Positions 1 to 64,000 of a stretch of 64,000 bases of DNA are shown in pieces; position 1 is the first letter of the stretch; every line of letters starts with the position of its first letter. This DNA is from Clostridium sardiniense (GTDB lineage: Bacteria > Bacillota > Clostridia > Clostridiales > Clostridiaceae), in assembly GCF_016907995.1 (NCBI RefSeq), contig NZ_JAFBDA010000003.1:1-64000 (forward strand). The letters are read 5' to 3'. The translations under genes and the position numbers were made by a program. The notes beneath the pieces were generated by a model. That model was not told the origin of the DNA. It saw only the letters and a program-made list of their open reading frames with translations, and searched no databases.

Positions 1-443
1 ACCCCCAACCCAAACACTACACAAAAAACTAAAACACACAAAACAAACACTAAACTAACAACAACTTCGAAAGAAAAATAAACAATAAACATAACTTATT
101 TTTCATTTTACCCTATTATATATATAATTTCAATATATATATAATATAATATATAATAACCCTTAAAACAGTTAGTTTTATTGTTTGTTATCAATATAAA
201 CTTGGTAATAAAAATAGTTTTTATAAGTTCAGCAGATATTTATAGTATTGTATGAAATATATAAGGTATTATGGATATTTGCTTTTATAGTTATCTTAAT
301 ATTATTTATAGGTTTAAATTATGCTGATTAAATTTAAGATATGATAATACATAGATTAAAGTTTTTAATCTTCAATATATCTCTAGAACACTCTACCTTT
401 AACTTATTTATGATTCTGTCCAAATTTAATAATCCAAATCAAT
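1..443. other. Intergenic / probable contig edge, no gene seen
   Basis: I see no gene or credible reading frame here. The first 68 bases contain no G and are made almost only of A and C, with runs such as ACCCCCAACCC, unlike anything else in the window. From about 120 the sequence is AT-rich with TATA-type simple repeats. The composition break suggests an assembly edge, though I cannot prove it. The stretch ends at the terminator that follows lepB. Confidence 0.6.
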
Positions 444-481
444 AAATAAAAGAGAAGACTATATAATCTCCTCTTTTATTT
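444..481 (-). terminator. Terminator of the lysA-lepB unit
   Basis: Inverted repeat AAATAAAAGAG / CTCTTTTATTT with a partly paired loop, 21 bases past the lepB stop. It reads into A/T-rich sequence on the minus strand and is a plausible Rho-independent terminator for the unit. Confidence 0.65.
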
Positions 482-501
482 AGATATAAATTCTAAATAT
501 A

Positions 502-1008
502 CTACTTTATACTTCCAAAATTCTTAATAGGATATACCCTTATTTGAACTTTTCCTTTTATATCATTTTCATCAATATATGGCTCTTTCCACTCTCTTGA
601 ATCTCCAGAATTTGCCCTATTATCCCCTAAGAAAAAGTATTTACCTTCTGGAACTTTAAATTTTCCAAAGTATTTGTCTGGATATTTTACATAGTCTTCT
701 TTAATCTCATCTCCATTAATATATAATTTTTCACCTTGAATATCTATCTCATCTCCTGGAACTCCTATAAGTCTTTTTACCATAACTTGATTCTTCTCAT
801 TATTTTTAAAGACTATAATATCTCCTCTTTTTAGATTTTCAAAATTATATATCTTAGTTACTAAGAATTTATCTCCTATATTTATAGTAGGTTCCATAGA
901 ACCTGTAGGAACATCTACTTTAAATATTAAGAATTTGTTTATCATTATAGCCAGTAAAACAGCCACAATTATAGGAGGTAACCACTCTCTTATAAATTTA
1001 TTATCCAT
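502..1008 (-). CDS. lepB: Signal peptidase I
   Basis: Type I signal peptidase, the membrane serine protease that removes Sec/Tat signal peptides from exported proteins. One N-terminal membrane segment (about residues 10-29) is followed by the catalytic Ser37 in the motif PTGSMEPT and the general-base Lys78 in VMVKRLIGVPGD; the C-terminal FFLGDNRANSGDSR box is also present. At 168 residues it is the usual short Gram-positive form. It begins 32 bases after the lysA stop with its own ribosome binding site (AGAGGGGAAG), and I see no promoter or terminator between them, so it is probably cotranscribed with lysA under the lysine riboswitch. The catalytic calls are direct from sequence; the shared transcript is inferred. 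Confidence 0.95.
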   Translation of the reverse strand: MDNKFIREWLPPIIVAVLLAIMINKFLIFKVDVPTGSMEPTINIGDKFLVTKIYNFENLKRGDIIVFKNNEKNQVMVKRLIGVPGDEIDIQGEKLYINGDEIKEDYVKYPDKYFGKFKVPEGKYFFLGDNRANSGDSREWKEPYIDENDIKGKVQIRVYPIKNFGSIK

Positions 1009-1040
1009 ACTTCCCCTCTTTATACCCTTTAGTTAATTTT

Positions 1041-2336
1041 TTATATTACTTCATTCTTTATTATATCCTCATAGCTCTCTCTTTTACATATAACTCTTGC
1101 TTCTCCATCTTTAACCATAACAACTGCTGGTTTTGGTATTTTATTATAGTTGTTAGACATTGAATATCCATAAGCTCCTGTTGACATCATTGCTAATAAG
1201 TCACCACTTAAAACTGATGGTATCTTTATAGCATTTAATAATATATCTCCTGATTCACAACATTTCCCTGATATTGTTACCTTTTCTTTTGAATCATATA
1301 TAACTCTATTTGCAACAATACATTCATATCTTGCTTTATAAAGCGCTGGTCTAATATTATCTGTCATACCTCCATCCACTGATACATACTTTCTTATTGA
1401 TGGAATATTCTTTATTGATCCTATTGTATATAATGTAGTTCCTGCATTCCCTGCAATTGAACGTCCTGGTTCAATTACAAGTGTTGGAGCCTCTAAATTA
1501 ATTTCCTTACATACTGCATCAACTTTATCTAATATAGCACCGCAATATTCATTTGTTTCTCTAGGCTTATCTTCCTTGCTATAGTAAATTCCAAATCCAC
1601 CACCTAAATCTAACTCTCCAATTAAATATCCTGTTTCATCTTGTATTCTCTTAATTAAATTAAGCATTATTTCAGCAGCATCTTCATAGGGCGTTAGCTC
1701 AAATATCTGAGATCCTATATGACAATGTAACCCACATAGATTTACATTTTCTAGCTTTATTGCTCTCTTTATCGCACTTATTATATTATCTCCAACTGGC
1801 GCAAATCCAAACTTTGAATCTATTTGACCAGTTTTAATATACTCATGAGTATGTGCTTCTATCCCCGGAGTTATTCTAAGATAAATATTTTGTGATCTTC
1901 CATAATTCTTTGCCATCTGATTTAGTTGTTCTATTTCAAATAGATTATCAACTACGAATGTTCCCACTCCTAATTGTACACCCATTTCAATTTCTTCTAA
2001 TGTTTTATTATTTCCATGAAATAATACTCTATCTAACGGAAAATTTGCTTTGTATGCAGTATAAAGTTCTCCCCCTGATACTACATCCAAACAAAGTCCT
2101 TCTTCTTCAATTAATTTACACATTGCAAGAGTTAAGAAAGCCTTACCTGCATATGCTACTTTATTTCCTCTTTCTTTACATTTAAAAGAAGTAATATACT
2201 TCTTACAATTATCTCTTAACAATTGTTCATCCATAACATATAGAGGTGTTCCAAACTCCTCTACTAATTTTGTTGTTTTTACGCCTCCAATTACCAATGT
2301 ATTCTCTTCTGTTTTCATATTACCAAATAGTTTCAT
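1041..2336 (-). CDS. lysA: Diaminopimelate decarboxylase
   Basis: Catalyses the last step of lysine biosynthesis, meso-diaminopimelate to L-lysine plus CO2. It is a fold-type III PLP enzyme: the PLP lysine is Lys65 in VAYAGKAF, followed by the GLCLDVVSGGE strand of the alanine racemase-like barrel, a HIGSQI segment, a GGGFGIYY glycine loop that would hold the PLP phosphate, and CESGD near residue 360, which supplies the cysteine of the second active site of the dimer. The length of 431 is normal. The start is supported by GGAGGAATC just upstream. A lysine riboswitch and terminator lie immediately upstream, which independently supports the function. Confidence 0.96.
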   Translation of the reverse strand: MKLFGNMKTEENTLVIGGVKTTKLVEEFGTPLYVMDEQLLRDNCKKYITSFKCKERGNKVAYAGKAFLTLAMCKLIEEEGLCLDVVSGGELYTAYKANFPLDRVLFHGNNKTLEEIEMGVQLGVGTFVVDNLFEIEQLNQMAKNYGRSQNIYLRITPGIEAHTHEYIKTGQIDSKFGFAPVGDNIISAIKRAIKLENVNLCGLHCHIGSQIFELTPYEDAAEIMLNLIKRIQDETGYLIGELDLGGGFGIYYSKEDKPRETNEYCGAILDKVDAVCKEINLEAPTLVIEPGRSIAGNAGTTLYTIGSIKNIPSIRKYVSVDGGMTDNIRPALYKARYECIVANRVIYDSKEKVTISGKCCESGDILLNAIKIPSVLSGDLLAMMSTGAYGYSMSNNYNKIPKPAVVMVKDGEARVICKRESYEDIIKNEVI

Positions 2337-2360
2337 AATGATTCCTCCACTCTATTTAAG

Positions 2361-2393
2361 TAAAACAAAACGCCACAGATTAAACTGTGACGG
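2361..2393 (-). terminator. Expression-platform terminator of the lysine riboswitch
   Basis: On the minus strand, CGTCACAG / CTGTGGCG (8 pairs, one G-U) around a 6-base loop is followed by TTTTGTTTTA. It lies between the riboswitch aptamer and the lysA ribosome binding site, where a lysine-dependent terminator is expected. Confidence 0.8.
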
Positions 2394-2488
2394 GTAATAG
2401 CGTGTGGTTATAAGGTCTATTATTACGTATAAGAATATTACTTACTGCTAAGATGCAATAGGTGAAATAATCATTGTAACTTTTTAAT

Positions 2489-2652
2489 CCTTGTAGCTCT
2501 CCACGACATGTGACAGTGATGCATATATTATATACATCCCCAGCATAATTATCTTTGCTAATAATTACACTTCGGCCAATCTTCCTTTCATCTTTTATCA
2601 TAGTCTGCAAAACTCCTAAAGATTACTCTTAATCTTGGCACCTCTACCCTAG
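2489..2652 (-). promoter_or_regulatory. Lysine riboswitch (L box) aptamer
   Basis: On the minus strand the leader contains the conserved L-box blocks in order: GGTAGAGGTGCCAAG, AAGAGTAATC, GGAGTTTTGCAGACT, ATGAAAGGAAGA, TGGCCGAAG, GCTGGGGATG, ATCACTGTCACATG and GGAGAGCTAC. The ends pair (GTAG with CTAC) as P1. Order and spacing match the known lysine aptamer, and lysA lies just downstream. Binding of lysine is expected to favour the terminator at 2361-2393 and switch off lysA and probably lepB. A 76-codon open frame crossing this element is coincidental. Confidence 0.95.
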
Positions 2653-2698
2653 GTTTGTCTTCAATTTTATATTATATTTTATACAACTTGTACTAATT

Positions 2699-2726
2699 AT
2701 GATACCATATTTTTATTAATTTACAA
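2699..2726 (-). promoter_or_regulatory. Candidate promoter of the lysA riboswitch leader
   Basis: On the minus strand, TTGTAA, a 16-base spacer, then TATCAT lies about 45 bases upstream of the first conserved riboswitch block. Position and spacing suit a vegetative sigma-A promoter; no experimental support. Confidence 0.5.
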
Positions 2727-2756
2727 TACTTTTTTTAAAACTTTTTCTAATTTTTT

Positions 2757-3437
2757 CTATAATTTTCTTTCTCTGTAAACGTCCATTAAATCCCCCATTA
2801 TTTCTGCTGATGATGGTGGTGTATAACTTATTGCATTTGCTCCCGCTTCTATTGTCTCTTGAATACTTTCTTGTGTTGGTCCACCTGTTGCTATTATAGG
2901 TATTAATGGATATTCTTCTCTTATCTTTCTTATTATTTTCGGTGTATCTTTTCCACCTGATACATTTAATATAGTTGCACCCGCATTTAATCTTTCTTCT
3001 ATATCTGTATCTTCTGAAACAACAGTTACAACTACCGGTATATCTATTGTCTTTCTTATTCTCTTCACTATGCTATTTGAAGTTGGAGCATTTACAACTA
3101 TTCCTATTGCTCCTTTAAATTCTGCATCTAATGCTAAGTTTACAACCCTTCTACCTTGAGTTATTCCCCCACCAACTCCACAAAATACAGGAACATCCGC
3201 AGCTGTTATTATGGCTTCAGTGATTTTAGGCTGGGGGGTAAAAGGATATACTGCCATTATTGCGTCTGCATTTGTATTCTTTATCATTGCAACATCTGTG
3301 GAAAACATTATAGACTTAACTCTCTTCCCAAATATTTTTATTCCACTACACTTCCTTATAATTGCTGGTGCTTCAATTATATGATTTCTCAAAGTCCCTA
3401 AAATCTCAGGTACATACCTTTCATTATCCTTATTCAT
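2757..3437 (-). CDS. TIM-barrel protein of unknown function (phosphate-binding barrel type)
   Basis: A 226-residue protein that reads as a beta/alpha barrel: alternating hydrophobic strands (AIMAVYPF, VPVFCGVGGG, GAIGIVVNAP, IPVVVTVVS, ATILNVSGG, IPIIATGG, ANAISYTPP) each followed by a helix. The late strands, IIATGGPTQESI and GANAISY, resemble the phosphate-binding loop of ThiG, HisA/HisF and NanE-like barrels. Homologues in clostridia are, as I recall, often labelled simply 'hydrolase', with no demonstrated reaction. The start is supported by GGAGGGATAATA before the ATG. It has its own locus between lysA and a divergent membrane gene, so context gives no pathway. Fold assignment is fairly sure, function unknown. 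Confidence 0.75.
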   Translation of the reverse strand: MNKDNERYVPEILGTLRNHIIEAPAIIRKCSGIKIFGKRVKSIMFSTDVAMIKNTNADAIMAVYPFTPQPKITEAIITAADVPVFCGVGGGITQGRRVVNLALDAEFKGAIGIVVNAPTSNSIVKRIRKTIDIPVVVTVVSEDTDIEERLNAGATILNVSGGKDTPKIIRKIREEYPLIPIIATGGPTQESIQETIEAGANAISYTPPSSAEIMGDLMDVYRERKL

Positions 3438-3601
3438 TATTATCCCTCCAAAATTATGTATTAACTTTACACTATATTATATATCCAACTTTCCTTTGTG
3501 GAAATATTATATAGTAATATTTTAATTATTTTTCTAGCTAATATGACTAGTTTTGTAATATAATATTTACAAATAATAGAATAAAACGAGGTGAAAAGAC
3601 T

Positions 3602-4855
3602 GTGATTGGAAAGAAAAAACTCTTCTTACCATATAAAATTTTATTGGTTATTTATTTATTTTTTATAGTTACAGCCTTTATTATTAATTCACCCCATGAG
3701 ATCTTTAATGGTTTGAAGAAAATTCTCTTAACCCCAGACATATTAATTACTGATTATGTAGAAATTGGTGGAATAGGCGCTACCTTAGTTAATGCAGCAC
3801 TAACTAGTATAATAAGCATCTTTATATTAGTTCTTGTAGGTATAAAACCAAATGGTTCAACAATAATGGCTTTATGGCTTATGACTGGCTTTTCTTTCTT
3901 TGGAAAAAATATTTTAAACATATGGCCTGTTATGTTTGGTGTTTATCTTTTTGCAAGATATCAAAAACAACCACTACTTAATTACACATTAGTTATGCTA
4001 TTATCCACAACCCTTGCACCAACAGTTAGTCAGCTTAGCTTTACTTCAGATAACCCAATCTTAGGATTATTTTTTGGTTCAATTATTGGTATTTTTATAG
4101 GATTTGTTTTAACTCCTATAGCAACACACTGTATATCTTCCCATGCTGGATATAATTTATACAATATAGGTTTTGCATGTGGACTACTGGCAACTCTATT
4201 AATGTCTTTATTTAGATCAATAGGCATTGACTTTAAGACTCAATTAATTTGGAATAAAGGTAATAATGAATTCTTTCTTGTATTTATGATAATAATATGC
4301 CTTTATTTAATTGGTATTGGCCTTTATTATGGAAGAAATACAAAAAATAATTTAAAAAGGATAAGTAAACAATCTGGTAAACTTGTGTCAGACTTTTACC
4401 TACTTTTTGGAGAGACCGCTTATATTAATATGGGAATAGTAGGTCTATTTGCTACATTCTATTTACTACTTATAGGTGGAGATCTAAATGGTCCAACCCT
4501 TGGAGGAATATTTACCATAATAGGTTTTGGATGCTTTGGTAAACATATAAGAAACATAATACCTGTTATGATTGGTGCAACTCTTGGAGGATTTATAAGT
4601 ATCTATTCCATATCTGACCCTGGAATATTACTTGCAATACTTTTTAGTACCTGTTTAGCTCCTATAGGCGGTAAATTTGGCTGGAAGATTGGTATAATTT
4701 CAGGAATACTTCATGTAGCATTGGTTACAAATGTGGGGTACTTGCATGGTGGTCTAAATCTTTATAATAATGGTTTAGCCGGTGGATTTGTAGCTATGAT
4801 TTTAATACCTATTATTACTACATTTAAAAGAGAGGTTCGTAAGGATGAAATTTAA
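3602..4855 (+). CDS. DUF1576-type polytopic membrane protein
   Basis: A 417-residue integral membrane protein with about ten hydrophobic segments. It looks like an internal duplication: glycine-rich stretches such as GIKPNGSTIMALWLMTGFSFFGKNI in the first half recur as GGDLNGPTLGGIFTIIGFGCFGKHI in the second, and HAGYNLYNIGFACG recurs as HGGLNLYNNGLAGG. I associate this pattern with the DUF1576 family, which has no known substrate; the buried NG, HxGxNLYN motifs could form a pore or transport site, but that is inference. It starts with GTG after GAGGTG. The downstream unknown gene overlaps its last 11 bases, so the two are translationally coupled. Confidence 0.75.
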   Translation: MIGKKKLFLPYKILLVIYLFFIVTAFIINSPHEIFNGLKKILLTPDILITDYVEIGGIGATLVNAALTSIISIFILVLVGIKPNGSTIMALWLMTGFSFFGKNILNIWPVMFGVYLFARYQKQPLLNYTLVMLLSTTLAPTVSQLSFTSDNPILGLFFGSIIGIFIGFVLTPIATHCISSHAGYNLYNIGFACGLLATLLMSLFRSIGIDFKTQLIWNKGNNEFFLVFMIIICLYLIGIGLYYGRNTKNNLKRISKQSGKLVSDFYLLFGETAYINMGIVGLFATFYLLLIGGDLNGPTLGGIFTIIGFGCFGKHIRNIIPVMIGATLGGFISIYSISDPGILLAILFSTCLAPIGGKFGWKIGIISGILHVALVTNVGYLHGGLNLYNNGLAGGFVAMILIPIITTFKREVRKDEI

Positions 4856-5192
4856 AATTGAAAAAAATCTTAGGATAATAAATGAATTAATGTCCTTTTG
4901 CTATCACTTTTTAGCAGAAGACATAACTGTTAATGTAAAAAATATAGATAATACATCTAATATAACTATAGATGCTATTATTGATAATTTCCCTAAAGAT
5001 GATTATGATAACTTAGTTCAAACATTGAACATCCCTCGTCAGCATGAAGTTGAACAGTATTACTGGCACCTTGGTGGCGAAAGTGAATTTGATTGTGAAC
5101 TTTCTCTTGTAGGTATGATGGTTGATAGCGCAAATATTAATTATGAAAGTAATGTACTTCATATAGAACTTCAAAGAATAGAATCACATTAA
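4845..5192 (+). CDS. Unknown small soluble protein coupled to the DUF1576 gene
   Basis: A 115-residue acidic protein without signal peptide or membrane segment. I do not recognise a family. Its ATG lies inside the last codons of the DUF1576 gene, which argues for coordinated, possibly stoichiometric production and a partnership with that membrane protein. The sequence mixes short helices and strands and has a HEVEQYYWHLGGESEFD segment in the middle with several potential metal or acid-base residues. A perfect-palindrome terminator follows the stop, so this is the end of a two-gene operon. Confidence 0.75.
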   Translation: MKFKIEKNLRIINELMSFCYHFLAEDITVNVKNIDNTSNITIDAIIDNFPKDDYDNLVQTLNIPRQHEVEQYYWHLGGESEFDCELSLVGMMVDSANINYESNVLHIELQRIESH

Positions 5193-5224
5193 TATATTTC
5201 TATAACACTTATTTCAAAAAGAAT

Positions 5225-5260
5225 AAAACACTATTGTAATATTACAATAGTGTTTTTTAT
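5225..5260 (+). terminator. Terminator of the DUF1576 operon
   Basis: A perfect 32-base palindrome (AAAACACTATTGTAAT and its complement) running into TTTTTTAT, 32 bases after the stop. It is symmetrical, so it could also stop transcription arriving from the minus strand. Confidence 0.85.
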
Positions 5261-5310
5261 CTATATATTTTATACACATATATCTTCCTATCTATTTAGG
5301 TTTTGTCATT

Positions 5311-5676
5311 TTAAGTGAAGCTCTTTCTCTGCTTGAATGTACAAGCTAATACAATAATAGAAAATATAGTATTTCCTATAAATGGTTGGCTATTATAATT
5401 GATAATACCATTTAAGCTTGCAAATAAAAATAATATTGAGTATATAACCATCATCCAGTATCCCCATATCTTCATCTTTAAATATCCATAAGCCATTATA
5501 ACCGTAACTAATATAAGGGCTACTTTAAATATACTCTCTGGTATATATTGCATTCCAAACCTAATATTGAAATTGATTTCCTGTTTAACTCCAAATGTTA
5601 AAACCAAAATTATTGCTCCAAAGATATAAAAATATCCTATTAACTTTATAACTATTGATTTATTATCCTCCACCAT
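5311..5676 (-). CDS. Small four-helix membrane protein, unknown
   Basis: A 121-residue protein that is mostly hydrophobic: about four membrane segments (FYIFGAIILVLTFGV, a segment near residues 45-62, IWGYWMMVIYSILFLFASL, and FSIIVLACTF) and a short basic tail KQRKS. A weak GGGGCG-type ribosome binding site precedes the ATG. It stands alone between the DUF1576 terminator and a Nudix gene. I do not recognise a family and see no catalytic motif. Confidence 0.65.
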   Translation of the reverse strand: MVEDNKSIVIKLIGYFYIFGAIILVLTFGVKQEINFNIRFGMQYIPESIFKVALILVTVIMAYGYLKMKIWGYWMMVIYSILFLFASLNGIINYNSQPFIGNTIFSIIVLACTFKQRKSFT

Positions 5677-5839
5677 TCTATCACGCCCCTTTTACCTAAT
5701 TATACCATATAAGACATTTATAACATATTTCAATACACTCTTTACAAAAAAATAAGTAATACTATACTTATCTAAATTTATGAAACATAAATTTATAAAT
5801 TAATATATAATACTACTTATCTTTTATCTCTAATAATTA

Positions 5840-6334
5840 TTATTTTTCTCTAATGTCAATAATCTTCTTAACAACTTTTGTTCCTATTTTATCTTCTTGC
5901 ATTTGTGCTAAAGCATCATCTATTTTAACCCAGCCAATCCCTTCAACTTCATCAGATTTTTTTATTTCACCTGATTTATATTCAGCCATAAAGGTTATCA
6001 TTAAAAGTTCTTTACCTTCTACAAAATCAGATCCTAAATATTTTATATTTTTACTCTCTATTCCAGTCTCTTCAAGTACCTCTCTATAAACTGTATCCTC
6101 TGCATATTCATCCTGATCCACATATCCAGATATTAATACCTTAGAATTCTTATATATATAACTTTGTTTTAATAAAAGAATTTCATCACCTTTAACTACT
6201 CCAACAACAATACATGGTCTTGGAGTATCAAAATACAATGTATTATCAACTGGGCAATACGGAACTTCACCCTCATCCCAACAATTAAACATTTCTAATT
6301 CTCTTCCACACTTTGGACAAAATTTATATTTCAT
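5840..6334 (-). CDS. Nudix hydrolase with N-terminal zinc ribbon
   Basis: A 164-residue protein in which residues 6-27 hold four cysteines in a zinc ribbon (CPKCG ... PYCP plus Cys17), followed by a Nudix domain. The Nudix box is complete: Gly, five residues, Glu, seven residues, REVLEETGI, which gives the metal-binding glutamates for pyrophosphate hydrolysis. The architecture resembles the C-terminal part of NADH pyrophosphatase NudC, but the enzyme is shorter and lacks the NudC N-terminal domain, so the nucleotide substrate is open. It has its own ribosome binding site (GAGGGAG) and appears monocistronic. Confidence 0.85.
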   Translation of the reverse strand: MKYKFCPKCGRELEMFNCWDEGEVPYCPVDNTLYFDTPRPCIVVGVVKGDEILLLKQSYIYKNSKVLISGYVDQDEYAEDTVYREVLEETGIESKNIKYLGSDFVEGKELLMITFMAEYKSGEIKKSDEVEGIGWVKIDDALAQMQEDKIGTKVVKKIIDIREK

Positions 6335-6408
6335 ACACTTTCTCCCTCTTATAAAACATCAATTACCTCTATTATAAAGTACCCTCTTATCTTTTAGAAG
6401 TATGTTTT

Positions 6409-7101
6409 CTAAAAATTAACTTTAACCTCTTTATTTAAAGTTATACCTTCCTTATCTACAATGCACTCATATACAAATATATCAACACCATTATCACGTG
6501 CTTCTCTAAGTGCCTCACCAAACTTTTCATCTCTCTCATCATTAGGAACAAAATCCTTCATATTTTCCATTTGCAATAAAAATAATACTCCAGCACCTCT
6601 TCCACTCTTTTTTACATCAATAAGTTCTAATAAATGTTTTCTTCCTCTATCAGTGGGCGCATCTGGAAAGGCAGCGTGACCTTTATCCTCTAATGTTACA
6701 CCTTTAACTTCTAAATAATATTCTTCACCTTCATCACTTGATAACTTAAAATCAAATCTACTGTTACCAAAGGTCTTTTCCTTAAGTATATTATTGTACT
6801 TAACTAGCTTTTTTATTTTCTTATTTTGAAGAGCTTCAAAAACCACTTTATTAGGTATTTGAGAATCTATACTTATAAGCATCTCTCCCTTGTAAACTGC
6901 AACTAAATCATAGGCTGTCTTTCTAGTTGGATTATCTTCTTTCCTTAAAAGCACAGTTGCATCATCTGTTAATATCTCTCTACATCTTCCAGTATTAGGA
7001 ACATGAACCGTTATATCTTCTCCATTTAAATTTACCTTAGCGTTAAATCTATTTGGTCTACTTATAAATTTAGCTTCTAATATTTCTTTATTATATTTCA
7101 T
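6409..7101 (-). CDS. sfsA: Sugar fermentation stimulation protein SfsA
   Basis: SfsA-family protein of 230 residues, close to the 234 of the E. coli protein. Recognisable blocks are FISRPNRFNAKV, VHVPNTGRCREI, NPTRKTAYDLV, KVVFEALQ, GNSRFDFKL, YLEVKGVTLE and FPDAPTDRGRKHL; the acidic and basic residues in the last three resemble a nuclease-like core, and the family binds DNA, but its cellular role is unsettled. The frame stays open for 17 codons upstream, yet I choose the ATG at 7101 because GGAG lies seven bases before it, homology starts there, and the upstream extension is occupied by DnaA boxes. Confidence 0.9.
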   Translation of the reverse strand: MKYNKEILEAKFISRPNRFNAKVNLNGEDITVHVPNTGRCREILTDDATVLLRKEDNPTRKTAYDLVAVYKGEMLISIDSQIPNKVVFEALQNKKIKKLVKYNNILKEKTFGNSRFDFKLSSDEGEEYYLEVKGVTLEDKGHAAFPDAPTDRGRKHLLELIDVKKSGRGAGVLFLLQMENMKDFVPNDERDEKFGEALREARDNGVDIFVYECIVDKEGITLNKEVKVNF

Positions 7102-7135
7102 TATTAATCTCCTTTTATTTTGTGAATTTCCCAAC

Positions 7136-7367
7136 TTGTCCACATTATCCACAGTTTTTATCCACAGCTTTGTTAGTAATGTTGAGTAATTTTAACACTA
7201 TTCATTATCATTCTACAATAAATTGTAATTGATAATTGTTATTTCTACAATATACGTTATATTGTTACTTATATTTTATTTTATACATATATATTGTACA
7301 AACCTTATTTTTTTTAAATTTTAACATCAAAGAGAACTTATCCACAAAGTTATTAGACTTATCCACA
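7136..7367 (+). promoter_or_regulatory. Cluster of five DnaA boxes
   Basis: Nine-base DnaA boxes read in the same orientation at 7136-7144 (TTGTCCACA), 7145-7153, 7158-7166, 7338-7346 and 7359-7367 (all TTATCCACA). The first two are directly abutted. The 170 bases between the two groups are very AT-rich and carry no gene; the 450-base gap from sfsA to the DUF1292 gene otherwise shows nothing. TTATCCACA is the established DnaA consensus. No dnaA or dnaN is nearby, so this may be a DnaA-titrating or regulatory cluster like those of Bacillus subtilis, or part of an origin separated from dnaA. Confidence 0.8.
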
Positions 7368-7557
7368 TTATTAACACAATCCCCCTTAAACCTCCTATCT
7401 TCAACGTTTTCTGACTGTGTATTAAACTTACATATTTTGGATTTGATTTTCCCATGTAATTATTTTCATAATTTTAAAATAGTAAATTTAGAACAGTTTA
7501 TAGCATAAAAATCTATTTAATTAAGATACTAATCTTATAAGGTAAGGAGTGATAATT

Positions 7558-7797
7558 TTGAGTGATAAAAAAATAATGACCTTTAGAGATGAAAACAATA
7601 ACAAAATTGATTATGAGATTTTAGAGCAAGTTTTAATATCTGGATCAGAATACGTTGCACTAGCTCCAGTTACGTCTCATGAAAAAATAGAATTATTTAA
7701 AATAAAATTTGATAAAGATTGGAATGAATCTCTAGAGGAAGTATCCTCTGAAAAAGAGATTAATATGTTTAAGCAAGTTTCAAAGCTAAAAATGTAA
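7558..7797 (+). CDS. DUF1292-type small protein
   Basis: A 79-residue acidic soluble protein with the pattern of DUF1292 proteins: a first strand MTFRDENNNKIDYEILE, then YVALAP, then ELFKIKFD. The family is widespread in Firmicutes and its function is unknown. I start it at TTG (7558), eight bases after AAGGAG; the in-frame GTG at 7549 overlaps that ribosome binding site and is unlikely. It lies directly downstream of the DnaA-box cluster and is followed by its own terminator, so it is monocistronic. Confidence 0.8.
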   Translation: MSDKKIMTFRDENNNKIDYEILEQVLISGSEYVALAPVTSHEKIELFKIKFDKDWNESLEEVSSEKEINMFKQVSKLKM

Positions 7798-7815
7798 TAA
7801 TGCTACTCTATATAA

Positions 7816-7866
7816 ATATCATCATATTCTATAAAAATTTACTTTTAGAATATGATGATATTTTAT
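7816..7866 (+). terminator. Terminator after the DUF1292 gene
   Basis: Perfect 16-base arms ATATCATCATATTCTA / TAGAATATGATGATAT around a 14-base loop, then TTTTATTT, shortly after the stop codon. Confidence 0.85.
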
Positions 7867-7976
7867 TTATATTATTATCTATTTTTACTAGAGCTATAAT
7901 AAAATTTCATTAAAAATCTAATTCTTAAGAAATCTTATTATTTTCTTAAAATATAAATAAATTCTATTTCACTATA

Positions 7977-8008
7977 TTGCATTGTATAGTACTGAATTGT
8001 ATACTATA
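7977..8008 (+). promoter_or_regulatory. padR promoter with overlapping inverted repeat
   Basis: TTGCAT (7977-7982), a 17-base spacer and TATACT (8000-8005) make a good sigma-A promoter. The inverted repeat TATAGTA-N10-TACTATA (7985-7991 / 8002-8008) covers the spacer and -10, which fits autorepression by the PadR protein encoded 35 bases downstream. The binding is inferred. Confidence 0.6.
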
Positions 8009-8042
8009 GACATGAAATATTTTACAGAAAGGTTCTGATGCC

Positions 8043-8366
8043 ATGAATACTCAATTAAAAAAAGGTGTTTTAGAGTTATGTGTTCTTTCAGTATTATCTA
8101 TTAAGGATTGTTATGGTTATGAGTTAATTAACGAAATTTCAAAACATATCTCAATTTCAGATGGCACGGTTTACCCCATTCTTCGGAGATTAACTAAGGA
8201 GGGATATTTCACCACATATCTTCAAGAATCTATGGAAGGCCCACCAAGAAAGTATTATAGACTTACAGCACTTGGCTATGATTATAAAGAAAATCTTGAA
8301 CGTGAATGGTTAGCGTTCCAAAACGCAGTTAACAAAATTATTATGGGAGGTTATAAGTGTGAGTAA
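8043..8366 (+). CDS. PadR-family transcriptional regulator
   Basis: A 107-residue winged-helix protein of the short PadR type. The N-terminal [19 protein letters not shown], the helix [10 protein letters not shown], and the recognition helix with wing [17 protein letters not shown] are diagnostic; a short C-terminal helix makes the dimer. PadR proteins of this type usually repress their own operon. The stop overlaps the HAAS-domain gene by eight bases, and the DUF4097 gene follows, giving a three-gene module common in Firmicutes and thought to respond to envelope stress. GAAAGG lies before the ATG. The operator candidate at 7985-8008 supports autoregulation. Confidence 0.93.
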
Positions 8367-9180
8367 AAATGAATTTTTATCTATACTAGCTAACGGATTA
8401 AAAGATTTCCCTGAAAAAGAGCTTGCAGATATTATATTTGATTATCAAGAGCATTTTACAGTTGGATTATCAAATGGTAAAACAGAAGAAGAAATTATAG
8501 ATGAACTAGGAAATCCTTATGAATTAGTTTATCAATATAGAAGTGCATACCTAGAAAAGGTTCAAACAACTGAAGATACTACTTCATCATATACTGAAAA
8601 TGATACAAAGTTTTATGGTGATGTAAAATATGAAGCTATATCTGATGAAGAAGCTACTAAAGAGGTTGAAGAAGATTCTAAGGAAAAGACTTTTGAAGAC
8701 ACTGAAGATTATAAATATAATTTTTCTAAAGAAGAAACCGAAAATAAAAAAGATTCAAGGCCCTTTAAAAACTTTTCATTTAGTGCTAAAGGCTTAATTA
8801 AATTTATTTTAATAATAATAGCATTTATTTTTTTAGCACCACTAGCATTAGGTGCAGGAGCCTGTGCCATTGGATTATTTATTGCTTTTGTTGCTCTTCT
8901 TGGTGCATTAATCATTGGTGGACTAGCAATAAGTGTAAGCGGAATATTTGTGATGCTTAGCAAAATAGGGATAGTTGTTATTGGTGCTTCGAGTACCCCA
9001 GGGTTTATTATAGAATTTCCAAATAGCGTAATTATATTATTTATAATAGGATCACTTGCATTAACAGCTCTTTTAGCTATGCTTTCCTACTATCTTATAA
9101 AATGGGTATTATTTTCAATAATAAATTTATTCAAGAAATCAAATAAAGGAGGAGTTGAAAATGAAAAAACCACTAATTAA
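8359..9180 (+). CDS. HAAS / DUF1700 membrane protein
   Basis: A 273-residue protein. The first ~70 residues form the HAAS signature ([44 protein letters not shown]), a small helical domain seen in DUF1700 proteins. Residues 75-140 are acidic and low in complexity. From about 148 there are four hydrophobic segments rich in Gly and Ala, then a basic tail. It starts with GTG inside the end of padR, after AGGAGG-like GGGAGG. The family has no assigned activity; in PadR modules it is proposed to be the membrane part of a signalling or resistance unit. Confidence 0.88.
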
Positions 9181-10123
9181 AAAGAAATTTAAAATAACAT
9201 TATTAGTTCTCCTTCTTGTATGCATTTTTTCATATATAGGTGCATGTACTATACTATATAGTAGCAATTATAGATTATCTAATTATAAAGATGAAGTTAC
9301 TAAATATTTTGGTGTTGATGATTCAATATTTGATTTTTCAACTTGGAATGAGCCACATACTTCAATAACTCAATCATATAACCAGAAATTAAATAAAAAT
9401 ATTAAAGATATTAGTATAAATTATAATAATGCAGCTATAGAAATTGAAAGTACAGATTCTAATGATATTGAAGTAAACTATTCATTAAGTGGACGTCAAA
9501 GCAAAGTAGAAGAATTTAAAGATTCTACTATAAAATTTAAAGAAACAGGTGACTCCTTAGAATTATCTTTACCTAATGAATCTAGCAATATCTATAATAT
9601 AAGCATTACACTTTTACTTCCTAAAAGTTATACTGGAAATTTAAATATAAAATCTAATAATGGATATGTTAATCTTAGAGATTTGACTCTTTCTAGATTA
9701 AATTTAGATCTTAATTATGGAGATATTAATTTACAAACCATAAAAGCTAATGATGTTAATTTAAAAGCTTCAAATGGAAATGTACAATTAAATGATTCTA
9801 ATATAAATAATTCTGATATATTCGCTAATTATGGTCATATTTATGTACAAGGTTTTATTGGAAACTCTAATATTAAATCTAATAATGGTAACATTGAAAC
9901 CAATCTTTCTAAATTAGGTAAAAATACAAATATATCTACTAAATATGGAGAGATAACTTTTAATAACATTAAAAATCTTAATGATTATCAAATCTTAGCA
10001 AAAAGTAATATCAATGGTATTTATCATGAAGATAAATCTATTAATGATAAATCCTTCTCTTTAGGTAACGGAAAGAATATTGTAAATTTAAACAATAATA
10101 ATGGCGATATTATTCTAAAATAA
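9161..10123 (+). CDS. DUF4097 beta-repeat membrane-anchored protein
   Basis: A 320-residue protein with an N-terminal membrane segment (about residues 9-30) and a large exterior part built of short repeated strands: motifs such as KSNNGYVNL, NYGDINLQ, ASNGNVQL, NYGHIYVQ, KSNNGNIET and KYGEITF recur every ~20 residues and predict a right-handed beta helix, as in DUF4097. There is no catalytic motif. The ATG at 9161 is preferred to a TTG two codons upstream because AAAGGAGG ends eight bases before it. The gene overlaps the HAAS gene by 20 bases and closes the PadR module. Surface or envelope stress function is inferred from the family. Confidence 0.85.
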   Translation: MKKPLIKKKFKITLLVLLLVCIFSYIGACTILYSSNYRLSNYKDEVTKYFGVDDSIFDFSTWNEPHTSITQSYNQKLNKNIKDISINYNNAAIEIESTDSNDIEVNYSLSGRQSKVEEFKDSTIKFKETGDSLELSLPNESSNIYNISITLLLPKSYTGNLNIKSNNGYVNLRDLTLSRLNLDLNYGDINLQTIKANDVNLKASNGNVQLNDSNINNSDIFANYGHIYVQGFIGNSNIKSNNGNIETNLSKLGKNTNISTKYGEITFNNIKNLNDYQILAKSNINGIYHEDKSINDKSFSLGNGKNIVNLNNNNGDIILK

Positions 10124-10150
10124 AAATTAAGAAACTAATTATATAAATTC

Positions 10151-10208
10151 TCCCCTTTATAGTAGAATATTAATATAATATTTTACCTTTAAAGGGGGAT
10201 TATTTTTT
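10151..10208 (+). terminator. Terminator-like hairpin containing the next gene's ribosome binding site
   Basis: Left arm TCCCCTTTA pairs with TAAAGGGG(G)A and an inner stem GTAGAATATTA pairs with TAATATTTTAC, giving about 20 pairs with one small internal loop, followed by TTATTTTTT. It has the form of an intrinsic terminator for the PadR operon. Unusually, the AAGGGGG in its right arm is also the ribosome binding site of the gene that starts at 10209, ten bases on. Confidence 0.7.
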
Positions 10209-11486
10209 ATGAAAGAAAAATTTATAATACTATCTTTCGATGCAGTAGATACAAATGATTTTAAATATATAAAAACATTACCTAATTTTAAAAAGCTTAT
10301 GGAACAATCTTCATATTCAGATATAGTAAAATCAGTATACCCTTCCCTTACTTATCCAGCACATGTATCAATTTCAACAGGTAAATATCCTATTAATCAT
10401 GGAATTGTAAATAATATTAAGATTGAACCATTTAGAAAAAATCCTGACTGGTTTTGGGAACAAAAATATATAAACGGCCCAACAATTTATGATGTAGCTA
10501 AAGAGTCTGGACTTAGAACCTGTGCTCTACTTTGGCCAGTTACAGCCAAATCAAAGACTATTGATTTGAATTTACCTGAAGTTTTTGCAAATAGGCCTTG
10601 GCAAAATCAAATTTTAGTTTCAGCTCTAAATGGCACACTATCATTTCAGCTTAAGTTAAATAATTTATTTGGAAAATTAAGAGATGGACTTAATCAACCT
10701 AATTTAGACAACTTTACCTTCGAAAGCCTTATGTATGTACTTAAAAATGATCTTGCTGATTTTATATTAGTTCATCTTACAGATGTAGATACTCATAAGC
10801 ATAACTTTGGTATTAAATCACCTAAAATTAAAGAAGCCTTAAATCGTCATGATGATAGACTTGGAAAAATAATTAAATTCTTAGAAGATAATAATATTTA
10901 TGAAAATAGCACATTAATAGCACTTGGTGATCATAGTTTTAAGGATGCTGATTATGTAATTAAGCTAAATAAATTCTTCTTAGATAAAGGCTATATCAAA
11001 GTTAATAATAAAAATAAAATAACATCATGGGATATATATTGTAACTATTGTGATGGCTCAGCTTATATCTATATAAATAAGAATTCAAATATTTCTAGAG
11101 AAACTGTTTATGCACTTATTGATAATTTCTCTAAAAATAATAATAAGTGCATAAAAAATATATATTCAAATAAAGAGGCTGTATCCTTCGGCGCTGATAG
11201 AAACTGTGACTTTATGTTAGAAGCAAATGATGGCTACTACTTCATTAATTCTATTGATGGATATATAATTGAAGAAACCTCTGGAAACCACGATGTTGCA
11301 ACTCATGGCTATTTCCCTGAAAGCCTAGATTATAGAACATTCTTTATGATAAAAGGGAAAAATATAAAAAAGAATAATTATATAGGTGATATGAGTTTAA
11401 TAGATGAAGGAACTACTATTTTAAATATGTTAAATTCCTCAATTAAAGAATGTGATGGTAAAATACTAGATATATTTAAAATATAG
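10209..11486 (+). CDS. Alkaline phosphatase superfamily phosphodiesterase (NPP-like)
   Basis: A 425-residue protein of the nucleotide pyrophosphatase/phosphodiesterase branch of the alkaline phosphatase superfamily. Metal and nucleophile motifs are visible: FDAVDTNDF at the N terminus (first Asp), YPSLTYPAHVSISTGKYP (nucleophile Thr and the PxHxS/T pattern), HLTDVDTHKHNFG (metal Asp and His), LGDHSFKDAD (Asp-His pair) and GNHDVATHGYFPE near the C terminus. No signal peptide is present, so it is probably cytoplasmic. Substrate could be a nucleotide, a sugar nucleotide or a phospholipid headgroup. Its ribosome binding site is inside the hairpin at 10151-10197, which suggests coupled or conditional expression. 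Confidence 0.88.
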   Translation: MKEKFIILSFDAVDTNDFKYIKTLPNFKKLMEQSSYSDIVKSVYPSLTYPAHVSISTGKYPINHGIVNNIKIEPFRKNPDWFWEQKYINGPTIYDVAKESGLRTCALLWPVTAKSKTIDLNLPEVFANRPWQNQILVSALNGTLSFQLKLNNLFGKLRDGLNQPNLDNFTFESLMYVLKNDLADFILVHLTDVDTHKHNFGIKSPKIKEALNRHDDRLGKIIKFLEDNNIYENSTLIALGDHSFKDADYVIKLNKFFLDKGYIKVNNKNKITSWDIYCNYCDGSAYIYINKNSNISRETVYALIDNFSKNNNKCIKNIYSNKEAVSFGADRNCDFMLEANDGYYFINSIDGYIIEETSGNHDVATHGYFPESLDYRTFFMIKGKNIKKNNYIGDMSLIDEGTTILNMLNSSIKECDGKILDIFKI

Positions 11487-11584
11487 AAACTATGATATCC
11501 TAGTCGTTTTTAAATTTGCTATGATTATTTTTAATAATATTTTTTAACTTGGAACTTTATTTAAAATCTATATATAAAAATATA

Positions 11585-11615
11585 AAAAACCTCTGTTTTT
11601 AAACAGGGGTCTTTT
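11585..11615. terminator. Terminator between convergent genes
   Basis: ACCTCTGTTT / AAACAGGGGT stem (one G-U pair) flanked by AAAAAA on one side and TCTTTT on the other. It can serve both the phosphodiesterase gene and the ula operon that converge here. Confidence 0.75.
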
Positions 11616-11640
11616 ATCAAACTAAATATGCATATACATC

Positions 11641-12297
11641 TTATTCTTTTCTTTGCTGCTTAGAACTTTCATAATCCTTTATAAATTTCTCAATTCCCGC
11701 ATCTGTTAATGGATGCCTTATCATATTCACTATAACATTATAAGGAATTGTTGCTATATCTGATCCAGCCATTGCCGCATCTAATACATGCATTGGATTT
11801 CTTACACTAGCTGCAATAATTTCAGTTTCAATTCCGTGTATAGTAAACATATCAGATATTTGCTCAATAACTTCTATCCCCGGATTTCCTATATCATCAA
11901 GCCTTCCAAGAAATGGACTTACAAAACTAGCTCCTGCTCTTGCTGCAAGTAATGCCTGAAGTGGTGAAAAGATTAATGTTACATTCGTTTTTATTTCTTC
12001 TTTTGAAAGAGTAGCTACAGCTTTAAGCCCTTCCTCACACATCGGAATCTTAATTACTATATTTTTATGGATTTTAGAAAGTTCTCTAGCCTCTTTAACC
12101 ATCTCATCTCCATTTAAACTCATAACTTCAGCACTTATAGGTCCATCTACAATACTACAAACCTCTTCTATAACTTCATTTATATCTCTTCCTTCTTTAG
12201 CAATTAATGATGGATTTGTAGTCACCCCTGATAAAACTCCTAGCTTACTGGCCATTCTTATTTCTTCTACATTAGCAGTATCTATAAATATTTTCAA
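11641..12297 (-). CDS. Fructose-6-phosphate aldolase / transaldolase-like enzyme
   Basis: A 218-residue short transaldolase of the MipB/TalC/FSA type. Motifs include [12 protein letters not shown] at the N terminus, GVTTNPSL, the strand with the Schiff-base lysine [27 protein letters not shown] and [11 protein letters not shown]. In clostridia such proteins act either as true transaldolases or as fructose-6-phosphate aldolases; sequence alone does not separate the two. It is the last gene of the ascorbate operon, 14 bases after ulaE, so it probably feeds D-xylulose 5-phosphate and related pentose phosphates into central metabolism. It does not resemble the decarboxylase UlaD, which is missing here. 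Confidence 0.88.
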
Positions 12298-12311
12298 AAA
12301 AACTCACTCCT

Positions 12312-13163
12312 TTACAATTTCCCTAAAGCGTTTTTAAACTTCTCTTCCATAAAGCTTCTTGCATTTTTAATACCTTCTCTATAATCTCCTGTTCCTGTAT
12401 ACCAAAATTCAGTAACAAACCTTCTGACCCCCATATAATAAGAAGTTTTTATTATATCTTTGAAGTTAACATGACCTGTTCCAAATGGAATTTCTCTAAA
12501 CTTTCCAGGCACTGTTTCCTTAAGGTGAATTGCCATTATATGCCCTTCCCCTTTTTTTAAATCTTCAATCACATTCTCATTATTAGTTAATGCTGCATTT
12601 GTTATATTCCCGCAATCTGGGTATACGCCAAGGTATGGTGAATTTATTTCCTCTACATAATTCATCGCTTTTCCTACTGTATTCATAAACTCGGTTTCCA
12701 TAGTTTCAAAAGCTAATATAATACCTGATCTTGATGCCATTTCAGTTGCTTTTTTTAAATTTTCAAAGAAAATATTCCTTGTCTTTTCATTTCCGCTTTT
12801 ATAATAAACATCATATCCAGCAAGCTGAATTATTCTAATTCCTAAATCATCAGCAAGCTCTATAGCCTTCTCCATTATTTCCATTGAACGCTTCCTTGTA
12901 GTTTCATCTTCGCTACCTAAAGGATACTTTCTATGTCCACTAAGACACATAGTCCTTATAGGAACACCAACTTCAAACATAAGATCTACCAGAACTTTTC
13001 TTTCTTCCTTTGTCATATCAAGCCTTTTAAGTTTTTCATCTGTTTCATCTATGCTTATTTCAATAAAGTCAAAATTATTTTCCCTTGCACATTCAAGCTT
13101 TTGTCTCCATGTAAGAGTATTTGGCATTGCTTTTTCATATAATCCAATAAAATAATCTTTCAT
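12312..13163 (-). CDS. ulaE: L-ribulose-5-phosphate 3-epimerase
   Basis: A 283-residue AP-endonuclease-type TIM barrel of the UlaE/SgaU family, converting L-xylulose 5-phosphate to L-ribulose 5-phosphate. Diagnostic stretches are FIEISIDETDEKL, RTMCLSGHRKYPLGS, IQLAGYDVYY, LAFETMETEFMNTV (metal Glu), GVYPDCGNITNAA, AIHLKETVPGKFREIPFG and VTEFWYTGTGDYR (second metal Glu). The length matches the E. coli enzyme (284). It sits between the 4-epimerase and the transaldolase in the ula operon, with a GGAGAG ribosome binding site. Function is well supported by both sequence and context. Confidence 0.94.
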   Translation of the reverse strand: MKDYFIGLYEKAMPNTLTWRQKLECARENNFDFIEISIDETDEKLKRLDMTKEERKVLVDLMFEVGVPIRTMCLSGHRKYPLGSEDETTRKRSMEIMEKAIELADDLGIRIIQLAGYDVYYKSGNEKTRNIFFENLKKATEMASRSGIILAFETMETEFMNTVGKAMNYVEEINSPYLGVYPDCGNITNAALTNNENVIEDLKKGEGHIMAIHLKETVPGKFREIPFGTGHVNFKDIIKTSYYMGVRRFVTEFWYTGTGDYREGIKNARSFMEEKFKNALGKL

Positions 13164-13221
13164 AAAAATCTCTCCTTAAATTTAATCCTCAGAAAACCTT
13201 TTATATTCTTCTTACTATTTA

Positions 13222-13920
13222 CTAAGCTCCATTTTGTCCATAGTAAGCATTAGGACCATGCTTTCTTGAGAAATGCTTATTTAATAAATCATCTGACATA
13301 CTATTAACCTTTTGATTTGCTAAAATTTCTGTATTATATGCCATCATTGCGACTTCTTCTAAAACTACTGCATTATGGACTGCTTCATGTGCATCTTTTC
13401 CCCAAGTAAACGGTCCATGATTTTTAACAAGAACTGCTGGAATATACTTCGGATTTATATCTTTAAATCTTTCGACTATTACTGCTCCAGTATTGTATTC
13501 ATAATTTCCTTCAATTTCTTCTCTTGTCATATCTCTTGTACATGGAATTTCATCTGCAAAATAATCTGCCTGAGTTGTTCCGTATGGTTTTATTCCTCTT
13601 CCTGCTTGAGCAAATATTGTTGCCCATCTTGAGTGAGTATGAACAACGCCTCCAATATTTTCAAACTCTTTATAAATCTTTATATGAGTATCTGTATCTG
13701 ATGAAGGTTTATATTTTCCTTCTACAACCTTTCCATCTAAATCAACAACAACCATATCTTCAGGCTTCATAGTATCATACTCAACACCTGATGGCTTAAT
13801 CACTACAAGTCCTTTTTCCCTATCTATTGCTGAAACATTTCCCCATGTAAAAGTTACTAAATTGTATTTTGGAAGAAGCATATTTGCCTCATAAACTTCT
13901 TTTTTTAAGTTTTCTAACAT
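13222..13920 (-). CDS. ulaF: L-ribulose-5-phosphate 4-epimerase
   Basis: A 232-residue class II aldolase-fold enzyme that converts L-ribulose 5-phosphate to D-xylulose 5-phosphate. Seen in sequence: [22 protein letters not shown] (phosphate site), [12 protein letters not shown], the zinc ligands in [16 protein letters not shown] (HTH), and the third His in [11 protein letters not shown]. UlaF and AraD cannot be told apart by motif; the ula context decides for ulaF. The following gene ulaE starts 58 bases on. A hairpin without a T-tract lies 35 bases upstream of the start, in the gap from the propeller-like gene. Confidence 0.93.
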
Positions 13921-13954
13921 ATAAAAAACCTCCCTAAAATAATCTCTTTTAATT

Positions 13955-13988
13955 AAGGTAGAAACCTTAAAATTTAGATTTCTACCTT
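13955..13988 (-). repeat. Intercistronic hairpin 4 of the ula operon
   Basis: Perfect 10-base arms AAGGTAGAAA / TTTCTACCTT with a 14-base loop, in the gap between the propeller-like gene and ulaF. On the transcribed strand it is followed by AATTAAAAGAG, not a T-run, so it is not a standard terminator. It may protect or process the mRNA. Confidence 0.7.
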
Positions 13989-14107
13989 TAATTTTAAAAT
14001 AGCCTTTTTATCTTTTTACATATATATCTTTGATACTCTTTTAAAATCATTAATTACCGTTTTAGATTTTAATAATTGTCTTTTTACTATTTATTTATAA
14101 AATCAAC

Positions 14108-15142
14108 TTAATCAGTTACGATATATAAAGCAGCTTGTCCAAGTTCTCTATTTGCTGATATTATAATATCCCTATCCGCTTCATTTATAACAGCTACATT
14201 ACTTGGCCCAACGCCTGAATCAATAACTTCTGTTTTAAATTCTAAAATTTCTTTATCTATGCACTGTACATAAAATAAGTCTTTATCACATCTTCTATAT
14301 CCACCAATTATTGTTGGAACTCCTCTAAGTTTTCCTCCCCATACAACATGTCCAAAATCCATTTCTTTTGGATATTCATAAATTATTTTGTATTCATCCC
14401 CATATTTTTTATTTATTCTAAAGTGCTTTCCATGAAACTCCTCTATAGTAACTAATTCATCTTCGCCATCACCATCAATATCAACAACAGCAACATCACT
14501 TGTTGGCCTATTCATTATTTGCTCAACTATCCATTCTTCTCCGTTATTTTGAGGTGGCGTAACCCTAAATATCCCTTCTTCTGATGTTACAAGTCCAACC
14601 ATCTTTCCATCATGTTCTGATCTGCAATATCCATGATTTTTAGTTAATCCTTCTTTAATTACTTTAAGTTCTATATTTTCATTTAAGTCTTCTTTAATTT
14701 CTCCAACATATATTTTCCCAGGATCACTCCAGTCTTCTTTAAATTTTTTGCTATTACATAAAACTGCCCCCAAGAAGTATAGCTTTCCATTTGCCTCTAG
14801 TATGTCAAAGCGATGTAGATATGGAAGTTTAAACAAAGTCTTTATTTCCCAATTCCCGTCCACATATTTTCCCCATACTATTTCAGCATCCTCTGATTGG
14901 AATGTTGGGAAAAACCTTTGTACTGCAAGGAAATCTCCATTCTTTTCCGGTATAGGTATAATTGACATTGTTCCTCCAGGACCATCCCATACTGTTGATT
15001 GTTTAAAATCTTCACCCTCATACATAAAGCAAGGACCTTCTCCTTCTGTTGCTATAAGTATTTTTCTATCCCCATCTATAACTGTGCTACTAGTTGCATA
15101 ACATCTATGTAAATCAGTTAAGAACTTCTTTTCTATCTTCAT
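14108..15142 (-). CDS. Uncharacterised beta-propeller-like protein of the ula operon
   Basis: A 344-residue protein with no signal peptide. Short strand-turn repeats (TSSTVIDGDRKILIATEGEG, a VVDIDGDGEDELVTIEE segment of FG-GAP/VCBS character, PTIIGGYR, NVAVINEADRDIIIS, ending GQAALYIV) suggest a beta-propeller; the DIDGDGEDE loop could bind calcium. I know no enzyme activity for it. It lies between ulaB and ulaF, where a pathway enzyme would be expected, and the operon lacks a recognisable UlaD, so a catalytic or lactonase-like role is possible but unproven. I start at 15142 because GGGAGG lies just before it; the frame extends eight codons further. Confidence 0.7.
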   Translation of the reverse strand: MKIEKKFLTDLHRCYATSSTVIDGDRKILIATEGEGPCFMYEGEDFKQSTVWDGPGGTMSIIPIPEKNGDFLAVQRFFPTFQSEDAEIVWGKYVDGNWEIKTLFKLPYLHRFDILEANGKLYFLGAVLCNSKKFKEDWSDPGKIYVGEIKEDLNENIELKVIKEGLTKNHGYCRSEHDGKMVGLVTSEEGIFRVTPPQNNGEEWIVEQIMNRPTSDVAVVDIDGDGEDELVTIEEFHGKHFRINKKYGDEYKIIYEYPKEMDFGHVVWGGKLRGVPTIIGGYRRCDKDLFYVQCIDKEILEFKTEVIDSGVGPSNVAVINEADRDIIISANRELGQAALYIVTD

Positions 15143-15175
15143 ATAAAATGCCTCCCTAACTTCCAAAATTGAACA

Positions 15176-15216
15176 TAGTACTTATCTCATAAAAAAATAT
15201 TAAGAGATAAGTACTA
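15176..15216 (-). repeat. Intercistronic hairpin 3 of the ula operon
   Basis: Perfect 13-base arms TAGTACTTATCTC / GAGATAAGTACTA, 15-base loop, between ulaB and the propeller-like gene. The bases that follow on the transcribed strand (TGTTCAATTTTGG) contain no T-run of terminator type. Confidence 0.75.
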
Positions 15217-15231
15217 CTAAAATTTTAATCT

Positions 15232-15522
15232 TTATTTATTAACTATATTTTCTGTTATTTTTTCTTCAATTTCTTTTTCTGATAAAAGGTTTCTAAGTCC
15301 AATTACTATAGTTCCTGAACCTTTTGCTTTATCAAAGTTTCCTTTTAAAGCTTCTGAGCAAAATACTACATCATAACTTGATGCTTCTGTTTTTGCTGCT
15401 CCAATACTTGTATGATGAATTGATACTGGAATATTTAATTTTTTAAATACCTTTTCTATTTTCATTTTTATAATTTGGCTTGATCCCATTCCATTTCCAC
15501 ATGCTGCTATTACTTTTAACAT
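15232..15522 (-). CDS. ulaB: PTS ascorbate-specific EIIB
   Basis: A 96-residue EIIB of the lactose/ascorbate type. The phosphorylated cysteine is Cys8 in IAACGNGMGSSQI, within the P-loop-like turn that carries phosphate from EIIA to the sugar; helix KMKIEKVFKKL follows. The length is standard. It is encoded between EIIC (ulaA) and the propeller-like gene, with a strong GGAGGAGA ribosome binding site, and long hairpins flank it on both sides in the mRNA, which could set the level of this small subunit separately from EIIC. Confidence 0.93.
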   Translation of the reverse strand: MLKVIAACGNGMGSSQIIKMKIEKVFKKLNIPVSIHHTSIGAAKTEASSYDVVFCSEALKGNFDKAKGSGTIVIGLRNLLSEKEIEEKITENIVNK

Positions 15523-15594
15523 AAATATCTCCTCCTAATTTAAATCAATTCTTTTTTATCTATATTTTTAACCTTTAATCTGCTTTTATATAGA

Positions 15595-15629
15595 CTAAAC
15601 TTTTATATTGTAAATCCTAAAAAGTTTAG
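15595..15629 (-). repeat. Intercistronic hairpin 2 of the ula operon
   Basis: Perfect 10-base arms CTAAACTTTT / AAAAGTTTAG with a 15-base loop in the ulaA-ulaB gap. The transcribed strand continues TCTATATAAAAGC, so there is no T-tract. Confidence 0.65.
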
Positions 15630-15670
15630 CCCATATTAATTTATTACTAAAATGATTTGTAATCTACACT

Positions 15671-17137
15671 TTAGGCCATTTCCTTCTCTTTTTCTTCATC
15701 TTCTAAATAGCCTTCGTAATCTTCAACTATTTTAAAGTACCCTTTTTTATTTTTTCTGTATTGAAGTTGTGGTATTAAAAGCATTCCTATAATTGCTATT
15801 GCCACTCCAACATAAGCGAATTTACTCATTAAAACTCCAATTACTGGCCATAATGTGTCCCAGTCAAAGTTTCCATGCCATCCACCAAATTGTGCTAATC
15901 CAAAGTAGTAAGCTGCAAATGCACCACCAAGAACTTGTATAACTCCAGATGCAAAAGGTATTATCATTGCTGCTTTTAATCCACCTTTTCTATTTGCAAA
16001 TACTGCAAATGTAGCATTATCAAAGAATAATGGTACGAATCCCGCAATTATAAGCACAGGGCTCTTAAATACTACAAGACCTATTATTGCTATAAATTGA
16101 CCGATTGCTCCAAATAAGAAACCAATTGTTACTGCATTTGGATGTCCAAATCCGTATGTAGCTGCACAGTCTACAGCTGGTACTGAACCTGGAAGTATTT
16201 TATTTGAAATTCCTTGGAATGATTCTGTAAGTTCTGCAACGAACATTCTAACTCCAAGTTGTAATATACTTAAATAAACTGCAAAGTTAAGTGACTTTTC
16301 TAATATATAGAATATAAAGTTTGTATTTTGATCAAATCCCTTATCAATAGTGTGCATTAAGTCTGGTCCAAGTATTCCCATTATAATTCCAAAGAAAACT
16401 GTCATTAATATACCAGTTGCTACAACGTTATCACTAAATATTGATAAGAATCCTGGAAGTTCTAAATCTTCAATGCTCTTTTTATTATTTCCTACTTTAC
16501 CTGCAATCTTATCTGTAATCCAGACTCCAAGCATTTGCTGGTGTCCAATTGCAAAACCGCCACCTTCTGTAAGTTCTTGACAAGGCTCAACAGTAAGATT
16601 TGAAAATACTGCCCAATAAGTTCCTAACAAAAGCCCTAGCATAGCTACTACTCCCATATTATTCAAATCAGGAAAACAGAAGAATACAAGCCATAAAGCG
16701 GTTGCTGATTGTTGTACCATTACATGACCTGTAATAAATACTGTACGTACTTTAGTAAACTTTCTAAGTAATACAAGAACTAAGTTAAATATAAATGCTA
16801 TAAGTAAAACAACCATCATCATTGAGAACGACTTTCCAGCTTTACCTATTGCTTCTTGTGCTGCCGTTTGACCAAAATATGGATCTATAACAGCTGCTTG
16901 CAAGTTAAATCTATCTTTAAGCCCTGCAAGAATTGGACGGAAGTTACTAACAAGTCCACCTGCTGCAACATTTAAAATTAAGTAACCAACTGTTGCTTTT
17001 ATAAACCCTGCTAATGCATCATAAAAAGGTCTTTTTAATAATAAATAACCAATAAGAACTATAAAACCAATAAAGAATGCAGGTTTTGTTAGAATGTTAT
17101 TTTGGAAAAATTCCCAAATTGAAATTACATAATCCAT
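15671..17137 (-). CDS. ulaA: PTS ascorbate-specific EIIC permease
   Basis: A 488-residue membrane component of the L-ascorbate PTS (SgaT/UlaA family), which moves ascorbate across the membrane as ascorbate 6-phosphate. About eleven hydrophobic segments are visible. Family blocks include YFGQTAAQEAIGKAGKSF, VFITGHVMVQQ, GGGFAIGHQQMLGVWI, LPGSVPAVDCAATYGFGHPNA and FDNATFAVFANRKGG. The start at 17137 is chosen because GGGAGGATAAATCTT precedes it; twelve further upstream codons lack a ribosome binding site. The charged tail (EDYEGYLEDEEKEKE) is cytoplasmic. It needs UlaB and UlaC, both encoded next to it. Confidence 0.95.
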   Translation of the reverse strand: MDYVISIWEFFQNNILTKPAFFIGFIVLIGYLLLKRPFYDALAGFIKATVGYLILNVAAGGLVSNFRPILAGLKDRFNLQAAVIDPYFGQTAAQEAIGKAGKSFSMMMVVLLIAFIFNLVLVLLRKFTKVRTVFITGHVMVQQSATALWLVFFCFPDLNNMGVVAMLGLLLGTYWAVFSNLTVEPCQELTEGGGFAIGHQQMLGVWITDKIAGKVGNNKKSIEDLELPGFLSIFSDNVVATGILMTVFFGIIMGILGPDLMHTIDKGFDQNTNFIFYILEKSLNFAVYLSILQLGVRMFVAELTESFQGISNKILPGSVPAVDCAATYGFGHPNAVTIGFLFGAIGQFIAIIGLVVFKSPVLIIAGFVPLFFDNATFAVFANRKGGLKAAMIIPFASGVIQVLGGAFAAYYFGLAQFGGWHGNFDWDTLWPVIGVLMSKFAYVGVAIAIIGMLLIPQLQYRKNKKGYFKIVEDYEGYLEDEEKEKEMA

Positions 17138-17254
17138 AAGATTTATCCTCCCTTTTATCCCTTTATATTTCATCCACCTTTAACTTAATAATTTTATCCG
17201 TATCTTTATTTTTAAGATTTAAGATAATTTAAAAAGTTTATGTATCTTAAATCT

Positions 17255-17297
17255 CTATAGAACTTTAATATTTAGGCTGAACGCTAAAGTTCTATAG
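17255..17297 (-). repeat. Intercistronic hairpin 1 of the ula operon
   Basis: Perfect 13-base arms CTATAGAACTTTA / TAAAGTTCTATAG, 17-base loop, between ulaC and ulaA. It is followed on the transcribed strand by AGATTTAAGATAC, not a T-run. Confidence 0.75.
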
Positions 17298-17326
17298 AAA
17301 TTTTAAAACCTAAAATTAAATATTTA

Positions 17327-17761
17327 CTATACTAATTCTTTTAAATCCTCAACTGATTTCGCTTTTAAAAGTTTCTCTACCATTTCTTCGTCTGATATAA
17401 GTTCTACCATTCTTGAAAGGTTTTGTAGATGGATATTGTTATCTGTTGATGCTAATACAAAGAATAATTGTGCATCATATTCATCACCATCTCCAAACCT
17501 CACCGGTGTATTCGTTTTCATAAGGCATATAGAAGTTTTATTGACTCCTTTGCCTTCTTGTGCATGTGGTATAGCAATCTTTGGTGCAATTACTATATAA
17601 GGTCCATGCTTTTTAATACTTTCTATTATTAAATCTGAATATTCTCTTTCGATAGCTTTTTCTTCTTCTAAGGGAGCGCATGCAGCTTTCACTGCATCCT
17701 CCCAATTATCAAAGCCTTCATGAAAAGAATATCTACCTTTTTCTATCAACTCTTTTAACAT
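17327..17761 (-). CDS. ulaC: PTS ascorbate-specific EIIA
   Basis: A 144-residue EIIA of the mannitol/fructose (EIIA-Mtl) fold. The phosphohistidine is in PKIAIPHAQEGKGVN (about residue 67), and the downstream strand DAQLFFVLASTDNNIHLQNLSRM carries the second conserved His of the active site. It accepts phosphate from HPr and passes it to UlaB. The gene follows ulaG by 28 bases with a GGGAGG ribosome binding site, so ulaG and ulaC are cotranscribed. Length and motifs match E. coli UlaC closely. Confidence 0.94.
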   Translation of the reverse strand: MLKELIEKGRYSFHEGFDNWEDAVKAACAPLEEEKAIEREYSDLIIESIKKHGPYIVIAPKIAIPHAQEGKGVNKTSICLMKTNTPVRFGDGDEYDAQLFFVLASTDNNIHLQNLSRMVELISDEEMVEKLLKAKSVEDLKELV

Positions 17762-17789
17762 GTCTTTTGCCTCCCGCTGCTTTTATATT

Positions 17790-18854
17790 TTATAGGAATG
17801 AATTGTATGGTAAGTTTATATCTACTTCGAAACAATCATCAAATCCTCTTGGATAATGATACTCTCTCTTGTCCTTATCTTCTGGGAATGTGAACTTTCC
17901 TCCAACTTGCCATATAAATGGTTTAAATTTGTATTGTAACCTATGTTTTTTCATATCATATAATGCTAATATTTCATTAGTATCAGCTTGGAAGTTTGAC
18001 CATATATCATGATGGAATGGTATAACAACTTCTGTGTTTAATGATTCCGCCATTCTTAAAATATCAACTGAAGTCATTTTATCTGTAATACCTCTTGGGT
18101 TTTCTCCGTATGATCCAAGTGCTACATCAATTTTAAAATCATTTCCATGTTTTGCATAGTAATTTGAGTAATGTGAATCTCCACTATGATATAGATTTCC
18201 GCCTGGAGTCTTTATGAAGTAGTTAACTGCTTTATAATCCATATCAACAGGCATCTTACCTCTTAAATCTCCTTCTGGTGGAGCTGTGATTAATGCTGTT
18301 CTATCAAATGATTCTAATGCATGTAATTCTATATCTTTAATTTTTACTACATCTCCTGGTTTAACAACTATACATCTTTCCTTTGGAACTCCCCAGCCAA
18401 TCCACTTATCTACACAAGCTTGTGGTCCTATGAATGGAACTTCTTCTGAACAATTTTTAAGAACTGCTGCTGCAACATTTACATCTATATGATCGTTGTG
18501 ATCATGTGTTGATATTACTGCATCTATTTCTTTTATTGCAAATGGGTCTAATACAAATGGTGCAACTCTTAAGTTAGGCTGTAACTTCTTTCCTCCACAC
18601 ATTCTTGCCATTTGATGCTCTGGATTTATGTATGGATTTTTTTTTGTTTTCTTTCCACTTCCACACCAAAAATCTATACATATATTAGCGTTCCCTTGTG
18701 ATTTAAGCCATACCCCCGTACAACCAAGCCACCACATTTTAAATGTTCCAGGCTCTACTACCTCATTTTCTATTTCCTCATTTAACCAAGTTCCCCATTC
18801 TGGGAATGTATTTAAAATCCATGATTCTCTTGTTATTTCATTTACTGTACTCAT
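17790..18854 (-). CDS. ulaG: L-ascorbate-6-phosphate lactonase
   Basis: A 354-residue metallo-beta-lactamase-fold enzyme, the same length as E. coli UlaG, that opens the lactone ring of L-ascorbate 6-phosphate to give 3-keto-L-gulonate 6-phosphate. The metal site is [10 protein letters not shown] (about residues 115-124), with further ligands in the [11 protein letters not shown] and VIPFHHD segments; [15 protein letters not shown] and [11 protein letters not shown] are typical of the family. It is the first gene of the operon, 74 bases downstream of the predicted transcription start, with AGGAGG before the ATG. An inverted repeat in the leader is the likely operator. Confidence 0.95.
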
Positions 18855-18895
18855 AATATATACCTCCTACACCTTGTCCATCTTTTATGATTGTT

Positions 18896-18919
18896 TTGAA
18901 CGTTTAAAGGTTCGTTCAA
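18896..18919. promoter_or_regulatory. Candidate UlaR operator in the ula leader
   Basis: Inverted repeat TTGAACG-N10-CGTTCAA. It lies about 9 to 32 bases downstream of the predicted ula start point, where a bound repressor would block transcription. DeoR-family repressors use such half-sites, and a DeoR gene is divergently encoded. Binding is inferred. Confidence 0.55.
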
Positions 18920-18934
18920 TCATTTATTGACTTA

Positions 18935-18963
18935 ATTATATACTGTAATTGTTTTCTTTACAA
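18935..18963 (-). promoter_or_regulatory. Candidate promoter of the ula operon
   Basis: On the minus strand, TTGTAA (18958-18963), a 17-base spacer and a perfect TATAAT (18935-18940) point toward ulaG. Confidence 0.65.
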
Positions 18964-19429
18964 GTACTTTTTGATCGTTTTTTCTTAAAAATTTTTATTT
19001 TTATGTTCTTTCTGAACTATTTTATTGATTTATATACATTTTCAATATAAAATGAATATATATATATAATTTATGTTCATTTTAATTGTTCTTTTAAAAA
19101 TTAATAACAAAAATCTACTCTCTATTCTTTGTTAATTTTTAGTTCATTATATATTTAGGTTAACTATTTAAAATTATTATAAAGAAACGAATTTTAAGAT
19201 TATTATTTCTAATATTATTAATTTTTTTCACAAACAGCCTATAGGAAACTAATCAAATTTATATAATTTATTGCGTTATATAGAAGTTCTACTTAAAATT
19301 TAAAATAAAATATAATTAACTATATAAACTGTATTTTTTAATTTATAATAATTATTGGAAATAAGTAACAACAAATTAAATTCTATATGAGGCTCTAATA
19401 AGCAAATAGCTTTTAAGGAGGAAGATAAC
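18964..19429. other. Intergenic region between ula operon and its regulator
   Basis: No gene seen. The stretch is very AT-rich. Repeats related to the operator half-site GTTCA occur: an inverted pair GTTCTTTCTGAAC at 19005-19017, TGTTCAT at 19074-19080, TTGTTCTTTT at 19087-19096 and AGTTCATTA at 19141. They may be secondary sites for the DeoR regulator, or chance in AT-rich DNA. Confidence 0.4.
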
Positions 19430-20215
19430 GTGAAAAATGCAAAAGGCCTTGTCTTTAAAAGACAACAAGCCATATTAAAATATTTAAAAGAAAATAAGTT
19501 TGCTAAGACAGAAGATTTAGCAAAACTTTTAAATACTTCTAATATAACTATAAGAAGAGATTTTCAAAATTTAGAAAATGAAGGCGTTATAAAAAGACGT
19601 TACGGAGGAGCTGAACTTATAGAGGGTGCTCTAAATGAAGATCCTTATTCTAATGAAGAAAATGATGCAAGACATAAAATCAAAGAATCAATTGCTAAAA
19701 AGGCAGCAGAATTTATAGAAGATGGAGATAGTATTTTTATAAATTCAAGTTCAACTGCCATAAAGATTTTAGATTATATACAAGATAAACGAGTTGTAGT
19801 AATAACAAACAACGGAAAAATTTTAGGTATGAATCTGTCTTCTAAAGTTGAAGTAATTCTTACAGGCGGAGAAGTTTACGGAAGAAAACAATCTATGGTT
19901 GGAGACATAGCAACACAAATTATTTCAAAAATAACAGCAACAAAATGCTTTATGGGAGTGAGTGGTATAACCTCTAATTCTGGAATAAGTACTTCTGTTC
20001 TTCAAGAAACTACCGTTAATATGAAAATGCTAGAAAATTGTAATGGTCCAACATTTATATTAGCTGATAGTTCAAAAATAGGAATACATCATAATTTTTC
20101 TAGCGGTGACATAGATAAAGTAAACTATGTTATTACAGATATAAACGCTAATAAAGAAGAAGTTAAAAAATTAGAAGAAAAAGGAGTAGAAATTATTTTT
20201 TCAGAAGATAATTAA
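19430..20215 (+). CDS. DeoR-family repressor, probable ula regulator
   Basis: A 261-residue DeoR-family regulator. The N-terminal HTH is seen in KRQQAILKYLKEN, KTEDLAKLLNTSNITIRRDFQNLENEG and the wing IKRRYGGAEL; the C-terminal sugar-phosphate isomerase-like sensor contains DGDSIFINSSSTAIKIL, VVITNNGKIL, ILTGGEVYGRKQSMVG, FMGVSGI and ILADSSKIG. It starts with GTG after AAGGAGGAAG. It is divergent from the ula operon, which makes an UlaR-like repressor role likely, relieved by ascorbate 6-phosphate or a downstream sugar phosphate. The family call is firm; the target is inferred. Confidence 0.9.
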   Translation: MKNAKGLVFKRQQAILKYLKENKFAKTEDLAKLLNTSNITIRRDFQNLENEGVIKRRYGGAELIEGALNEDPYSNEENDARHKIKESIAKKAAEFIEDGDSIFINSSSTAIKILDYIQDKRVVVITNNGKILGMNLSSKVEVILTGGEVYGRKQSMVGDIATQIISKITATKCFMGVSGITSNSGISTSVLQETTVNMKMLENCNGPTFILADSSKIGIHHNFSSGDIDKVNYVITDINANKEEVKKLEEKGVEIIFSEDN

Positions 20216-20354
20216 ATCTAAAATCATGCTTCTTTTTTAATTTTACATGTATAACAATGTTTTTTATTAAAAATAAACATTACTATACTATACTTTAACT
20301 TTTATTATATTTTGTATAAAATTAAATACAACTAGAATCTTATTTTGGTAATAT

Positions 20355-20380
20355 GAAAAAACTCCGTAAGGAGTTTTTTC
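20355..20380. terminator. Bidirectional terminator
   Basis: Perfect 11-base arms GAAAAAACTCC / GGAGTTTTTTC with a GTAA tetraloop between the convergent DeoR gene and the following minus-strand gene. Confidence 0.85.
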
Positions 20381-20385
20381 TTTAT

Positions 20386-20817
20386 CTAATCATCTATATA
20401 ATTATTGATTTTAAACCTTAATCTTAATTCATCTTTTTCTTTTTTTGTAAGCTCCATATACTTATCTGCCCATAACTCTTCTTTTACTTTTCTATATTCC
20501 ATATATGAACAGTCTATTTCAGATTTAGTAATATATTCTCCATGCCAATATTCTAGTGAAAATTTACACCAAAACTTTATAAATAGTTCCTTTTTATTGT
20601 GTATTAATAGTCCTACTTTAAAACATTTTCTCTTTTTCAAATACTCATAAAATTCAATAACATTTGTTGCTACTATTTTTTCAAAAATAAAATCATCTCT
20701 AAATACAGCCTTTGACGATTTTGAGAACCCACTTATCTTTTTAAAGTCAACATTTTTTTGGAAAAGATATTCTTTTGAATAGTTATAAAGATAAATCGTA
20801 TATAAATCTAATCTCAT
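20386..20817 (-). CDS. Unknown soluble protein
   Basis: A 143-residue basic protein, rich in Lys, Tyr and Phe, with no signal peptide or membrane segment. Motifs I can see are LYTIYLYNYSKEYLFQKN, KSSKAVFRDDFIFEKI, a segment FWCKFSLEYWHGEYI, and a charged helix LTKKEKDELRLRFK. I do not recognise a family. Codon use looks like its neighbours, so there is no sign of recent transfer. The ribosome binding site is weak (TTAGGAGAAT, GGAG six bases from the ATG) but well placed. It is monocistronic and shares a terminator with the DeoR gene. Confidence 0.65.
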   Translation of the reverse strand: MRLDLYTIYLYNYSKEYLFQKNVDFKKISGFSKSSKAVFRDDFIFEKIVATNVIEFYEYLKKRKCFKVGLLIHNKKELFIKFWCKFSLEYWHGEYITKSEIDCSYMEYRKVKEELWADKYMELTKKEKDELRLRFKINNYIDD

Positions 20818-21007
20818 AAGATTCTCCTAATATAATTCCTTTGTATAATCTATTAATACATAATTCTAATTAGAATAACACTATTGTTATTTGCTCCTTA
20901 TTAAATCTAATTATTGAATATGACTATTTCTACGAACTTTATATAGTTATGTATATTTTCTTTAATTCTACTTAAACTATATTTGTATCAAACGGAGGTG
21001 TATTAAT

Positions 21008-21304
21008 ATGGCAGACGAAACAACAGGTAGATTACCTAAAAATATTAATAAGAATATCCCTACTCCTAAAGATGATGCAAAGGAAATTACAGGAGTTATT
21101 AAATATGGTAGTAGAATTGTAGGTTATGAAATTCAAAACGGTCATCAAGTGGATAAAGCAGCAGCAATTGAGATGGCTAAGAACGGTGAACTCAAAGGAG
21201 TTGCTATTAGTGTATCAGCTAAGGGTGACGAATACTTAAGAAGCCTACCTGATGATAATGAGTCAAATAACTTAAGTAATTTACCAACTATAACAATTAA
21301 ATAG
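21008..21304 (+). CDS. DUF3892-type small protein
   Basis: A 98-residue soluble protein matching the DUF3892 pattern as I know it: EITGVIKYGSRIVGYEI, then a 'VDKAAAIEMAKNGELKGV' stretch, then ISVSAKGDEYLRSLPDDNESNNLSNLP. The family is small, common in Firmicutes and of unknown role; the central part suggests a compact beta-strand and helix fold that could bind a nucleotide or nucleic acid, which is speculation. A strong GGAGGTG site precedes the ATG. It is monocistronic with a terminator-like hairpin after the stop. Confidence 0.75.
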   Translation: MADETTGRLPKNINKNIPTPKDDAKEITGVIKYGSRIVGYEIQNGHQVDKAAAIEMAKNGELKGVAISVSAKGDEYLRSLPDDNESNNLSNLPTITIK

Positions 21305-21330
21305 TAATATAAATTTAACTACACCAAAAA

Positions 21331-21361
21331 GAAGGAGATTATTTATAATCTCCTTCTTCCT
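21331..21361 (+). terminator. Terminator-like hairpin after the DUF3892 gene
   Basis: Perfect 10-base arms GAAGGAGATT / AATCTCCTTC with a 6-base loop. The following T-tract is poor (TTCCTCTAT); the complementary strand has a better one (TTTTTGG). The remaining 300 bases up to the next gene are AT-rich and show nothing else. Confidence 0.6.
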
Positions 21362-21661
21362 CTATATATTGCTATTTTATAAAACCACTTTCTATCATAT
21401 TTTACATACTAATTTTTATTATACAAAATATATTATCTGCCTAAACATATATCATTAAAAGTTCACTTATCTACTGGTAATAAAATACTAATTCTAACTG
21501 CTTTCCTTTATAATATTATAAACTTTAAAACTTTAAATTTGTACAAATTTTAAATTTTTATATAAAAAGCCTCTTTTTTGATTAATTTACACACTTTATT
21601 AAAATTTATTTAGTATACTCATAATGAAATAATTAATACATTATAGAAAGAAGGCTATAAT

Positions 21662-22258
21662 ATGAGTTTTGAAGAAGAAATCAAAGAAAATATAAAAGAG
21701 GAAGGTTTTACTGATTGTTATGAATCAGAATATCCTAATGAAGATTCTAATTCATCTTTAGATAAAATAACTGATTCTGATTTCACTAAATTTGTTGGAT
21801 TAAAAAACACAGAGCATTACTTTAATCAATGGAAAAATAATGAGAATAAAAATACCTTTTCTTCATGGAATTGGGCATCATTCTTTTTAGGTGGATACTG
21901 GCTATTATATAGAAAACTATACGCTTGGTTTGTAGGTGTAACAATAGTTGATTTTCTTGCAGTTGCAATCCTTGATAATTTTAGTCCACTTTTAGCTGGA
22001 TTAATTCCACTAATTATTATGATACTTTTAGGCATATTTGGTAACTGTATTTATATAAGACATTCTAAAAAGAAAATATTATCTTTAAAGAAATTCTTTG
22101 ATAAATATGGTGATACTGATGAAGCTTTAAAAGCTAATGGTGGTACTACTTTAGTTGCACCTTTAGTTTTATTAGCATCAGCAGGAGTTATTGCAATAAT
22201 AGTAGGTACACTTTTAACTACTTTAATATCATCTATGGCTTATAGTTTCCCATTCTAA
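21662..22258 (+). CDS. DUF2628-type membrane protein
   Basis: A 198-residue protein. The first ~60 residues are acidic and polar; the hallmark of DUF2628 follows, NWASFFLGGYWLLYRKLYAWF, then two hydrophobic segments (FLAVAILDNFSPLLAGLIPLII-type region and LVAPLVLLASAGVIAII-type region) separated by a basic amphipathic helix HSKKKILSLKKFFDKYG. Function of the family is unknown. The ATG follows AGAAAGAAGG. It is alone between terminators. The acidic N-terminal part is longer than in many DUF2628 proteins and may be an interaction tail. Confidence 0.8.
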   Translation: MSFEEEIKENIKEEGFTDCYESEYPNEDSNSSLDKITDSDFTKFVGLKNTEHYFNQWKNNENKNTFSSWNWASFFLGGYWLLYRKLYAWFVGVTIVDFLAVAILDNFSPLLAGLIPLIIMILLGIFGNCIYIRHSKKKILSLKKFFDKYGDTDEALKANGGTTLVAPLVLLASAGVIAIIVGTLLTTLISSMAYSFPF

Positions 22259-22283
22259 TCTATTAGAATAACATAACATTAAT

Positions 22284-22326
22284 AAAAAAGATAAATGATA
22301 TAAGAACATATCATTTATCTTTTTAT
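22284..22326. terminator. Bidirectional terminator
   Basis: Arms AAAAAGATAAATGATA / TATCATTTATCTTTTT with an 8-base loop, shared by the DUF2628 gene and the convergent lipoprotein gene. Confidence 0.85.
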
Positions 22327-23037
22327 TTATCTATAATTTATCTTTGTTAATTCTGGTATATGTCCTGTATCTTCTACTTTTTTATTATTATAAGTAAATG
22401 CTACACCATCTACCCATTTCCCTTTATATTTTCTTTGAAGAAAACTCTCAGTAAGTGATGTAGTTGTTATATATCCTCCTGATGATCCTTGAAAATATTT
22501 TTCAGACCATTTCTTATTTCCGCTGTCTTTAAGATTTATATATGCAATTGATTTTCCACTAACCTTTTTTATTTCCTTAACCTCTATTGTAAATGATTTA
22601 AAATTCTTTTTTGATAAAGTGCTTGCTATAGCACTTAAATTTTCTTTTATATCATCAGACTTTGTTTTAACATTTCCAATTGTTATAGTTTTATCATTTG
22701 AAACATCTACTGAATATAACGTAAATGTCTTTTCTTTTATATTAGTATCTTTATTTTGATCATTCTTCTTAGCTTCCTGATCTTTTTTTGCCTTTTCTTC
22801 AGCTTCTTTCTTTTTCTTCTCTTCTGCCTCTTTCTTAGCTTTTTCTTCCTTGGCTTTCTCTTCTGCAAGCTTTAATTCTTCTTCTTTCTTTGCTTCTTCT
22901 TCAGCCTTCTCTTTTTCTAATAATTCATTTTTAGATAGGACTTCTTGATTGCTATCATTCTTACTTTCCTTATCAGTACATCCAACCATACCAAGTACTG
23001 ATACCCCAAGTATAAAAGCAATAAATATTTTTTTCAT
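22327..23037 (-). CDS. Lipoprotein with Lys/Glu-rich coiled coil
   Basis: A 236-residue predicted lipoprotein: the signal KKIFIAFILGVSVLGMVGC ends in a lipobox with Cys20. Residues about 35-100 are a run of Lys, Glu and Ala heptads expected to form a long charged coiled coil or single helix that could hold the domain away from the membrane across the wall. The C-terminal half (from TFTLYSVDVSNDKTI) is a mixed alpha/beta domain with three or four strands that I cannot assign to a family. There is no catalytic motif. Ribosome binding site GGGAGAAA precedes the ATG. Confidence 0.8.
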   Translation of the reverse strand: MKKIFIAFILGVSVLGMVGCTDKESKNDSNQEVLSKNELLEKEKAEEEAKKEEELKLAEEKAKEEKAKKEAEEKKKKEAEEKAKKDQEAKKNDQNKDTNIKEKTFTLYSVDVSNDKTITIGNVKTKSDDIKENLSAIASTLSKKNFKSFTIEVKEIKKVSGKSIAYINLKDSGNKKWSEKYFQGSSGGYITTTSLTESFLQRKYKGKWVDGVAFTYNNKKVEDTGHIPELTKINYR

Positions 23038-23200
23038 TTATTTCTCCCTTTCCACATAATATTTACTATCAATTAATTATATGGAAATAAATAGAACTAT
23101 TCAACTACTTATATAGAATATGTTTAAACTTTAATACCATATCTTTATTATCATATTATACCTATAACAATATATTCTAATTTATCATATCATTTACTCC

Positions 23201-24145
23201 CTATTTTTGGCTCTTTATAAAATAATCTATCATTTCATCTAAACATCTTTGTGATTCAGGTAAACTTTGGTCTAACTGATATATATGCCATAGCTTTTTA
23301 TGGCTTTTATCAAAGGCAACCATCCTATATGGTATTTTGTTTTCTATAAGAGCCTTTTCAATATCAATACTCTCACAATGTACCGGATCACTTTCTACAG
23401 TTGTCATAAATGTTTTTGGAAAATCCTTCGTCATATTTTTAGCTACTGATAATTCGTTTCCTATTTCTGAATCATCAATACTTTCTGTATTTAGAAGCAT
23501 TTCAGCAAATTGTCTCATTATAGGTACTTTCATATAATGCACTTCCATATCATAGCAAGATCTAAAATCGCTTAATCCACATAGCACTCCTATTGCACGT
23601 AATTTATCTTTAAAAGAGATTGTTATATTATATTTTTCTTTATACCTGTCTCTCATCTCTTTATTTGTACATAAGGCGCCAAGTAATCCTGCAATATGAC
23701 CTCCTGCTGAATCCCCTATAATAAAAATATTATTTCTATCTCCTCCATATGTCTTTGCGTGTTTATACACCCATTCAGCACCCTTTATACAATCTTTAAT
23801 TGGTTCTGGGTGAGGCTTGTTTGATGTTAATTCATAATTTATATTAAAAACAACAAACCCTTTTCCTGAAAGTAAACTACAAAAATTTCTATATATACGC
23901 TTATCTCCAACAGCCCATCCACCACCATGATAATAAATTATAATAGGTAGTGACTTTCCTATAAATCTTGGCTTATGTATATCTAACTTACAAATATCCT
24001 TTTCTTTATCATATGGAATATCTAATCTAGATATTATATTAATCGGAACTTTGCATCTCTTATCTTTATGAGATACCAATATATCATTTATTACTCTAAA
24101 AGCTCTAAAATGAATGCTCTTTGAACATTTCTTATTTACATCCAT
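23201..24145 (-). CDS. Alpha/beta-hydrolase, hormone-sensitive-lipase-type esterase
   Basis: A 314-residue carboxylesterase-like hydrolase without signal peptide. The oxyanion motif YYHGGGWAVGD (about residues 70-80) and nucleophile motif IIGDSAGGHIAG are both intact; the acid is probably in TTVESDPVHCES and the catalytic His in FDKSHKKLWHIYQ near the C terminus. This is the HGGG/GDSAGG arrangement of the hormone-sensitive lipase group. The natural ester is unknown. It has a GAGGGAGG ribosome binding site and appears monocistronic. Confidence 0.88.
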   Translation of the reverse strand: MDVNKKCSKSIHFRAFRVINDILVSHKDKRCKVPINIISRLDIPYDKEKDICKLDIHKPRFIGKSLPIIIYYHGGGWAVGDKRIYRNFCSLLSGKGFVVFNINYELTSNKPHPEPIKDCIKGAEWVYKHAKTYGGDRNNIFIIGDSAGGHIAGLLGALCTNKEMRDRYKEKYNITISFKDKLRAIGVLCGLSDFRSCYDMEVHYMKVPIMRQFAEMLLNTESIDDSEIGNELSVAKNMTKDFPKTFMTTVESDPVHCESIDIEKALIENKIPYRMVAFDKSHKKLWHIYQLDQSLPESQRCLDEMIDYFIKSQK

Positions 24146-24359
24146 CTCTTTAACCTCCCTCTTAAAATTATTATGTTTTAAATATGAATGAGTTATTCGA
24201 TAAAATACATATTTAAAACGTTCAAAAGAGACTAACCATATTATATTTTATAGAAAACTTCTATTAAAATATTTATGATTAATCTCTCTTAAATTTATAT
24301 AAATAGATTTTATTCTCTAATAATATTATCTCTTACATAAATCTACTTGTCTTTTAAAT

Positions 24360-26864
24360 TTATATAAATAAATTTGATGTAGACTCTTCCGCTTCTCCTA
24401 AGTAGTAACCTACGCCACCAAGTTTTACACCATCTATTAACTCTTCTTCTTTTATTCCCATTACATCCATAGACATTGTGCAAGCAACTACTTCAACACC
24501 ACTATCCATTGCAGCTTCTATAAGTTCTTCTAAAGATTGAACATTTTTATTCTTCATTATTCCTCTTATCATTTTAGGACCAATACCAGCCATATTCATT
24601 TTAGATAAACTTAACTTTTTACTTCCTCTTGGCATCATTTTACCAAATACTTTTTCAATTAAATTCTTATCTGAATTAATCTTCTCATCTTTTCTTAATA
24701 TATTAAGTCCCCAGAAGGTAAAGAACATTGTAACTTTTTTACCCATTGCAGCTGCACCATTTGCTATTATAAATGATGCTATAGCTTTATCTAAATCTCC
24801 ACTAAATACAACTAATGTCTGCCCATTCTTTTCTTCTAATGTTAAATTATTATTTTTACTATCAACTGCAATTTCTTTATTTCCTTCAATACCCTTTATA
24901 ATAGATGCCTTAACTATTCCCTTATCTTTTTCTACACTTACTAAAGTATTTTTTGTCCTTTTCGTAAAGGCTTCTATATCTTTAAAGAATCCTGGATCTG
25001 AAGCTCTAACATTTAGCATTTCTCCATCTTCCATCATATCCATCATCATCTTAACTTGCATTAATGGTCCTGGACAGCATAATCCTTCCGCATCTAATTC
25101 TCTAACTTTTCTTTTTCTATTATCTTCTATTGCTATTTCCTGCTGTTGCCTGGCACAGCCTCTATCTAAGCCATTTTCATTTCCACCTTTATCACTATCA
25201 TCAAAAGTTATTTCTTTTGCTTTATATCCAAAAGTTTTATATGCTTTATATCCGCCAGATAGATTTTTAGTCTTAAAGCCATGACCTTTAAGTATTCTCT
25301 CACCAATCCAACCTCTTACTCCAACAGCACAATAAACCCATATTTCTTTATTTCTATCCAATTCATTTAATCTACTTCTTAAATTATTTAAAGGAATATG
25401 AACAGCACCTTCAATCATTCCACCTTCAACTTCAATTGGATCTCTTAAATCGACTAATATTGCTTTATCTTTATCAAAATCCTTAAGATCTTCTACAAAG
25501 AATAAATTAGTTAATCTTTTCTCTTCATTGTCTGCAATAAATCCTGCCATGTTTGCTGGTGATTTAGCTGATAAGAAAGGTGGTGCATATGCAAGCTCAA
25601 GCTCTCTTAAATCTTCCATTGTTCCCTTAAGCTTTATAACAGTAGCTATTACATCGATAAATTTATCAACACCATCTACTCCAACGCATTGAGCTCCTAG
25701 TACTTTTCCTTCTACATCATATAAAACTTTTATTGATAGTTGCTTAGCACCTGGATAATAACCAGCATGAGTCATTGGATATAGATAAACTTTTTTATAA
25801 TTAACTCCTAAATTATTAAGAGTTCTTTCATTATTTCCTGTTGATGCTGCTACTAAATCAAATACTTTTATTATTGATGTTCCAAGAGTTCCTTTATACT
25901 CTGATTTTATTCCTGAAATATTATCTGCTATTATTCTACCTTGTCTATTTGCAGGACCAGCAAGAGGAATATACGCAACCTTTCCATTTATAAAATCTGA
26001 AACTGCAACTGCATCTCCAGCAGCATATATATTTTCTATATTAGTTCTCATATTTTTATTAACTATTATATGACCTCTTTCACCAAGTTCTATTCCTGAT
26101 TTCTTTATGAAATCAGTATCTGGTATAACTCCAATTGCAGAGATTACTATATCTGCTGTTACATTTTTTCCACTATTTAATTTAACACTTATAGTATCAT
26201 TATTTTCTTCAAATGCCTCTACTCTATCATTTAGAATAATTGATACTCCATTATCATTCATTTCCATCTCTAATAATTCTGACATCTCTGAATCAAAGGG
26301 AGCTAAGATATGTGGTGCAGCTTCAATTAAGTTTACGTTAATTCCTCTATGTTTTAGATTTTCAGCTACTTCAATTCCTATAAAACCTCCACCTATTACT
26401 ATCGCATTTTTAACATGTCCACTATCAACAGCATCCTTTATTAAATCCATATCATTTATAGTTCTAAGAATATGAATCTTTTCACTATCACTTCCTGGTA
26501 ATTTTGGTGTAATTGGTTTTGCACCAGGAGCCAACACCAAATAGTCATACTCTTCTTCATATAAACCATCATTTTTTGATCTAACTTTTATTCTCTTATT
26601 TTCTGTATCAATTCCAGTAACTTCACTATTAACTCTTACATCTATCTCAAATCTATCTCTCATTTTTTCTGGACTTTGAAGTATTAGCTTTCCTCTATCT
26701 TTGATCACTTCTCCAATATGATAAGGTAATCCACAATTTGCAAATGATATGTAATCTCCCTTTTCAAAAATTATTATCTCTGCCTCTTCATCTAACCTTC
26801 TAAGTCTTGCAGCAGTAGATGCTCCACCTGCAACTCCTCCAACAATTAAAACTTTCTTTTTCAT
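24360..26864 (-). CDS. CoA-disulfide reductase fused to rhodanese, TusA and DsrE-like domains
   Basis: An 834-residue cytoplasmic multidomain sulfur protein. Residues 1-450 are a CoA-disulfide reductase-type flavoprotein: FAD motif VGGVAGGASTAARLRR, the single active cysteine in SFANCGLPYHIG, NAD motif VIGGGFIGIEVAEN, and AGDAV. Residues ~460-550 are a rhodanese with Cys in VYCAVGVRG. Residues ~590-660 are a TusA-like domain with LCCPGPLMQVK. The last ~150 residues are a DsrE/F-like domain. Each can carry a persulfide, so the chain probably reduces CoA or glutathione-type persulfides and relays sulfane sulfur. It is cotranscribed with the ArsR gene 36 bases upstream. Confidence 0.93.
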   Translation of the reverse strand: MKKKVLIVGGVAGGASTAARLRRLDEEAEIIIFEKGDYISFANCGLPYHIGEVIKDRGKLILQSPEKMRDRFEIDVRVNSEVTGIDTENKRIKVRSKNDGLYEEEYDYLVLAPGAKPITPKLPGSDSEKIHILRTINDMDLIKDAVDSGHVKNAIVIGGGFIGIEVAENLKHRGINVNLIEAAPHILAPFDSEMSELLEMEMNDNGVSIILNDRVEAFEENNDTISVKLNSGKNVTADIVISAIGVIPDTDFIKKSGIELGERGHIIVNKNMRTNIENIYAAGDAVAVSDFINGKVAYIPLAGPANRQGRIIADNISGIKSEYKGTLGTSIIKVFDLVAASTGNNERTLNNLGVNYKKVYLYPMTHAGYYPGAKQLSIKVLYDVEGKVLGAQCVGVDGVDKFIDVIATVIKLKGTMEDLRELELAYAPPFLSAKSPANMAGFIADNEEKRLTNLFFVEDLKDFDKDKAILVDLRDPIEVEGGMIEGAVHIPLNNLRSRLNELDRNKEIWVYCAVGVRGWIGERILKGHGFKTKNLSGGYKAYKTFGYKAKEITFDDSDKGGNENGLDRGCARQQQEIAIEDNRKRKVRELDAEGLCCPGPLMQVKMMMDMMEDGEMLNVRASDPGFFKDIEAFTKRTKNTLVSVEKDKGIVKASIIKGIEGNKEIAVDSKNNNLTLEEKNGQTLVVFSGDLDKAIASFIIANGAAAMGKKVTMFFTFWGLNILRKDEKINSDKNLIEKVFGKMMPRGSKKLSLSKMNMAGIGPKMIRGIMKNKNVQSLEELIEAAMDSGVEVVACTMSMDVMGIKEEELIDGVKLGGVGYYLGEAEESTSNLFI

Positions 26865-26899
26865 AACCTATATCCTCCCTCTAAAAAACTTACTAACCA

Positions 26900-27181
26900 T
26901 TATTCACCTAATAAGGTTTTTATAATTTCCTCTACTCTTTTATCTTTTATTTTATAATTTATTTCTAATCCGTTTCTTTCGCCTTCAATGATTCCAACAC
27001 TTCTAAGCTTTTGTAGATGTTGTGATATAGTTGACTGTGGCATTCCTAAACAGTCTTGCATAAAGCTTACATTACAACTATCCTTTTGCATTAATCCTCT
27101 TACAATGCAAAGTCTAACTGGATGTGCTAAAACCTTTAAAAATTCAGCCTGTGATTCTAATTCTTTATAATTATTTTGCAT
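26900..27181 (-). CDS. ArsR-family regulator, candidate persulfide/redox sensor
   Basis: A 93-residue winged-helix protein of the ArsR/SmtB type: FLKVLAHPVRLCIVRGL, then the recognition helix in MPQSTISQHLQKLRSVGIIEGER. Cysteines are at 25, 36 and 44; the classical metal motif ELCVC is absent, replaced by DSCNVSFMQDC. That, with the sulfur-transfer protein encoded next, suggests sensing of persulfide, sulfide or another thiol-reactive signal rather than a heavy metal. This is inference. The gene follows a consensus promoter that is overlapped by a 46-base palindrome, so autoregulation is very likely. Confidence 0.92.
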   Translation of the reverse strand: MQNNYKELESQAEFLKVLAHPVRLCIVRGLMQKDSCNVSFMQDCLGMPQSTISQHLQKLRSVGIIEGERNGLEINYKIKDKRVEEIIKTLLGE

Positions 27182-27202
27182 TTATGATATCTCCTTAAAC
27201 TT

Positions 27203-27252
27203 CATATTAATCACTATATCGTAATATTACGATATAGTGATTAATATGTCAA
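27203..27252 (-). promoter_or_regulatory. arsR promoter with 46-bp perfect palindromic operator
   Basis: Positions 27203-27248 form a 46-base perfect palindrome (each half includes ATCACTATATCGTAAT). On the minus strand TTGACA (27247-27252), exactly 17 bases, and TAATAT (27224-27229) form a near-consensus promoter whose -10 sits at the palindrome centre. The ArsR start codon is 22 bases downstream. This is a textbook position for an autorepressor site; which protein binds is inferred. Confidence 0.85.
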
Positions 27253-27310
27253 TATAAAATTATATCAAAATAAAAATATTTAAAATTTCGATATAATTTT
27301 ATATTATTAG

Positions 27311-27895
27311 TTATGATATTATTTGATCTGGATTTAATCCTCCTAATATAGCTTGTAATACCTCTTTATCATTTTGTATTTTCCACTTTCCATCTTCTTT
27401 TTTAAGTATCACTGTTAAATCTGTAGTAATTAATGAATTAGTCTGATTTTCTAATGCAGTTATAAAGGCTTTATCAAAATCACTTCCTACTGCATCACCA
27501 TCTACGGATTCATTATTTAACGTTGCTTCATTAATTCTAAGTGACTGAACATTTTTCATATACTCATTATAAATCTGTGATCCATTTAGGGCAGTTACCT
27601 CCACTTTGACCTTCGCTTCCTTATCTTTTTCTTCTGAATCTAATATTTTATAATTTAATTTACTACTCCAATATTTAAGGGCTTCTATTCTGCTCTTATC
27701 ATAATCTTCAAATTGCTTTATTGATTTTTGAAGAAGTCCACCATCTTCTACATATTCATTGGCTTTACTTAAATCCATATTTTGATACGCACTAAAAAAA
27801 TCTTTAACACTATCTTTTACTTCTGTTTTTCCTCCACAACTAACTAAAAATACTGACATAAATATAGCTACTAAAACTAATACTATCTTTTTCAT
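27311..27895 (-). CDS. Lipoprotein, paralogue of the next gene
   Basis: A 194-residue lipoprotein with signal MKKIVLVLVAIFMSVFLVSCGG (lipid on Cys20). The mature part begins with a helix VKDFFSAYQNMDLSKANEYV and ends in strands TTDLTVILKKEDGKWKI, a layout like NTF2-like or DUF4878/DUF5105-type lipoproteins, which carry no known catalytic activity. It aligns along its length with the upstream gene at 27918-28529 (shared ALNGSQIYNEYM / TLNGQKIYSDYM and GGLNPDQI / GGFDPEKL), so the pair arose by tandem duplication. The gap is 22 bases, so they form one operon. Confidence 0.82.
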   Translation of the reverse strand: MKKIVLVLVAIFMSVFLVSCGGKTEVKDSVKDFFSAYQNMDLSKANEYVEDGGLLQKSIKQFEDYDKSRIEALKYWSSKLNYKILDSEEKDKEAKVKVEVTALNGSQIYNEYMKNVQSLRINEATLNNESVDGDAVGSDFDKAFITALENQTNSLITTDLTVILKKEDGKWKIQNDKEVLQAILGGLNPDQIIS

Positions 27896-27917
27896 ATTTA
27901 GTCTCCCCCACTTTTCT

Positions 27918-28529
27918 CTAGAACTTTAATTTTTCTGGATCAAATCCACCATAAAGTGCATTTGTGAAACTTTGATTTCCTATTATATACCATTTACCAT
28001 CTTTATTTTCTAATTCAATATTAACTGTATTTGTTACAATTTCATTATTTTTGCTTTTTATTGAATCGATTAATGCTTTATCATAAGCTTCCATATAATT
28101 TTTCTTATCTTGTGGATCCTTTGCAGATATGTATTTCTCTTTTAAACTAAGTAAGCTCTCCATATAATCACTGTATATTTTTTGACCATTAAGTGTTGAT
28201 ATATTTACCATTGCCTCCGCACTTTCGTTAGTTACTTCCATTGACTTTATTTCATAACCAGTCTTTTCAACCCAATATCTTATTGCATCCTTCTCTCCAT
28301 TTGTAAAATCTTTATATGCTGTAAAGTCTATATTTTTATCAACAAGCAAATATTTTTTTGCATTATCAAAGTTACATTTTTTAAATTCTGCAAAAAATGA
28401 GTTTATTGTATTTTCGGGAGCAACTTTTTTGGTCTGTTCATTTACCTTATTGTTAGTAGTATTATTTCCACACCCAATTAATCCAAATGTAATTCCTAAT
28501 GCTAATATAAGTGCAATCAATTTTTTCAT
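27918..28529 (-). CDS. Lipoprotein, tandem paralogue
   Basis: A 203-residue lipoprotein: signal KKLIALILALGITFGLIGC with lipidated Cys20, then a Asn/Thr-rich linker and a domain starting ENTINSFFAEFKKCNFDNAKKYL. The C-terminal strands NTVNIELENKDGKWYI mirror those of the downstream paralogue. A GGAGGGGA ribosome binding site precedes the ATG. It is the first gene of a two-gene unit, probably expressed at the outer face of the membrane. Substrate or partner is unknown. Confidence 0.82.
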   Translation of the reverse strand: MKKLIALILALGITFGLIGCGNNTTNNKVNEQTKKVAPENTINSFFAEFKKCNFDNAKKYLLVDKNIDFTAYKDFTNGEKDAIRYWVEKTGYEIKSMEVTNESAEAMVNISTLNGQKIYSDYMESLLSLKEKYISAKDPQDKKNYMEAYDKALIDSIKSKNNEIVTNTVNIELENKDGKWYIIGNQSFTNALYGGFDPEKLKF

Positions 28530-28623
28530 AAAAATCCCCTCCTATTAAACATACTATAATTATACCAACTATTATTAGTATGATTATTTACTTGCTTATT
28601 TATTAACACTAATTTTACTTTGA

Positions 28624-28670
28624 TAAAAAAAGAATGTTAGTAAGATTCTCAATTATCTTACTAACATTCT
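28624..28670 (-). terminator. Terminator after yitT-type gene
   Basis: Perfect 16-base arms AGAATGTTAGTAAGAT / ATCTTACTAACATTCT, then TTTTTTT on the minus strand, just past the stop of the membrane protein gene. Confidence 0.88.
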
Positions 28671-28676
28671 CCTTAA

Positions 28677-29534
28677 TTATATTCCACTTACTTTAAGAAA
28701 GCCCTTTCCTTGAACTTCATCAATTTGTCCAATTGTAAAAAATGCTTCTGGATCAATAGTATCTATAAATTCTTTAACTTTCTCAAGTTCCTTCTTATCT
28801 AAAACTGAATATATTATTTGTTTATTTTCTTTGCTATATGCTCCTGCCCCTGCAAGAGAAGTACATCCTCTTTTTAATTCATCCATTATAAAGCTTGCTA
28901 TTTCTTCATTCTTATCACTTATTATTGTAATTTGTTTCTTTTGATTCATAACCGCAATTATTTTATCTATAAGCGGTCCATTTAATATTACTGATAAAAG
29001 TGCATAAAATCCTTTATCTGCTCCAAATGTTATAGCACCTAATAATGTTACTAGAAAGTCAACACATAATAGAGATATACCTATATTAAAACTTGTATAC
29101 TTATTTAGTATTTTAGCTAAAATATCTGTTCCTCCAGTTGATGCATTTATATTAAAAACTATTGCAAGTCCTATTGCTGTTATAATTGTTCCAAAAACTG
29201 TAGCAAGCATTAAATCACTTGTTAAAGCCTGTGGATGTATAAATTCATCCATAAACCATAATATAAATGATAGACCAAAGCTAGCATATATAGTTTTAAA
29301 ACCGAAATCACCGCCAACTACTATGAAAGCTATCACAAATAAAAATAAATTCATTACGAAGGTTATACCTCCAACAGTCAATGCTGGGAAATAATGCGTT
29401 ATTACAACTGAAAGTCCTGTGACCCCTCCTGCTGCTAAATTATTAGGTGCAAAAAAATATTCAATCGCTACTGCAATTAAAAGAACACCTAAGGTTATAA
29501 TTCCATATTCTTTTATATTCTGCTTCAAAATCAA
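28677..29534 (-). CDS. YitT-family membrane protein
   Basis: A 285-residue protein of the YitT/DUF161-DUF2179 family. About six hydrophobic segments occupy residues 10-195, including the family stretches FFAPNNLAAGGVTGLSVVI, NASTGGTDILAKIL and FGADKGFYALLSVIL. The C-terminal ~85 residues are a soluble DUF2179 domain of the ACT-like type (ITIISDKNEEIASFIMDEL ... GAYSKENKQIIYSVLDKKEL). Function is unknown; ligand binding by the soluble domain is suspected. It has its own terminator. The 260 bases upstream are AT-rich with no further gene. Confidence 0.9.
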   Translation of the reverse strand: MILKQNIKEYGIITLGVLLIAVAIEYFFAPNNLAAGGVTGLSVVITHYFPALTVGGITFVMNLFLFVIAFIVVGGDFGFKTIYASFGLSFILWFMDEFIHPQALTSDLMLATVFGTIITAIGLAIVFNINASTGGTDILAKILNKYTSFNIGISLLCVDFLVTLLGAITFGADKGFYALLSVILNGPLIDKIIAVMNQKKQITIISDKNEEIASFIMDELKRGCTSLAGAGAYSKENKQIIYSVLDKKELEKVKEFIDTIDPEAFFTIGQIDEVQGKGFLKVSGI

Positions 29535-29763
29535 TCTCTCCTAATGTACATTACTATTTTGTCTTTTGTCTAAATACAATATTTAGAATAACAGAATTTT
29601 TTTATTTCTCATAGTATTTTTTAAAAAATATAATTATTTTTTAATGTTTAATTTATTAATTTTTTCCTTATAAAAATACATATTCTAATACCTTATATAT
29701 TAAATTTCCTATTTACATGAATTTTTATAAATCAAATTTTATATTTCTTATTGACTAAATAAT

Positions 29764-29795
29764 AAAAAATAGGCTAAATTTAACCTATTTTTTAT
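29764..29795 (-). terminator. Terminator of the azoreductase-like gene
   Basis: AAAATAGG / CCTATTTT stem with TAAATTTA inside, next to the stop; on the minus strand it runs into TTTTTTATT. Confidence 0.75.
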
Positions 29796-29797
29796 AT

Positions 29798-30442
29798 CTA
29801 TCCCTCTAAATTATCTATAAGTGCATCTATATGCTTAATCGCTTTATACTCTGCATCAATTTTTGTGTCCCTCTCAAACCCTGTTTCATCAACAAGTAAT
29901 TCTTTAAACTTTTTAATCCCCAAAACTTTCATTATATCTTCTACATATTCAACACCTTGACTTACTTTTCCCCTTAAAAGCCAAGGTACTGGACCTCCTG
30001 ATGATTGAACATAAATCATTTTTCTTTCTTTATCATCCAATGTTCCTTTTACTTTACCATTGCTTATAATCATAGTCTTATTAACTTGTACTATACAATC
30101 TATATATTCTTTTAGTGGTGCTGGAAATGATAAACTCCACATTGGTGCTCCAATTACATAAATATCAGCTGATATAAATTGATCACATAACTGATTAATT
30201 CTATCTACTTCTTTTTTATCTTGTTCAGGTAATTTATCATACTCTTCCTTATCCACAACACAATTTCTTTGCTTAAAATACCTATATTCTAATCTTGGAA
30301 TATGTTCATCATATAAATTCAATTCTTCTAACATGCAATCTGGATGTACCTCTAACAGTTTATTTACAACCTTCCTAGATACCCTTCTACTTGATGATTC
30401 AGACTCTGGCTTGGAATTTACAATTATGTATAATAACTTCAT
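29798..30442 (-). CDS. FMN-dependent NADH-azoreductase-like flavoprotein
   Basis: A 214-residue flavodoxin-fold NAD(P)H oxidoreductase. Visible are the N-terminal FMN phosphate loop region KPESESSSRRVSRKVV, the flavin-contact motif GAPMWSLSFPAPLKEYID, and VQSSGGPVPWLL. The arrangement matches the AzoR/quinone reductase family, which reduces quinones and azo dyes with two electrons and probably protects against thiol-reactive compounds. Its upstream neighbour is an amidase gene 54 bases away on the same strand; whether they share a transcript is unclear because the gap holds an imperfect hairpin. Confidence 0.87.
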   Translation of the reverse strand: MKLLYIIVNSKPESESSSRRVSRKVVNKLLEVHPDCMLEELNLYDEHIPRLEYRYFKQRNCVVDKEEYDKLPEQDKKEVDRINQLCDQFISADIYVIGAPMWSLSFPAPLKEYIDCIVQVNKTMIISNGKVKGTLDDKERKMIYVQSSGGPVPWLLRGKVSQGVEYVEDIMKVLGIKKFKELLVDETGFERDTKIDAEYKAIKHIDALIDNLEG

Positions 30443-30496
30443 AAAAAAACACCTCTTTTAATACTTTTTACTTAGTATTGTTTATTTAAGAGATGT

Positions 30497-31222
30497 TTAT
30501 TCTAATAGCCCTTCCATATTAGCTATTACTTTAGTTTTAATTTCTTCTATATTTATATTTTTACCTGGGCATAATGTCTGATTACAATCCCTATGACCCA
30601 CTATGTCTTCCATATTATATTTTATAATTAAACTTGATCCTAATTTAACTAAACTATCTATTTGTTTTTTAGGTGGTGTTTCTTTTTCATAATTTCCTTC
30701 TAAACATACCCCTATACTTTTACTATTTTCATTAATAGCGTGAGCACCTTGCATCTTTTCATCTCTTCCTTTATATATTGTCCCATCTTTTTTTATATAA
30801 TAGTGATATCCTATCCCACCAAATCCTTTATCAAGATGCCACTTATGTATTGCTTCTGGAGATGCCTCCTTAGTAGCAGCATGATGCACAACTAATCTTT
30901 TAGGTACATTATACTCCGTTAGCTCTCCAGACCATTTATAATCTATTTCTTTAATATCTATATCTTTATTTAATGTATCCAATTTATCTACTAACAATTT
31001 ATTATTAACTTTTATATTATCGCTACTCTTGGCGAGAAATAAAGAATATTTTTCAACTGAAATATTACTATATACAACATAACTTCCAATGCTTATTAAA
31101 ACTATTAATAATATAAGCATAAAAGTTCTTCTTCTTCTTCTCATCATAAGCTTCTCATAATTATTTCTCTTCTTATAAAATTTCTCTATGTCTTTAAGTT
31201 TATTATAGCTTGTCTTAGTCAT
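30497..31222 (-). CDS. Membrane-anchored N-acetylmuramoyl-L-alanine amidase
   Basis: A 241-residue cell-wall hydrolase. A basic N terminus (MMRRRRRTFML) precedes one membrane segment at about residues 34-52, anchoring it outside the cell. Residues ~100-235 are an Amidase_2/PGRP domain: KRLVVHHAATKE (zinc His), GFGGIGYHYYIKKDGTIYKGRDEKMQGAHA, SIGVCLEGNYE, and VGHRDCNQTLCPG (zinc His and Cys). It cleaves the bond between N-acetylmuramate and L-alanine of peptidoglycan. Catalytic residues look complete. No extra wall-binding repeats are present. Confidence 0.92.
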   Translation of the reverse strand: MTKTSYNKLKDIEKFYKKRNNYEKLMMRRRRRTFMLILLIVLISIGSYVVYSNISVEKYSLFLAKSSDNIKVNNKLLVDKLDTLNKDIDIKEIDYKWSGELTEYNVPKRLVVHHAATKEASPEAIHKWHLDKGFGGIGYHYYIKKDGTIYKGRDEKMQGAHAINENSKSIGVCLEGNYEKETPPKKQIDSLVKLGSSLIIKYNMEDIVGHRDCNQTLCPGKNINIEEIKTKVIANMEGLLE

Positions 31223-31413
31223 AAGTCCGCCTCCTTAAAAATTTCAAAATTCCTTATTAATCTTATTCTAATAATGATTTAATGCAAATTACTGTAAAAT
31301 TTGCAACTTATATTATGTATGCATTTTACCATATTTTGTAAAAAGATGCAAACTTTTTTGTTTTGTTTTTCTTTCCTATATATAGTAAAATACTTTAAAG
31401 GAGTGGTGAAAGT

Positions 31414-31677
31414 TTGAATACTATCTTTATAACTTATATTTTAATAGTCAATATATTAGGCTATTTTCTTATGTTTTTAGACAAACAAAAAGCTAAAAAG
31501 CATAAATGGAGAATACCTGAAAATACATTAATGCTTGTTGCAATTATTGGAGGTAGTATTGGAAGTATCATTGGTATGCAGACATTTAGACATAAAACAA
31601 AGCATATTAAATTTAAATTTGGTATTCCAATAATCTTGATACTTCAAGTTATATTATTCTTCCTATTTTTTAAATAA
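31414..31677 (+). CDS. DUF1294 small membrane protein
   Basis: An 87-residue protein with three hydrophobic segments (N-terminal, residues ~44-58, and ~66-86). The family marks are FLDKQKAKKHKWRIPENTLM, GGSIGSIIGMQTFRHKTKH and KFKFGIPII, the DUF1294 signature. No function is known. It starts with TTG after AAAGGAG; no ATG fits. It stands alone between a divergent amidase gene and the shared terminator. Confidence 0.87.
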   Translation: MNTIFITYILIVNILGYFLMFLDKQKAKKHKWRIPENTLMLVAIIGGSIGSIIGMQTFRHKTKHIKFKFGIPIILILQVILFFLFFK

Positions 31678-31812
31678 ATAGGAAGAACTTTTAATCTATT
31701 CTTTAAAATAACAAGTAAGTATAAATAATTAAAATGAGTTTAATAGCTATAATCATTTATAGCTTTGTATAATACAAAATATACTAAGATTTAAAATCAG
31801 TCTAATATTAAT

Positions 31813-31864
31813 GTAATAAAAAGAGGTTAAAGTACATTTTTATACTTTAACCTCTTTTTATTAC
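31813..31864. terminator. Bidirectional terminator, 22-bp arms
   Basis: Perfect 22-base arms (GTAATAAAAAGAGG... and complement) with an 8-base loop between convergent genes. It overlaps the stop codon of the glycosyltransferase gene. Confidence 0.88.
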
Positions 31865-32832
31865 ATATTTACATCTATGTCTTCTACTAATATATCTTTT
31901 TCTTGTGGTCCTGCATATTCATCAATAAAATACAATGGTCTACTCTTAACTTCTGTAAATATTCTTCCAAGGTATTCTCCAATAATACCTAAGAATATAA
32001 GTTGTATACCACCCATCATAAGCATTACACAAATAAGACTTGAATATCCTGGTACATCAGTTCCTAAAATTAATGTTCTTATAATTATGTATATCATATA
32101 AATAAAAGCTAAAAATGCAATTATAACCCCTACTATGGTTGCAAGTCTAAGTGGTGCTGTTGTAAAGGATGTAATTCCTTCAATAGCTAAGTCTATAAGT
32201 TTTAAATAGTTCCATTTTGTCTCTCCAGCTACTCTTGGATCTCTATCAAACTCTATAGCCTTCTTTTTAAATCCAATTAAACTAAACATTCCTTTAGTAT
32301 ATCTTTGTTTCTCTGGAAATTCTCTTAATGCCTCTATGGCTCTTCTACTTAGAAGTCTAAAATCTCCTGTATCAGTTTGAATTGGAACTTTTGATACAGA
32401 TTGAAGTATTTGATAAAACTTTTTTGAAGTAAATTTTTTAAGCCACGTTTCACCTTTTCTACTTCTTCTTTTAGCATAAACATCATCATATCCCTCTTCA
32501 TAATATTTAAGCATATCTACTATTAATTCTGGTGGATCTTGAAGATCTGCATCAATAATAGCTACAACATCGCCTGTTACGTAATCAAAGGCAGCACCCA
32601 TTGCAACTTCTTTACCAAAGTTTCTTGAAAGGTTAACATAACACACTCTAGAATCTGTCCTCCTGTACCCCTTTACAATTTCTAAAGAACTATCTTTACT
32701 TCCATCATTGATAAATAAAAATTCTAATTCATAATTAGGTATTTTCTTACCAAGGCCAACAAGTCTTTCGTACAAATATGGAAGTGATTCTTCTTCATTA
32801 TACATTGGTATTATTATAGATAACTTTTCCAT
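31861..32832 (-). CDS. Family 2 glycosyltransferase, polyprenyl-phosphate type
   Basis: A 323-residue membrane glycosyltransferase of the GtrB/DPM1 type. The catalytic domain shows LSIIIPMYNEEESLPYL, FINDGSKDSSLEIV, LSRNFGKEVAMGAAFDY, the metal motif IDADLQDPPE, and RSRKGETWLKK. Two membrane segments follow at about 232-256 and 268-290, then a short acidic tail. Such enzymes move a sugar from a nucleotide donor to undecaprenyl phosphate for wall or glycoprotein decoration. A flippase or acceptor transferase partner is not seen nearby. Ribosome binding site GGAGATAAAAA. Confidence 0.9.
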   Translation of the reverse strand: MEKLSIIIPMYNEEESLPYLYERLVGLGKKIPNYELEFLFINDGSKDSSLEIVKGYRRTDSRVCYVNLSRNFGKEVAMGAAFDYVTGDVVAIIDADLQDPPELIVDMLKYYEEGYDDVYAKRRSRKGETWLKKFTSKKFYQILQSVSKVPIQTDTGDFRLLSRRAIEALREFPEKQRYTKGMFSLIGFKKKAIEFDRDPRVAGETKWNYLKLIDLAIEGITSFTTAPLRLATIVGVIIAFLAFIYMIYIIIRTLILGTDVPGYSSLICVMLMMGGIQLIFLGIIGEYLGRIFTEVKSRPLYFIDEYAGPQEKDILVEDIDVNM

Positions 32833-32965
32833 TTTTTATCTCCTTTTCTAAAAATACAAAAAATATTTATGTAATCATAAATACCTAAATTTAACTTTAA
32901 TGCTATTTAGTTTCCTAATATAAAATTATATGCTACTTATAAATACATGTATCAATATATTAATA

Positions 32966-33640
32966 TTAATTAGATACATGCTTAAATTCACTTCTTATAT
33001 TCTTTAAATTTCCATATACAGTTATATTATCATAAATTTCAAATACATAATCTGGTGTTGGAAACTTTACAAACACATCACCCTTATCAATATTAAGAAC
33101 TTCTATCTCTAAATCCTTTAATCCGCTATCAATTATACTCTTTCCTATTAATTTAGACTCTTTAGGTAAGTATATCTCATATATTCCATATCCTCGTGTA
33201 TTTGTTATTAAAGTTAAATGTTTCTCATTTAATTTTTCCCATATTTTTGATTTTAAAACCTTACTTTCAATTTTTGATTCTATTTTTTCAAGTAATGATG
33301 ACTTATGTACTACGAATACTACTATTACAAATGATATTGCCACCGCAAAAAAGCCTATACTTGCTACTTTATCAGAAAGCATTCTTACAAAGAATGATAT
33401 AAATGTTGCAGTGCTTACATAACTAATTACCATCAGCCAACTTGCAAGCCTTCTTCTCACTGGGTTTTGTACAATCATTTCACTTTCTTTTGTTGTAAAG
33501 CCTGTACTTGTTAATAATGATATAACTTGAAATCTAGCCTTCCTTATAGGCATTCCTGTTAATCTGAAAAGAATTGAAAAGAAATCTATAACTAAAAGAA
33601 AAATAGTCATAAATAATGTAAATGTTAATATTAAGACCAT
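32966..33640 (-). CDS. Membrane protein with C-terminal RCK_C (TrkA-C) domain
   Basis: A 224-residue protein. Three hydrophobic segments (residues ~2-25, 68-88, 95-112) precede a cytoplasmic linker and a C-terminal TrkA-C/RCK_C-like domain: GYGIYEIYLPKESKLIGKSIIDSGL, then EVLNIDKGD and DNITVYGNL. The segment after the first helix, VISLLTSTGFTTKESEM, recalls the TGFTT-type filter motif of Trk/Ktr potassium transporters, but only one copy is present. It may be a small regulated ion channel or a sensor; the domain is sound, the activity is not known. Confidence 0.72.
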   Translation of the reverse strand: MVLILTFTLFMTIFLLVIDFFSILFRLTGMPIRKARFQVISLLTSTGFTTKESEMIVQNPVRRRLASWLMVISYVSTATFISFFVRMLSDKVASIGFFAVAISFVIVVFVVHKSSLLEKIESKIESKVLKSKIWEKLNEKHLTLITNTRGYGIYEIYLPKESKLIGKSIIDSGLKDLEIEVLNIDKGDVFVKFPTPDYVFEIYDNITVYGNLKNIRSEFKHVSN

Positions 33641-33746
33641 ACTCTATTTGCCTCCACTTATATTTGTTGATTTTATTATATAATATGTCTATTTTTTTTA
33701 TGTGAACTGCTTGTAAATTAAGGGCTCCAAGTGTTTAAATTAAATT

Positions 33747-33781
33747 AAAAAAGCCTCCTCATTGTTTAAAATGAGAAGGCT
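33747..33781 (-). terminator. Terminator of the cardiolipin synthase gene
   Basis: AGCCTTCTCAT / ATGAGGAGGCT (one mismatch) then TTTTTTAA on the minus strand, directly after the stop. Confidence 0.75.
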
Positions 33782-33785
33782 ATAA

Positions 33786-35321
33786 TTACATAAGTGGTGC
33801 AAATACTCTAAGTATTGCAGTTAATATTCTATCATATAATTTAATATGTCTACAATCCTCAAGTGTTATCCTAGTACAAATATCTATCATCTTTATGTAA
33901 TCATCTTTTATTTGCATTACAGATTTAGTTTTATATAACCACACTCCACATTCAAAGTGAAGATAAAGGCTTCTATAATCAAAGTTTATTGTTCCAACAG
34001 TTCCAACTATATCATCTGATACAACTGTTTTTGAATGTATGAATCCTGGGGTATATTCATATATTTTAACTCCAGCTTTAATAAGCTGTGGATAATAAGC
34101 TCTAGTAACTATATGTGCATACCATTTATCTTCAATATGAGGAGTTATGATTCTTACATCAACACCACTTTTAGCAGCTAAAGTAAGTGCTGTTACAAGC
34201 TCATTATCAATTATTAAATAAGGAGTACTTATATAAACATAATCTTTTGCCTTATTTATAATATTTAAATATACATTTTCTCCAACTATTTCATCATCTA
34301 ATGGACTGTCTGCGTACGGCTGTACATAGCCATCACTTTTTATATCTAATTTCTGATCATCTAATACCCTAAATTCATCATAATTTATTTTTTCTCCACT
34401 ATTGAAACTCCATACTTGAAGAAACATTACAGTAAGATTCCAAACAGCCTCACCTTTTATCATTATAGATGCATCTTTCCAATGTCCGAATCTAACTATT
34501 TCATTTATATATTCATCAGCTAAATTTGTCCCTCCTGTAAATCCAGTATGCCCGTCAATAACAGTTATCTTTCTATGGTCCCTATTATTTAATATTATAG
34601 ATAAAAATGGTACAAAAGGATTAAATACTTGACACTTAATACCTCTCTTTTTAATCTGCTCATTATATTTATATGGAAGAGTTGTAAGGCAGCCCATATC
34701 ATCATATATCATTCTGACATCTACGCCCGCTTTAGCTTTCTCTTCTAAAATGTCTAAAATCGTATCCCACATTTTTCCTTCATGTACTATAAAATACTCC
34801 ATGAATATGTATCTATTTGCTTTTTTTAATTCTTTTATTAGACAATCAAAAAACTCTTCTCCTGGTGAAAGATATTCTGTTGTTGTATTTTTATAAACTG
34901 GTGACATAGCGTATTTACTAGTATACTTAGCTTGATTTGCTACAGACTTATCTATATTTTCTAATTCATTTATTATACCTTCATCTTGAATGAGGGCATC
35001 CTTAGACTCATTATATACTTTCTCTACCTTTCTTTTAAATTTATTATTCATCTTTTTTCCGCCAAAGATTAAATAAAATAACCCTCCGAAGATAGGAAAT
35101 AACAATACCGGTATTGTCCATGCTAATTTATATGATGGATTATCTGTTCTACTTACAATATAAATAACTACTAATACACTTATTATGAAAAAGAAAACAT
35201 ATAAATAAACAAAAGATTCAGTAAGCTTCCATATTCCAAATAATAGAACCACTAATTGAAAAAATATTAAAAATCCAACTATAGCCAGCCTACTGAATAA
35301 AAAATCAAATATTTTTCTCAT
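33786..35321 (-). CDS. cls: Cardiolipin synthase
   Basis: A 511-residue cardiolipin synthase of the phospholipase D superfamily, joining two phosphatidylglycerols. Two N-terminal membrane segments (about 10-30 and 35-57) are followed by two PLD domains, each with a full HKD motif: NRDHRKITVIDGHTGFTGGTN and FIHSKTVVSDDIVGTVGT. The nearby PVLLFPIFGGLFYLIFGGKK at the end of the third hydrophobic stretch is typical of Firmicute Cls. Length is normal. It is monocistronic with a terminator downstream and AGGAGG upstream. Confidence 0.95.
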   Translation of the reverse strand: MRKIFDFLFSRLAIVGFLIFFQLVVLLFGIWKLTESFVYLYVFFFIISVLVVIYIVSRTDNPSYKLAWTIPVLLFPIFGGLFYLIFGGKKMNNKFKRKVEKVYNESKDALIQDEGIINELENIDKSVANQAKYTSKYAMSPVYKNTTTEYLSPGEEFFDCLIKELKKANRYIFMEYFIVHEGKMWDTILDILEEKAKAGVDVRMIYDDMGCLTTLPYKYNEQIKKRGIKCQVFNPFVPFLSIILNNRDHRKITVIDGHTGFTGGTNLADEYINEIVRFGHWKDASIMIKGEAVWNLTVMFLQVWSFNSGEKINYDEFRVLDDQKLDIKSDGYVQPYADSPLDDEIVGENVYLNIINKAKDYVYISTPYLIIDNELVTALTLAAKSGVDVRIITPHIEDKWYAHIVTRAYYPQLIKAGVKIYEYTPGFIHSKTVVSDDIVGTVGTINFDYRSLYLHFECGVWLYKTKSVMQIKDDYIKMIDICTRITLEDCRHIKLYDRILTAILRVFAPLM

Positions 35322-35458
35322 CTATTCCTCCTTAAAACATATTTATATATATTTTAATACAACTTGTTTTGTATATTCAACTTTATATTTTTATAACTAA
35401 TCTTTTTAGAAATTTTAAGATTACCGAAAGATTTATTTATTAATCTATAATTAAATAA

Positions 35459-35490
35459 TAAAAAAGATTTAGGTATAAATACCCAAATCT
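35459..35490 (-). terminator. Terminator of the nan operon
   Basis: AGATTTGGGTAT / ATACCTAAATCT with one mismatch, then TTTTTTATTATT on the minus strand, just past the RpiR gene. Confidence 0.7.
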
Positions 35491-35497
35491 AACTTAA

Positions 35498-36349
35498 CTA
35501 ATATTCCTCACGAATATCTTCTAATGCCGTTGTAGTTCTCATTTTCTTATCTATAGATTCCTCATAGCTCTCTTTAATGACTTCAGCATAAATAAGCTCT
35601 ATTAAAAATACCTGTACAAGCTTTGATAGGATTGATCCCGTCTCAAATATAGTTTCCATACTTACATAACTTATATTGATATCTGAAATATCCTTTAATG
35701 TATTTTCACGACTTTCCGTTAATGATATTATATTAGCTTTATTCTCTTTAGCAAGCTTAACAGCTTCTATAATCTCTTTAGTCTCTCCGGAATGAGATAT
35801 TGCAAAAATTAAATCTCCCCTACCTACAATTGCAGAGAGCATCCTCATTGTATGTGAATCTGATATAGATACAGTATTCATTCCTATTCTCATAAACTTA
35901 TAATTAGCTTCCATAGAAACTATTCCTGAATTTCCAATTCCAAAAAAGTATATTTTTTTTGCATTTAAAAACATCTCTCTTGCTTTTATAACTTCGCCAA
36001 AATCTAAATTCTTTAATGTTTCTTCAATAACTTTTACATGACTCTCAAATAATTTATTTGCAGTTTCTTTAACGGGTTCATCTAATTTCACCACTGCATT
36101 AATAACATTTTTTCCACTTTCCCTTGATAGCTTTTTAGCTAAAGTTACTTTAAATTCTGGAAAACCTGAAAACCCTAACTTCTTAGAAAACCTAGTTATA
36201 GTTGCTTCTCCTAAAGATACCTCTTCTGCAATTTCTGTTATTGATTTATATATGCATTCAGAAGCATTATTGTTTATATATTCAATAAGAATCTTATCAC
36301 TTTTGCTTTCTCTAAACTCCTCTTTTGCAATCTGCTTTATAATATCCAT
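35498..36349 (-). CDS. RpiR/MurR-family regulator of the sialate operon
   Basis: A 283-residue regulator with an RpiR HTH domain (ECIYKSITEIAEEVSLGEATITRFSKKLGFSGFPEFK) and a SIS sugar-phosphate isomerase domain from about residue 115 (KIYFFGIGNSG, ISHSGETKEIIEAVKLAKENKANIISLT). It is the last gene of the nan operon, so it probably controls that operon in response to N-acetylmannosamine 6-phosphate or glucosamine phosphates, like NanR of other Gram-positives. It follows the ROK kinase gene by 26 bases. The family is certain; the ligand is inferred. Confidence 0.9.
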   Translation of the reverse strand: MDIIKQIAKEEFRESKSDKILIEYINNNASECIYKSITEIAEEVSLGEATITRFSKKLGFSGFPEFKVTLAKKLSRESGKNVINAVVKLDEPVKETANKLFESHVKVIEETLKNLDFGEVIKAREMFLNAKKIYFFGIGNSGIVSMEANYKFMRIGMNTVSISDSHTMRMLSAIVGRGDLIFAISHSGETKEIIEAVKLAKENKANIISLTESRENTLKDISDINISYVSMETIFETGSILSKLVQVFLIELIYAEVIKESYEESIDKKMRTTTALEDIREEY

Positions 36350-36375
36350 AATAACACATCCAATTTCTTAATATA

Positions 36376-37260
36376 TTAGTCTCTTTTGTTTATAAAATTA
36401 TATAATGCCCCTATCATACCTGCTCTATTTCCTAGCTTTGCAAACTCTATCTTTGTGCTTTCAAAGAAAGCTTTTGGTAACTTTGCCTTTAATGAACTAT
36501 TTATTTTAGGTTCTAAAAATTCTCTTTGTTCCATTATGCCCCCACCTAAAATTATAACCTCTGGATTTAAAAAGTAAACAACACTAGAAATAAGCTCAGT
36601 TAGATTATCTACTAACTTATTTATTTCTTCATAGCATATGGAATCTCCTTTTTTACCTTCTTCAAATACAATTCTTCCATTAATATCGCTAACTTTAATA
36701 TTTTTACGTTTTGCAACATTTTCGACTAATATCTTTGTTGATGCAATTTCTTGAATTGGTTTTCCATTTACATTTATATATCCAACTTCTCCAGCACTTT
36801 TTGAAGCACCTCTTACTATATCATTATTAAGAATAATTGCACCACCAATTCCTGTTCCAATAGTCATACAAAATATTGATTTATATCCTTTTCCAGAACC
36901 TAAAAAAGCTTCTCCTAGCGCAGCAGAATTAACATCATTTTCAACCTCACACTTTAATAAAAATTTTTCTTCTATAAATCCTTTTATATCCGTTCCTATA
37001 TAACCTGGAATAGTCTTACCAGCATGAATAATAGTTCCACTCTCATCATCTACAACACCTGCTGTTGAGACTCCTACACCTTCAACCTGGTATTTATTTA
37101 TAAGGTTACAAACTATATTATCTATATCTCCTAATATATCATTTCCATCTTCATATACTGATGTTTTTCTACTACCATCAAATAATACATTTCCTTCTTC
37201 ATTTAAAACTCCATATTTTATATTTGTTCCACCTATATCTATGCAAATATATTTTCTCAT
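36376..37260 (-). CDS. nanK: ROK-family kinase, probable N-acetylmannosamine kinase
   Basis: A 294-residue ROK sugar kinase. Seen: phosphate loop CIDIGGTNIKYGVL, GVGVSTAGVVDDESG, the catalytic Asp in EVENDVNSAALGE, and the second phosphate loop TIGTGIGGAIILN. The zinc motif CxCGxxGC that most ROK proteins have after GEVG is missing; here the stretch reads GYINVNGKPIQEIAS. The operon (lyase, transporter, YhcH, esterase, RpiR) makes N-acetylmannosamine the likely substrate, but without the motif it could act on another amino sugar. Confidence 0.82.
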   Translation of the reverse strand: MRKYICIDIGGTNIKYGVLNEEGNVLFDGSRKTSVYEDGNDILGDIDNIVCNLINKYQVEGVGVSTAGVVDDESGTIIHAGKTIPGYIGTDIKGFIEEKFLLKCEVENDVNSAALGEAFLGSGKGYKSIFCMTIGTGIGGAIILNNDIVRGASKSAGEVGYINVNGKPIQEIASTKILVENVAKRKNIKVSDINGRIVFEEGKKGDSICYEEINKLVDNLTELISSVVYFLNPEVIILGGGIMEQREFLEPKINSSLKAKLPKAFFESTKIEFAKLGNRAGMIGALYNFINKRD

Positions 37261-37277
37261 AATCTACTCCCTTAATT

Positions 37278-38075
37278 TTAGTAATTAATTATTTCTTTTA
37301 GTTTAAAATATATCCCTTTTGCATCATTAAGATTAATTTCATCAGGTGTTTCTATAGTTTTTTCTTCTTTGCAATAATTGTATATAGCTTTTTCTATATC
37401 TTTTCCTAATTCATTCAGTGCATTTTGATTGTAGTGTACTTCATCTATAAGCATTTTTCTTTCTTTAAATGTAGGGCCTTTTTTACTACAGAGAATTAAA
37501 TTAGAACTTTCTCTGCAAGCCTCTTCTTGAGCTACCATTATTACTTCCATTCTTAAAGGATTCGTTCCATCCCAATATCCAGTTTGAGATACAAATGTTT
37601 TCTCTATTCCAATTTTATTTAATTTATCTCCAAGGTCTATTAATGCATTTTTATAATAAATAGGGTCTGTGCCATACTTACCATCACTTTCTCCTTGTAT
37701 CCATATTGCATAAGCTTTATCTACCTCGTATATCTTATCTAACTTTGATACTGCATTTTCATATTTATAAATAGCATCATCTAAATAATTATATCTATCA
37801 TGTCCCCAATTTTTTATCATAGACCCATCAACAGCTGATTGAATAAAACATAATTTCTTTCCAGTATCCTCTTTCCATGATTTTGAAAAACTTTGAGCTA
37901 TAGTTCCATTTCCTCTTGATAACTCTAAAAATTTTCTCATTGGTATTATGTCATCTGTATCTAAATACTCAAATGCTCCTCTTGGTAATATTGAGTACTC
38001 TACATTCCCACAGCCAATTGCATTACTTTGTCCGATTAGCAAAAATACATCTATTTTTTCTTTATTAATACTCAT
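37278..38075 (-). CDS. Sialate O-acetylesterase-like SGNH hydrolase
   Basis: A 265-residue esterase of the SASA/DUF303 type. The nucleophile is in VFLLIGQSNAIG, followed by FIQSAVDGSMIKNWG, a WIQGESDG block, and near the C terminus DEVHYNQNALNELG with the catalytic Asp-His. It should remove O-acetyl groups from sialic acid so the lyase can act. No signal peptide, so it works in the cytoplasm. The frame is open 37 codons further upstream, but AGGAGGAGTATT precedes the ATG at 38075 and the upstream part would overlap the previous gene and a hairpin. Confidence 0.87.
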   Translation of the reverse strand: MSINKEKIDVFLLIGQSNAIGCGNVEYSILPRGAFEYLDTDDIIPMRKFLELSRGNGTIAQSFSKSWKEDTGKKLCFIQSAVDGSMIKNWGHDRYNYLDDAIYKYENAVSKLDKIYEVDKAYAIWIQGESDGKYGTDPIYYKNALIDLGDKLNKIGIEKTFVSQTGYWDGTNPLRMEVIMVAQEEACRESSNLILCSKKGPTFKERKMLIDEVHYNQNALNELGKDIEKAIYNYCKEEKTIETPDEINLNDAKGIYFKLKEIINY

Positions 38076-38101
38076 AATACTCCTCCTAACTCTGCAAACA
38101 A

Positions 38102-38132
38102 CCCCTATGTGAAAAATAAATCCACATAGGGG
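38102..38132 (-). repeat. Intercistronic hairpin in the nan operon
   Basis: Perfect 10-base GC-containing arms CCCCTATGTG / CACATAGGGG with an 11-base loop, between the YhcH and esterase genes. The T-tract is poor (TTGTTTGC), so it is more likely a partial terminator or mRNA stabiliser. Confidence 0.7.
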
Positions 38133-38139
38133 AACAAGT

Positions 38140-38589
38140 TTACAACTTAACTTTAAAAATTGCCTTTTTAACCTTCTCTGATCCATTCACCTTTAATGCA
38201 GTCATATGAGCATCTTCTGGGTATAATACCGCAAAATCATCTGTACCAAGTATTAATGATTGTTTAGCTTCTCCCTCTAGTGATACAAAATCATCCTTTT
38301 TAACATATTCTTTAAAGTTTAAATCTTTTATAAAGTTATAATCTATTTTTTCATTACCTGTAAATATAACATGTACGTCTATATAATCTCTATGAGCTTC
38401 CCAGAATCTTTCCGAAACTTCTTTAGTATCATACTCAACTATATTTACAAATAAATCATCTCCATCAATTTCATATGAGCCAGGAGCATAATTTACTAAA
38501 TCCTTCTCTTTTGAGAATTCTAGTGCCTTCTTTACCTTATCCTCTAACCCCTTAAAATTCTTTAAATACTCTAAATTTCCGTAGATCAT
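38140..38589 (-). CDS. YhcH/YjgK/YiaL-family protein of the sialate operon
   Basis: A 149-residue cupin-like protein (YhcH, also called NanQ in some bacteria). Blocks NYAPGSYEIDGDDLFVNI, SERFWEAHRDYIDVHVIFTG, DFAVLYPEDAHMTALKV show the conserved Glu, His and His of the family's metal site. In E. coli this protein is reported to speed anomerisation of sialic acid, and the position here between the transporter and esterase supports that. Length is normal. Confidence 0.88.
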   Translation of the reverse strand: MIYGNLEYLKNFKGLEDKVKKALEFSKEKDLVNYAPGSYEIDGDDLFVNIVEYDTKEVSERFWEAHRDYIDVHVIFTGNEKIDYNFIKDLNFKEYVKKDDFVSLEGEAKQSLILGTDDFAVLYPEDAHMTALKVNGSEKVKKAIFKVKL

Positions 38590-38616
38590 ATATATCTCTC
38601 CTTCACTTTAAGAATA

Positions 38617-40092
38617 TTAAGCTAAGTCCTTTGCTTTTGCTTCACTTGGTTGAGTTAAGTAACTTACTATAACTCCAACAATAACTGATGAGCTTATTGA
38701 AATTACTGAATAAGACCACGCTGTTACATCAAATCCACCATATTTAAGAACTACAACTATAATAGCTGAAACTATAAATCCAGCATAAGCACCTTGTTTA
38801 GTTGCCTTTTTAAAGAATACTCCAAGTACAAATATTCCAGCTAATACTCCAAGAACTAATCCCATAAACCCATTAAACCATTCATAAGCTGAAGTTATTC
38901 CGCCACTAGCAAGCACTATTGAAACTCCTATTGATACAATACCAACACCTAAAGAAATGTATTGAGCAATTCTTGTTTTTTGCTTATCTGATAAATTTTT
39001 AGATATATATTGTTGAATATCTAAAGTCCAGCTTGTTGCAACTGAGTTTAATCCAGTTGAAAGTGTTGATTGTGCTGCTGCATAAATAGCCGCAAGTAAA
39101 ATCCCTGTAATTCCTACTGGTAATTGATATGCTATAAATGAAGCGAATATTTGGTCTTGTTGTGCAGTTTGTAATAACGCAGGATTTTGATTGTAAAATA
39201 CAAATAATCCTGTACCTATTAAATAGAATACTGTTGCAAGTGTTAATGATAGTACTAAGTTTCCATAAGTCATCTTCTTAAGCTGTTTCATATCCGTAGT
39301 TGTTGTAAATCTTTGAACTATATCTTGACTTGATACGTATGATGAGAATGTATTAAGTCCAGCACCAACAACTATTATGAAAACACTTGATTGTAATATA
39401 TTAGGATTAAATATTGCATCCCCTTCTCCTAAGAATTTTCCACCTTCTCCTAAAGAAGACATTATAGATCCAAAACCACCATCAATTGTTGAAACTAAGA
39501 AGAATAGTGAGAATATAACCCCAACAATTAATACAGCACCTTGTATAAAGTCTGTCCATAAAACTGATTTAAGTCCGCCTGTATATGAGTAAACTATTGC
39601 TATAACTCCCATTACAATTATAAGAACGTTTACACTAATTCCAGTTAAATCTGCAAGTACCATTGATGGAAGATACATAATGATAGACATTCTTCCAATT
39701 TGGTAAATTATAAACATTATAGCACCAAGTATTCTAAGTCCTTTGTCTTTATATCTTATTTCTAAATAATGATATGCAGTATCTATATCATATTTACTAT
39801 AGATAGGTAAGAAATATTTTATAGTTATAGGTACTGCTATTAACATACCTAATTGTGCAAACCATAAAATCCATGTTCCTTTATATGAATTTCCTGCTAA
39901 TGCTAAAAATGAAATTGGACTTAAAAGCGTTGCAAATATTGAAACTGAAGTAACCCACCATGGGATTTTTCCATCTCCTTTAAAGAATTCTTTTCCCTTC
40001 ATTTCTTTCTTTGAGAAAGCAAGTCCCGCAAAAAGAACTGCTGCTAAATAGACAACTAACACTCCAAAATCTATCGTAGTAAACCCTTGCAT
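38617..40092 (-). CDS. Sodium:solute symporter, probable sialic-acid transporter
   Basis: A 491-residue member of the SSS family with about thirteen membrane segments. Typical blocks are FGVLVVYLAAVLFAGLAFS, IPWWVTSVSIFATLLSPISFLALAG, YHYLEIRYKDKGLRILGAIM, VYSYTGGLKSVLWTDFIQG and AQSTLSTGLNSVATSW. It couples Na+ entry to solute uptake. Solute is inferred from the operon: nanA upstream and the YhcH gene downstream. It resembles the SiaT type more than the MFS NanT. Ribosome binding site AGGTGT is modest. Confidence 0.88.
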   Translation of the reverse strand: MQGFTTIDFGVLVVYLAAVLFAGLAFSKKEMKGKEFFKGDGKIPWWVTSVSIFATLLSPISFLALAGNSYKGTWILWFAQLGMLIAVPITIKYFLPIYSKYDIDTAYHYLEIRYKDKGLRILGAIMFIIYQIGRMSIIMYLPSMVLADLTGISVNVLIIVMGVIAIVYSYTGGLKSVLWTDFIQGAVLIVGVIFSLFFLVSTIDGGFGSIMSSLGEGGKFLGEGDAIFNPNILQSSVFIIVVGAGLNTFSSYVSSQDIVQRFTTTTDMKQLKKMTYGNLVLSLTLATVFYLIGTGLFVFYNQNPALLQTAQQDQIFASFIAYQLPVGITGILLAAIYAAAQSTLSTGLNSVATSWTLDIQQYISKNLSDKQKTRIAQYISLGVGIVSIGVSIVLASGGITSAYEWFNGFMGLVLGVLAGIFVLGVFFKKATKQGAYAGFIVSAIIVVVLKYGGFDVTAWSYSVISISSSVIVGVIVSYLTQPSEAKAKDLA

Positions 40093-40121
40093 TTTATTAC
40101 ACCTACCCCTTTATTTAATTT

Positions 40122-40991
40122 TTAAGCGAAATATTTATTATATATTTCTTTAGTTTTAATCTTCATTTCTTCTGTTGGTTCTTTCATAGGTTGTCTGCAA
40201 TATCCTGCATCTACACCTGCTTCTTGAAGAAGTCCTTTTAATGTTTGATATAACCCATTTCCTAAAAGATCAGTTATAAAATCATTAGTTAAGTGCTGAA
40301 TTTCTCTTGCTTTATCTATTTGGTTATCTTTTGTTAAATTAAATATTTCTTTAGCTCTCTTTCCATTCATGTTAAATGTTGATCCAATTGCTCCATCAAC
40401 TCCAAGAACTGTAGCTGGTAACATCATTTCATCAAAACCTGCATATATAAGCTTATCTGGGAATGTTTTTCTCATTCTCTCTAATAAATAGAAATCTGCT
40501 GCTGTAAATTTAACACCTATTATCTTCTCATTTTCAAATAGCTCTGCAAATTGTTCTAATGACATATTAACTCCAGTTAAGAATGGAATTGAATAAATGA
40601 TCATCTTATTATCCACTGAATTTATTATTGTTTCGTAATAATGCTTTATTTCATTAAAATCAAACTTATAGTAGAATGGTGTAACTGCTGATAATGAATC
40701 ATATCCAAGCTCCGTTGCAAACTTTGCAAGTTCTACTGCTTCTTTTAAGTTTACTGACCCTACTTGAGCTATTAATTTAACTTGTCCTTTTGCTTCATCC
40801 ATTGCAATTTCAAATATTCTTTTCTTTTCATCAGTTGAAAGCATAAAGTTTTCACCAGTACTTCCACCAACATAAAGACCATCTACACCACATACATCAA
40901 TATTATGTCTTACTATTTCCCTTAAACCTTTTTCATTAATATTTCCTTCTTTATCAAATGAAACTAATAATGCTGAATAAATTCCTTTCAT
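40122..40991 (-). CDS. nanA: N-acetylneuraminate lyase
   Basis: A 289-residue class I aldolase of the DHDPS/NAL family that splits sialic acid into N-acetylmannosamine and pyruvate. Seen: GIYSALLVSFDKEGNINEKG, GLYVGGSTGENFMLS (sialate carboxylate site), VTPFYYKF with the catalytic Tyr region, MIIYSIPFLTG, and the Schiff-base lysine in IIGVKFTAADFYLLERM. The GSTGEN and Phe/Tyr pattern favour NanA over DapA. It is the first gene of the operon, about 180 bases downstream of the predicted start point, with AGGAGGAAAAG before the ATG. Confidence 0.94.
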   Translation of the reverse strand: MKGIYSALLVSFDKEGNINEKGLREIVRHNIDVCGVDGLYVGGSTGENFMLSTDEKKRIFEIAMDEAKGQVKLIAQVGSVNLKEAVELAKFATELGYDSLSAVTPFYYKFDFNEIKHYYETIINSVDNKMIIYSIPFLTGVNMSLEQFAELFENEKIIGVKFTAADFYLLERMRKTFPDKLIYAGFDEMMLPATVLGVDGAIGSTFNMNGKRAKEIFNLTKDNQIDKAREIQHLTNDFITDLLGNGLYQTLKGLLQEAGVDAGYCRQPMKEPTEEMKIKTKEIYNKYFA

Positions 40992-41176
40992 TTCTTTTCC
41001 TCCTAAAAATATAAATCTTAATATATAAATTTTAAATAATAAACTTTGAATTTTTAATTTTAATAGATATTATCTTAGATTTTTTTCATTGGTAGGTTAA
41101 TTGTAATCGAAATTTTTTATGTCAGATTTATGAAAATTTAATTTTAATGTTAACATTTATTTACTTTTATACTTTT

Positions 41177-41233
41177 ATTATACACATTTAAACCTTTACT
41201 TCAATAATTATTTTCAAATTTGCGAAAATAATT
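41177..41233 (-). promoter_or_regulatory. nan operon promoter and upstream inverted repeat
   Basis: On the minus strand TTGAAG (41199-41204), 16 bases and perfect TATAAT (41177-41182) form a promoter. Immediately upstream, AATTATTTTC-N8-GAAAATAATT (41206-41233) is a perfect inverted repeat and a candidate RpiR operator. The leader to nanA is about 180 bases of AT-rich sequence with no gene. Confidence 0.65.
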
Positions 41234-41261
41234 TTTATTTTTGAAAATATTTTTTATATTA

Positions 41262-41324
41262 AGTAAAAATATTCTATATTATAGTAAAAATATTCTATAT
41301 TATAGTAAAGATATTCTATATATA
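41262..41324. repeat. Three 21-bp tandem repeats upstream of the nan promoter
   Basis: The unit AGTAAAAATATTCTATATT (19 of its 21 bases) occurs at 41262-41282 and 41283-41303 identically, and at 41304-41324 with a few changes. A weak fourth copy may precede it at about 41241-41261. The 21-base period is two helical turns. Confidence 0.9.
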
Positions 41325-41362
41325 TAAAAAGATAGTAAAAGATACTTATCCTTTTACTATCT
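41325..41362 (-). terminator. Terminator of the SDR gene
   Basis: Perfect 12-base arms AGATAGTAAAAG / CTTTTACTATCT, 9-base loop, then TTTTTATATA on the minus strand. It directly abuts the tandem repeat. Confidence 0.8.
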
Positions 41363-41393
41363 AAATTTTCATTTTGCTTAGTATTTTTATTTA

Positions 41394-42194
41394 TTATTTT
41401 CCAAATATTCTCATACTTTGTATTAAAGCACCTTGATATTTTGGTGCTACATATCTATTTTTTGGTTTAACATCCTCTACAGCTTTTATATATTTTTCTA
41501 TAATCGAATCATAACTTGAGGCTTCCATTAAATTAAATGCTTTCTCTTCACTGGCTTTAATTTCTTTAACTTTATCTTTAAAGTATGACTCTTCTCTCAT
41601 CCAATCATACTTTTTTTCTATATTCCTTTGATTAAAACCAGTTGCATATGCTCCTGGCTCTATAAGTACTATATCTATATTACAATCTTTAAGAACTTTC
41701 ATTTCTTCTCTAAATGAGTCCACAATGCCCTCTAGTGCAAATTTAGTAGCTGTATATGGTGATAAAAATGGAAATGATACTCTTCCAAATAATGATGATA
41801 TAAATATAACTCTTCCTTCCCTTTTTGGAATAACTTTACATAAGAATAATTGTGTCAATTCTATTGTAGAAAATACATTTGTCTCAAAAGTTTTTCTATA
41901 TCTATCTATATCAATTTCGCATACTGCTCCTGAATCTCCTATAGCCGCATTATTTATTAAAATATCTAAATCATATTCTAATATTTTTTTTTGGTCTTCA
42001 TCTAATAATATATCTAATTTAAACGCTTTCAAATTAACATCCAATCCATTTTCAATAGCATATTTGTTTATACATTTTGCTTCATCTTCATAATGTGTTG
42101 TTGCAAGAACAAAATGTCCTCTCTTAGCAAGTTCTATAGACGCCTCTTTCCCAAGTCCTGTCCCGGCTCCTGTAATTAATATTCTTTTACTCAT
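41394..42194 (-). CDS. Short-chain dehydrogenase/reductase
   Basis: A 266-residue classical SDR. The NAD(P) motif is ITGAGTGLGKEASIELAKRG, the structural motif NNAAIG, the catalytic Ser in IFISSLFGRVSF and the YxxxK pair in SPYTATKFALEG. The 'GPG'-like IEPGAYATGF follows. No substrate can be given from sequence; the long C-terminal part (KVKEIKASEEKAFNLME) is seen in reductases of unknown lipid or ketone substrates. Monocistronic. Confidence 0.9.
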   Translation of the reverse strand: MSKRILITGAGTGLGKEASIELAKRGHFVLATTHYEDEAKCINKYAIENGLDVNLKAFKLDILLDEDQKKILEYDLDILINNAAIGDSGAVCEIDIDRYRKTFETNVFSTIELTQLFLCKVIPKREGRVIFISSLFGRVSFPFLSPYTATKFALEGIVDSFREEMKVLKDCNIDIVLIEPGAYATGFNQRNIEKKYDWMREESYFKDKVKEIKASEEKAFNLMEASSYDSIIEKYIKAVEDVKPKNRYVAPKYQGALIQSMRIFGK

Positions 42195-42301
42195 TAAATC
42201 ACCTTGAATTCATAAAATTATTTATTATTATTCTTTCATTTATAAAAAATAATAATCATCTTTATCCTTTAAATAATTAATAATAAATATATTTATGCTA
42301 T

Positions 42302-42342
42302 AAAAAAGCTAACCTTTAGCTTCCTATAGCTTCAGGTTAGCT
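42302..42342 (-). terminator. Terminator of the two-component system genes
   Basis: AGCTAACCT / AGGTTAGCT stem, then TTTTTT on the minus strand, shortly past the histidine kinase stop. Confidence 0.8.
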
Positions 42343-42361
42343 CCTTATTAATTAATATAAA

Positions 42362-43372
42362 TTATTTAAAACTAGTATTCTCTCCTATTGGAAAAATTAT
42401 ATTTACCTTAGTGCCTTTATCCTTTTCTGATTTTAAGGTTAATCCTAGACCTAACTTATCACATAGCTTTTGACATAGATACAATCCAATTCCAGTTGAT
42501 TTACCAAATATCCTTCCGTTTTCTCCTGTAAATCCTTTTAAGAATACCTTCGAAAGTTCTGCATCTGGTATGCCTACACCACTATCCTCTATAGTTAATA
42601 TAATTTTATTTTTATAAGCTTCTGAGTAAATTTTAATCATTCCACCACTATTAGTATATTTTAATGCATTTCCTACAATCTGATTTATTATAAATTCTAC
42701 CCATTTAATATCACTAAGAACTAATTCATTTATTTCTCCCATATCTACAGCAATTCTTTTGCCTATAAAATCTCTTGAGTTCCTTTTTACTACATTCATA
42801 ACAGCTTTCTTTAATGGGAATTCTCTTATTATATAGTCTTCATTAGCATCATCACTTTTAGAATAATATAAAACCTGTTCAACCATCTCATCAACCTTTT
42901 TAAGTTCTTTATTTATACTATTAGTTACTTCATTTTTATTATTTTCAATAATAAGCTTTGTTGATGCAATAGGTGTCTTTATTTCATGAACCCACATCTC
43001 TATATAGTCTCTATATTCTTTTTGAGCATACTTATAAGAATTTATATGCTCATACATATCTTTATTAGATTCTCTTAATGCATCATGAATTATTTTCCCC
43101 TCAAGAAATTCTGGACTTTTTACTATTTCTGTTAGTAAAAATTTTTTATCAAGTTTCTCTGATATTTCACTTATTTCATTAAAAAATTTCCGCTTCCTTA
43201 AAAATTCTATTACTATGTAAGATATAAGTGGCGCAAACCATAAGGTAAATACTATAGTAATTACTGCACCACCTATTTTTATTAAAATCATAAATAACGT
43301 AAACAAAAGGAATAAGCCTAAGTTTACTATTAAAAATACACTTTTATCTTTAATATAATCTACAAATCTCAT
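42362..43372 (-). CDS. Intramembrane-sensing histidine kinase (BceS-type)
   Basis: A 336-residue kinase with two closely spaced membrane segments (about 12-32 and 36-56) and almost no extracellular loop, the mark of intramembrane-sensing kinases that depend on a Bce-type ABC transporter. The H box is WVHEIKTPIASTKL, the N box NQIVGNALKYTN, and the ATP-binding G boxes DSGVGIPD and STGIGLYLCQKL. Its ATG overlaps the response regulator stop (ATGA). The adjacent BceAB-like transporter gives strong context. Confidence 0.92.
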   Translation of the reverse strand: MRFVDYIKDKSVFLIVNLGLFLLFTLFMILIKIGGAVITIVFTLWFAPLISYIVIEFLRKRKFFNEISEISEKLDKKFLLTEIVKSPEFLEGKIIHDALRESNKDMYEHINSYKYAQKEYRDYIEMWVHEIKTPIASTKLIIENNKNEVTNSINKELKKVDEMVEQVLYYSKSDDANEDYIIREFPLKKAVMNVVKRNSRDFIGKRIAVDMGEINELVLSDIKWVEFIINQIVGNALKYTNSGGMIKIYSEAYKNKIILTIEDSGVGIPDAELSKVFLKGFTGENGRIFGKSTGIGLYLCQKLCDKLGLGLTLKSEKDKGTKVNIIFPIGENTSFK

Positions 43373-44040
43373 GGCATTATATATCCAAGTCCTCTTCTAG
43401 TTTCTATTGCATTTTCTATACCTAGTTCTTGAAGCTTCTTTCTTATTCTAGTTACATTAACTGAAAGAGTATTATCATCAACATAGTAATCTGAATTCCA
43501 TAAATATTCCATCAAGTCTTCCCTACTTACTATCTCACCTTTTCTCTCTATTAAATAAGAAAGAATTCTCATTTCATTTTTAGTTATCTCTAAGGATTTT
43601 CCATCACATATAACTACTCCCTTTGATAAATCTAATTCAAAATTTTTATATGTAAGTTTACTTGTACTTTCTTTATTTCCGTAAGTTCTTCTAAGTAATG
43701 CCTCTATACGTGCTAATAGAATCTGAGTATTATATGGCTTAATTACAAAGTCATCTGCACCAATATTCATACTCATAAGTTCATCCATATCACTATCTCT
43801 ACTAGTCACAATTATTATAGGTACACTAGATTTTTTTCTAATTTCTCTACAAATATGATAACCATCAAAATAAGGCAAATTTATATCTAGCATTATTAAA
43901 TCTGGTTTTGACTTCACTATCTCTTCAATTATATTTTCAAAATCTGTAGGTGCTTTAATATTATATCCATATTTAGAAAGAAGCTTTGTTAATTCTTCTC
44001 TTATAATTTCACTATCTTCAACAATAGTAATATTAAACAT
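43369..44040 (-). CDS. OmpR-family response regulator (BceR-type)
   Basis: A 223-residue regulator: receiver domain with acidic pocket (VEDSE), phosphoacceptor Asp in LIMLDINLPYFDG (about residue 52), Thr in PIIIVTSRDSD and Lys in ADDFVIKPYN; then a winged-helix domain with LEITKNEMRILSYLIERKGEIVSREDLMEYLW and the recognition helix NTLSVNVTRIRKKL. It pairs with the kinase that overlaps it. Likely target is the ABC transporter operon just upstream. Confidence 0.93.
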   Translation of the reverse strand: MFNITIVEDSEIIREELTKLLSKYGYNIKAPTDFENIIEEIVKSKPDLIMLDINLPYFDGYHICREIRKKSSVPIIIVTSRDSDMDELMSMNIGADDFVIKPYNTQILLARIEALLRRTYGNKESTSKLTYKNFELDLSKGVVICDGKSLEITKNEMRILSYLIERKGEIVSREDLMEYLWNSDYYVDDNTLSVNVTRIRKKLQELGIENAIETRRGLGYIMP

Positions 44041-44102
44041 AATACCCCTCCTCTTTATCTTCTTATTTTATATTATATACCATATTATCATTTATATATA
44101 AC

Positions 44103-44141
44103 ATAAAATAAGCTTAGGCTATGATGAGGCTAAGCTTATTT
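44103..44141. terminator. Terminator between Bce-type ABC and two-component genes
   Basis: Perfect 12-base arms AAATAAGCTTAG / CTAAGCTTATTT with a 12-base loop after the permease stop. It separates the transporter transcript from the regulator transcript, allowing different levels. Confidence 0.75.
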
Positions 44142-44175
44142 AGAATCGAGTTTTTTTTCTAACTATATTTTTAAA

Positions 44176-46167
44176 TTAAGATTTCTTAACTATATTCTTG
44201 TATCCAATATAAGTAGCTATGAAATAAGCTCCATATATTATAATTATTCCACCCATTGTTAGAAGAGCTGCTTCTACTATACTACTCTTTCCAAACACTG
44301 ATATAAAATCATTTGCTACGCTAATACCAACTACTGAATGAACTATTGCTAAAACTAGTGGTAGCATAAAGTATGCTAATGTTTGAATAAATATTGATTT
44401 ATTGATCATACTATTTGGTGCTCCAATTCTTCTTAAAGAATTATATCTCTCCGCACTATCACTTGCTTCTGATAATTGTTGAAGTGCTAATATAGCTGCA
44501 CTTGATATTAGGAATATAACGCCTATATATAAAGCAATATATAAAATCATTGTAGTCATAGAATCCATTGATTCTTGTATTAATATTCTTGTACCCATCA
44601 TTAAGTATCCATCATCTACATTTGGATTTTTCATATAACTAGTAGCAAAATCAGAGTAATATTTTTCTGATGCTTCTTTATTATCTTTTCCATAATTAAT
44701 ATCTAAAATATATTCATTGGCATTTAATCCTTTTACAAAATTATCAGGAACTATTAGATTAAATATTACCTGTGATGCCACATTAGTTGAATTTGTTTTA
44801 GTTATTATTTCTTTATTTGCTATAACATATTCTTTTCCGTCTAATTTAATTTTATTATTACTTTTTATTAAACCTTCTACTGCAGACTTTAAAATATCCA
44901 AACTAGATTGAACTAAAACTTCATTATCATTAAGTTTCATTGCGCTCTGTCCGCTTAATTTTCTAAGCTTATTAAAGTCTGATAGAGTCATTACAGATAC
45001 CGGAGTATTACTTAAGTTATTTGCTAAATTTGAATTTGTATACTTGTCTAATATATCACTAATTGGGTCATTTGTATTGTATGTTGTTACATACTCATAA
45101 TTGTCCCCATTTTGTATCTTAAAATTACGTTTCTCTAAGATTTGTTCTAAGTTTAACTTTGAATTTTTATCCGCATATACACTTACTGATGCATCATATG
45201 GAGCTAATGAATCTACATTATTTTTTTTAAAACTAACTCCAACTGAAAGCATACTTATAGTTAAAAATAACATTAAGCATATAACTGTCATTGATATAAA
45301 ATTAGTGTTTATTTTACTATTCATTTGCCTTAAAGTAAATATGTTTAGCTTTTTTAAATATAAGTTCTTATTTTTTTGTATTACTATTATTAAGAAGCTT
45401 GTAAGTCCATAGAAAAATAATCCTGTTCCAATTATGCCTAGTACAATTGATAATTTAAATTCCATAGTCCTAAAGTCTAGTCCAACTTTTTTAACTAAGT
45501 AATATGCAACGCCTAATGAAACTAATGATACAATAAAAATTATCCCTGATATTATAGGATTTTTTATTTTTATTTCTTGATTTTTCTTATGTGCATTTAA
45601 TAAATCTATTAACTTATACCTTGAAATAGTAAATGTATTAAATATCATTACAAGAACAAATATAATTCCAAAGTATATTATTGTTTTAATCATAGCTTCT
45701 GATGAAAATACGAATTTATAATTAGATAATCCTATTGAGAATAGCTTAGCTGTTATTACCGATAATCCTTGTGAAGCTATTACACCAACAATTAAACCTG
45801 CAATAAGTGAAAATATCCCAATAATTAATTCTTCACAAACTAATAATTTTGATATCTTACCTTTCCCCATCCCAAGGGACATATATAGTCCAAGCTCTTT
45901 TTTTCTTCTTTTTATCAAGAAGTTATTTGCATATATAATAAGTCCACCTAATATAAATGAAACAAATACTGATATATAAGATATTACTTGTGATATTGCC
46001 TGTATAGATTCTTTTTTACTTGAATTAATCTCCATCATTGCACTTTGTGATCCTATAGAGTTAAAAGCATAGAATATACATACAGCAAATGTTAAAGTTA
46101 AAAAGTATATTGTATAGTCTTTAAAACTCTTCTTAACATTACTAAGTGCTAATTTAGTTTGATTCAT
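44176..46167 (-). CDS. Bce-type ABC transporter permease
   Basis: A 663-residue permease with ten predicted membrane segments and a large extracellular domain of about 200 residues between segments 7 and 8 (residues ~320-530, from VSVYADKNSKLN to YMKNPNV), the defining layout of BceB/VraG proteins that sense and remove bacitracin or lantibiotics from lipid II cycle intermediates. Two FtsX-like halves are visible. The start at 46167 has GGAGGTGAAGCAA before it and overlaps the ATPase gene by 14 bases; eleven further upstream codons have no such site. Confidence 0.9.
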   Translation of the reverse strand: MNQTKLALSNVKKSFKDYTIYFLTLTFAVCIFYAFNSIGSQSAMMEINSSKKESIQAISQVISYISVFVSFILGGLIIYANNFLIKRRKKELGLYMSLGMGKGKISKLLVCEELIIGIFSLIAGLIVGVIASQGLSVITAKLFSIGLSNYKFVFSSEAMIKTIIYFGIIFVLVMIFNTFTISRYKLIDLLNAHKKNQEIKIKNPIISGIIFIVSLVSLGVAYYLVKKVGLDFRTMEFKLSIVLGIIGTGLFFYGLTSFLIIVIQKNKNLYLKKLNIFTLRQMNSKINTNFISMTVICLMLFLTISMLSVGVSFKKNNVDSLAPYDASVSVYADKNSKLNLEQILEKRNFKIQNGDNYEYVTTYNTNDPISDILDKYTNSNLANNLSNTPVSVMTLSDFNKLRKLSGQSAMKLNDNEVLVQSSLDILKSAVEGLIKSNNKIKLDGKEYVIANKEIITKTNSTNVASQVIFNLIVPDNFVKGLNANEYILDINYGKDNKEASEKYYSDFATSYMKNPNVDDGYLMMGTRILIQESMDSMTTMILYIALYIGVIFLISSAAILALQQLSEASDSAERYNSLRRIGAPNSMINKSIFIQTLAYFMLPLVLAIVHSVVGISVANDFISVFGKSSIVEAALLTMGGIIIIYGAYFIATYIGYKNIVKKS

Positions 46168-46921
46168 TTGCTTCACCTCCAAGAAGCGTAACAACTTCAA
46201 TTATTCTATCAAAGAATTCTTTTCTAGACATTTTACCCTTTATTAATTCGTTGAATATCTTACCATCTTTTATAAATAGGATTCTTTCGGCATAACTTGC
46301 AGTGAATGGATCATGAGTAACCATAAGTATTGTAGCTTGTAAATCTTTATTCATGCTTTCAAAACTTTCTAAAAGTTGTCTAGCCGACTTTGAATCTAAT
46401 GCACCTGTTGGTTCATCTGCTAGAATTATTGAAGGGTCAGTTACTATTGCTCTTGCAGATGCAACTCTTTGCTTTTGTCCACCTGATACTTGGTATGGGT
46501 ACTTATTTAAAAGTTCATCTATTCCTAGTCTTTTAGATATATCTTTAACTAAAGTATCTATTTCTTTTGCTTTTCTATTTTGAATCGTAAGTGCTAGTGC
46601 TATATTTTCATAAATAGTTAAAGTATCTAGAAGATTATAGTCTTGGAATATAAACCCTAACTCATCTCTTCTAAACTTCTCTAAACTTTTCCCTTTAAGC
46701 TTTGTTATATCTTTTCCTTTTAATAATATCTTTCCTGTTGTTACATTATCTATTGTTGAAATACAATTTAAAAGTGTGGATTTACCACTTCCTGACGCTC
46801 CCATTATTCCAACAAATTCACCTTTTTCAACATCAAAGCTTATTCCATCTATAGCTTTTGTTACATTATCTTTATTTCCATAATATTTTTCTATATTTTT
46901 AACTTCTAATATATTACTCAT
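46154..46921 (-). CDS. Bce-type ABC transporter ATPase
   Basis: A 255-residue ABC ATPase of the MacB/LolD/BceA group. Walker A is [10 protein letters not shown]-loop [13 protein letters not shown], signature [15 protein letters not shown], Walker [13 protein letters not shown] and the switch His in [13 protein letters not shown]. It powers the overlapping permease gene. The gene has a GGAGG site and begins the operon after a 330-base regulatory region. Confidence 0.95.
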
Positions 46922-47256
46922 TTTATTTCCTCCTAATTCTCGTAAACTATGATTTCATTTTACAGTTTAATTTCCAATATTCATATTGAATTATATTTCA
47001 ACAATCTTTCAATTTTGTAAGATAAAATATAGGATATTGTAATTTTGAATTTATACAACCCTATAAAACAATATTATTGAGCATATTTTGTTCAACTAGT
47101 TAAAATTTACTCTATCTTACAATATTCATTAATATATAGCGAGTATTTTACTTGTAAACTTTTAGAAAATAAGTTATTTAATTTATCATTTTATATATTT
47201 ACATATGTATAATTTTACTATACATATATAAACATATCTTTAATGAGGTGATAATA
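46922..47256. promoter_or_regulatory. Divergent regulatory region, ABC operon and pyruvate kinase-like gene
   Basis: No gene seen. It must hold promoters for both directions. TTGTAAGATA at 47015-47024 and its complement TATCTTACAA at 47113-47122 form a 10-base inverted pair 88 bases apart and could be regulator sites. I could not identify a clear BceR box. The rest is AT-rich. Confidence 0.4.
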
Positions 47257-48669
47257 ATGCAAAAGACAAAAATGATTGTTACTCTAGGTTCATCTAGTAA
47301 TAATAAAGATACTATACGAGAACTTATTAAGAATGGAATGAACGTAGCTAGAATAAACTTCTTTCATAGCTCATATGAGGAAATAAAATCTCTAGTTAGA
47401 ATTTTAAATGAATTAGATAATGAACTAGGCACAACAACAGCAATACTTGGAGATATAAGAGATTCTAAGATAAGAACTAATAAATTCTTATCTAAAACTG
47501 TAAAACTTAATGCTAATGATTACTTCTCATTTCTTTGTGGCAGTGAAATCTTAGGTGATAATACTAGATGTTCAATAAGCAGCTCCTATCTTCATGAAAA
47601 TTTAAATATAGGAGATAAATTATATATAGATAATGGACTTATTTCTTTTGAAGTTGTAGAAATCTTAGGAAGAGAAATAAAATGTTTAATAACAGATGGT
47701 GGCGTAATATCAGAAAATAAACAAATAAATATACCTAAGTTTAAGAACCCTTCAATAATAACAGAATTGATGGAAAAGGATATTGAATTTGCTTGTAAGA
47801 TTGGAATGAACTTTATATCATGTTCTGCTGTTAGAACAGGCGCTGATTGTTTAAAATATCGTGATATGGTTATTGGATATGGTGGACCAAATACAAAGCT
47901 TATTTGCGAAATCGAAAATAGTGATGCTGTAGATAATATAGATTATATTTTAAATTCATGTTATGGAATTATAATATCAAGAGGTGAACTTGGAATAGAT
48001 ATTCCTGTGGAGAAAATTCCATTCATCCAAAAGGACTTAATAAAAAGGTGTAATAAATTAAATAAAATAGTCATTGTATCCACCCAAGTTTTAAGTTCAA
48101 TGGATACTTTTCCAAGACCTACAAGAGCAGAATCTAGTGATGTTTTCAATGCCGTGTTAGATGGTACTACTGCGTTAATGCTTACACGTACTACAGCTAT
48201 CGGTAACTATCCATTAGATACATTAAAAACATTAAAAAGGCTTCTAAAAGATAGTGAAAAACACTTAGATTATAAGAAATATTTCAAAATATTTTCTAAT
48301 GATATAATACTAGATTATGACAGCTTAATGGCATCTTCAGTTGCTGAGGTATCAAATAAATTTCCAACAAAAGCTATAATAGTTGGAACTTCTAATGGTG
48401 TGCTTCCAAGAAGTATATCTAAATATAGGCCTGATGCACCAATTATAGCTATTACAGATAACCAAGATGTAGCAAAGAGCCTTTCTCTTAACTTTGGGGT
48501 AACTCCTTTTATTTATGATAAGTTTGATAGCCCTGAAGAATTCATGGAAGAAGCAAGAAACATAGCTTTAAATAATGGTCTTGCTAAGAAATATGATACT
48601 ATATTAGTTCTTACAGCTAATAAGACTTTTTCTTGGAAAAATGATAATTTTAAGATTGTAAATCTCTAA
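47257..48669 (+). CDS. Pyruvate kinase-like protein with altered active site
   Basis: A 470-residue protein that aligns with pyruvate kinase from end to end (KTKMIVTLG, NVARINF, ENKQINIPK, TQVLSSMDTFPRPTRAESSDVFNAVLDGT, C-terminal SISKYRPDAPIIAIT). Key positions differ: the catalytic Lys of KIEN is Glu218 (CEIEN), the metal Asp of RGDLG is Glu244, the potassium-ligand Ser of NFSH is Phe36, and DTKGPEIR reads DIRDSKIR, with Thr to Ile67 and Glu to Lys71. MLSGESAKG reads MLTRTTAIG. Arg32, Asn34, Asp66, Glu220 and Thr276 remain. It is probably not a normal pyruvate kinase. AGGTG precedes the ATG. Confidence 0.85.
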   Translation: MQKTKMIVTLGSSSNNKDTIRELIKNGMNVARINFFHSSYEEIKSLVRILNELDNELGTTTAILGDIRDSKIRTNKFLSKTVKLNANDYFSFLCGSEILGDNTRCSISSSYLHENLNIGDKLYIDNGLISFEVVEILGREIKCLITDGGVISENKQINIPKFKNPSIITELMEKDIEFACKIGMNFISCSAVRTGADCLKYRDMVIGYGGPNTKLICEIENSDAVDNIDYILNSCYGIIISRGELGIDIPVEKIPFIQKDLIKRCNKLNKIVIVSTQVLSSMDTFPRPTRAESSDVFNAVLDGTTALMLTRTTAIGNYPLDTLKTLKRLLKDSEKHLDYKKYFKIFSNDIILDYDSLMASSVAEVSNKFPTKAIIVGTSNGVLPRSISKYRPDAPIIAITDNQDVAKSLSLNFGVTPFIYDKFDSPEEFMEEARNIALNNGLAKKYDTILVLTANKTFSWKNDNFKIVNL

Positions 48670-48690
48670 CTTATAGATAAAGATAATTAT

Positions 48691-48734
48691 AATAAACAAA
48701 AAGAATCCTAAATTTAGGATTCTTTTTGTTTATT
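48691..48734. terminator. Bidirectional terminator, 44-bp perfect palindrome
   Basis: Perfect palindrome with inner GAATCCTAAATTTAGGATTC and T/A-rich outer arms between convergent genes. The stop codon of the thioesterase gene lies in its right arm. Confidence 0.88.
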
Positions 48735-49149
48735 ATGCTTTAAATATTTCAGTAAACTTAGTCCATATATCTTCATTATTTCTTTTTAAATTTACTATTT
48801 TGAATTCATTACTATCTACAAATGTTTGAAGTGTATTACCTGTAGCTAAAATAGTATTATCATTTTTTCTTCTAACGACATACTCTATTCTAACCTTTAC
48901 TGGCGTTAACTCACTAATAGAAGATTCAACAACTAAGTCATCATCATACTTAGCAGCTTCTATGTATTTACAATGAGTTTCTATAAGAGGCATCATAATC
49001 CCCTTATCTTCTAAATCTTTATAAGAAATCCCTGATTCTCTTATTAAATCCTCTCTTGCTACTTCAAAATATATATAATAATTAGCATGATGGACTACTG
49101 CCATTGCATCTGTCTCTGCGTATCTAACTTTAATATCAGTAAAACTCAT
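48733..49149 (-). CDS. Acyl-CoA thioesterase, 4HBT/YbgC type
   Basis: A 138-residue hot-dog-fold thioesterase. The catalytic Asp is in YAETDAMAVVHHANYYIYFEVARED, the YbgC/4HBT signature; IETHCKYIEAAKYDDDLVVES and VRIEYVVRRKNDNTILATG are the following strands. It hydrolyses short or medium acyl-CoA esters; the natural substrate is unknown. Monocistronic, with AAGAGGTATAATG as start context. Confidence 0.9.
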   Translation of the reverse strand: MSFTDIKVRYAETDAMAVVHHANYYIYFEVAREDLIRESGISYKDLEDKGIMMPLIETHCKYIEAAKYDDDLVVESSISELTPVKVRIEYVVRRKNDNTILATGNTLQTFVDSNEFKIVNLKRNNEDIWTKFTEIFKA

Positions 49150-49235
49150 TCATTATACCTCTTTTCTTAAATGTACTAGATTATGCTTTATTTTAACATA
49201 AAATTGACCACTTAAACTTATAATATTATTAATAT

Positions 49236-49931
49236 CTATATAGAGTCCTTAGATATAATTTCTCCATCTTTTAATAATACTATGTGAGTTCCATATTCAG
49301 CTGACTCTTTTGAATGAGTAACGTTAACTATAGACATTCCTCTTTCTCTATTTATTCTTTGAAATAATTTCATTATTTCTGTTCCAGTCTTTGAATCTAA
49401 ATTTCCTATCGGTTCATCTGCTAGAATTATTTCTGGCTTGTTTATTAGTGCTCTCGCTATAGCAACCCTTTGTTGCTGACCTCCTGATAATTCCCTTGGA
49501 GTAACTTTTCTCTTGTGTGAAAGTTCTATTATATCTAGTATTTCTTCTAAATCCTTTTTATGGTCTTTTAATCTTCCACCATCTAATGTTATTGGTAATA
49601 ATATATTATCCTCAACAGAAAGATTCTGAACTAAATTATAAAACTGAAATACAAAGCCTAGCTCTCTTCTTCTAAGCTTACTCATATCTTTATCATTAAG
49701 TTTATGGATATTTTTATCATTTAGAAGAACTTCTCCTTTAGTTGGAGCATCTAGTCCTCCAATTAAGTATAGTAAAGTACTCTTACCACAACCTGATGGT
49801 CCCATTATAGATACAAACTCGCCCTTTTTTATATCTAAAGACACATCTTTTAATATATCCACTTTTTCATTACCTACTTTAAAACTTTTCCACAAATTTT
49901 TAACCTCAATTATATTATCCATATCATCCAA
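49236..49931 (-). CDS. ABC transporter ATPase (MacB/LolD-like)
   Basis: A 231-residue ABC ATPase. Walker A GPSGCGKST, Q-loop FVFQFYNLVQNLS, signature LSGGQQQRVAIARAL, Walker B IILADEPIGNLD, and switch His in NVTHSKESAEYG. It closely resembles the ATPase at 46154-46921 but belongs to a separate unit with the large FtsX-type permease encoded nine bases upstream. There is no two-component system at this locus. Confidence 0.95.
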   Translation of the reverse strand: MDDMDNIIEVKNLWKSFKVGNEKVDILKDVSLDIKKGEFVSIMGPSGCGKSTLLYLIGGLDAPTKGEVLLNDKNIHKLNDKDMSKLRRRELGFVFQFYNLVQNLSVEDNILLPITLDGGRLKDHKKDLEEILDIIELSHKRKVTPRELSGGQQQRVAIARALINKPEIILADEPIGNLDSKTGTEIMKLFQRINRERGMSIVNVTHSKESAEYGTHIVLLKDGEIISKDSI

Positions 49932-49940
49932 ACCCTCTTT

Positions 49941-52454
49941 TTACTCATATTTTATTTCATCAACAACTGATATTTTAGATGCCTTCAATACGGGTGCAAG
50001 TGATGCAACTAACATAAGAACTATTCCAAATATAGTTAGCCCTATTAGCCTTTTTTCTGGAATACTTATCTTTAAATATGCATCTAAAGCTAATGATACC
50101 TCAGGTATAAATCTACACACTAAAATCCCAGTAAATACTCCTAAAATACTTCCGAATATTCCAATTGTTGCACCTTCTATAAATATCATTCTGCTCCTTT
50201 GTCCCTTACTCATTCCAATTGAAGTTAGTACTGCAAGTTCTTTTCTCCTTTGCATGAAGCTTACCATTAAATTATTTACTATCCCTAAAGCTCCAATAAT
50301 TAATGCCATTATGGAAAAGCTTTCTAATGAACTCATGAGTCCTGCATTATTTGCAAGTTCACTCTCTTTCATCTCTTCTTTTGTTTTTATAGCTACTCCA
50401 TATTCATCCAAATCATTATTTAAGTCATTTTTAAGTTCATTTTCTGATATATCTTTCCCCTTAACTAAAATGCTACTTGGAATATTTCTATTAAAATCTT
50501 CCTTAAAATTCTTTTCACTTATTAAACAGTTTCTCTTATTTGCACTTATTGGTGATGATAAGAAACCTGCTATTTCATATTCGTGTAATTTATCATCAAT
50601 ATTTAATTCTATCTTATCACCAGTTTTTAACTTATATTTTTTCTTATATATATCAGCTAATATAATTTTCTTTCCACTATCTAGTTTATCTAATATCTTC
50701 TTATTATTTTCTGATGAGTCATTAAGTATTTCCTCACCTCCAAAATACTCTGAGTATTTTGAAGTATTAATTCCTTGAAGTACTCCTATATTCATATCCT
50801 TATCTTTTATCTTTACATTATGTTCTACATAACTATTTGAATAATCATCTATATCTTTACCTTTTAGATCCTTTAAATTTGCAAGAACCTCATCATAATT
50901 AAGCTTTGTAATATTTGAAATAGATACCTCATAATTTTCTCCATCATATGAGTTTGTAATTAAGTTTTTTACACTATATGAAGCTACATATATAGCAGTA
51001 ACAGCCGCAAGTGCAGAACATATTAAAACACCATTATTTATTAAGCTTTTTGATGTGGCCATATTTTCTAAGGCTAGAACCCCAATATTTCCAAATATTA
51101 ATCTATAAATCCCCCTTAATACTTTTGATAAAATTTTAAATATAAGTGGAATCATCATAACAGAACCAATTAATACAAAAAATGCGCAAGCCATACTAAG
51201 TATAAAATTACCTGTATCTTCAAACTTGCTTATATATATGAATGGAGCTATTATTAAAACAATTCCTATTATCCAAAATGATGGGTGTATCTTTCCTCCA
51301 CTTGAATATTCTCCAAGTATAATTTCTTTTACTGAAAATCTTGATACTCCAAGTATAGGTATTATAGAACTTATTAAACAAAGTATAATAGCAATTATAT
51401 ATGCTATTATTAGATTTTTAATGTCAAAATTTACTGTTGTACTTACTCCATAATCTTTAAACTGATTGGAGCCATCACTTAGAAGATATAGCATTGGAAA
51501 TCCAAGTCCTGTTCCAACTATACAACCAACTATTCCATAAAATAAACTTTCTAAAAGTATGAGTCCGTCTGTCTCCTTTTTAGTAGCACCAATACTTCTA
51601 AAAGTCCCTATTACTGCCATTCTTTCAATTATTATAACTTTAAAAGATGAATATATGATAAATGCTGCCATTAACACCACAATTGCAAGCATTATATAAA
51701 ATGGTACAGTAAATTGACTAACCATACTATCTAAATCCTCTTTATTTAAAGTTTCTTTTATTGAATAATCTTTTAAGTCTGTTTTCTTTAAAGTCTCAAC
51801 ACTTTTATCTGACTTAACTAATGCTGATGTTATTTCTTCTTTTTTCCCTAAAAGCTTTGATAATCCATTATTGCTCATTATTATCGTCATTTCTCCAGGC
51901 TTCTCTGTAAAAAAGCCTGATGGAACTGCAACATCAGAAACTTTAAGAGTTATATTCTTTCCTTCACTTTTTATCTTAAAAGAGTCTCCTACTTTTAAAT
52001 CTAAATCTTTAGAGACCTGCTCTGAGATTATTACTTCATTTCCATTCAATTCCTTAATCTTATCTTCTTTTCCATCTTTAAATACTATCGGATTTATTTT
52101 TTGAAGATTTTCTATATTTTCTCCAGCTATTATCTCTGCTCTTAATGATTTATCTCCCTCTTTAAATAATCCACTTCCATTGAATATATATGCTTTCTCT
52201 TCGCCCTCTAAATTTTTATTTAAAATATCTTTATCTAAAAATGGATTATTTGAACTCTCCTTTTGAGCTATTATAATATTTGCATCTCCAAATTCAGCCT
52301 TATTTTTCTCTGTAACCATATTTTTAAAGTTATCAGATGTACCAAAAGATGCAAAGGTCATCGCAGTTGTAATTCCTACCGCTAAAATTATAAGTAAGCT
52401 CCTAAGCTTCTTTTCCCACATATTTTTAAATAAATACGTGAATAATATTCTCAT
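49941..52454 (-). CDS. FtsX-family ABC transporter permease
   Basis: An 837-residue permease with an N-terminal membrane segment, a MacB-like extracellular domain (about 40-245), three membrane segments (about 250-370) making an FtsX domain, further central segments, a second exterior domain (about 490-690), and a second FtsX domain at the C terminus ending AISKASKISVVDEIKYE-like 'LAPVLKASKISVVDEI'. This is the duplicated layout of LolE/YknZ-like exporters of peptides or lipids in Gram-positives. The partner ATPase follows directly. Confidence 0.9.
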   Translation of the reverse strand: MRILFTYLFKNMWEKKLRSLLIILAVGITTAMTFASFGTSDNFKNMVTEKNKAEFGDANIIIAQKESSNNPFLDKDILNKNLEGEEKAYIFNGSGLFKEGDKSLRAEIIAGENIENLQKINPIVFKDGKEDKIKELNGNEVIISEQVSKDLDLKVGDSFKIKSEGKNITLKVSDVAVPSGFFTEKPGEMTIIMSNNGLSKLLGKKEEITSALVKSDKSVETLKKTDLKDYSIKETLNKEDLDSMVSQFTVPFYIMLAIVVLMAAFIIYSSFKVIIIERMAVIGTFRSIGATKKETDGLILLESLFYGIVGCIVGTGLGFPMLYLLSDGSNQFKDYGVSTTVNFDIKNLIIAYIIAIILCLISSIIPILGVSRFSVKEIILGEYSSGGKIHPSFWIIGIVLIIAPFIYISKFEDTGNFILSMACAFFVLIGSVMMIPLIFKILSKVLRGIYRLIFGNIGVLALENMATSKSLINNGVLICSALAAVTAIYVASYSVKNLITNSYDGENYEVSISNITKLNYDEVLANLKDLKGKDIDDYSNSYVEHNVKIKDKDMNIGVLQGINTSKYSEYFGGEEILNDSSENNKKILDKLDSGKKIILADIYKKKYKLKTGDKIELNIDDKLHEYEIAGFLSSPISANKRNCLISEKNFKEDFNRNIPSSILVKGKDISENELKNDLNNDLDEYGVAIKTKEEMKESELANNAGLMSSLESFSIMALIIGALGIVNNLMVSFMQRRKELAVLTSIGMSKGQRSRMIFIEGATIGIFGSILGVFTGILVCRFIPEVSLALDAYLKISIPEKRLIGLTIFGIVLMLVASLAPVLKASKISVVDEIKYE

Positions 52455-52662
52455 TAGTTCTCACCCCTCATGTACTAAATTTTAATTTTTTACCATTGTC
52501 TTTATTATAACATCATATAAATGAAGAATAATTAATACATTTGTTTTTTTATATATAAATTTCTATTATGTTAATAGTTGTTTAATTTTAAGTGCTTATT
52601 AACTACTCCATAAATTAAAATATTATAATTTATCTATAGAATTTTATGGGAGTGATTTAATT

Positions 52663-53313
52663 ATGAAAAGAGATAATAATTTAATTGATGTATATATAGA
52701 GTATGATAAAGATGCTACAGTTCCTAAGTATGAAACTTCACTAGCTGCAGGTGCTGATCTTTTCGCTGCTACTGATATGGTTATACTACCATTTGAAAGA
52801 GTTGCTATTCCTCTAAATATTAAATTTGCTATTCCAGATGATATGGAAATTCAAATAAGAGCTAGAAGTGGACTTTCACTTAGAACAGATCTTAAAATTT
52901 CTAACTCTATAGGTACAATTGACGCAGATTCTATAGATAATATTTCAGTTATACTTGAAAATGAATATAATATATCAAGTTTGCCTTATCAAATAGCAAA
53001 TGATCCATCAATACTTACTGATCTAAAAGAAAACTATACACAAATTAAACTTAAGGATTACTTAATTTCTAAAGGAGAAAGTGTATTTGCCTTTGAGGAA
53101 TATGATAAATCTTTTAGGAAACTACTAAAGAACTATATTTATATAGATAAAAATGGTAATCCTTATGGAAGTATCTATATAAAAAAAGGAAATAGAATTG
53201 CACAAATGGTTTTAGCTCATTATTATAAAGCTAATTTTATTAAAACGGATGATGTAAGTAAGATAAAAAAAGGTGTAAATAGAGGTGGTGGCTTTGGTCA
53301 CACTGGTTTCTAA
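52663..53313 (+). CDS. dUTPase-family protein with insertion and altered motif 3
   Basis: A 216-residue trimeric dUTPase-fold protein. Motifs 1 (AAGADLFA), 2 (RARSGLSLRTDL), 4 (GNRIAQMVL) and 5 (RGGGFGHTG) are present. Motif 3 reads GTIDADSIDNI: the catalytic Asp87 is kept, but the Tyr that stacks on deoxyribose and excludes ribose is Ser90. About 65 extra residues (101-168) separate motifs 3 and 4, compared with about 15-20 in standard enzymes of ~145 residues. It could still be a dUTPase, or act on another nucleotide. GGGAG precedes the ATG. Confidence 0.8.
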   Translation: MKRDNNLIDVYIEYDKDATVPKYETSLAAGADLFAATDMVILPFERVAIPLNIKFAIPDDMEIQIRARSGLSLRTDLKISNSIGTIDADSIDNISVILENEYNISSLPYQIANDPSILTDLKENYTQIKLKDYLISKGESVFAFEEYDKSFRKLLKNYIYIDKNGNPYGSIYIKKGNRIAQMVLAHYYKANFIKTDDVSKIKKGVNRGGGFGHTGF

Positions 53314-53489
53314 TCATAAATCATTTTATTGGTAAGCACTTGTTACTTTTAGAAACTATATAATAAAATTAAGAGTCTAATATCTATATTCAACGCTTTC
53401 TATTTTTCACTAAAATTTTTATTGGAATCTTGTGTCAATTAAAAATCATTACATTACATGACATAATTTAAATATAAAAAAATCTAATA

Positions 53490-53547
53490 AAAAAAGAGCA
53501 TCTGGCTTAATTAAGATATACTTAAGTAGGCAAGATGTTCTTTTTTT
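53490..53547. terminator. Bidirectional terminator
   Basis: GAGCATCT / AGATGTTC outer stem with an inner CTTAA/TTAAG stem, flanked by AAAAAA and TTTTTTT, between the dUTPase-like gene and a convergent small gene. Confidence 0.75.
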
Positions 53548-53576
53548 ATTTATATAAATTTTTTGATTAAGCTAAT

Positions 53577-53699
53577 TTATTTGTTTAACTTTTCATTCTC
53601 TTTAACTTTGTTTGCCATTTTTTCTTGTTCTTTTCTTACTTCAGCTAGTTTTTCTTCACCAGTTTTTCTAACTACCTCATCATATCTCTTTTGTCCCAT
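53577..53699 (-). CDS. 40-residue charged helical protein
   Basis: A 40-residue reading frame not previously obvious by length: it starts MGQKRYDEVVRKTGEEK, is rich in Lys and Glu with regular heptads, and ends NEKLNK. AAAGGGG lies nine bases before the ATG, and a strong terminator follows 30 bases after the stop, so it has all signals of a real gene. I predict one amphipathic helix, no membrane segment. Function and family are unknown to me. A plus-strand frame over the same bases is Phe/Ser-rich and is not coding. Confidence 0.65.
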   Translation of the reverse strand: MGQKRYDEVVRKTGEEKLAEVRKEQEKMANKVKENEKLNK

Positions 53700-53966
53700 A
53701 ATTCTCATCCCCTTTATAATAACCTGTCCAAATCTTGTCTTAATATTAACATCTATTTCCTAAAGGGTAAACCAACATATTCTTTATATTCATTCAAATT
53801 TATACAAATTAATTCATTTTAATTAAATGAAAAGAAATAATATATACCTTACTCCTATTTTCTATAATATTCTTTTATTTATTAGTAATTTTTATATCTT
53901 TAACACATCGTTTAATTTAGTTACAATTTAAATAATTATTGCTTTATTTATAATTTATTACATTAA
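53700..53966. other. Intergenic, nothing recognised
   Basis: AT-rich sequence that must include the promoter of the 40-residue gene. I see no gene, repeat or RNA structure. Confidence 0.6.
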
Positions 53967-54013
53967 AATATCCTAGCCAAGAGCTGTTATAAACTTCTCA
54001 AAACTAGGATATT
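53967..54013 (-). terminator. Terminator of the alpha-glucoside operon
   Basis: Perfect 10-base arms AATATCCTAG / CTAGGATATT with a partly paired loop, 16 bases past the EEP-type gene stop; the T-tract is weak. Confidence 0.6.
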
Positions 54014-54028
54014 CTTATATTTATTGTA

Positions 54029-54826
54029 TTAAGGATTGTCAATTAATACTTCTAATCCATAATGATCAGAAATTATCTTCTTATTTATATCATTAAATAT
54101 AACCTTACTTTCTAAAATATTCATTGATTTATTAGTAAATATTATATCTACTCTTACTTCATCTGTATTATCATCCCATCCATCTATCTTTCCTTTAACA
54201 GTTACTCCTGAATCTCTAAATTTAGCTAAATCATACGTATCTACTAATCCCTTGCTTTTAATAAAGTCATACCCTTCATCTCTTATTAAAGCATTGTTAT
54301 TAAAATCACCCATTAAAATTGAACTATCCTTGCCTTCTTTAATCCTATTATATAATTCATTTACTTGATTCTTAAAATCTTCATCTTCATCATTCCACCA
54401 ACCTAGATGACATGAATAAAAATCTATATTTTTATTGTTAAGTCTTATTACCGCCTTAACTATTTTTCTTGACTTCCAAAAATCTATACACTTATTTTTA
54501 GTTATATAAAAACTTTCACTTTTAAGAATCTCATGTCTTGTTAAAATTGCTAACCCCTCTTCGTACTTTCCATATCCAATATGTGAAAAATCCCATACTA
54601 AATTATAATTATCTCCTCCAAGTTTATTTATCTCCTCTATTAGAATCATAGCATAGTTATCTTCTCGTATATTATCGTATACTATATTTGAATCTATGCT
54701 TTGATTCACTTCTTGAAGTGCTATAACATCATATTTTTTATTCTTTATTACTTTAGCTAAATATTTTATTTTTTCATTTTGGTTCTCTTCTTGCCATGAG
54801 TGGCAATTTAATGTAAGTAATTTCAT
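54029..54826 (-). CDS. Endonuclease/exonuclease/phosphatase-family protein
   Basis: A 265-residue EEP-fold hydrolase. Metal and catalytic residues: LTLNCHSWQEENQ (Asn), VIALQEVNQS (metal Glu), FYSCHLGWWNDE (His), SILMGDFNNNAL (Asp and Asn), and ISDHYGLEVLI (catalytic Asp-His). Such proteins cut phosphodiesters of nucleic acids, lipids or inositol phosphates. It follows the PTS gene by seven bases, so it is part of the alpha-glucoside operon; a sugar-phosphate or phosphodiester substrate is possible but not shown. No signal peptide. Confidence 0.88.
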   Translation of the reverse strand: MKLLTLNCHSWQEENQNEKIKYLAKVIKNKKYDVIALQEVNQSIDSNIVYDNIREDNYAMILIEEINKLGGDNYNLVWDFSHIGYGKYEEGLAILTRHEILKSESFYITKNKCIDFWKSRKIVKAVIRLNNKNIDFYSCHLGWWNDEDEDFKNQVNELYNRIKEGKDSSILMGDFNNNALIRDEGYDFIKSKGLVDTYDLAKFRDSGVTVKGKIDGWDDNTDEVRVDIIFTNKSMNILESKVIFNDINKKIISDHYGLEVLIDNP

Positions 54827-54833
54827 ATTTTAT

Positions 54834-56495
54834 TTAAACTCCTAAAATATCTTGTACATTAGATTTTAATATATCTGCTTTAGGTCCATATATAGCTTGT
54901 ACCCCTTTATCTTTTAAAATAAGTCCTATTGCACCATTTGATTTCCATGACTTTTCATCACCAACTAAACTTATATCTTTTACTGTAACACGAAGACGAG
55001 TCATGCAAGCATCCACATCTACTATATTATCTTTTCCACCAAGTAATGCAATTGCTTCCCTTGCAATATCATCATTTACTGCACCTGAATTACTATTACT
55101 ACTATCTTTTTCACCTTCTGAATCTTCACTGTCAATATAATTTCCTGCACGTCCTGGAGTAGCTATATTAAATTTCTTTATTAATACACTCATTATTCCA
55201 AAGTTTGCAAAGAAGAATACTACGGCTACTATTATGAAATTTATTAAATCCCCAACTATCCCTGCATTGATCATAAGTGGAACACGAGTTATTAGTTCTA
55301 TAAACCCAAAAGCATGAACTCTTAAATTTAGTATATCAGCTAATGCAAATCCTATACCTGTTAGAACTGCATAAACTCCATAAAGAATTGGTGATACAAA
55401 CATAAACATAAACTCTAAAGGCTCTGTTACCCCTGTTAAAAATACTGCTATTGCAGCAGAGAAAAATACTGTCTTATATTTTTTCTTCTTATCCGGATCA
55501 ACATTTCTATACATTGCAAATGCTACCCCTATTAGTGAAGCACTTGATAATATTACTTGTCCAGCCTTAAAACGTGCTGGTGTAATACTCGTTAAAAGAT
55601 TATTATAAGCTGTCATATCCCCAGCTTGTTTAAAATTATTTAAATCAGTTATCCATGCAAGCCATAATGGATCTTGTCCTGCAACTATAGATCCAGCAGT
55701 AGGTCCAGTTAACATATGATATACACCGCCAAGTTCTGTATAATTTATAGGAACCGTTAACATATGATGTAATCCAAATGGTAATAGTAAACGTTCTAAC
55801 ATCCCATATAAAAATGGTGCAATTACTGGTGCTGTATCTTTTGATGTTGCAAGCCATTGTCCAAATGAATTTAATCCATATTGTATAAATGGCCATACAA
55901 AAGCTAATATTAATGCAGTAACTATTGAACCTGCTATAACTGCAAAAGGAACAAAACGTTTACCGTTAAAGAACGCTAAAGAGTTAGGTAATTTGTTGTA
56001 ATTATAATACTTATTATATAAAACTGCCCCTAAGAAACCTGAAATAATACCAATAAATACTCCCATATTTAGAGCTGGTGCTCCAAGTACTGATATAAAA
56101 TAATCTTTAGCTAATAATTGCTGTCCTGTAAATGACTGTACCATATCAGTTGATGTCTTAGCTAACATCTCTGTTGTAACTCCAAAGATTACTCCTGTTA
56201 TTCTATTAGTTAATATGAAAGCTAGCGCCCCTGCAAATGCTCCCCCTGCACGTTCCTTAGCCCATGAACCACCAATAGCCACTGCAAATAATAAATTCAT
56301 GTTATTGATTATTGCCCAACCTATATCCTCCATGACTTTTGCGCAAGTTTTTATGAAATCTACATCTACATATATTCCTATAACTTTACCTATTGAAATC
56401 ATAAGTCCAGCTGCAGGCATAACCGCAACCACTACTAGCAATGCCTTACCAAACTTTTGCCAAAAATCAAATGAACCTAATTTAAATTTCTTCAT
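54834..56495 (-). CDS. PTS alpha-glucoside-type EIICB
   Basis: A 553-residue PTS permease of the glucose family. The EIIC part (about 1-440) has ten or so membrane segments with family blocks AKVMEDIGWAIINNMNLLFAVAIG, GMLERLLLPFGLHHMLTVP and FLTGVTEPLEFMFMFVSP. A Ser/Glu-rich linker (450-475) leads to EIIB with phospho-Cys in VDVDACMTRLRVTVKD. There is no EIIA domain, so EIIA-Glc must come from elsewhere. The glucosidase gene directly upstream and LacI gene suggest maltose, isomaltose, trehalose or a related alpha-glucoside. Confidence 0.92.
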   Translation of the reverse strand: MKKFKLGSFDFWQKFGKALLVVVAVMPAAGLMISIGKVIGIYVDVDFIKTCAKVMEDIGWAIINNMNLLFAVAIGGSWAKERAGGAFAGALAFILTNRITGVIFGVTTEMLAKTSTDMVQSFTGQQLLAKDYFISVLGAPALNMGVFIGIISGFLGAVLYNKYYNYNKLPNSLAFFNGKRFVPFAVIAGSIVTALILAFVWPFIQYGLNSFGQWLATSKDTAPVIAPFLYGMLERLLLPFGLHHMLTVPINYTELGGVYHMLTGPTAGSIVAGQDPLWLAWITDLNNFKQAGDMTAYNNLLTSITPARFKAGQVILSSASLIGVAFAMYRNVDPDKKKKYKTVFFSAAIAVFLTGVTEPLEFMFMFVSPILYGVYAVLTGIGFALADILNLRVHAFGFIELITRVPLMINAGIVGDLINFIIVAVVFFFANFGIMSVLIKKFNIATPGRAGNYIDSEDSEGEKDSSNSNSGAVNDDIAREAIALLGGKDNIVDVDACMTRLRVTVKDISLVGDEKSWKSNGAIGLILKDKGVQAIYGPKADILKSNVQDILGV

Positions 56496-56518
56496 CCCCT
56501 TATACCTCCTAAAATTAC

Positions 56519-58199
<1,681 letters not shown>

Positions 58200-58222
58200 T
58201 CACTATAAACTAATATTTTAGC

Positions 58223-58250
58223 TTTAGGCAAACGTTTGCCTAAATGTCAA
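58223..58250 (-). promoter_or_regulatory. LacI-type operator at the glucosidase promoter
   Basis: Perfect 22-base palindrome TTTAGGCAAACGTTTGCCTA(AA) at 58223-58244 with the LacI/CcpA core GCAAACGTTTGC. A TTGACA (58245-58250, minus strand) is directly upstream, so a bound repressor would cover the promoter. Confidence 0.8.
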
Positions 58251-58555
58251 AAATATAAGTGATTTATTAGAAATTAAAATTTTGGATTCTTTTATTTATT
58301 TACTACTAAAATCTTATAATTTATTTCTAAATCCTCACTATTGCTTACAATTTAATCTTTATAAATTTTTTCTTTAAGTTTTCTAAATTTATAATATCAA
58401 ACTTTGTAAATGTTATCAAAAGTTATAAGAATAGATTTTCCCAATTAAATCTCATCTTATCTCTTCTTCTCTCACTTATCCTTATTTTCTTACGCAAACG
58501 TTTGCCTACTTTTTCTAAAGGTACATTTTATTGAAATACAAATACTATATTTTTT
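58245..58555. other. Intergenic between lacI-type gene and glucosidase
   Basis: No gene. AT-rich, bracketed by two copies of the LacI-type core. A weak TTTTCC and T-rich stretch only; no clear terminator for the regulator gene. Confidence 0.5.
58494..58505. promoter_or_regulatory. Second LacI-type operator
   Basis: Core GCAAACGTTTGC, identical to the core at 58228-58239 and 266 bases from it centre to centre, just past the end of the regulator gene. The pair could allow DNA looping; either the local LacI protein or CcpA might bind. Confidence 0.7.
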
Positions 58556-59548
58556 CTATCTCTCTATAAACTTAGTATCAACAATATAGTGATTTTTCTT
58601 ATTGTCATTCTTATTATCTAATGAATTTATAAGTAACTTTGTAGCTTGATATCCAAGTTCTGTTGCATTTATATCTATTGATGATATTGGTGGAATTTGA
58701 TATTTTGCCATAGGTGTATTATTAAATCCTATAAGTTTTATTCCATTAATATTATTTTCAATTAAAAATTTATTTGCTCCAAAAGCTAAAAGATCTTCTG
58801 TTGTTACAACAATATTAGGCTTACTCTTTGATATTATTTTTTGCATAGCTTCATAACCACATGCCTCATTAAAATCTTCAGTTTCAATTACTTTATCTTT
58901 ATCATAGCTTATATCATTTATCTTTAACGCCTCTTTAAAGCCATTTAATCTATATCTAGATACATTCCAATCTTTCTTAGCACCTATAAATGCAATATTA
59001 TTTTCTCCGTCTGATATGAATCTATTGACTACACTATACATTGCATTAAAGTTATCATTATCTACCCATAATATATCTTTATCATTATCTGGTCTTCCTA
59101 CAACTACGAATGGAAATTTGATATCTTTTAGATATTTTATACATCTATCATTTTCTCTTGCTGCAAGTAAGCATATACCATCTAATAGATTACTAGATAC
59201 AAACTCTTTAATACTCTTTAGTTCATCTTCCTCATTTTTACTAAAGGCATACATTATATAATAACCGTTCTCTTCTGCTCCCATACTCATCCCCTTCATA
59301 GCTTCTACAAAGAATGGATTTTTAAATAAATCTGCAGCTTCACTAGGCAATACAACACCTAGTATTCTAGTCTTATTGCTCACAAGTCCTCTTGCCATTA
59401 CATTTGGCGTATACCCTAATTTTTTTATTGCCTTATTTACTTTTAATTTAGTTTCTTCACTAATCTTATGGCTATTTGCTATAACTCTTGAAACAGTAGA
59501 TGGAGCTACATTTGCTTCCTTTGCTACATCTTTTATTGTAACTTTCAA
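58556..59548 (-). CDS. LacI-family regulator of the alpha-glucoside operon
   Basis: A 330-residue LacI/GalR regulator. HTH: VTIKDVAKEANVAPSTVSRVI, hinge helix GYTPNVMARGLVSNKT, then a periplasmic-binding-protein-like sensor (ILGVVLPSEAADLF, VVVGRPDNDKD, IAFIGAKKDWNVSRYRLNGF, VVTTEDLLAFGANKF). It is similar to MalR-type repressors. Two LacI-type palindromes lie downstream, between it and the glucosidase. An alpha-glucoside or its phosphate is the likely inducer, by context. Ribosome binding site AAGGGGAG. Confidence 0.9.
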   Translation of the reverse strand: MKVTIKDVAKEANVAPSTVSRVIANSHKISEETKLKVNKAIKKLGYTPNVMARGLVSNKTRILGVVLPSEAADLFKNPFFVEAMKGMSMGAEENGYYIMYAFSKNEEDELKSIKEFVSSNLLDGICLLAARENDRCIKYLKDIKFPFVVVGRPDNDKDILWVDNDNFNAMYSVVNRFISDGENNIAFIGAKKDWNVSRYRLNGFKEALKINDISYDKDKVIETEDFNEACGYEAMQKIISKSKPNIVVTTEDLLAFGANKFLIENNINGIKLIGFNNTPMAKYQIPPISSIDINATELGYQATKLLINSLDNKNDNKKNHYIVDTKFIER

Positions 59549-59644
59549 AACCTCAACTCCCCTTTAAACTTTTAGTTAAAATATATCATAATTTCTTTAA
59601 TTATTCTATCTTCACTTTTCTATATTAATTTATTAATAAAAAAT

Positions 59645-59684
59645 AATAAACAGAGAACTATACTTAAATAGAACTCTGTTTATT
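59645..59684 (-). terminator. Terminator of the matrix operon
   Basis: Perfect 11-base arms AATAAACAGAG / CTCTGTTTATT with further inner pairing, 25 bases past the end of the operon. Confidence 0.8.
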
Positions 59685-59708
59685 GTATTTAAATTTAACT
59701 TACTAAAG

Positions 59709-62054
59709 TTAAATATTTAGGGCTGTCTTCAATTTATTAACTATAGTTTGCCCAAACTCAAACCATCCATCATCTGAATAAGCATTATCTATAGTTATAT
59801 TAGTGTTATCTATATCTGATCCCATTGTAAAAGTATAACCTTTTACTTCATCACCATTTATTGATTCTAATTTATAATTCATAGGCACACTTTCCTTTAC
59901 AGTATATACTACACCATACTTAACGTCTTGGAATTGTCCTATTTGTCCATTTTTAAGCGCTATACTTTGAGTACTACCATCATTACCAATCAAATTAATT
60001 GTAAATATTTGATTATCTACTGACTTTTTTTCATCATTATTTAGTGAATTATAATTATCTACTACTTTTTTTATATTTATTACTCCAGTTCTCTCTTTAA
60101 TATTAAAATCTACTCTTGATCCATTTATCTCTTTTCCATCATAGATTATACTAGCATAATTAACACCTTTTCCAATTATTCCGCTTGGAACAATCCAATC
60201 TGTATAAACATTTAATATTTTCCCTGGATCTATAGATATATTACTTGAATCTATAGTTGAATTTATATTATCTCTATCAGTTCTAAAGCTCCATTTTCCA
60301 TTACTATAAGTTACCCTTTTTAAATCATAACAATTTAAATTATCTTGTAACTTTAATCCACTAATACTCAAAGGTGTATCTCCATTTAAAGTATCATTTT
60401 TTATAGATACTTTAAATGTAACCTTATCTCCTGCCATTAATGTAAATGGCTTTTTTTCGTAATCAAGTTCTTTTCCGTTTCTTTCAACGTTAACTATACT
60501 CTTACTAATATTTACTTTAGGATCTAACTCTGTTTTAAATTTTATAGTGTCAGAATCACTAATACTTAATTGATTTGAAAAATATGTTCCTGTAGCTGTT
60601 ACTGTATTATTGAATATATTATTTATATCACTAAGTCTAGTTGATTTATTTATATACTTTAATGTACTTTCATCTTCTAATGTTATGCTATTACCAGGTT
60701 TTAATAAATCTAAATTTCCAGAGCTACCATCGCTATTTTTTATTATTACTCCAGACTTAATATTAGTAGAATCATAATTAGAATTTATATCTAAAGTTTT
60801 ATTATTATCAGCTATCTTTATATTATCAATATCAGTATCTCCAATGTTACTTACTATAAATTTAAAATATACTGTCTTATCTGATGGTACTTTAGGAATA
60901 TTCCCATTATCAGTATTTAAAATTATTTCATCACCCTCTATTGATTTTATATCACTTTTATATAATATATTTTTATCTACTTCAGATGATTTTAAATAAG
61001 CTATTTTCTTTACTTGTATTTTAGGTTTCTTTACTGCATAAAGAGATAATTTTGTTACTCCACCATAATTACACCATTCACTTGTCAATAAGTCTATTGC
61101 ATGTTTTGAGTTTCCATATCTATTGCTTTGTATAATTTTAGTTACATCTCCTAAAATAGTATTACCACTTTTATCTTTTATAGCATCATTTAAATCTACA
61201 TGCCAACCATCAATTATACTATTGTATTTATCTAGATTTTGAGCAACACAAGTATTATGATCTCTTGTTCCCCAGTATTCTCTCTTAAACTCTAATAAAT
61301 TATTGGCTCCATTTCCATCGATAAAATTAATTTTTTTATTTGGAGTTGATGAATTCCTATAAGTTGCAAAATTAATATCTGTTGTCATTTCATCAACTAA
61401 AACGGATATCAAATCATTTGCACCTATAAACATTGCATGTGATTTAGGCGCAGCTAAATAAAACTCATAATCATTGGTATTAATTCCGTTTAAATCAGCT
61501 ATTCCTCTAAATAAGTTCCAATCTTGTGTTGTGTAATCTTTTGTAGTTGACTGATTCCACTTCTGCGCTGTTCCATTTACAGAATTCCAATTTAAAACCT
61601 GTGGTAAATTATAAGGCTTAGTGTCACCTTTATTGCTTCCCTCGAACCAACTCTCTAAGTTTCTGTAATCTATAGTGTAATTATTATAATTTTCCATCAT
61701 AAATTTTGTTCTTAAAGTTGCTCCAGTATTAGCAGGCTCATTAGTGTAGTACCACCCACCCCAATAATGTTTTCGAACCTCTTTAGCATTTTGTGGACTA
61801 TTTAATATATTTTTATTGTTAAATATATTCTCAAAATAATCTGCTGATATTCCATATCTATTATAATCATTATAATTCGTTGAATTTACTCTACTCATAT
61901 CATTCTTCGTCCATCTTAGTGGAATCTCTATAATTCCACTTGTATCATTACTGACTAATTTATTTCTATTTGCATTTGCAGCTTGCGGAACAATATAGTT
62001 TATAATCATAAAGACAGAAAGCATTACAACTAAAAGTTTATTAATCTTTTTCAT
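59709..62054 (-). CDS. Large secreted surface protein with DUF5979/CNA_B-like C-terminal domain
   Basis: A 781-residue exported protein with an N-terminal signal (KLLVVMLSVFMIINYIVPQAANA). Residues ~30-360 form a domain I do not recognise, rich in Asn, Tyr and Trp. Residues ~360-650 are two DUF11-like or Ig-like units (VYFKFIVSNIGDTDIDN, VTFKVSIKNDTLNGDTP). Residues ~665-760 are a DUF5979/CNA_B-type domain with the isopeptide trio INIKKVV (Lys), YTVKESVP (Glu) and ITIDNAY (Asn near 757). There is no LPxTG, so it may be secreted or held by the fibre. It is last in the operon. Confidence 0.8.
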   Translation of the reverse strand: MKKINKLLVVMLSVFMIINYIVPQAANANRNKLVSNDTSGIIEIPLRWTKNDMSRVNSTNYNDYNRYGISADYFENIFNNKNILNSPQNAKEVRKHYWGGWYYTNEPANTGATLRTKFMMENYNNYTIDYRNLESWFEGSNKGDTKPYNLPQVLNWNSVNGTAQKWNQSTTKDYTTQDWNLFRGIADLNGINTNDYEFYLAAPKSHAMFIGANDLISVLVDEMTTDINFATYRNSSTPNKKINFIDGNGANNLLEFKREYWGTRDHNTCVAQNLDKYNSIIDGWHVDLNDAIKDKSGNTILGDVTKIIQSNRYGNSKHAIDLLTSEWCNYGGVTKLSLYAVKKPKIQVKKIAYLKSSEVDKNILYKSDIKSIEGDEIILNTDNGNIPKVPSDKTVYFKFIVSNIGDTDIDNIKIADNNKTLDINSNYDSTNIKSGVIIKNSDGSSGNLDLLKPGNSITLEDESTLKYINKSTRLSDINNIFNNTVTATGTYFSNQLSISDSDTIKFKTELDPKVNISKSIVNVERNGKELDYEKKPFTLMAGDKVTFKVSIKNDTLNGDTPLSISGLKLQDNLNCYDLKRVTYSNGKWSFRTDRDNINSTIDSSNISIDPGKILNVYTDWIVPSGIIGKGVNYASIIYDGKEINGSRVDFNIKERTGVINIKKVVDNYNSLNNDEKKSVDNQIFTINLIGNDGSTQSIALKNGQIGQFQDVKYGVVYTVKESVPMNYKLESINGDEVKGYTFTMGSDIDNTNITIDNAYSDDGWFEFGQTIVNKLKTALNI

Positions 62055-62073
62055 ATCTACTCCCTCCCCTTAC

Positions 62074-62697
62074 TTACTTTACGTATCCATCAATTATCTC
62101 ATCTAATTTATCCATCGTCTTATCTGATATTGTGTTATTTATATTCCACTCTTTTCTTAATGCCTCTTTATTTACTTGTATAGCTTCTGAGCTAACATTT
62201 ACGGAGAAATTCCTATTTTTAAAACTTTCTATATCTTCTTGTGATATATTATTTTTTAATGATATAGACTTTAACAAATCACTAGTACTCTCTCCAGGAT
62301 TTAATATTTTATTGTAATAATAATAACCATCGTTATCTTTTATCCAATCTTCTTTCCATGTGTTTGAAAAGTTTAATTGCACCTGATTTGATGCTGATGT
62401 TGTAAGTTTAGTTACTTTTCCGTTCTCATCTTTTTCTTCGTCCCATTGAGGATTTATTATAACTCTAACTATTACAGGATTTTTTCCTGTATTTTTTATA
62501 GATACAACCTTTTTAATCTCCTCATTACGTGATACATCTTTAGCTGAATCTTTATCGAAGTTTTCATTAATTTCTGTGCTTATACTTCCTATTGTAAATT
62601 TATTCTTTTTACTTTCTTTACTTGAAAAGTATGCTAATGAAGCAACTGTAGTTGTAAATAAAAGAATTATCCCTAATGTTAATCCTACTTTTTTCAT
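62074..62697 (-). CDS. TasA/BsaA-like secreted protein with SipW-type signal
   Basis: A 207-residue exported protein. The N terminus MKKVGLTLGIILLFTTTVASLAYFSS is the long hydrophobic signal processed by SipW-type peptidases. The mature part (TIGSISTEINENFDKD, VVSIKNTGKNPVIVRVIINPQW, YYYYNKILNPGESTSDLLKSI, NFSVNVSSEAIQVNKEALRKEW) matches the camelysin/TasA fold. It resembles the neighbouring gene at the window edge (same DGYYYY/DGYFYY and VxxESVQ/EAIQ blocks) and may be a minor or tip fibre subunit. Confidence 0.83.
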   Translation of the reverse strand: MKKVGLTLGIILLFTTTVASLAYFSSKESKKNKFTIGSISTEINENFDKDSAKDVSRNEEIKKVVSIKNTGKNPVIVRVIINPQWDEEKDENGKVTKLTTSASNQVQLNFSNTWKEDWIKDNDGYYYYNKILNPGESTSDLLKSISLKNNISQEDIESFKNRNFSVNVSSEAIQVNKEALRKEWNINNTISDKTMDKLDEIIDGYVK

Positions 62698-62725
62698 TTT
62701 CTACACTCCATTTAATAGTATTTTA

Positions 62726-63433
62726 CTAATAATTTTTATATTTTTTCTTTTTTATAATTAAAAATATTCCTATTCCAATAAGCACACAAGCAAGTCCATA
62801 TCCGCATATTCCTACATATCCAGTCCTTGGAAGTATATTCTTTACATTGTTTATAGTATTAGAAATATCATTTCCTAGACCACCTTCGTGGCTTTCCTCC
62901 TTGGTACTCATCACTTTATCTGGACTATCTGTCCCAATAGCTGTAAAAATCCAATCTATATCTACCTTTTTGTTCTTATACTTATTATCCGTTGCTTTCC
63001 CATCTAGAATAACTTTTGCATTTAAAAGTTTTTTCTCTCCTGGTTTGACAGTACCTAAACTTATATTATTTCTTAATCCATTTTCTCCACTTACAGTGCC
63101 ATGGTATATGTTCTTACTATCATAATTTATTGAAAGATCTAATACTTGACATAAATCTACTTTTTGTTGTGCTCCTACTCTTTCGGCTTTCATAAACACT
63201 TCAAAAGGTTCTTTTAAATTATTTTCTACAGTAAGAGTCCCACTTACTGAATCACCAGGTAACATTCCCTTCTTTTCTAGAAATATATCACTGTTGTCTT
63301 TTGTATAGATAAAATGAATTCCAGTTTTATCTATTCTAATATTAGAGGGTGGCAACTCTGCTGCCACCCCATTGGTAGTTATTCCTAAAAGAAGTGAAAT
63401 AAATAGTATGAAAATCTTTAAAGATTTTTTCAT
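62726..63433 (-). CDS. LPxTG-anchored surface protein of the matrix operon
   Basis: A 235-residue exported protein with a signal peptide (about 1-25, ending VAA), a beta-sandwich region that also resembles TasA-like or fibre proteins (MLPGDSVSGTLTVENNLKEPFEVFMKAERVG ... WIFTAIG), a Gly/Asn linker, the sortase motif LPRTG, a hydrophobic helix and the tail KKKKYKNY. It should be covalently fixed to the wall and could anchor the fibre. Sortase is not in the window; it may lie beyond the right edge. Confidence 0.85.
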   Translation of the reverse strand: MKKSLKIFILFISLLLGITTNGVAAELPPSNIRIDKTGIHFIYTKDNSDIFLEKKGMLPGDSVSGTLTVENNLKEPFEVFMKAERVGAQQKVDLCQVLDLSINYDSKNIYHGTVSGENGLRNNISLGTVKPGEKKLLNAKVILDGKATDNKYKNKKVDIDWIFTAIGTDSPDKVMSTKEESHEGGLGNDISNTINNVKNILPRTGYVGICGYGLACVLIGIGIFLIIKKKKYKNY

Positions 63434-63456
63434 AATATCACTCCTTGATTATTCTA

Positions 63457-64000
63457 TTATTTTGCTAACTTTGCTTTTGGTGCTTCTGCTGTATTGGTAT
63501 CAGTATTAGCTTGTGTTTTACCTTGAATTTGAAGTGATTTTAATTTTTCTGAAACAGCTGATGGTACATCCCCCCATGCTGATGCAAATGCATCATTTGA
63601 AGCTTGAACTGATTCTGCTGTTACATCAACTGTAAATCCATTTCCTAAAGCAGATTTTTCTGTGTCACTTGCTAGAGTTACTGAGTCCAATAATCTTGGA
63701 GTACTTGATCCTGATTGTCCTTGTGGTGCTAAAACTCCTATATAATAGAAATATCCATCTCCACCATTAAACCATTGGTTTTCTGTAACACTTTTTGTTA
63801 AATTTACTTTATTTAATAATATATCATCTAAATCTGTTGAGTTTAATGCTGTATTTACTTCACCAGTAGAGGTTACCCAATTTGGTGATAACTTAACTCT
63901 TACGAATTGTCCATAATTTGCTGTACTATCTACTTGTACATCCTTATTTACAGTATCTCCTGGAATCATATTCTTAGCTTGATTTGGATCGAAGTTCTCG
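63457..64000 (-). CDS. BsaA/TasA-like major fibre subunit, partial at the window edge
   Basis: At least 181 residues; the start and signal peptide lie past 64000. The visible part begins ENFDPNQAKNMIPGD and continues QFVRVKLSPNW, WFNGGDGYFYYIGVLAPQ, GNGFTVDVTAESVQASND, ending in a low-complexity APKAKLAK. It matches the camelysin/TasA family and, in my recollection, BsaA of C. perfringens biofilm. First of the four visible genes and likely the major matrix pilin, with sipW expected upstream. Confidence 0.83.
   Translation of the reverse strand, partial: ENFDPNQAKNMIPGDTVNKDVQVDSTANYGQFVRVKLSPNWVTSTGEVNTALNSTDLDDILLNKVNLTKSVTENQWFNGGDGYFYYIGVLAPQGQSGSSTPRLLDSVTLASDTEKSALGNGFTVDVTAESVQASNDAFASAWGDVPSAVSEKLKSLQIQGKTQANTDTNTAEAPKAKLAK

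Follow-up and report, generated by a model that had tools for sequence, protein, structure and literature searches.

An intact pyruvate kinase paralogue of Clostridium without catalytic residues: a pseudo-pyruvate kinase under purifying selection, probably a regulatory or partner protein

Eukaryotic signalling has many familiar pseudoenzymes, whereas descriptions of them among the central glycolytic enzymes of bacteria are few. Among the open-licence papers listed by our literature searches we found no separate bacterial family of pseudo-pyruvate kinase paralogues and, judging by titles and abstracts, none that treats the protein described here. The Drosophila Pyk-like paralogues (Pykl) likewise are duplicated pyruvate kinase (PK) genes, but they are eukaryotic and mostly testis-restricted; one third of the fly carbohydrate-enzyme paralogues are predicted pseudoenzymes, and a Pykl1 paralogue is described (excerpts of PMC11836677). 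A naturally inactive bacterial PK is found in M. bovis, where the substitution Glu220->Asp alone makes PykA inactive; in contrast to the separate paralogue family described here, only one residue of that species' own pykA product is changed (excerpts of PMC3214197). The relatives nearest in the tree are the Clostridium PKs of the K+-independent type, which we label pykII and pykIII (these names, like pykI, are labels of this analysis). They share the three-domain fold, the length, Ile/Val67 and Lys71 with our protein, but all 26 of their rows keep Lys218, Asp244, Ser36, KGP and SGE, whereas the pseudo clade keeps none of them (residue numbering is that of P0001, the protein described below).

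The gene lies in a 64,000-nucleotide stretch of a C. sardiniense contig, hereafter the window. Its features are as follows.

47246..47250, + strand: ribosome-binding site AGGTG, 6 nt 5' of the ATG at 47257 (sequence)
47257..48669, + strand: pseudo-pyruvate kinase CDS (P0001), 470 aa (translation of the ORF)
47362..47364, + strand: codon 36, K+-site Ser replaced by Phe (alignment)
47908..47910, + strand: codon 218, catalytic Lys replaced by Glu (alignment)
47986..47988, + strand: codon 244, metal-binding Asp replaced by Glu (alignment)
48184..48192, + strand: codons 310-312, SGE of active enzymes replaced by TRT (alignment)
48689..48736, strand undefined: terminator-like hairpin between the pseudo-PK gene and a convergent thioesterase gene (scan and sequence)

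The reading frame contains zero internal stops. P0001 scores 414.9 bits against the pyruvate kinase family TIGR01064, above the curated cut-off of 306.4, and both Pfam PK domains, barrel and C domain, are present, which places it in the family by fold and descent. The predicted PK fold is confident over the full length. The scan put the hairpin on the - strand, while its stem is symmetrical. Nothing in window 40000-56000 exceeded the Rfam gathering score, and an association with an RNA element was set aside. An anti-phage role was rejected, as no PADLOC family matched. Plasmid-borne origin was likewise rejected: tblastn against plasmids returned 164 records, all below 60% identity, and the 25 records listed are annotated as pyruvate kinase or unannotated. 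Viral contigs scanned with the clade protein P0012 contained no relative. Elsewhere in the window, a 216-aa dUTPase-like gene (52663-53313) is matched in two stretches by family models of 143-150 positions. A trehalose-hydrolase-like gene, named by context, consists of two adjacent ORFs of 210 and 342 aa (56519-58184); the pair matches one 552-aa ORF in locus L063, a possible disruption or sequencing error.

The first-pass annotation had described a PK relative of full length in which both Lys218 and Asp244 are replaced by Glu, and the alignment bears this out; its letters Phe36, Ile67, Lys71, Glu218 and Glu244 are all correct. In P0001, Lys218 of the KIEN motif is Glu and KGP at 68-70 reads RDS. 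The catalytic Lys that characterises EC 2.7.1.40 is missing from P0001 and from every one of the 20 clade proteins (P0001 and the top 19 search matches, several near-identical entries among them), and is present in the remaining 120 of the 140 proteins compared (P0001 and 139 relatives from the best-scoring matches listed), a split that is not due to chance. Residue counts were taken over 18 pseudo rows (15 of the 20 clade proteins and three loci) and 32 active rows; the near-copies P0010, P0013, P0014, P0015 and P0017 were left out of these counts and of the tree. Of the metal-binding Glu/Asp pair of EC 2.7.1.40, Glu220 is found in 18/18 pseudo rows and Asp244 in 0/18, position 244 being E in 11, Q in 6 and A in 1. 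Position 218 is E in 7 rows, R in 6, N in 4 and V in 1, and never K. Losses beyond those first noticed concern Gly69, which is Asp in 18/18 rows, Pro70, and SGE at 310-312, which reads T(R/T/K/N)(T/S) in the clade. Together with Lys218, the residues Ser36, Asp244, Gly69-Pro70 and Glu312 are lost in 18/18 rows, and Arg32 in 6/18; Asp66, Gly243 and Thr276 vary among them. On the other side, Asn34, Arg73, Glu220, Arg242, Arg290 and Asp295 are kept in all 18 rows and Lys155 in 17. Three of these, Asn34, Arg73 and Lys155, presumably lie on the nucleotide side of the site.

Across the whole protein, 150 positions are invariant in the active rows (at least 31 of 32). Forty-five of them carry the same residue, again invariant, in the pseudo rows, while 34 never bear the active residue there. 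Eleven of these are re-fixed, with one and the same new residue in all pseudo rows (D69, N126, Q156, I239, I254, V274, S280, T310, T313, L326, L330). The 12 positions of P0001 that we take as its active site are kept no better than the rest, 3/12 being fully kept versus 42/138 of the other formerly invariant positions. The clade thus consists of PK paralogues that are intact and folded but lack the catalytic residues, in line with the pseudoenzyme proposed at first: the fold is kept and the losses run across orthologues.

P0001 is almost certainly devoid of PK activity; in M. bovis, a lone Glu220->Asp substitution is enough to abolish that of PykA (excerpts of PMC3214197). A weakly active PK in which the missing Lys is compensated in another way would agree with the full fold and with the retained Glu220, Arg242 and Asn34, but the substitution in M. 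bovis is milder than the losses of Lys218, Ser36, Gly69-Pro70 and Glu312 throughout the clade, making residual activity highly improbable. A further alternative is a new enzyme, in which the PK fold has been repurposed and Glu218 forms a new site with Glu220/Glu244. The re-fixed positions, the invariant Glu220 and Arg242 and the confident fold would all suit such a protein, and in the sardiniense group Glu244 might still bind metal, so that some chemistry there might persist. Position 218, however, is free to vary, which disfavours an enzyme based on this Glu: with E, R, N or V at 218, E, A or Q at 244, and variation at Asp66, Gly243 and Thr276 as well, the lineages have no common catalytic set. 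Glu218 was accordingly rejected as a conserved new catalytic residue, and we regard a new enzyme of this kind, one of the first-pass suggestions, as unlikely.

Homologues were sought among 5.8 billion proteins (best 120 of 1720 matches) and by a profile search with 14 clade members (best 120 of 1575 matches), both lists being scored from a capped set of candidates. The pseudo clade comprises 20 database proteins and additional loci from C. sardiniense, E. multiforme, C. baratii and further lineages; the named members among the matches listed belong to C. sardiniense, at 97% identity, and to C. baratii, at 56%. Clade proteins measure 469-489 aa, except one of 447. In the genus, 4 of 68 genomes have a match of at least 51%, namely the window's own genome (G000), G065, G024 and G029, and the frame is intact in all four. 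Matches of 44-45% in genus genomes sit outside the clade in the tree, and no member was added when 206 genomes from across the family were searched at E <= 1e-118, with at most seven candidates scored per genome. A PK gene fragment with stops in G033 (L142:3384-3695, contig C6) was rejected as a relic of the clade, being 69-70% identical to pykI/pykIII versus 38-55% to clade members. In the maximum-likelihood tree of 53 rows, three of them outgroup rows used in the tree only, the 18 pseudo rows form one clade (support 100/100) on a stem of length 0.99, sister to pykIII (support 100/99).

The window's genome holds four PK genes, pykI, pykII, the pseudo-PK gene and a short 344-residue form, none of them pykIII. 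A canonical pyk elsewhere in the genome had been anticipated: pykI lies directly downstream of a 6-phosphofructokinase gene (pfkA, recognised from its N-terminal sequence), and pykII lies at a contig end. The outcome in which no other pyk exists, named in advance as evidence against a pseudoenzyme, thus did not occur, and glycolysis need not rest on the pseudo-PK. The short form (L004, G000:C10:22159-23145) also has the PK barrel but, unlike P0001, lacks the C domain and has Lys at the catalytic position; weak matches of its type occur in many genomes of the genus. In G065 and G018, pykIII comes after a gene for a transporter; the G065 protein was tested and passes the model of the PgtP family (TIGR00881, 423.9 > 407.75 bits). 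At L061:4509-7362 and L065:4405-7252, pykIII follows a response regulator, a histidine kinase, a DUF3919 protein, a solute-binding protein and a PgtP/GlpT-type transporter (families tested in L061), an order that suggests that this third, active-looking PK is dedicated to phosphoglycerate or PEP taken up from outside. A cluster of similar transporter genes occurs in G024, with no pyk behind it. In addition, a GlpT/PgtP-type transporter gene stands after canonical pykI in G000 (G000:C3:149592-152771, L137), as in G024 and G029, and is 48-49% identical to the pykIII-linked one.

At the K+ site, 23/23 pykII rows and 3/3 pykIII rows have Lys at position 71 and either Ile or Val at position 67; Lys71 and Ile67 occur together in 18/18 pseudo rows, as in pykII. 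K+-independent pyruvate kinases carry the signature Lys117 with non-Thr113 (excerpts of PMC8835810), and the Thr113 side chain takes no part in K+ binding (excerpts of PMC4284704). These positions correspond to 71 and 67 here, and P0001 carries the signature, its Lys71/Ile67 pattern agreeing with both reports. Ile67 and Lys71, which had been counted among the defects, are therefore no marks of lost function: they are the normal K+-independent pattern, common to active Clostridium pykII/pykIII.

The pseudo-PK is under purifying selection. By codon maximum likelihood, omega is 0.036 for G024-G029 and 0.048 for G000-G065, and omega = 1 is rejected in both (LRT 253 and 307, respectively); for the same pairs pykII gives 0.016 and 0.011 and pykI 0.075 and 0.100, so that the pseudo-PK lies above pykII but below pykI. 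With dS saturated in most pairs these values are rough, and in the third pair, G000-G029, saturation makes the ML omega meaningless. NG86 dN/dS is 0.20-0.41 for the pseudo-PK (six pairs, four genomes), 0.04-0.11 for pykII and 0.10-0.19 for pykI, and the neighbouring genes described below change about as fast (BceB 0.22-0.31, histidine kinase 0.18-0.27). Relative to pykII, pseudo-PK dN is 5.6x (G024-G029) and 2.4x (G000-G065). In the hand-chosen pairs compared, the barrel changes less than the C domain in pykII but not in the pseudo clade taken as a whole: the barrel (A) and C domain are changed at 31.0% and 26.0% of positions in three pseudo pairs, at 8.2% and 13.3% in two same-genome pykII pairs, and at 15.5% and 24.5% in four other pykII pairs (Fisher, C vs A, p = 0.0001 against all six pykII pairs; with only the two same-genome pairs as reference, p = 0.038 for C and p = 0.095 for B). 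Per pseudo pair the A/C values are 21/28%, 33/30% and 39/19%, one pair keeping the slower barrel. The B domain was rejected as specially conserved: it is 91% identical in one pair, but 46% changed in P0007-P0012.

These data bear on whether the gene is a slowly dying duplicate, its function already gone and its frame open by chance. Fast change on the stem, the patchy range within the genus and a clean loss would be expected of such a gene. The loss is seen in G018, the sister of G065, whose flanks align to those of G065 (94.6% over 241 bp and 95.9% over 145 bp) with only short chance-like matches between them; a gene remnant in G018 was therefore rejected, and the function of the pseudo-PK is dispensable, since this genome has lost it. 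On the other hand, the intact frames in four genomes, the near full length of the clade proteins, the rejection of omega = 1 and the re-fixed invariant positions all argue against decay, which we consider quite unlikely. The earlier view that the gene is not decaying agrees with the tests run, including the dN/dS check it called for; the scattered frameshifts that could have contradicted it are absent, but G018 has lost the gene whole.

Taken together, P0001 is best read as a bacterial pseudo-pyruvate kinase and, with somewhat better than even confidence, as a protein that keeps the PK architecture and has a regulatory or partner role. Judged from sequence, such a role is favoured to about the same degree over new chemistry. 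As the tree shows, a duplication in Clostridium gave rise to a further PK gene on the side of pykII/pykIII; the catalytic machinery was then lost, as the residues show, probably in a single event on the clade's stem. Since then, as frame and codon test show, the product has been kept intact under purifying selection as a folded, non-catalytic protein. It retains the presumed nucleotide-side residues Asn34, Arg73 and Lys155, with most PEP and metal ligands gone. Because the three-domain architecture and Arg290 and Asp295 are kept, a PK-like oligomer is probable, formed alone or with active Pyk; in our mapping these two residues correspond to SpPYK Arg320 and Asp325, which belong to the A-domain interface between protomers (excerpts of PMC10338316). 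The oligomer would act via ligand or partner binding. An active Pyk as the partner, in keeping with the regulator of true PK suggested in the first-pass annotation, is a tentative proposal. In the C domain, the phosphate-loop Thr residues of SpPYK are 407, 409 and 412 (excerpts of PMC10338316). Thr378 is kept in the clade, and Thr 409 and 412 map, by our alignment, to 380 and 383, where the clade has Asn/Asp and Leu/Met/Val; two of the three loop positions have thus lost their side chains, and this disfavours ordinary FBP sensing. PEP sensing in the old active site, another early suggestion, is unlikely too, because PEP-phosphate ligands are lost (Lys218 in all rows, Arg32 in a third).

Divergent to the pseudo-PK gene lies a BceRS-AB-type operon.

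42362..43372, - strand: short sensor histidine kinase of the operon (families)
43369..44040, - strand: response regulator of the operon (families)
44176..46200, - strand: BceB-type FtsX-like permease, likely ATG at 46167 (families)
46154..46921, - strand: BceA-type ABC ATPase, divergent neighbour in 4/4 carrier genomes (families, context)
47007..47020, strand undefined: weak BceR-box-like site with one mismatch, about 85 bp before bceA (pattern)

The arrangement of the pseudo-PK gene opposite BceA, BceB, response regulator and histidine kinase recurs in 4/4 carrier genomes, and the far-side neighbours differ. BceB matches of at least 62% occur in 5 of 68 genus genomes, the four carriers and G018; no other full-length BceB match exceeds 54%, and a partial match of 60% in G015 contains a stop. 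In G018 the operon and a LolD/FtsX pair beyond it are in place without the gene, which is thus no fixed part of the module. In the pykI part of the tree (six genomes), the five genomes with this BceB subfamily group apart from G074, and adjacency and co-occurrence can therefore be explained by ancestry. By eye, TTACA-N4-(T/C)GTAA stands at the same place near bceA in G065, G018, G024 and G029, and a BceR-like box is found near bceA in all five genomes, G018 included. A pattern scan with the BceR-box consensus that we assumed gave 6 matches across the window, including two between these divergent genes, versus 7.5 expected by chance, and the box was rejected as evidence of co-regulation.

The gene's location, together with a report on S. 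pneumoniae, suggests a tie to envelope stress: reduced PK activity raises fosfomycin resistance there, which the authors fit with more PEP for MurA (excerpts of PMC10338316). The pseudo-PK could then act as a brake: with glycolytic PK held back while the envelope is under stress, more PEP would be left for building the cell wall. The conserved adjacency despite changing far-side neighbours and the kept Arg290/Asp295 are consistent with this, but the genomes concerned are close relatives, so the adjacency may be inheritance only; moreover, G018 keeps the operon without the gene, and the scan for a shared regulatory site gave no excess over expectation. We consider the brake improbable, and slightly more so its explicit form, in which the non-catalytic subunit would join or compete with Pyk tetramers and throttle PEP use when the BceRS-AB-type system encounters envelope-active peptides. 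Both the control of active Pyk and the link to envelope stress are speculative.

Database sources name clade proteins P0002 and P0012 'pyruvate kinase', and metabolic models of these species may therefore count an enzyme that is almost certainly non-catalytic. If the favoured regulatory reading is true, the pseudo-PK would be a natural modulator of the PEP node. If it were in fact a Pyk-throttling subunit, glycolysis and envelope stress would be coupled through a pseudoenzyme in these bacteria.
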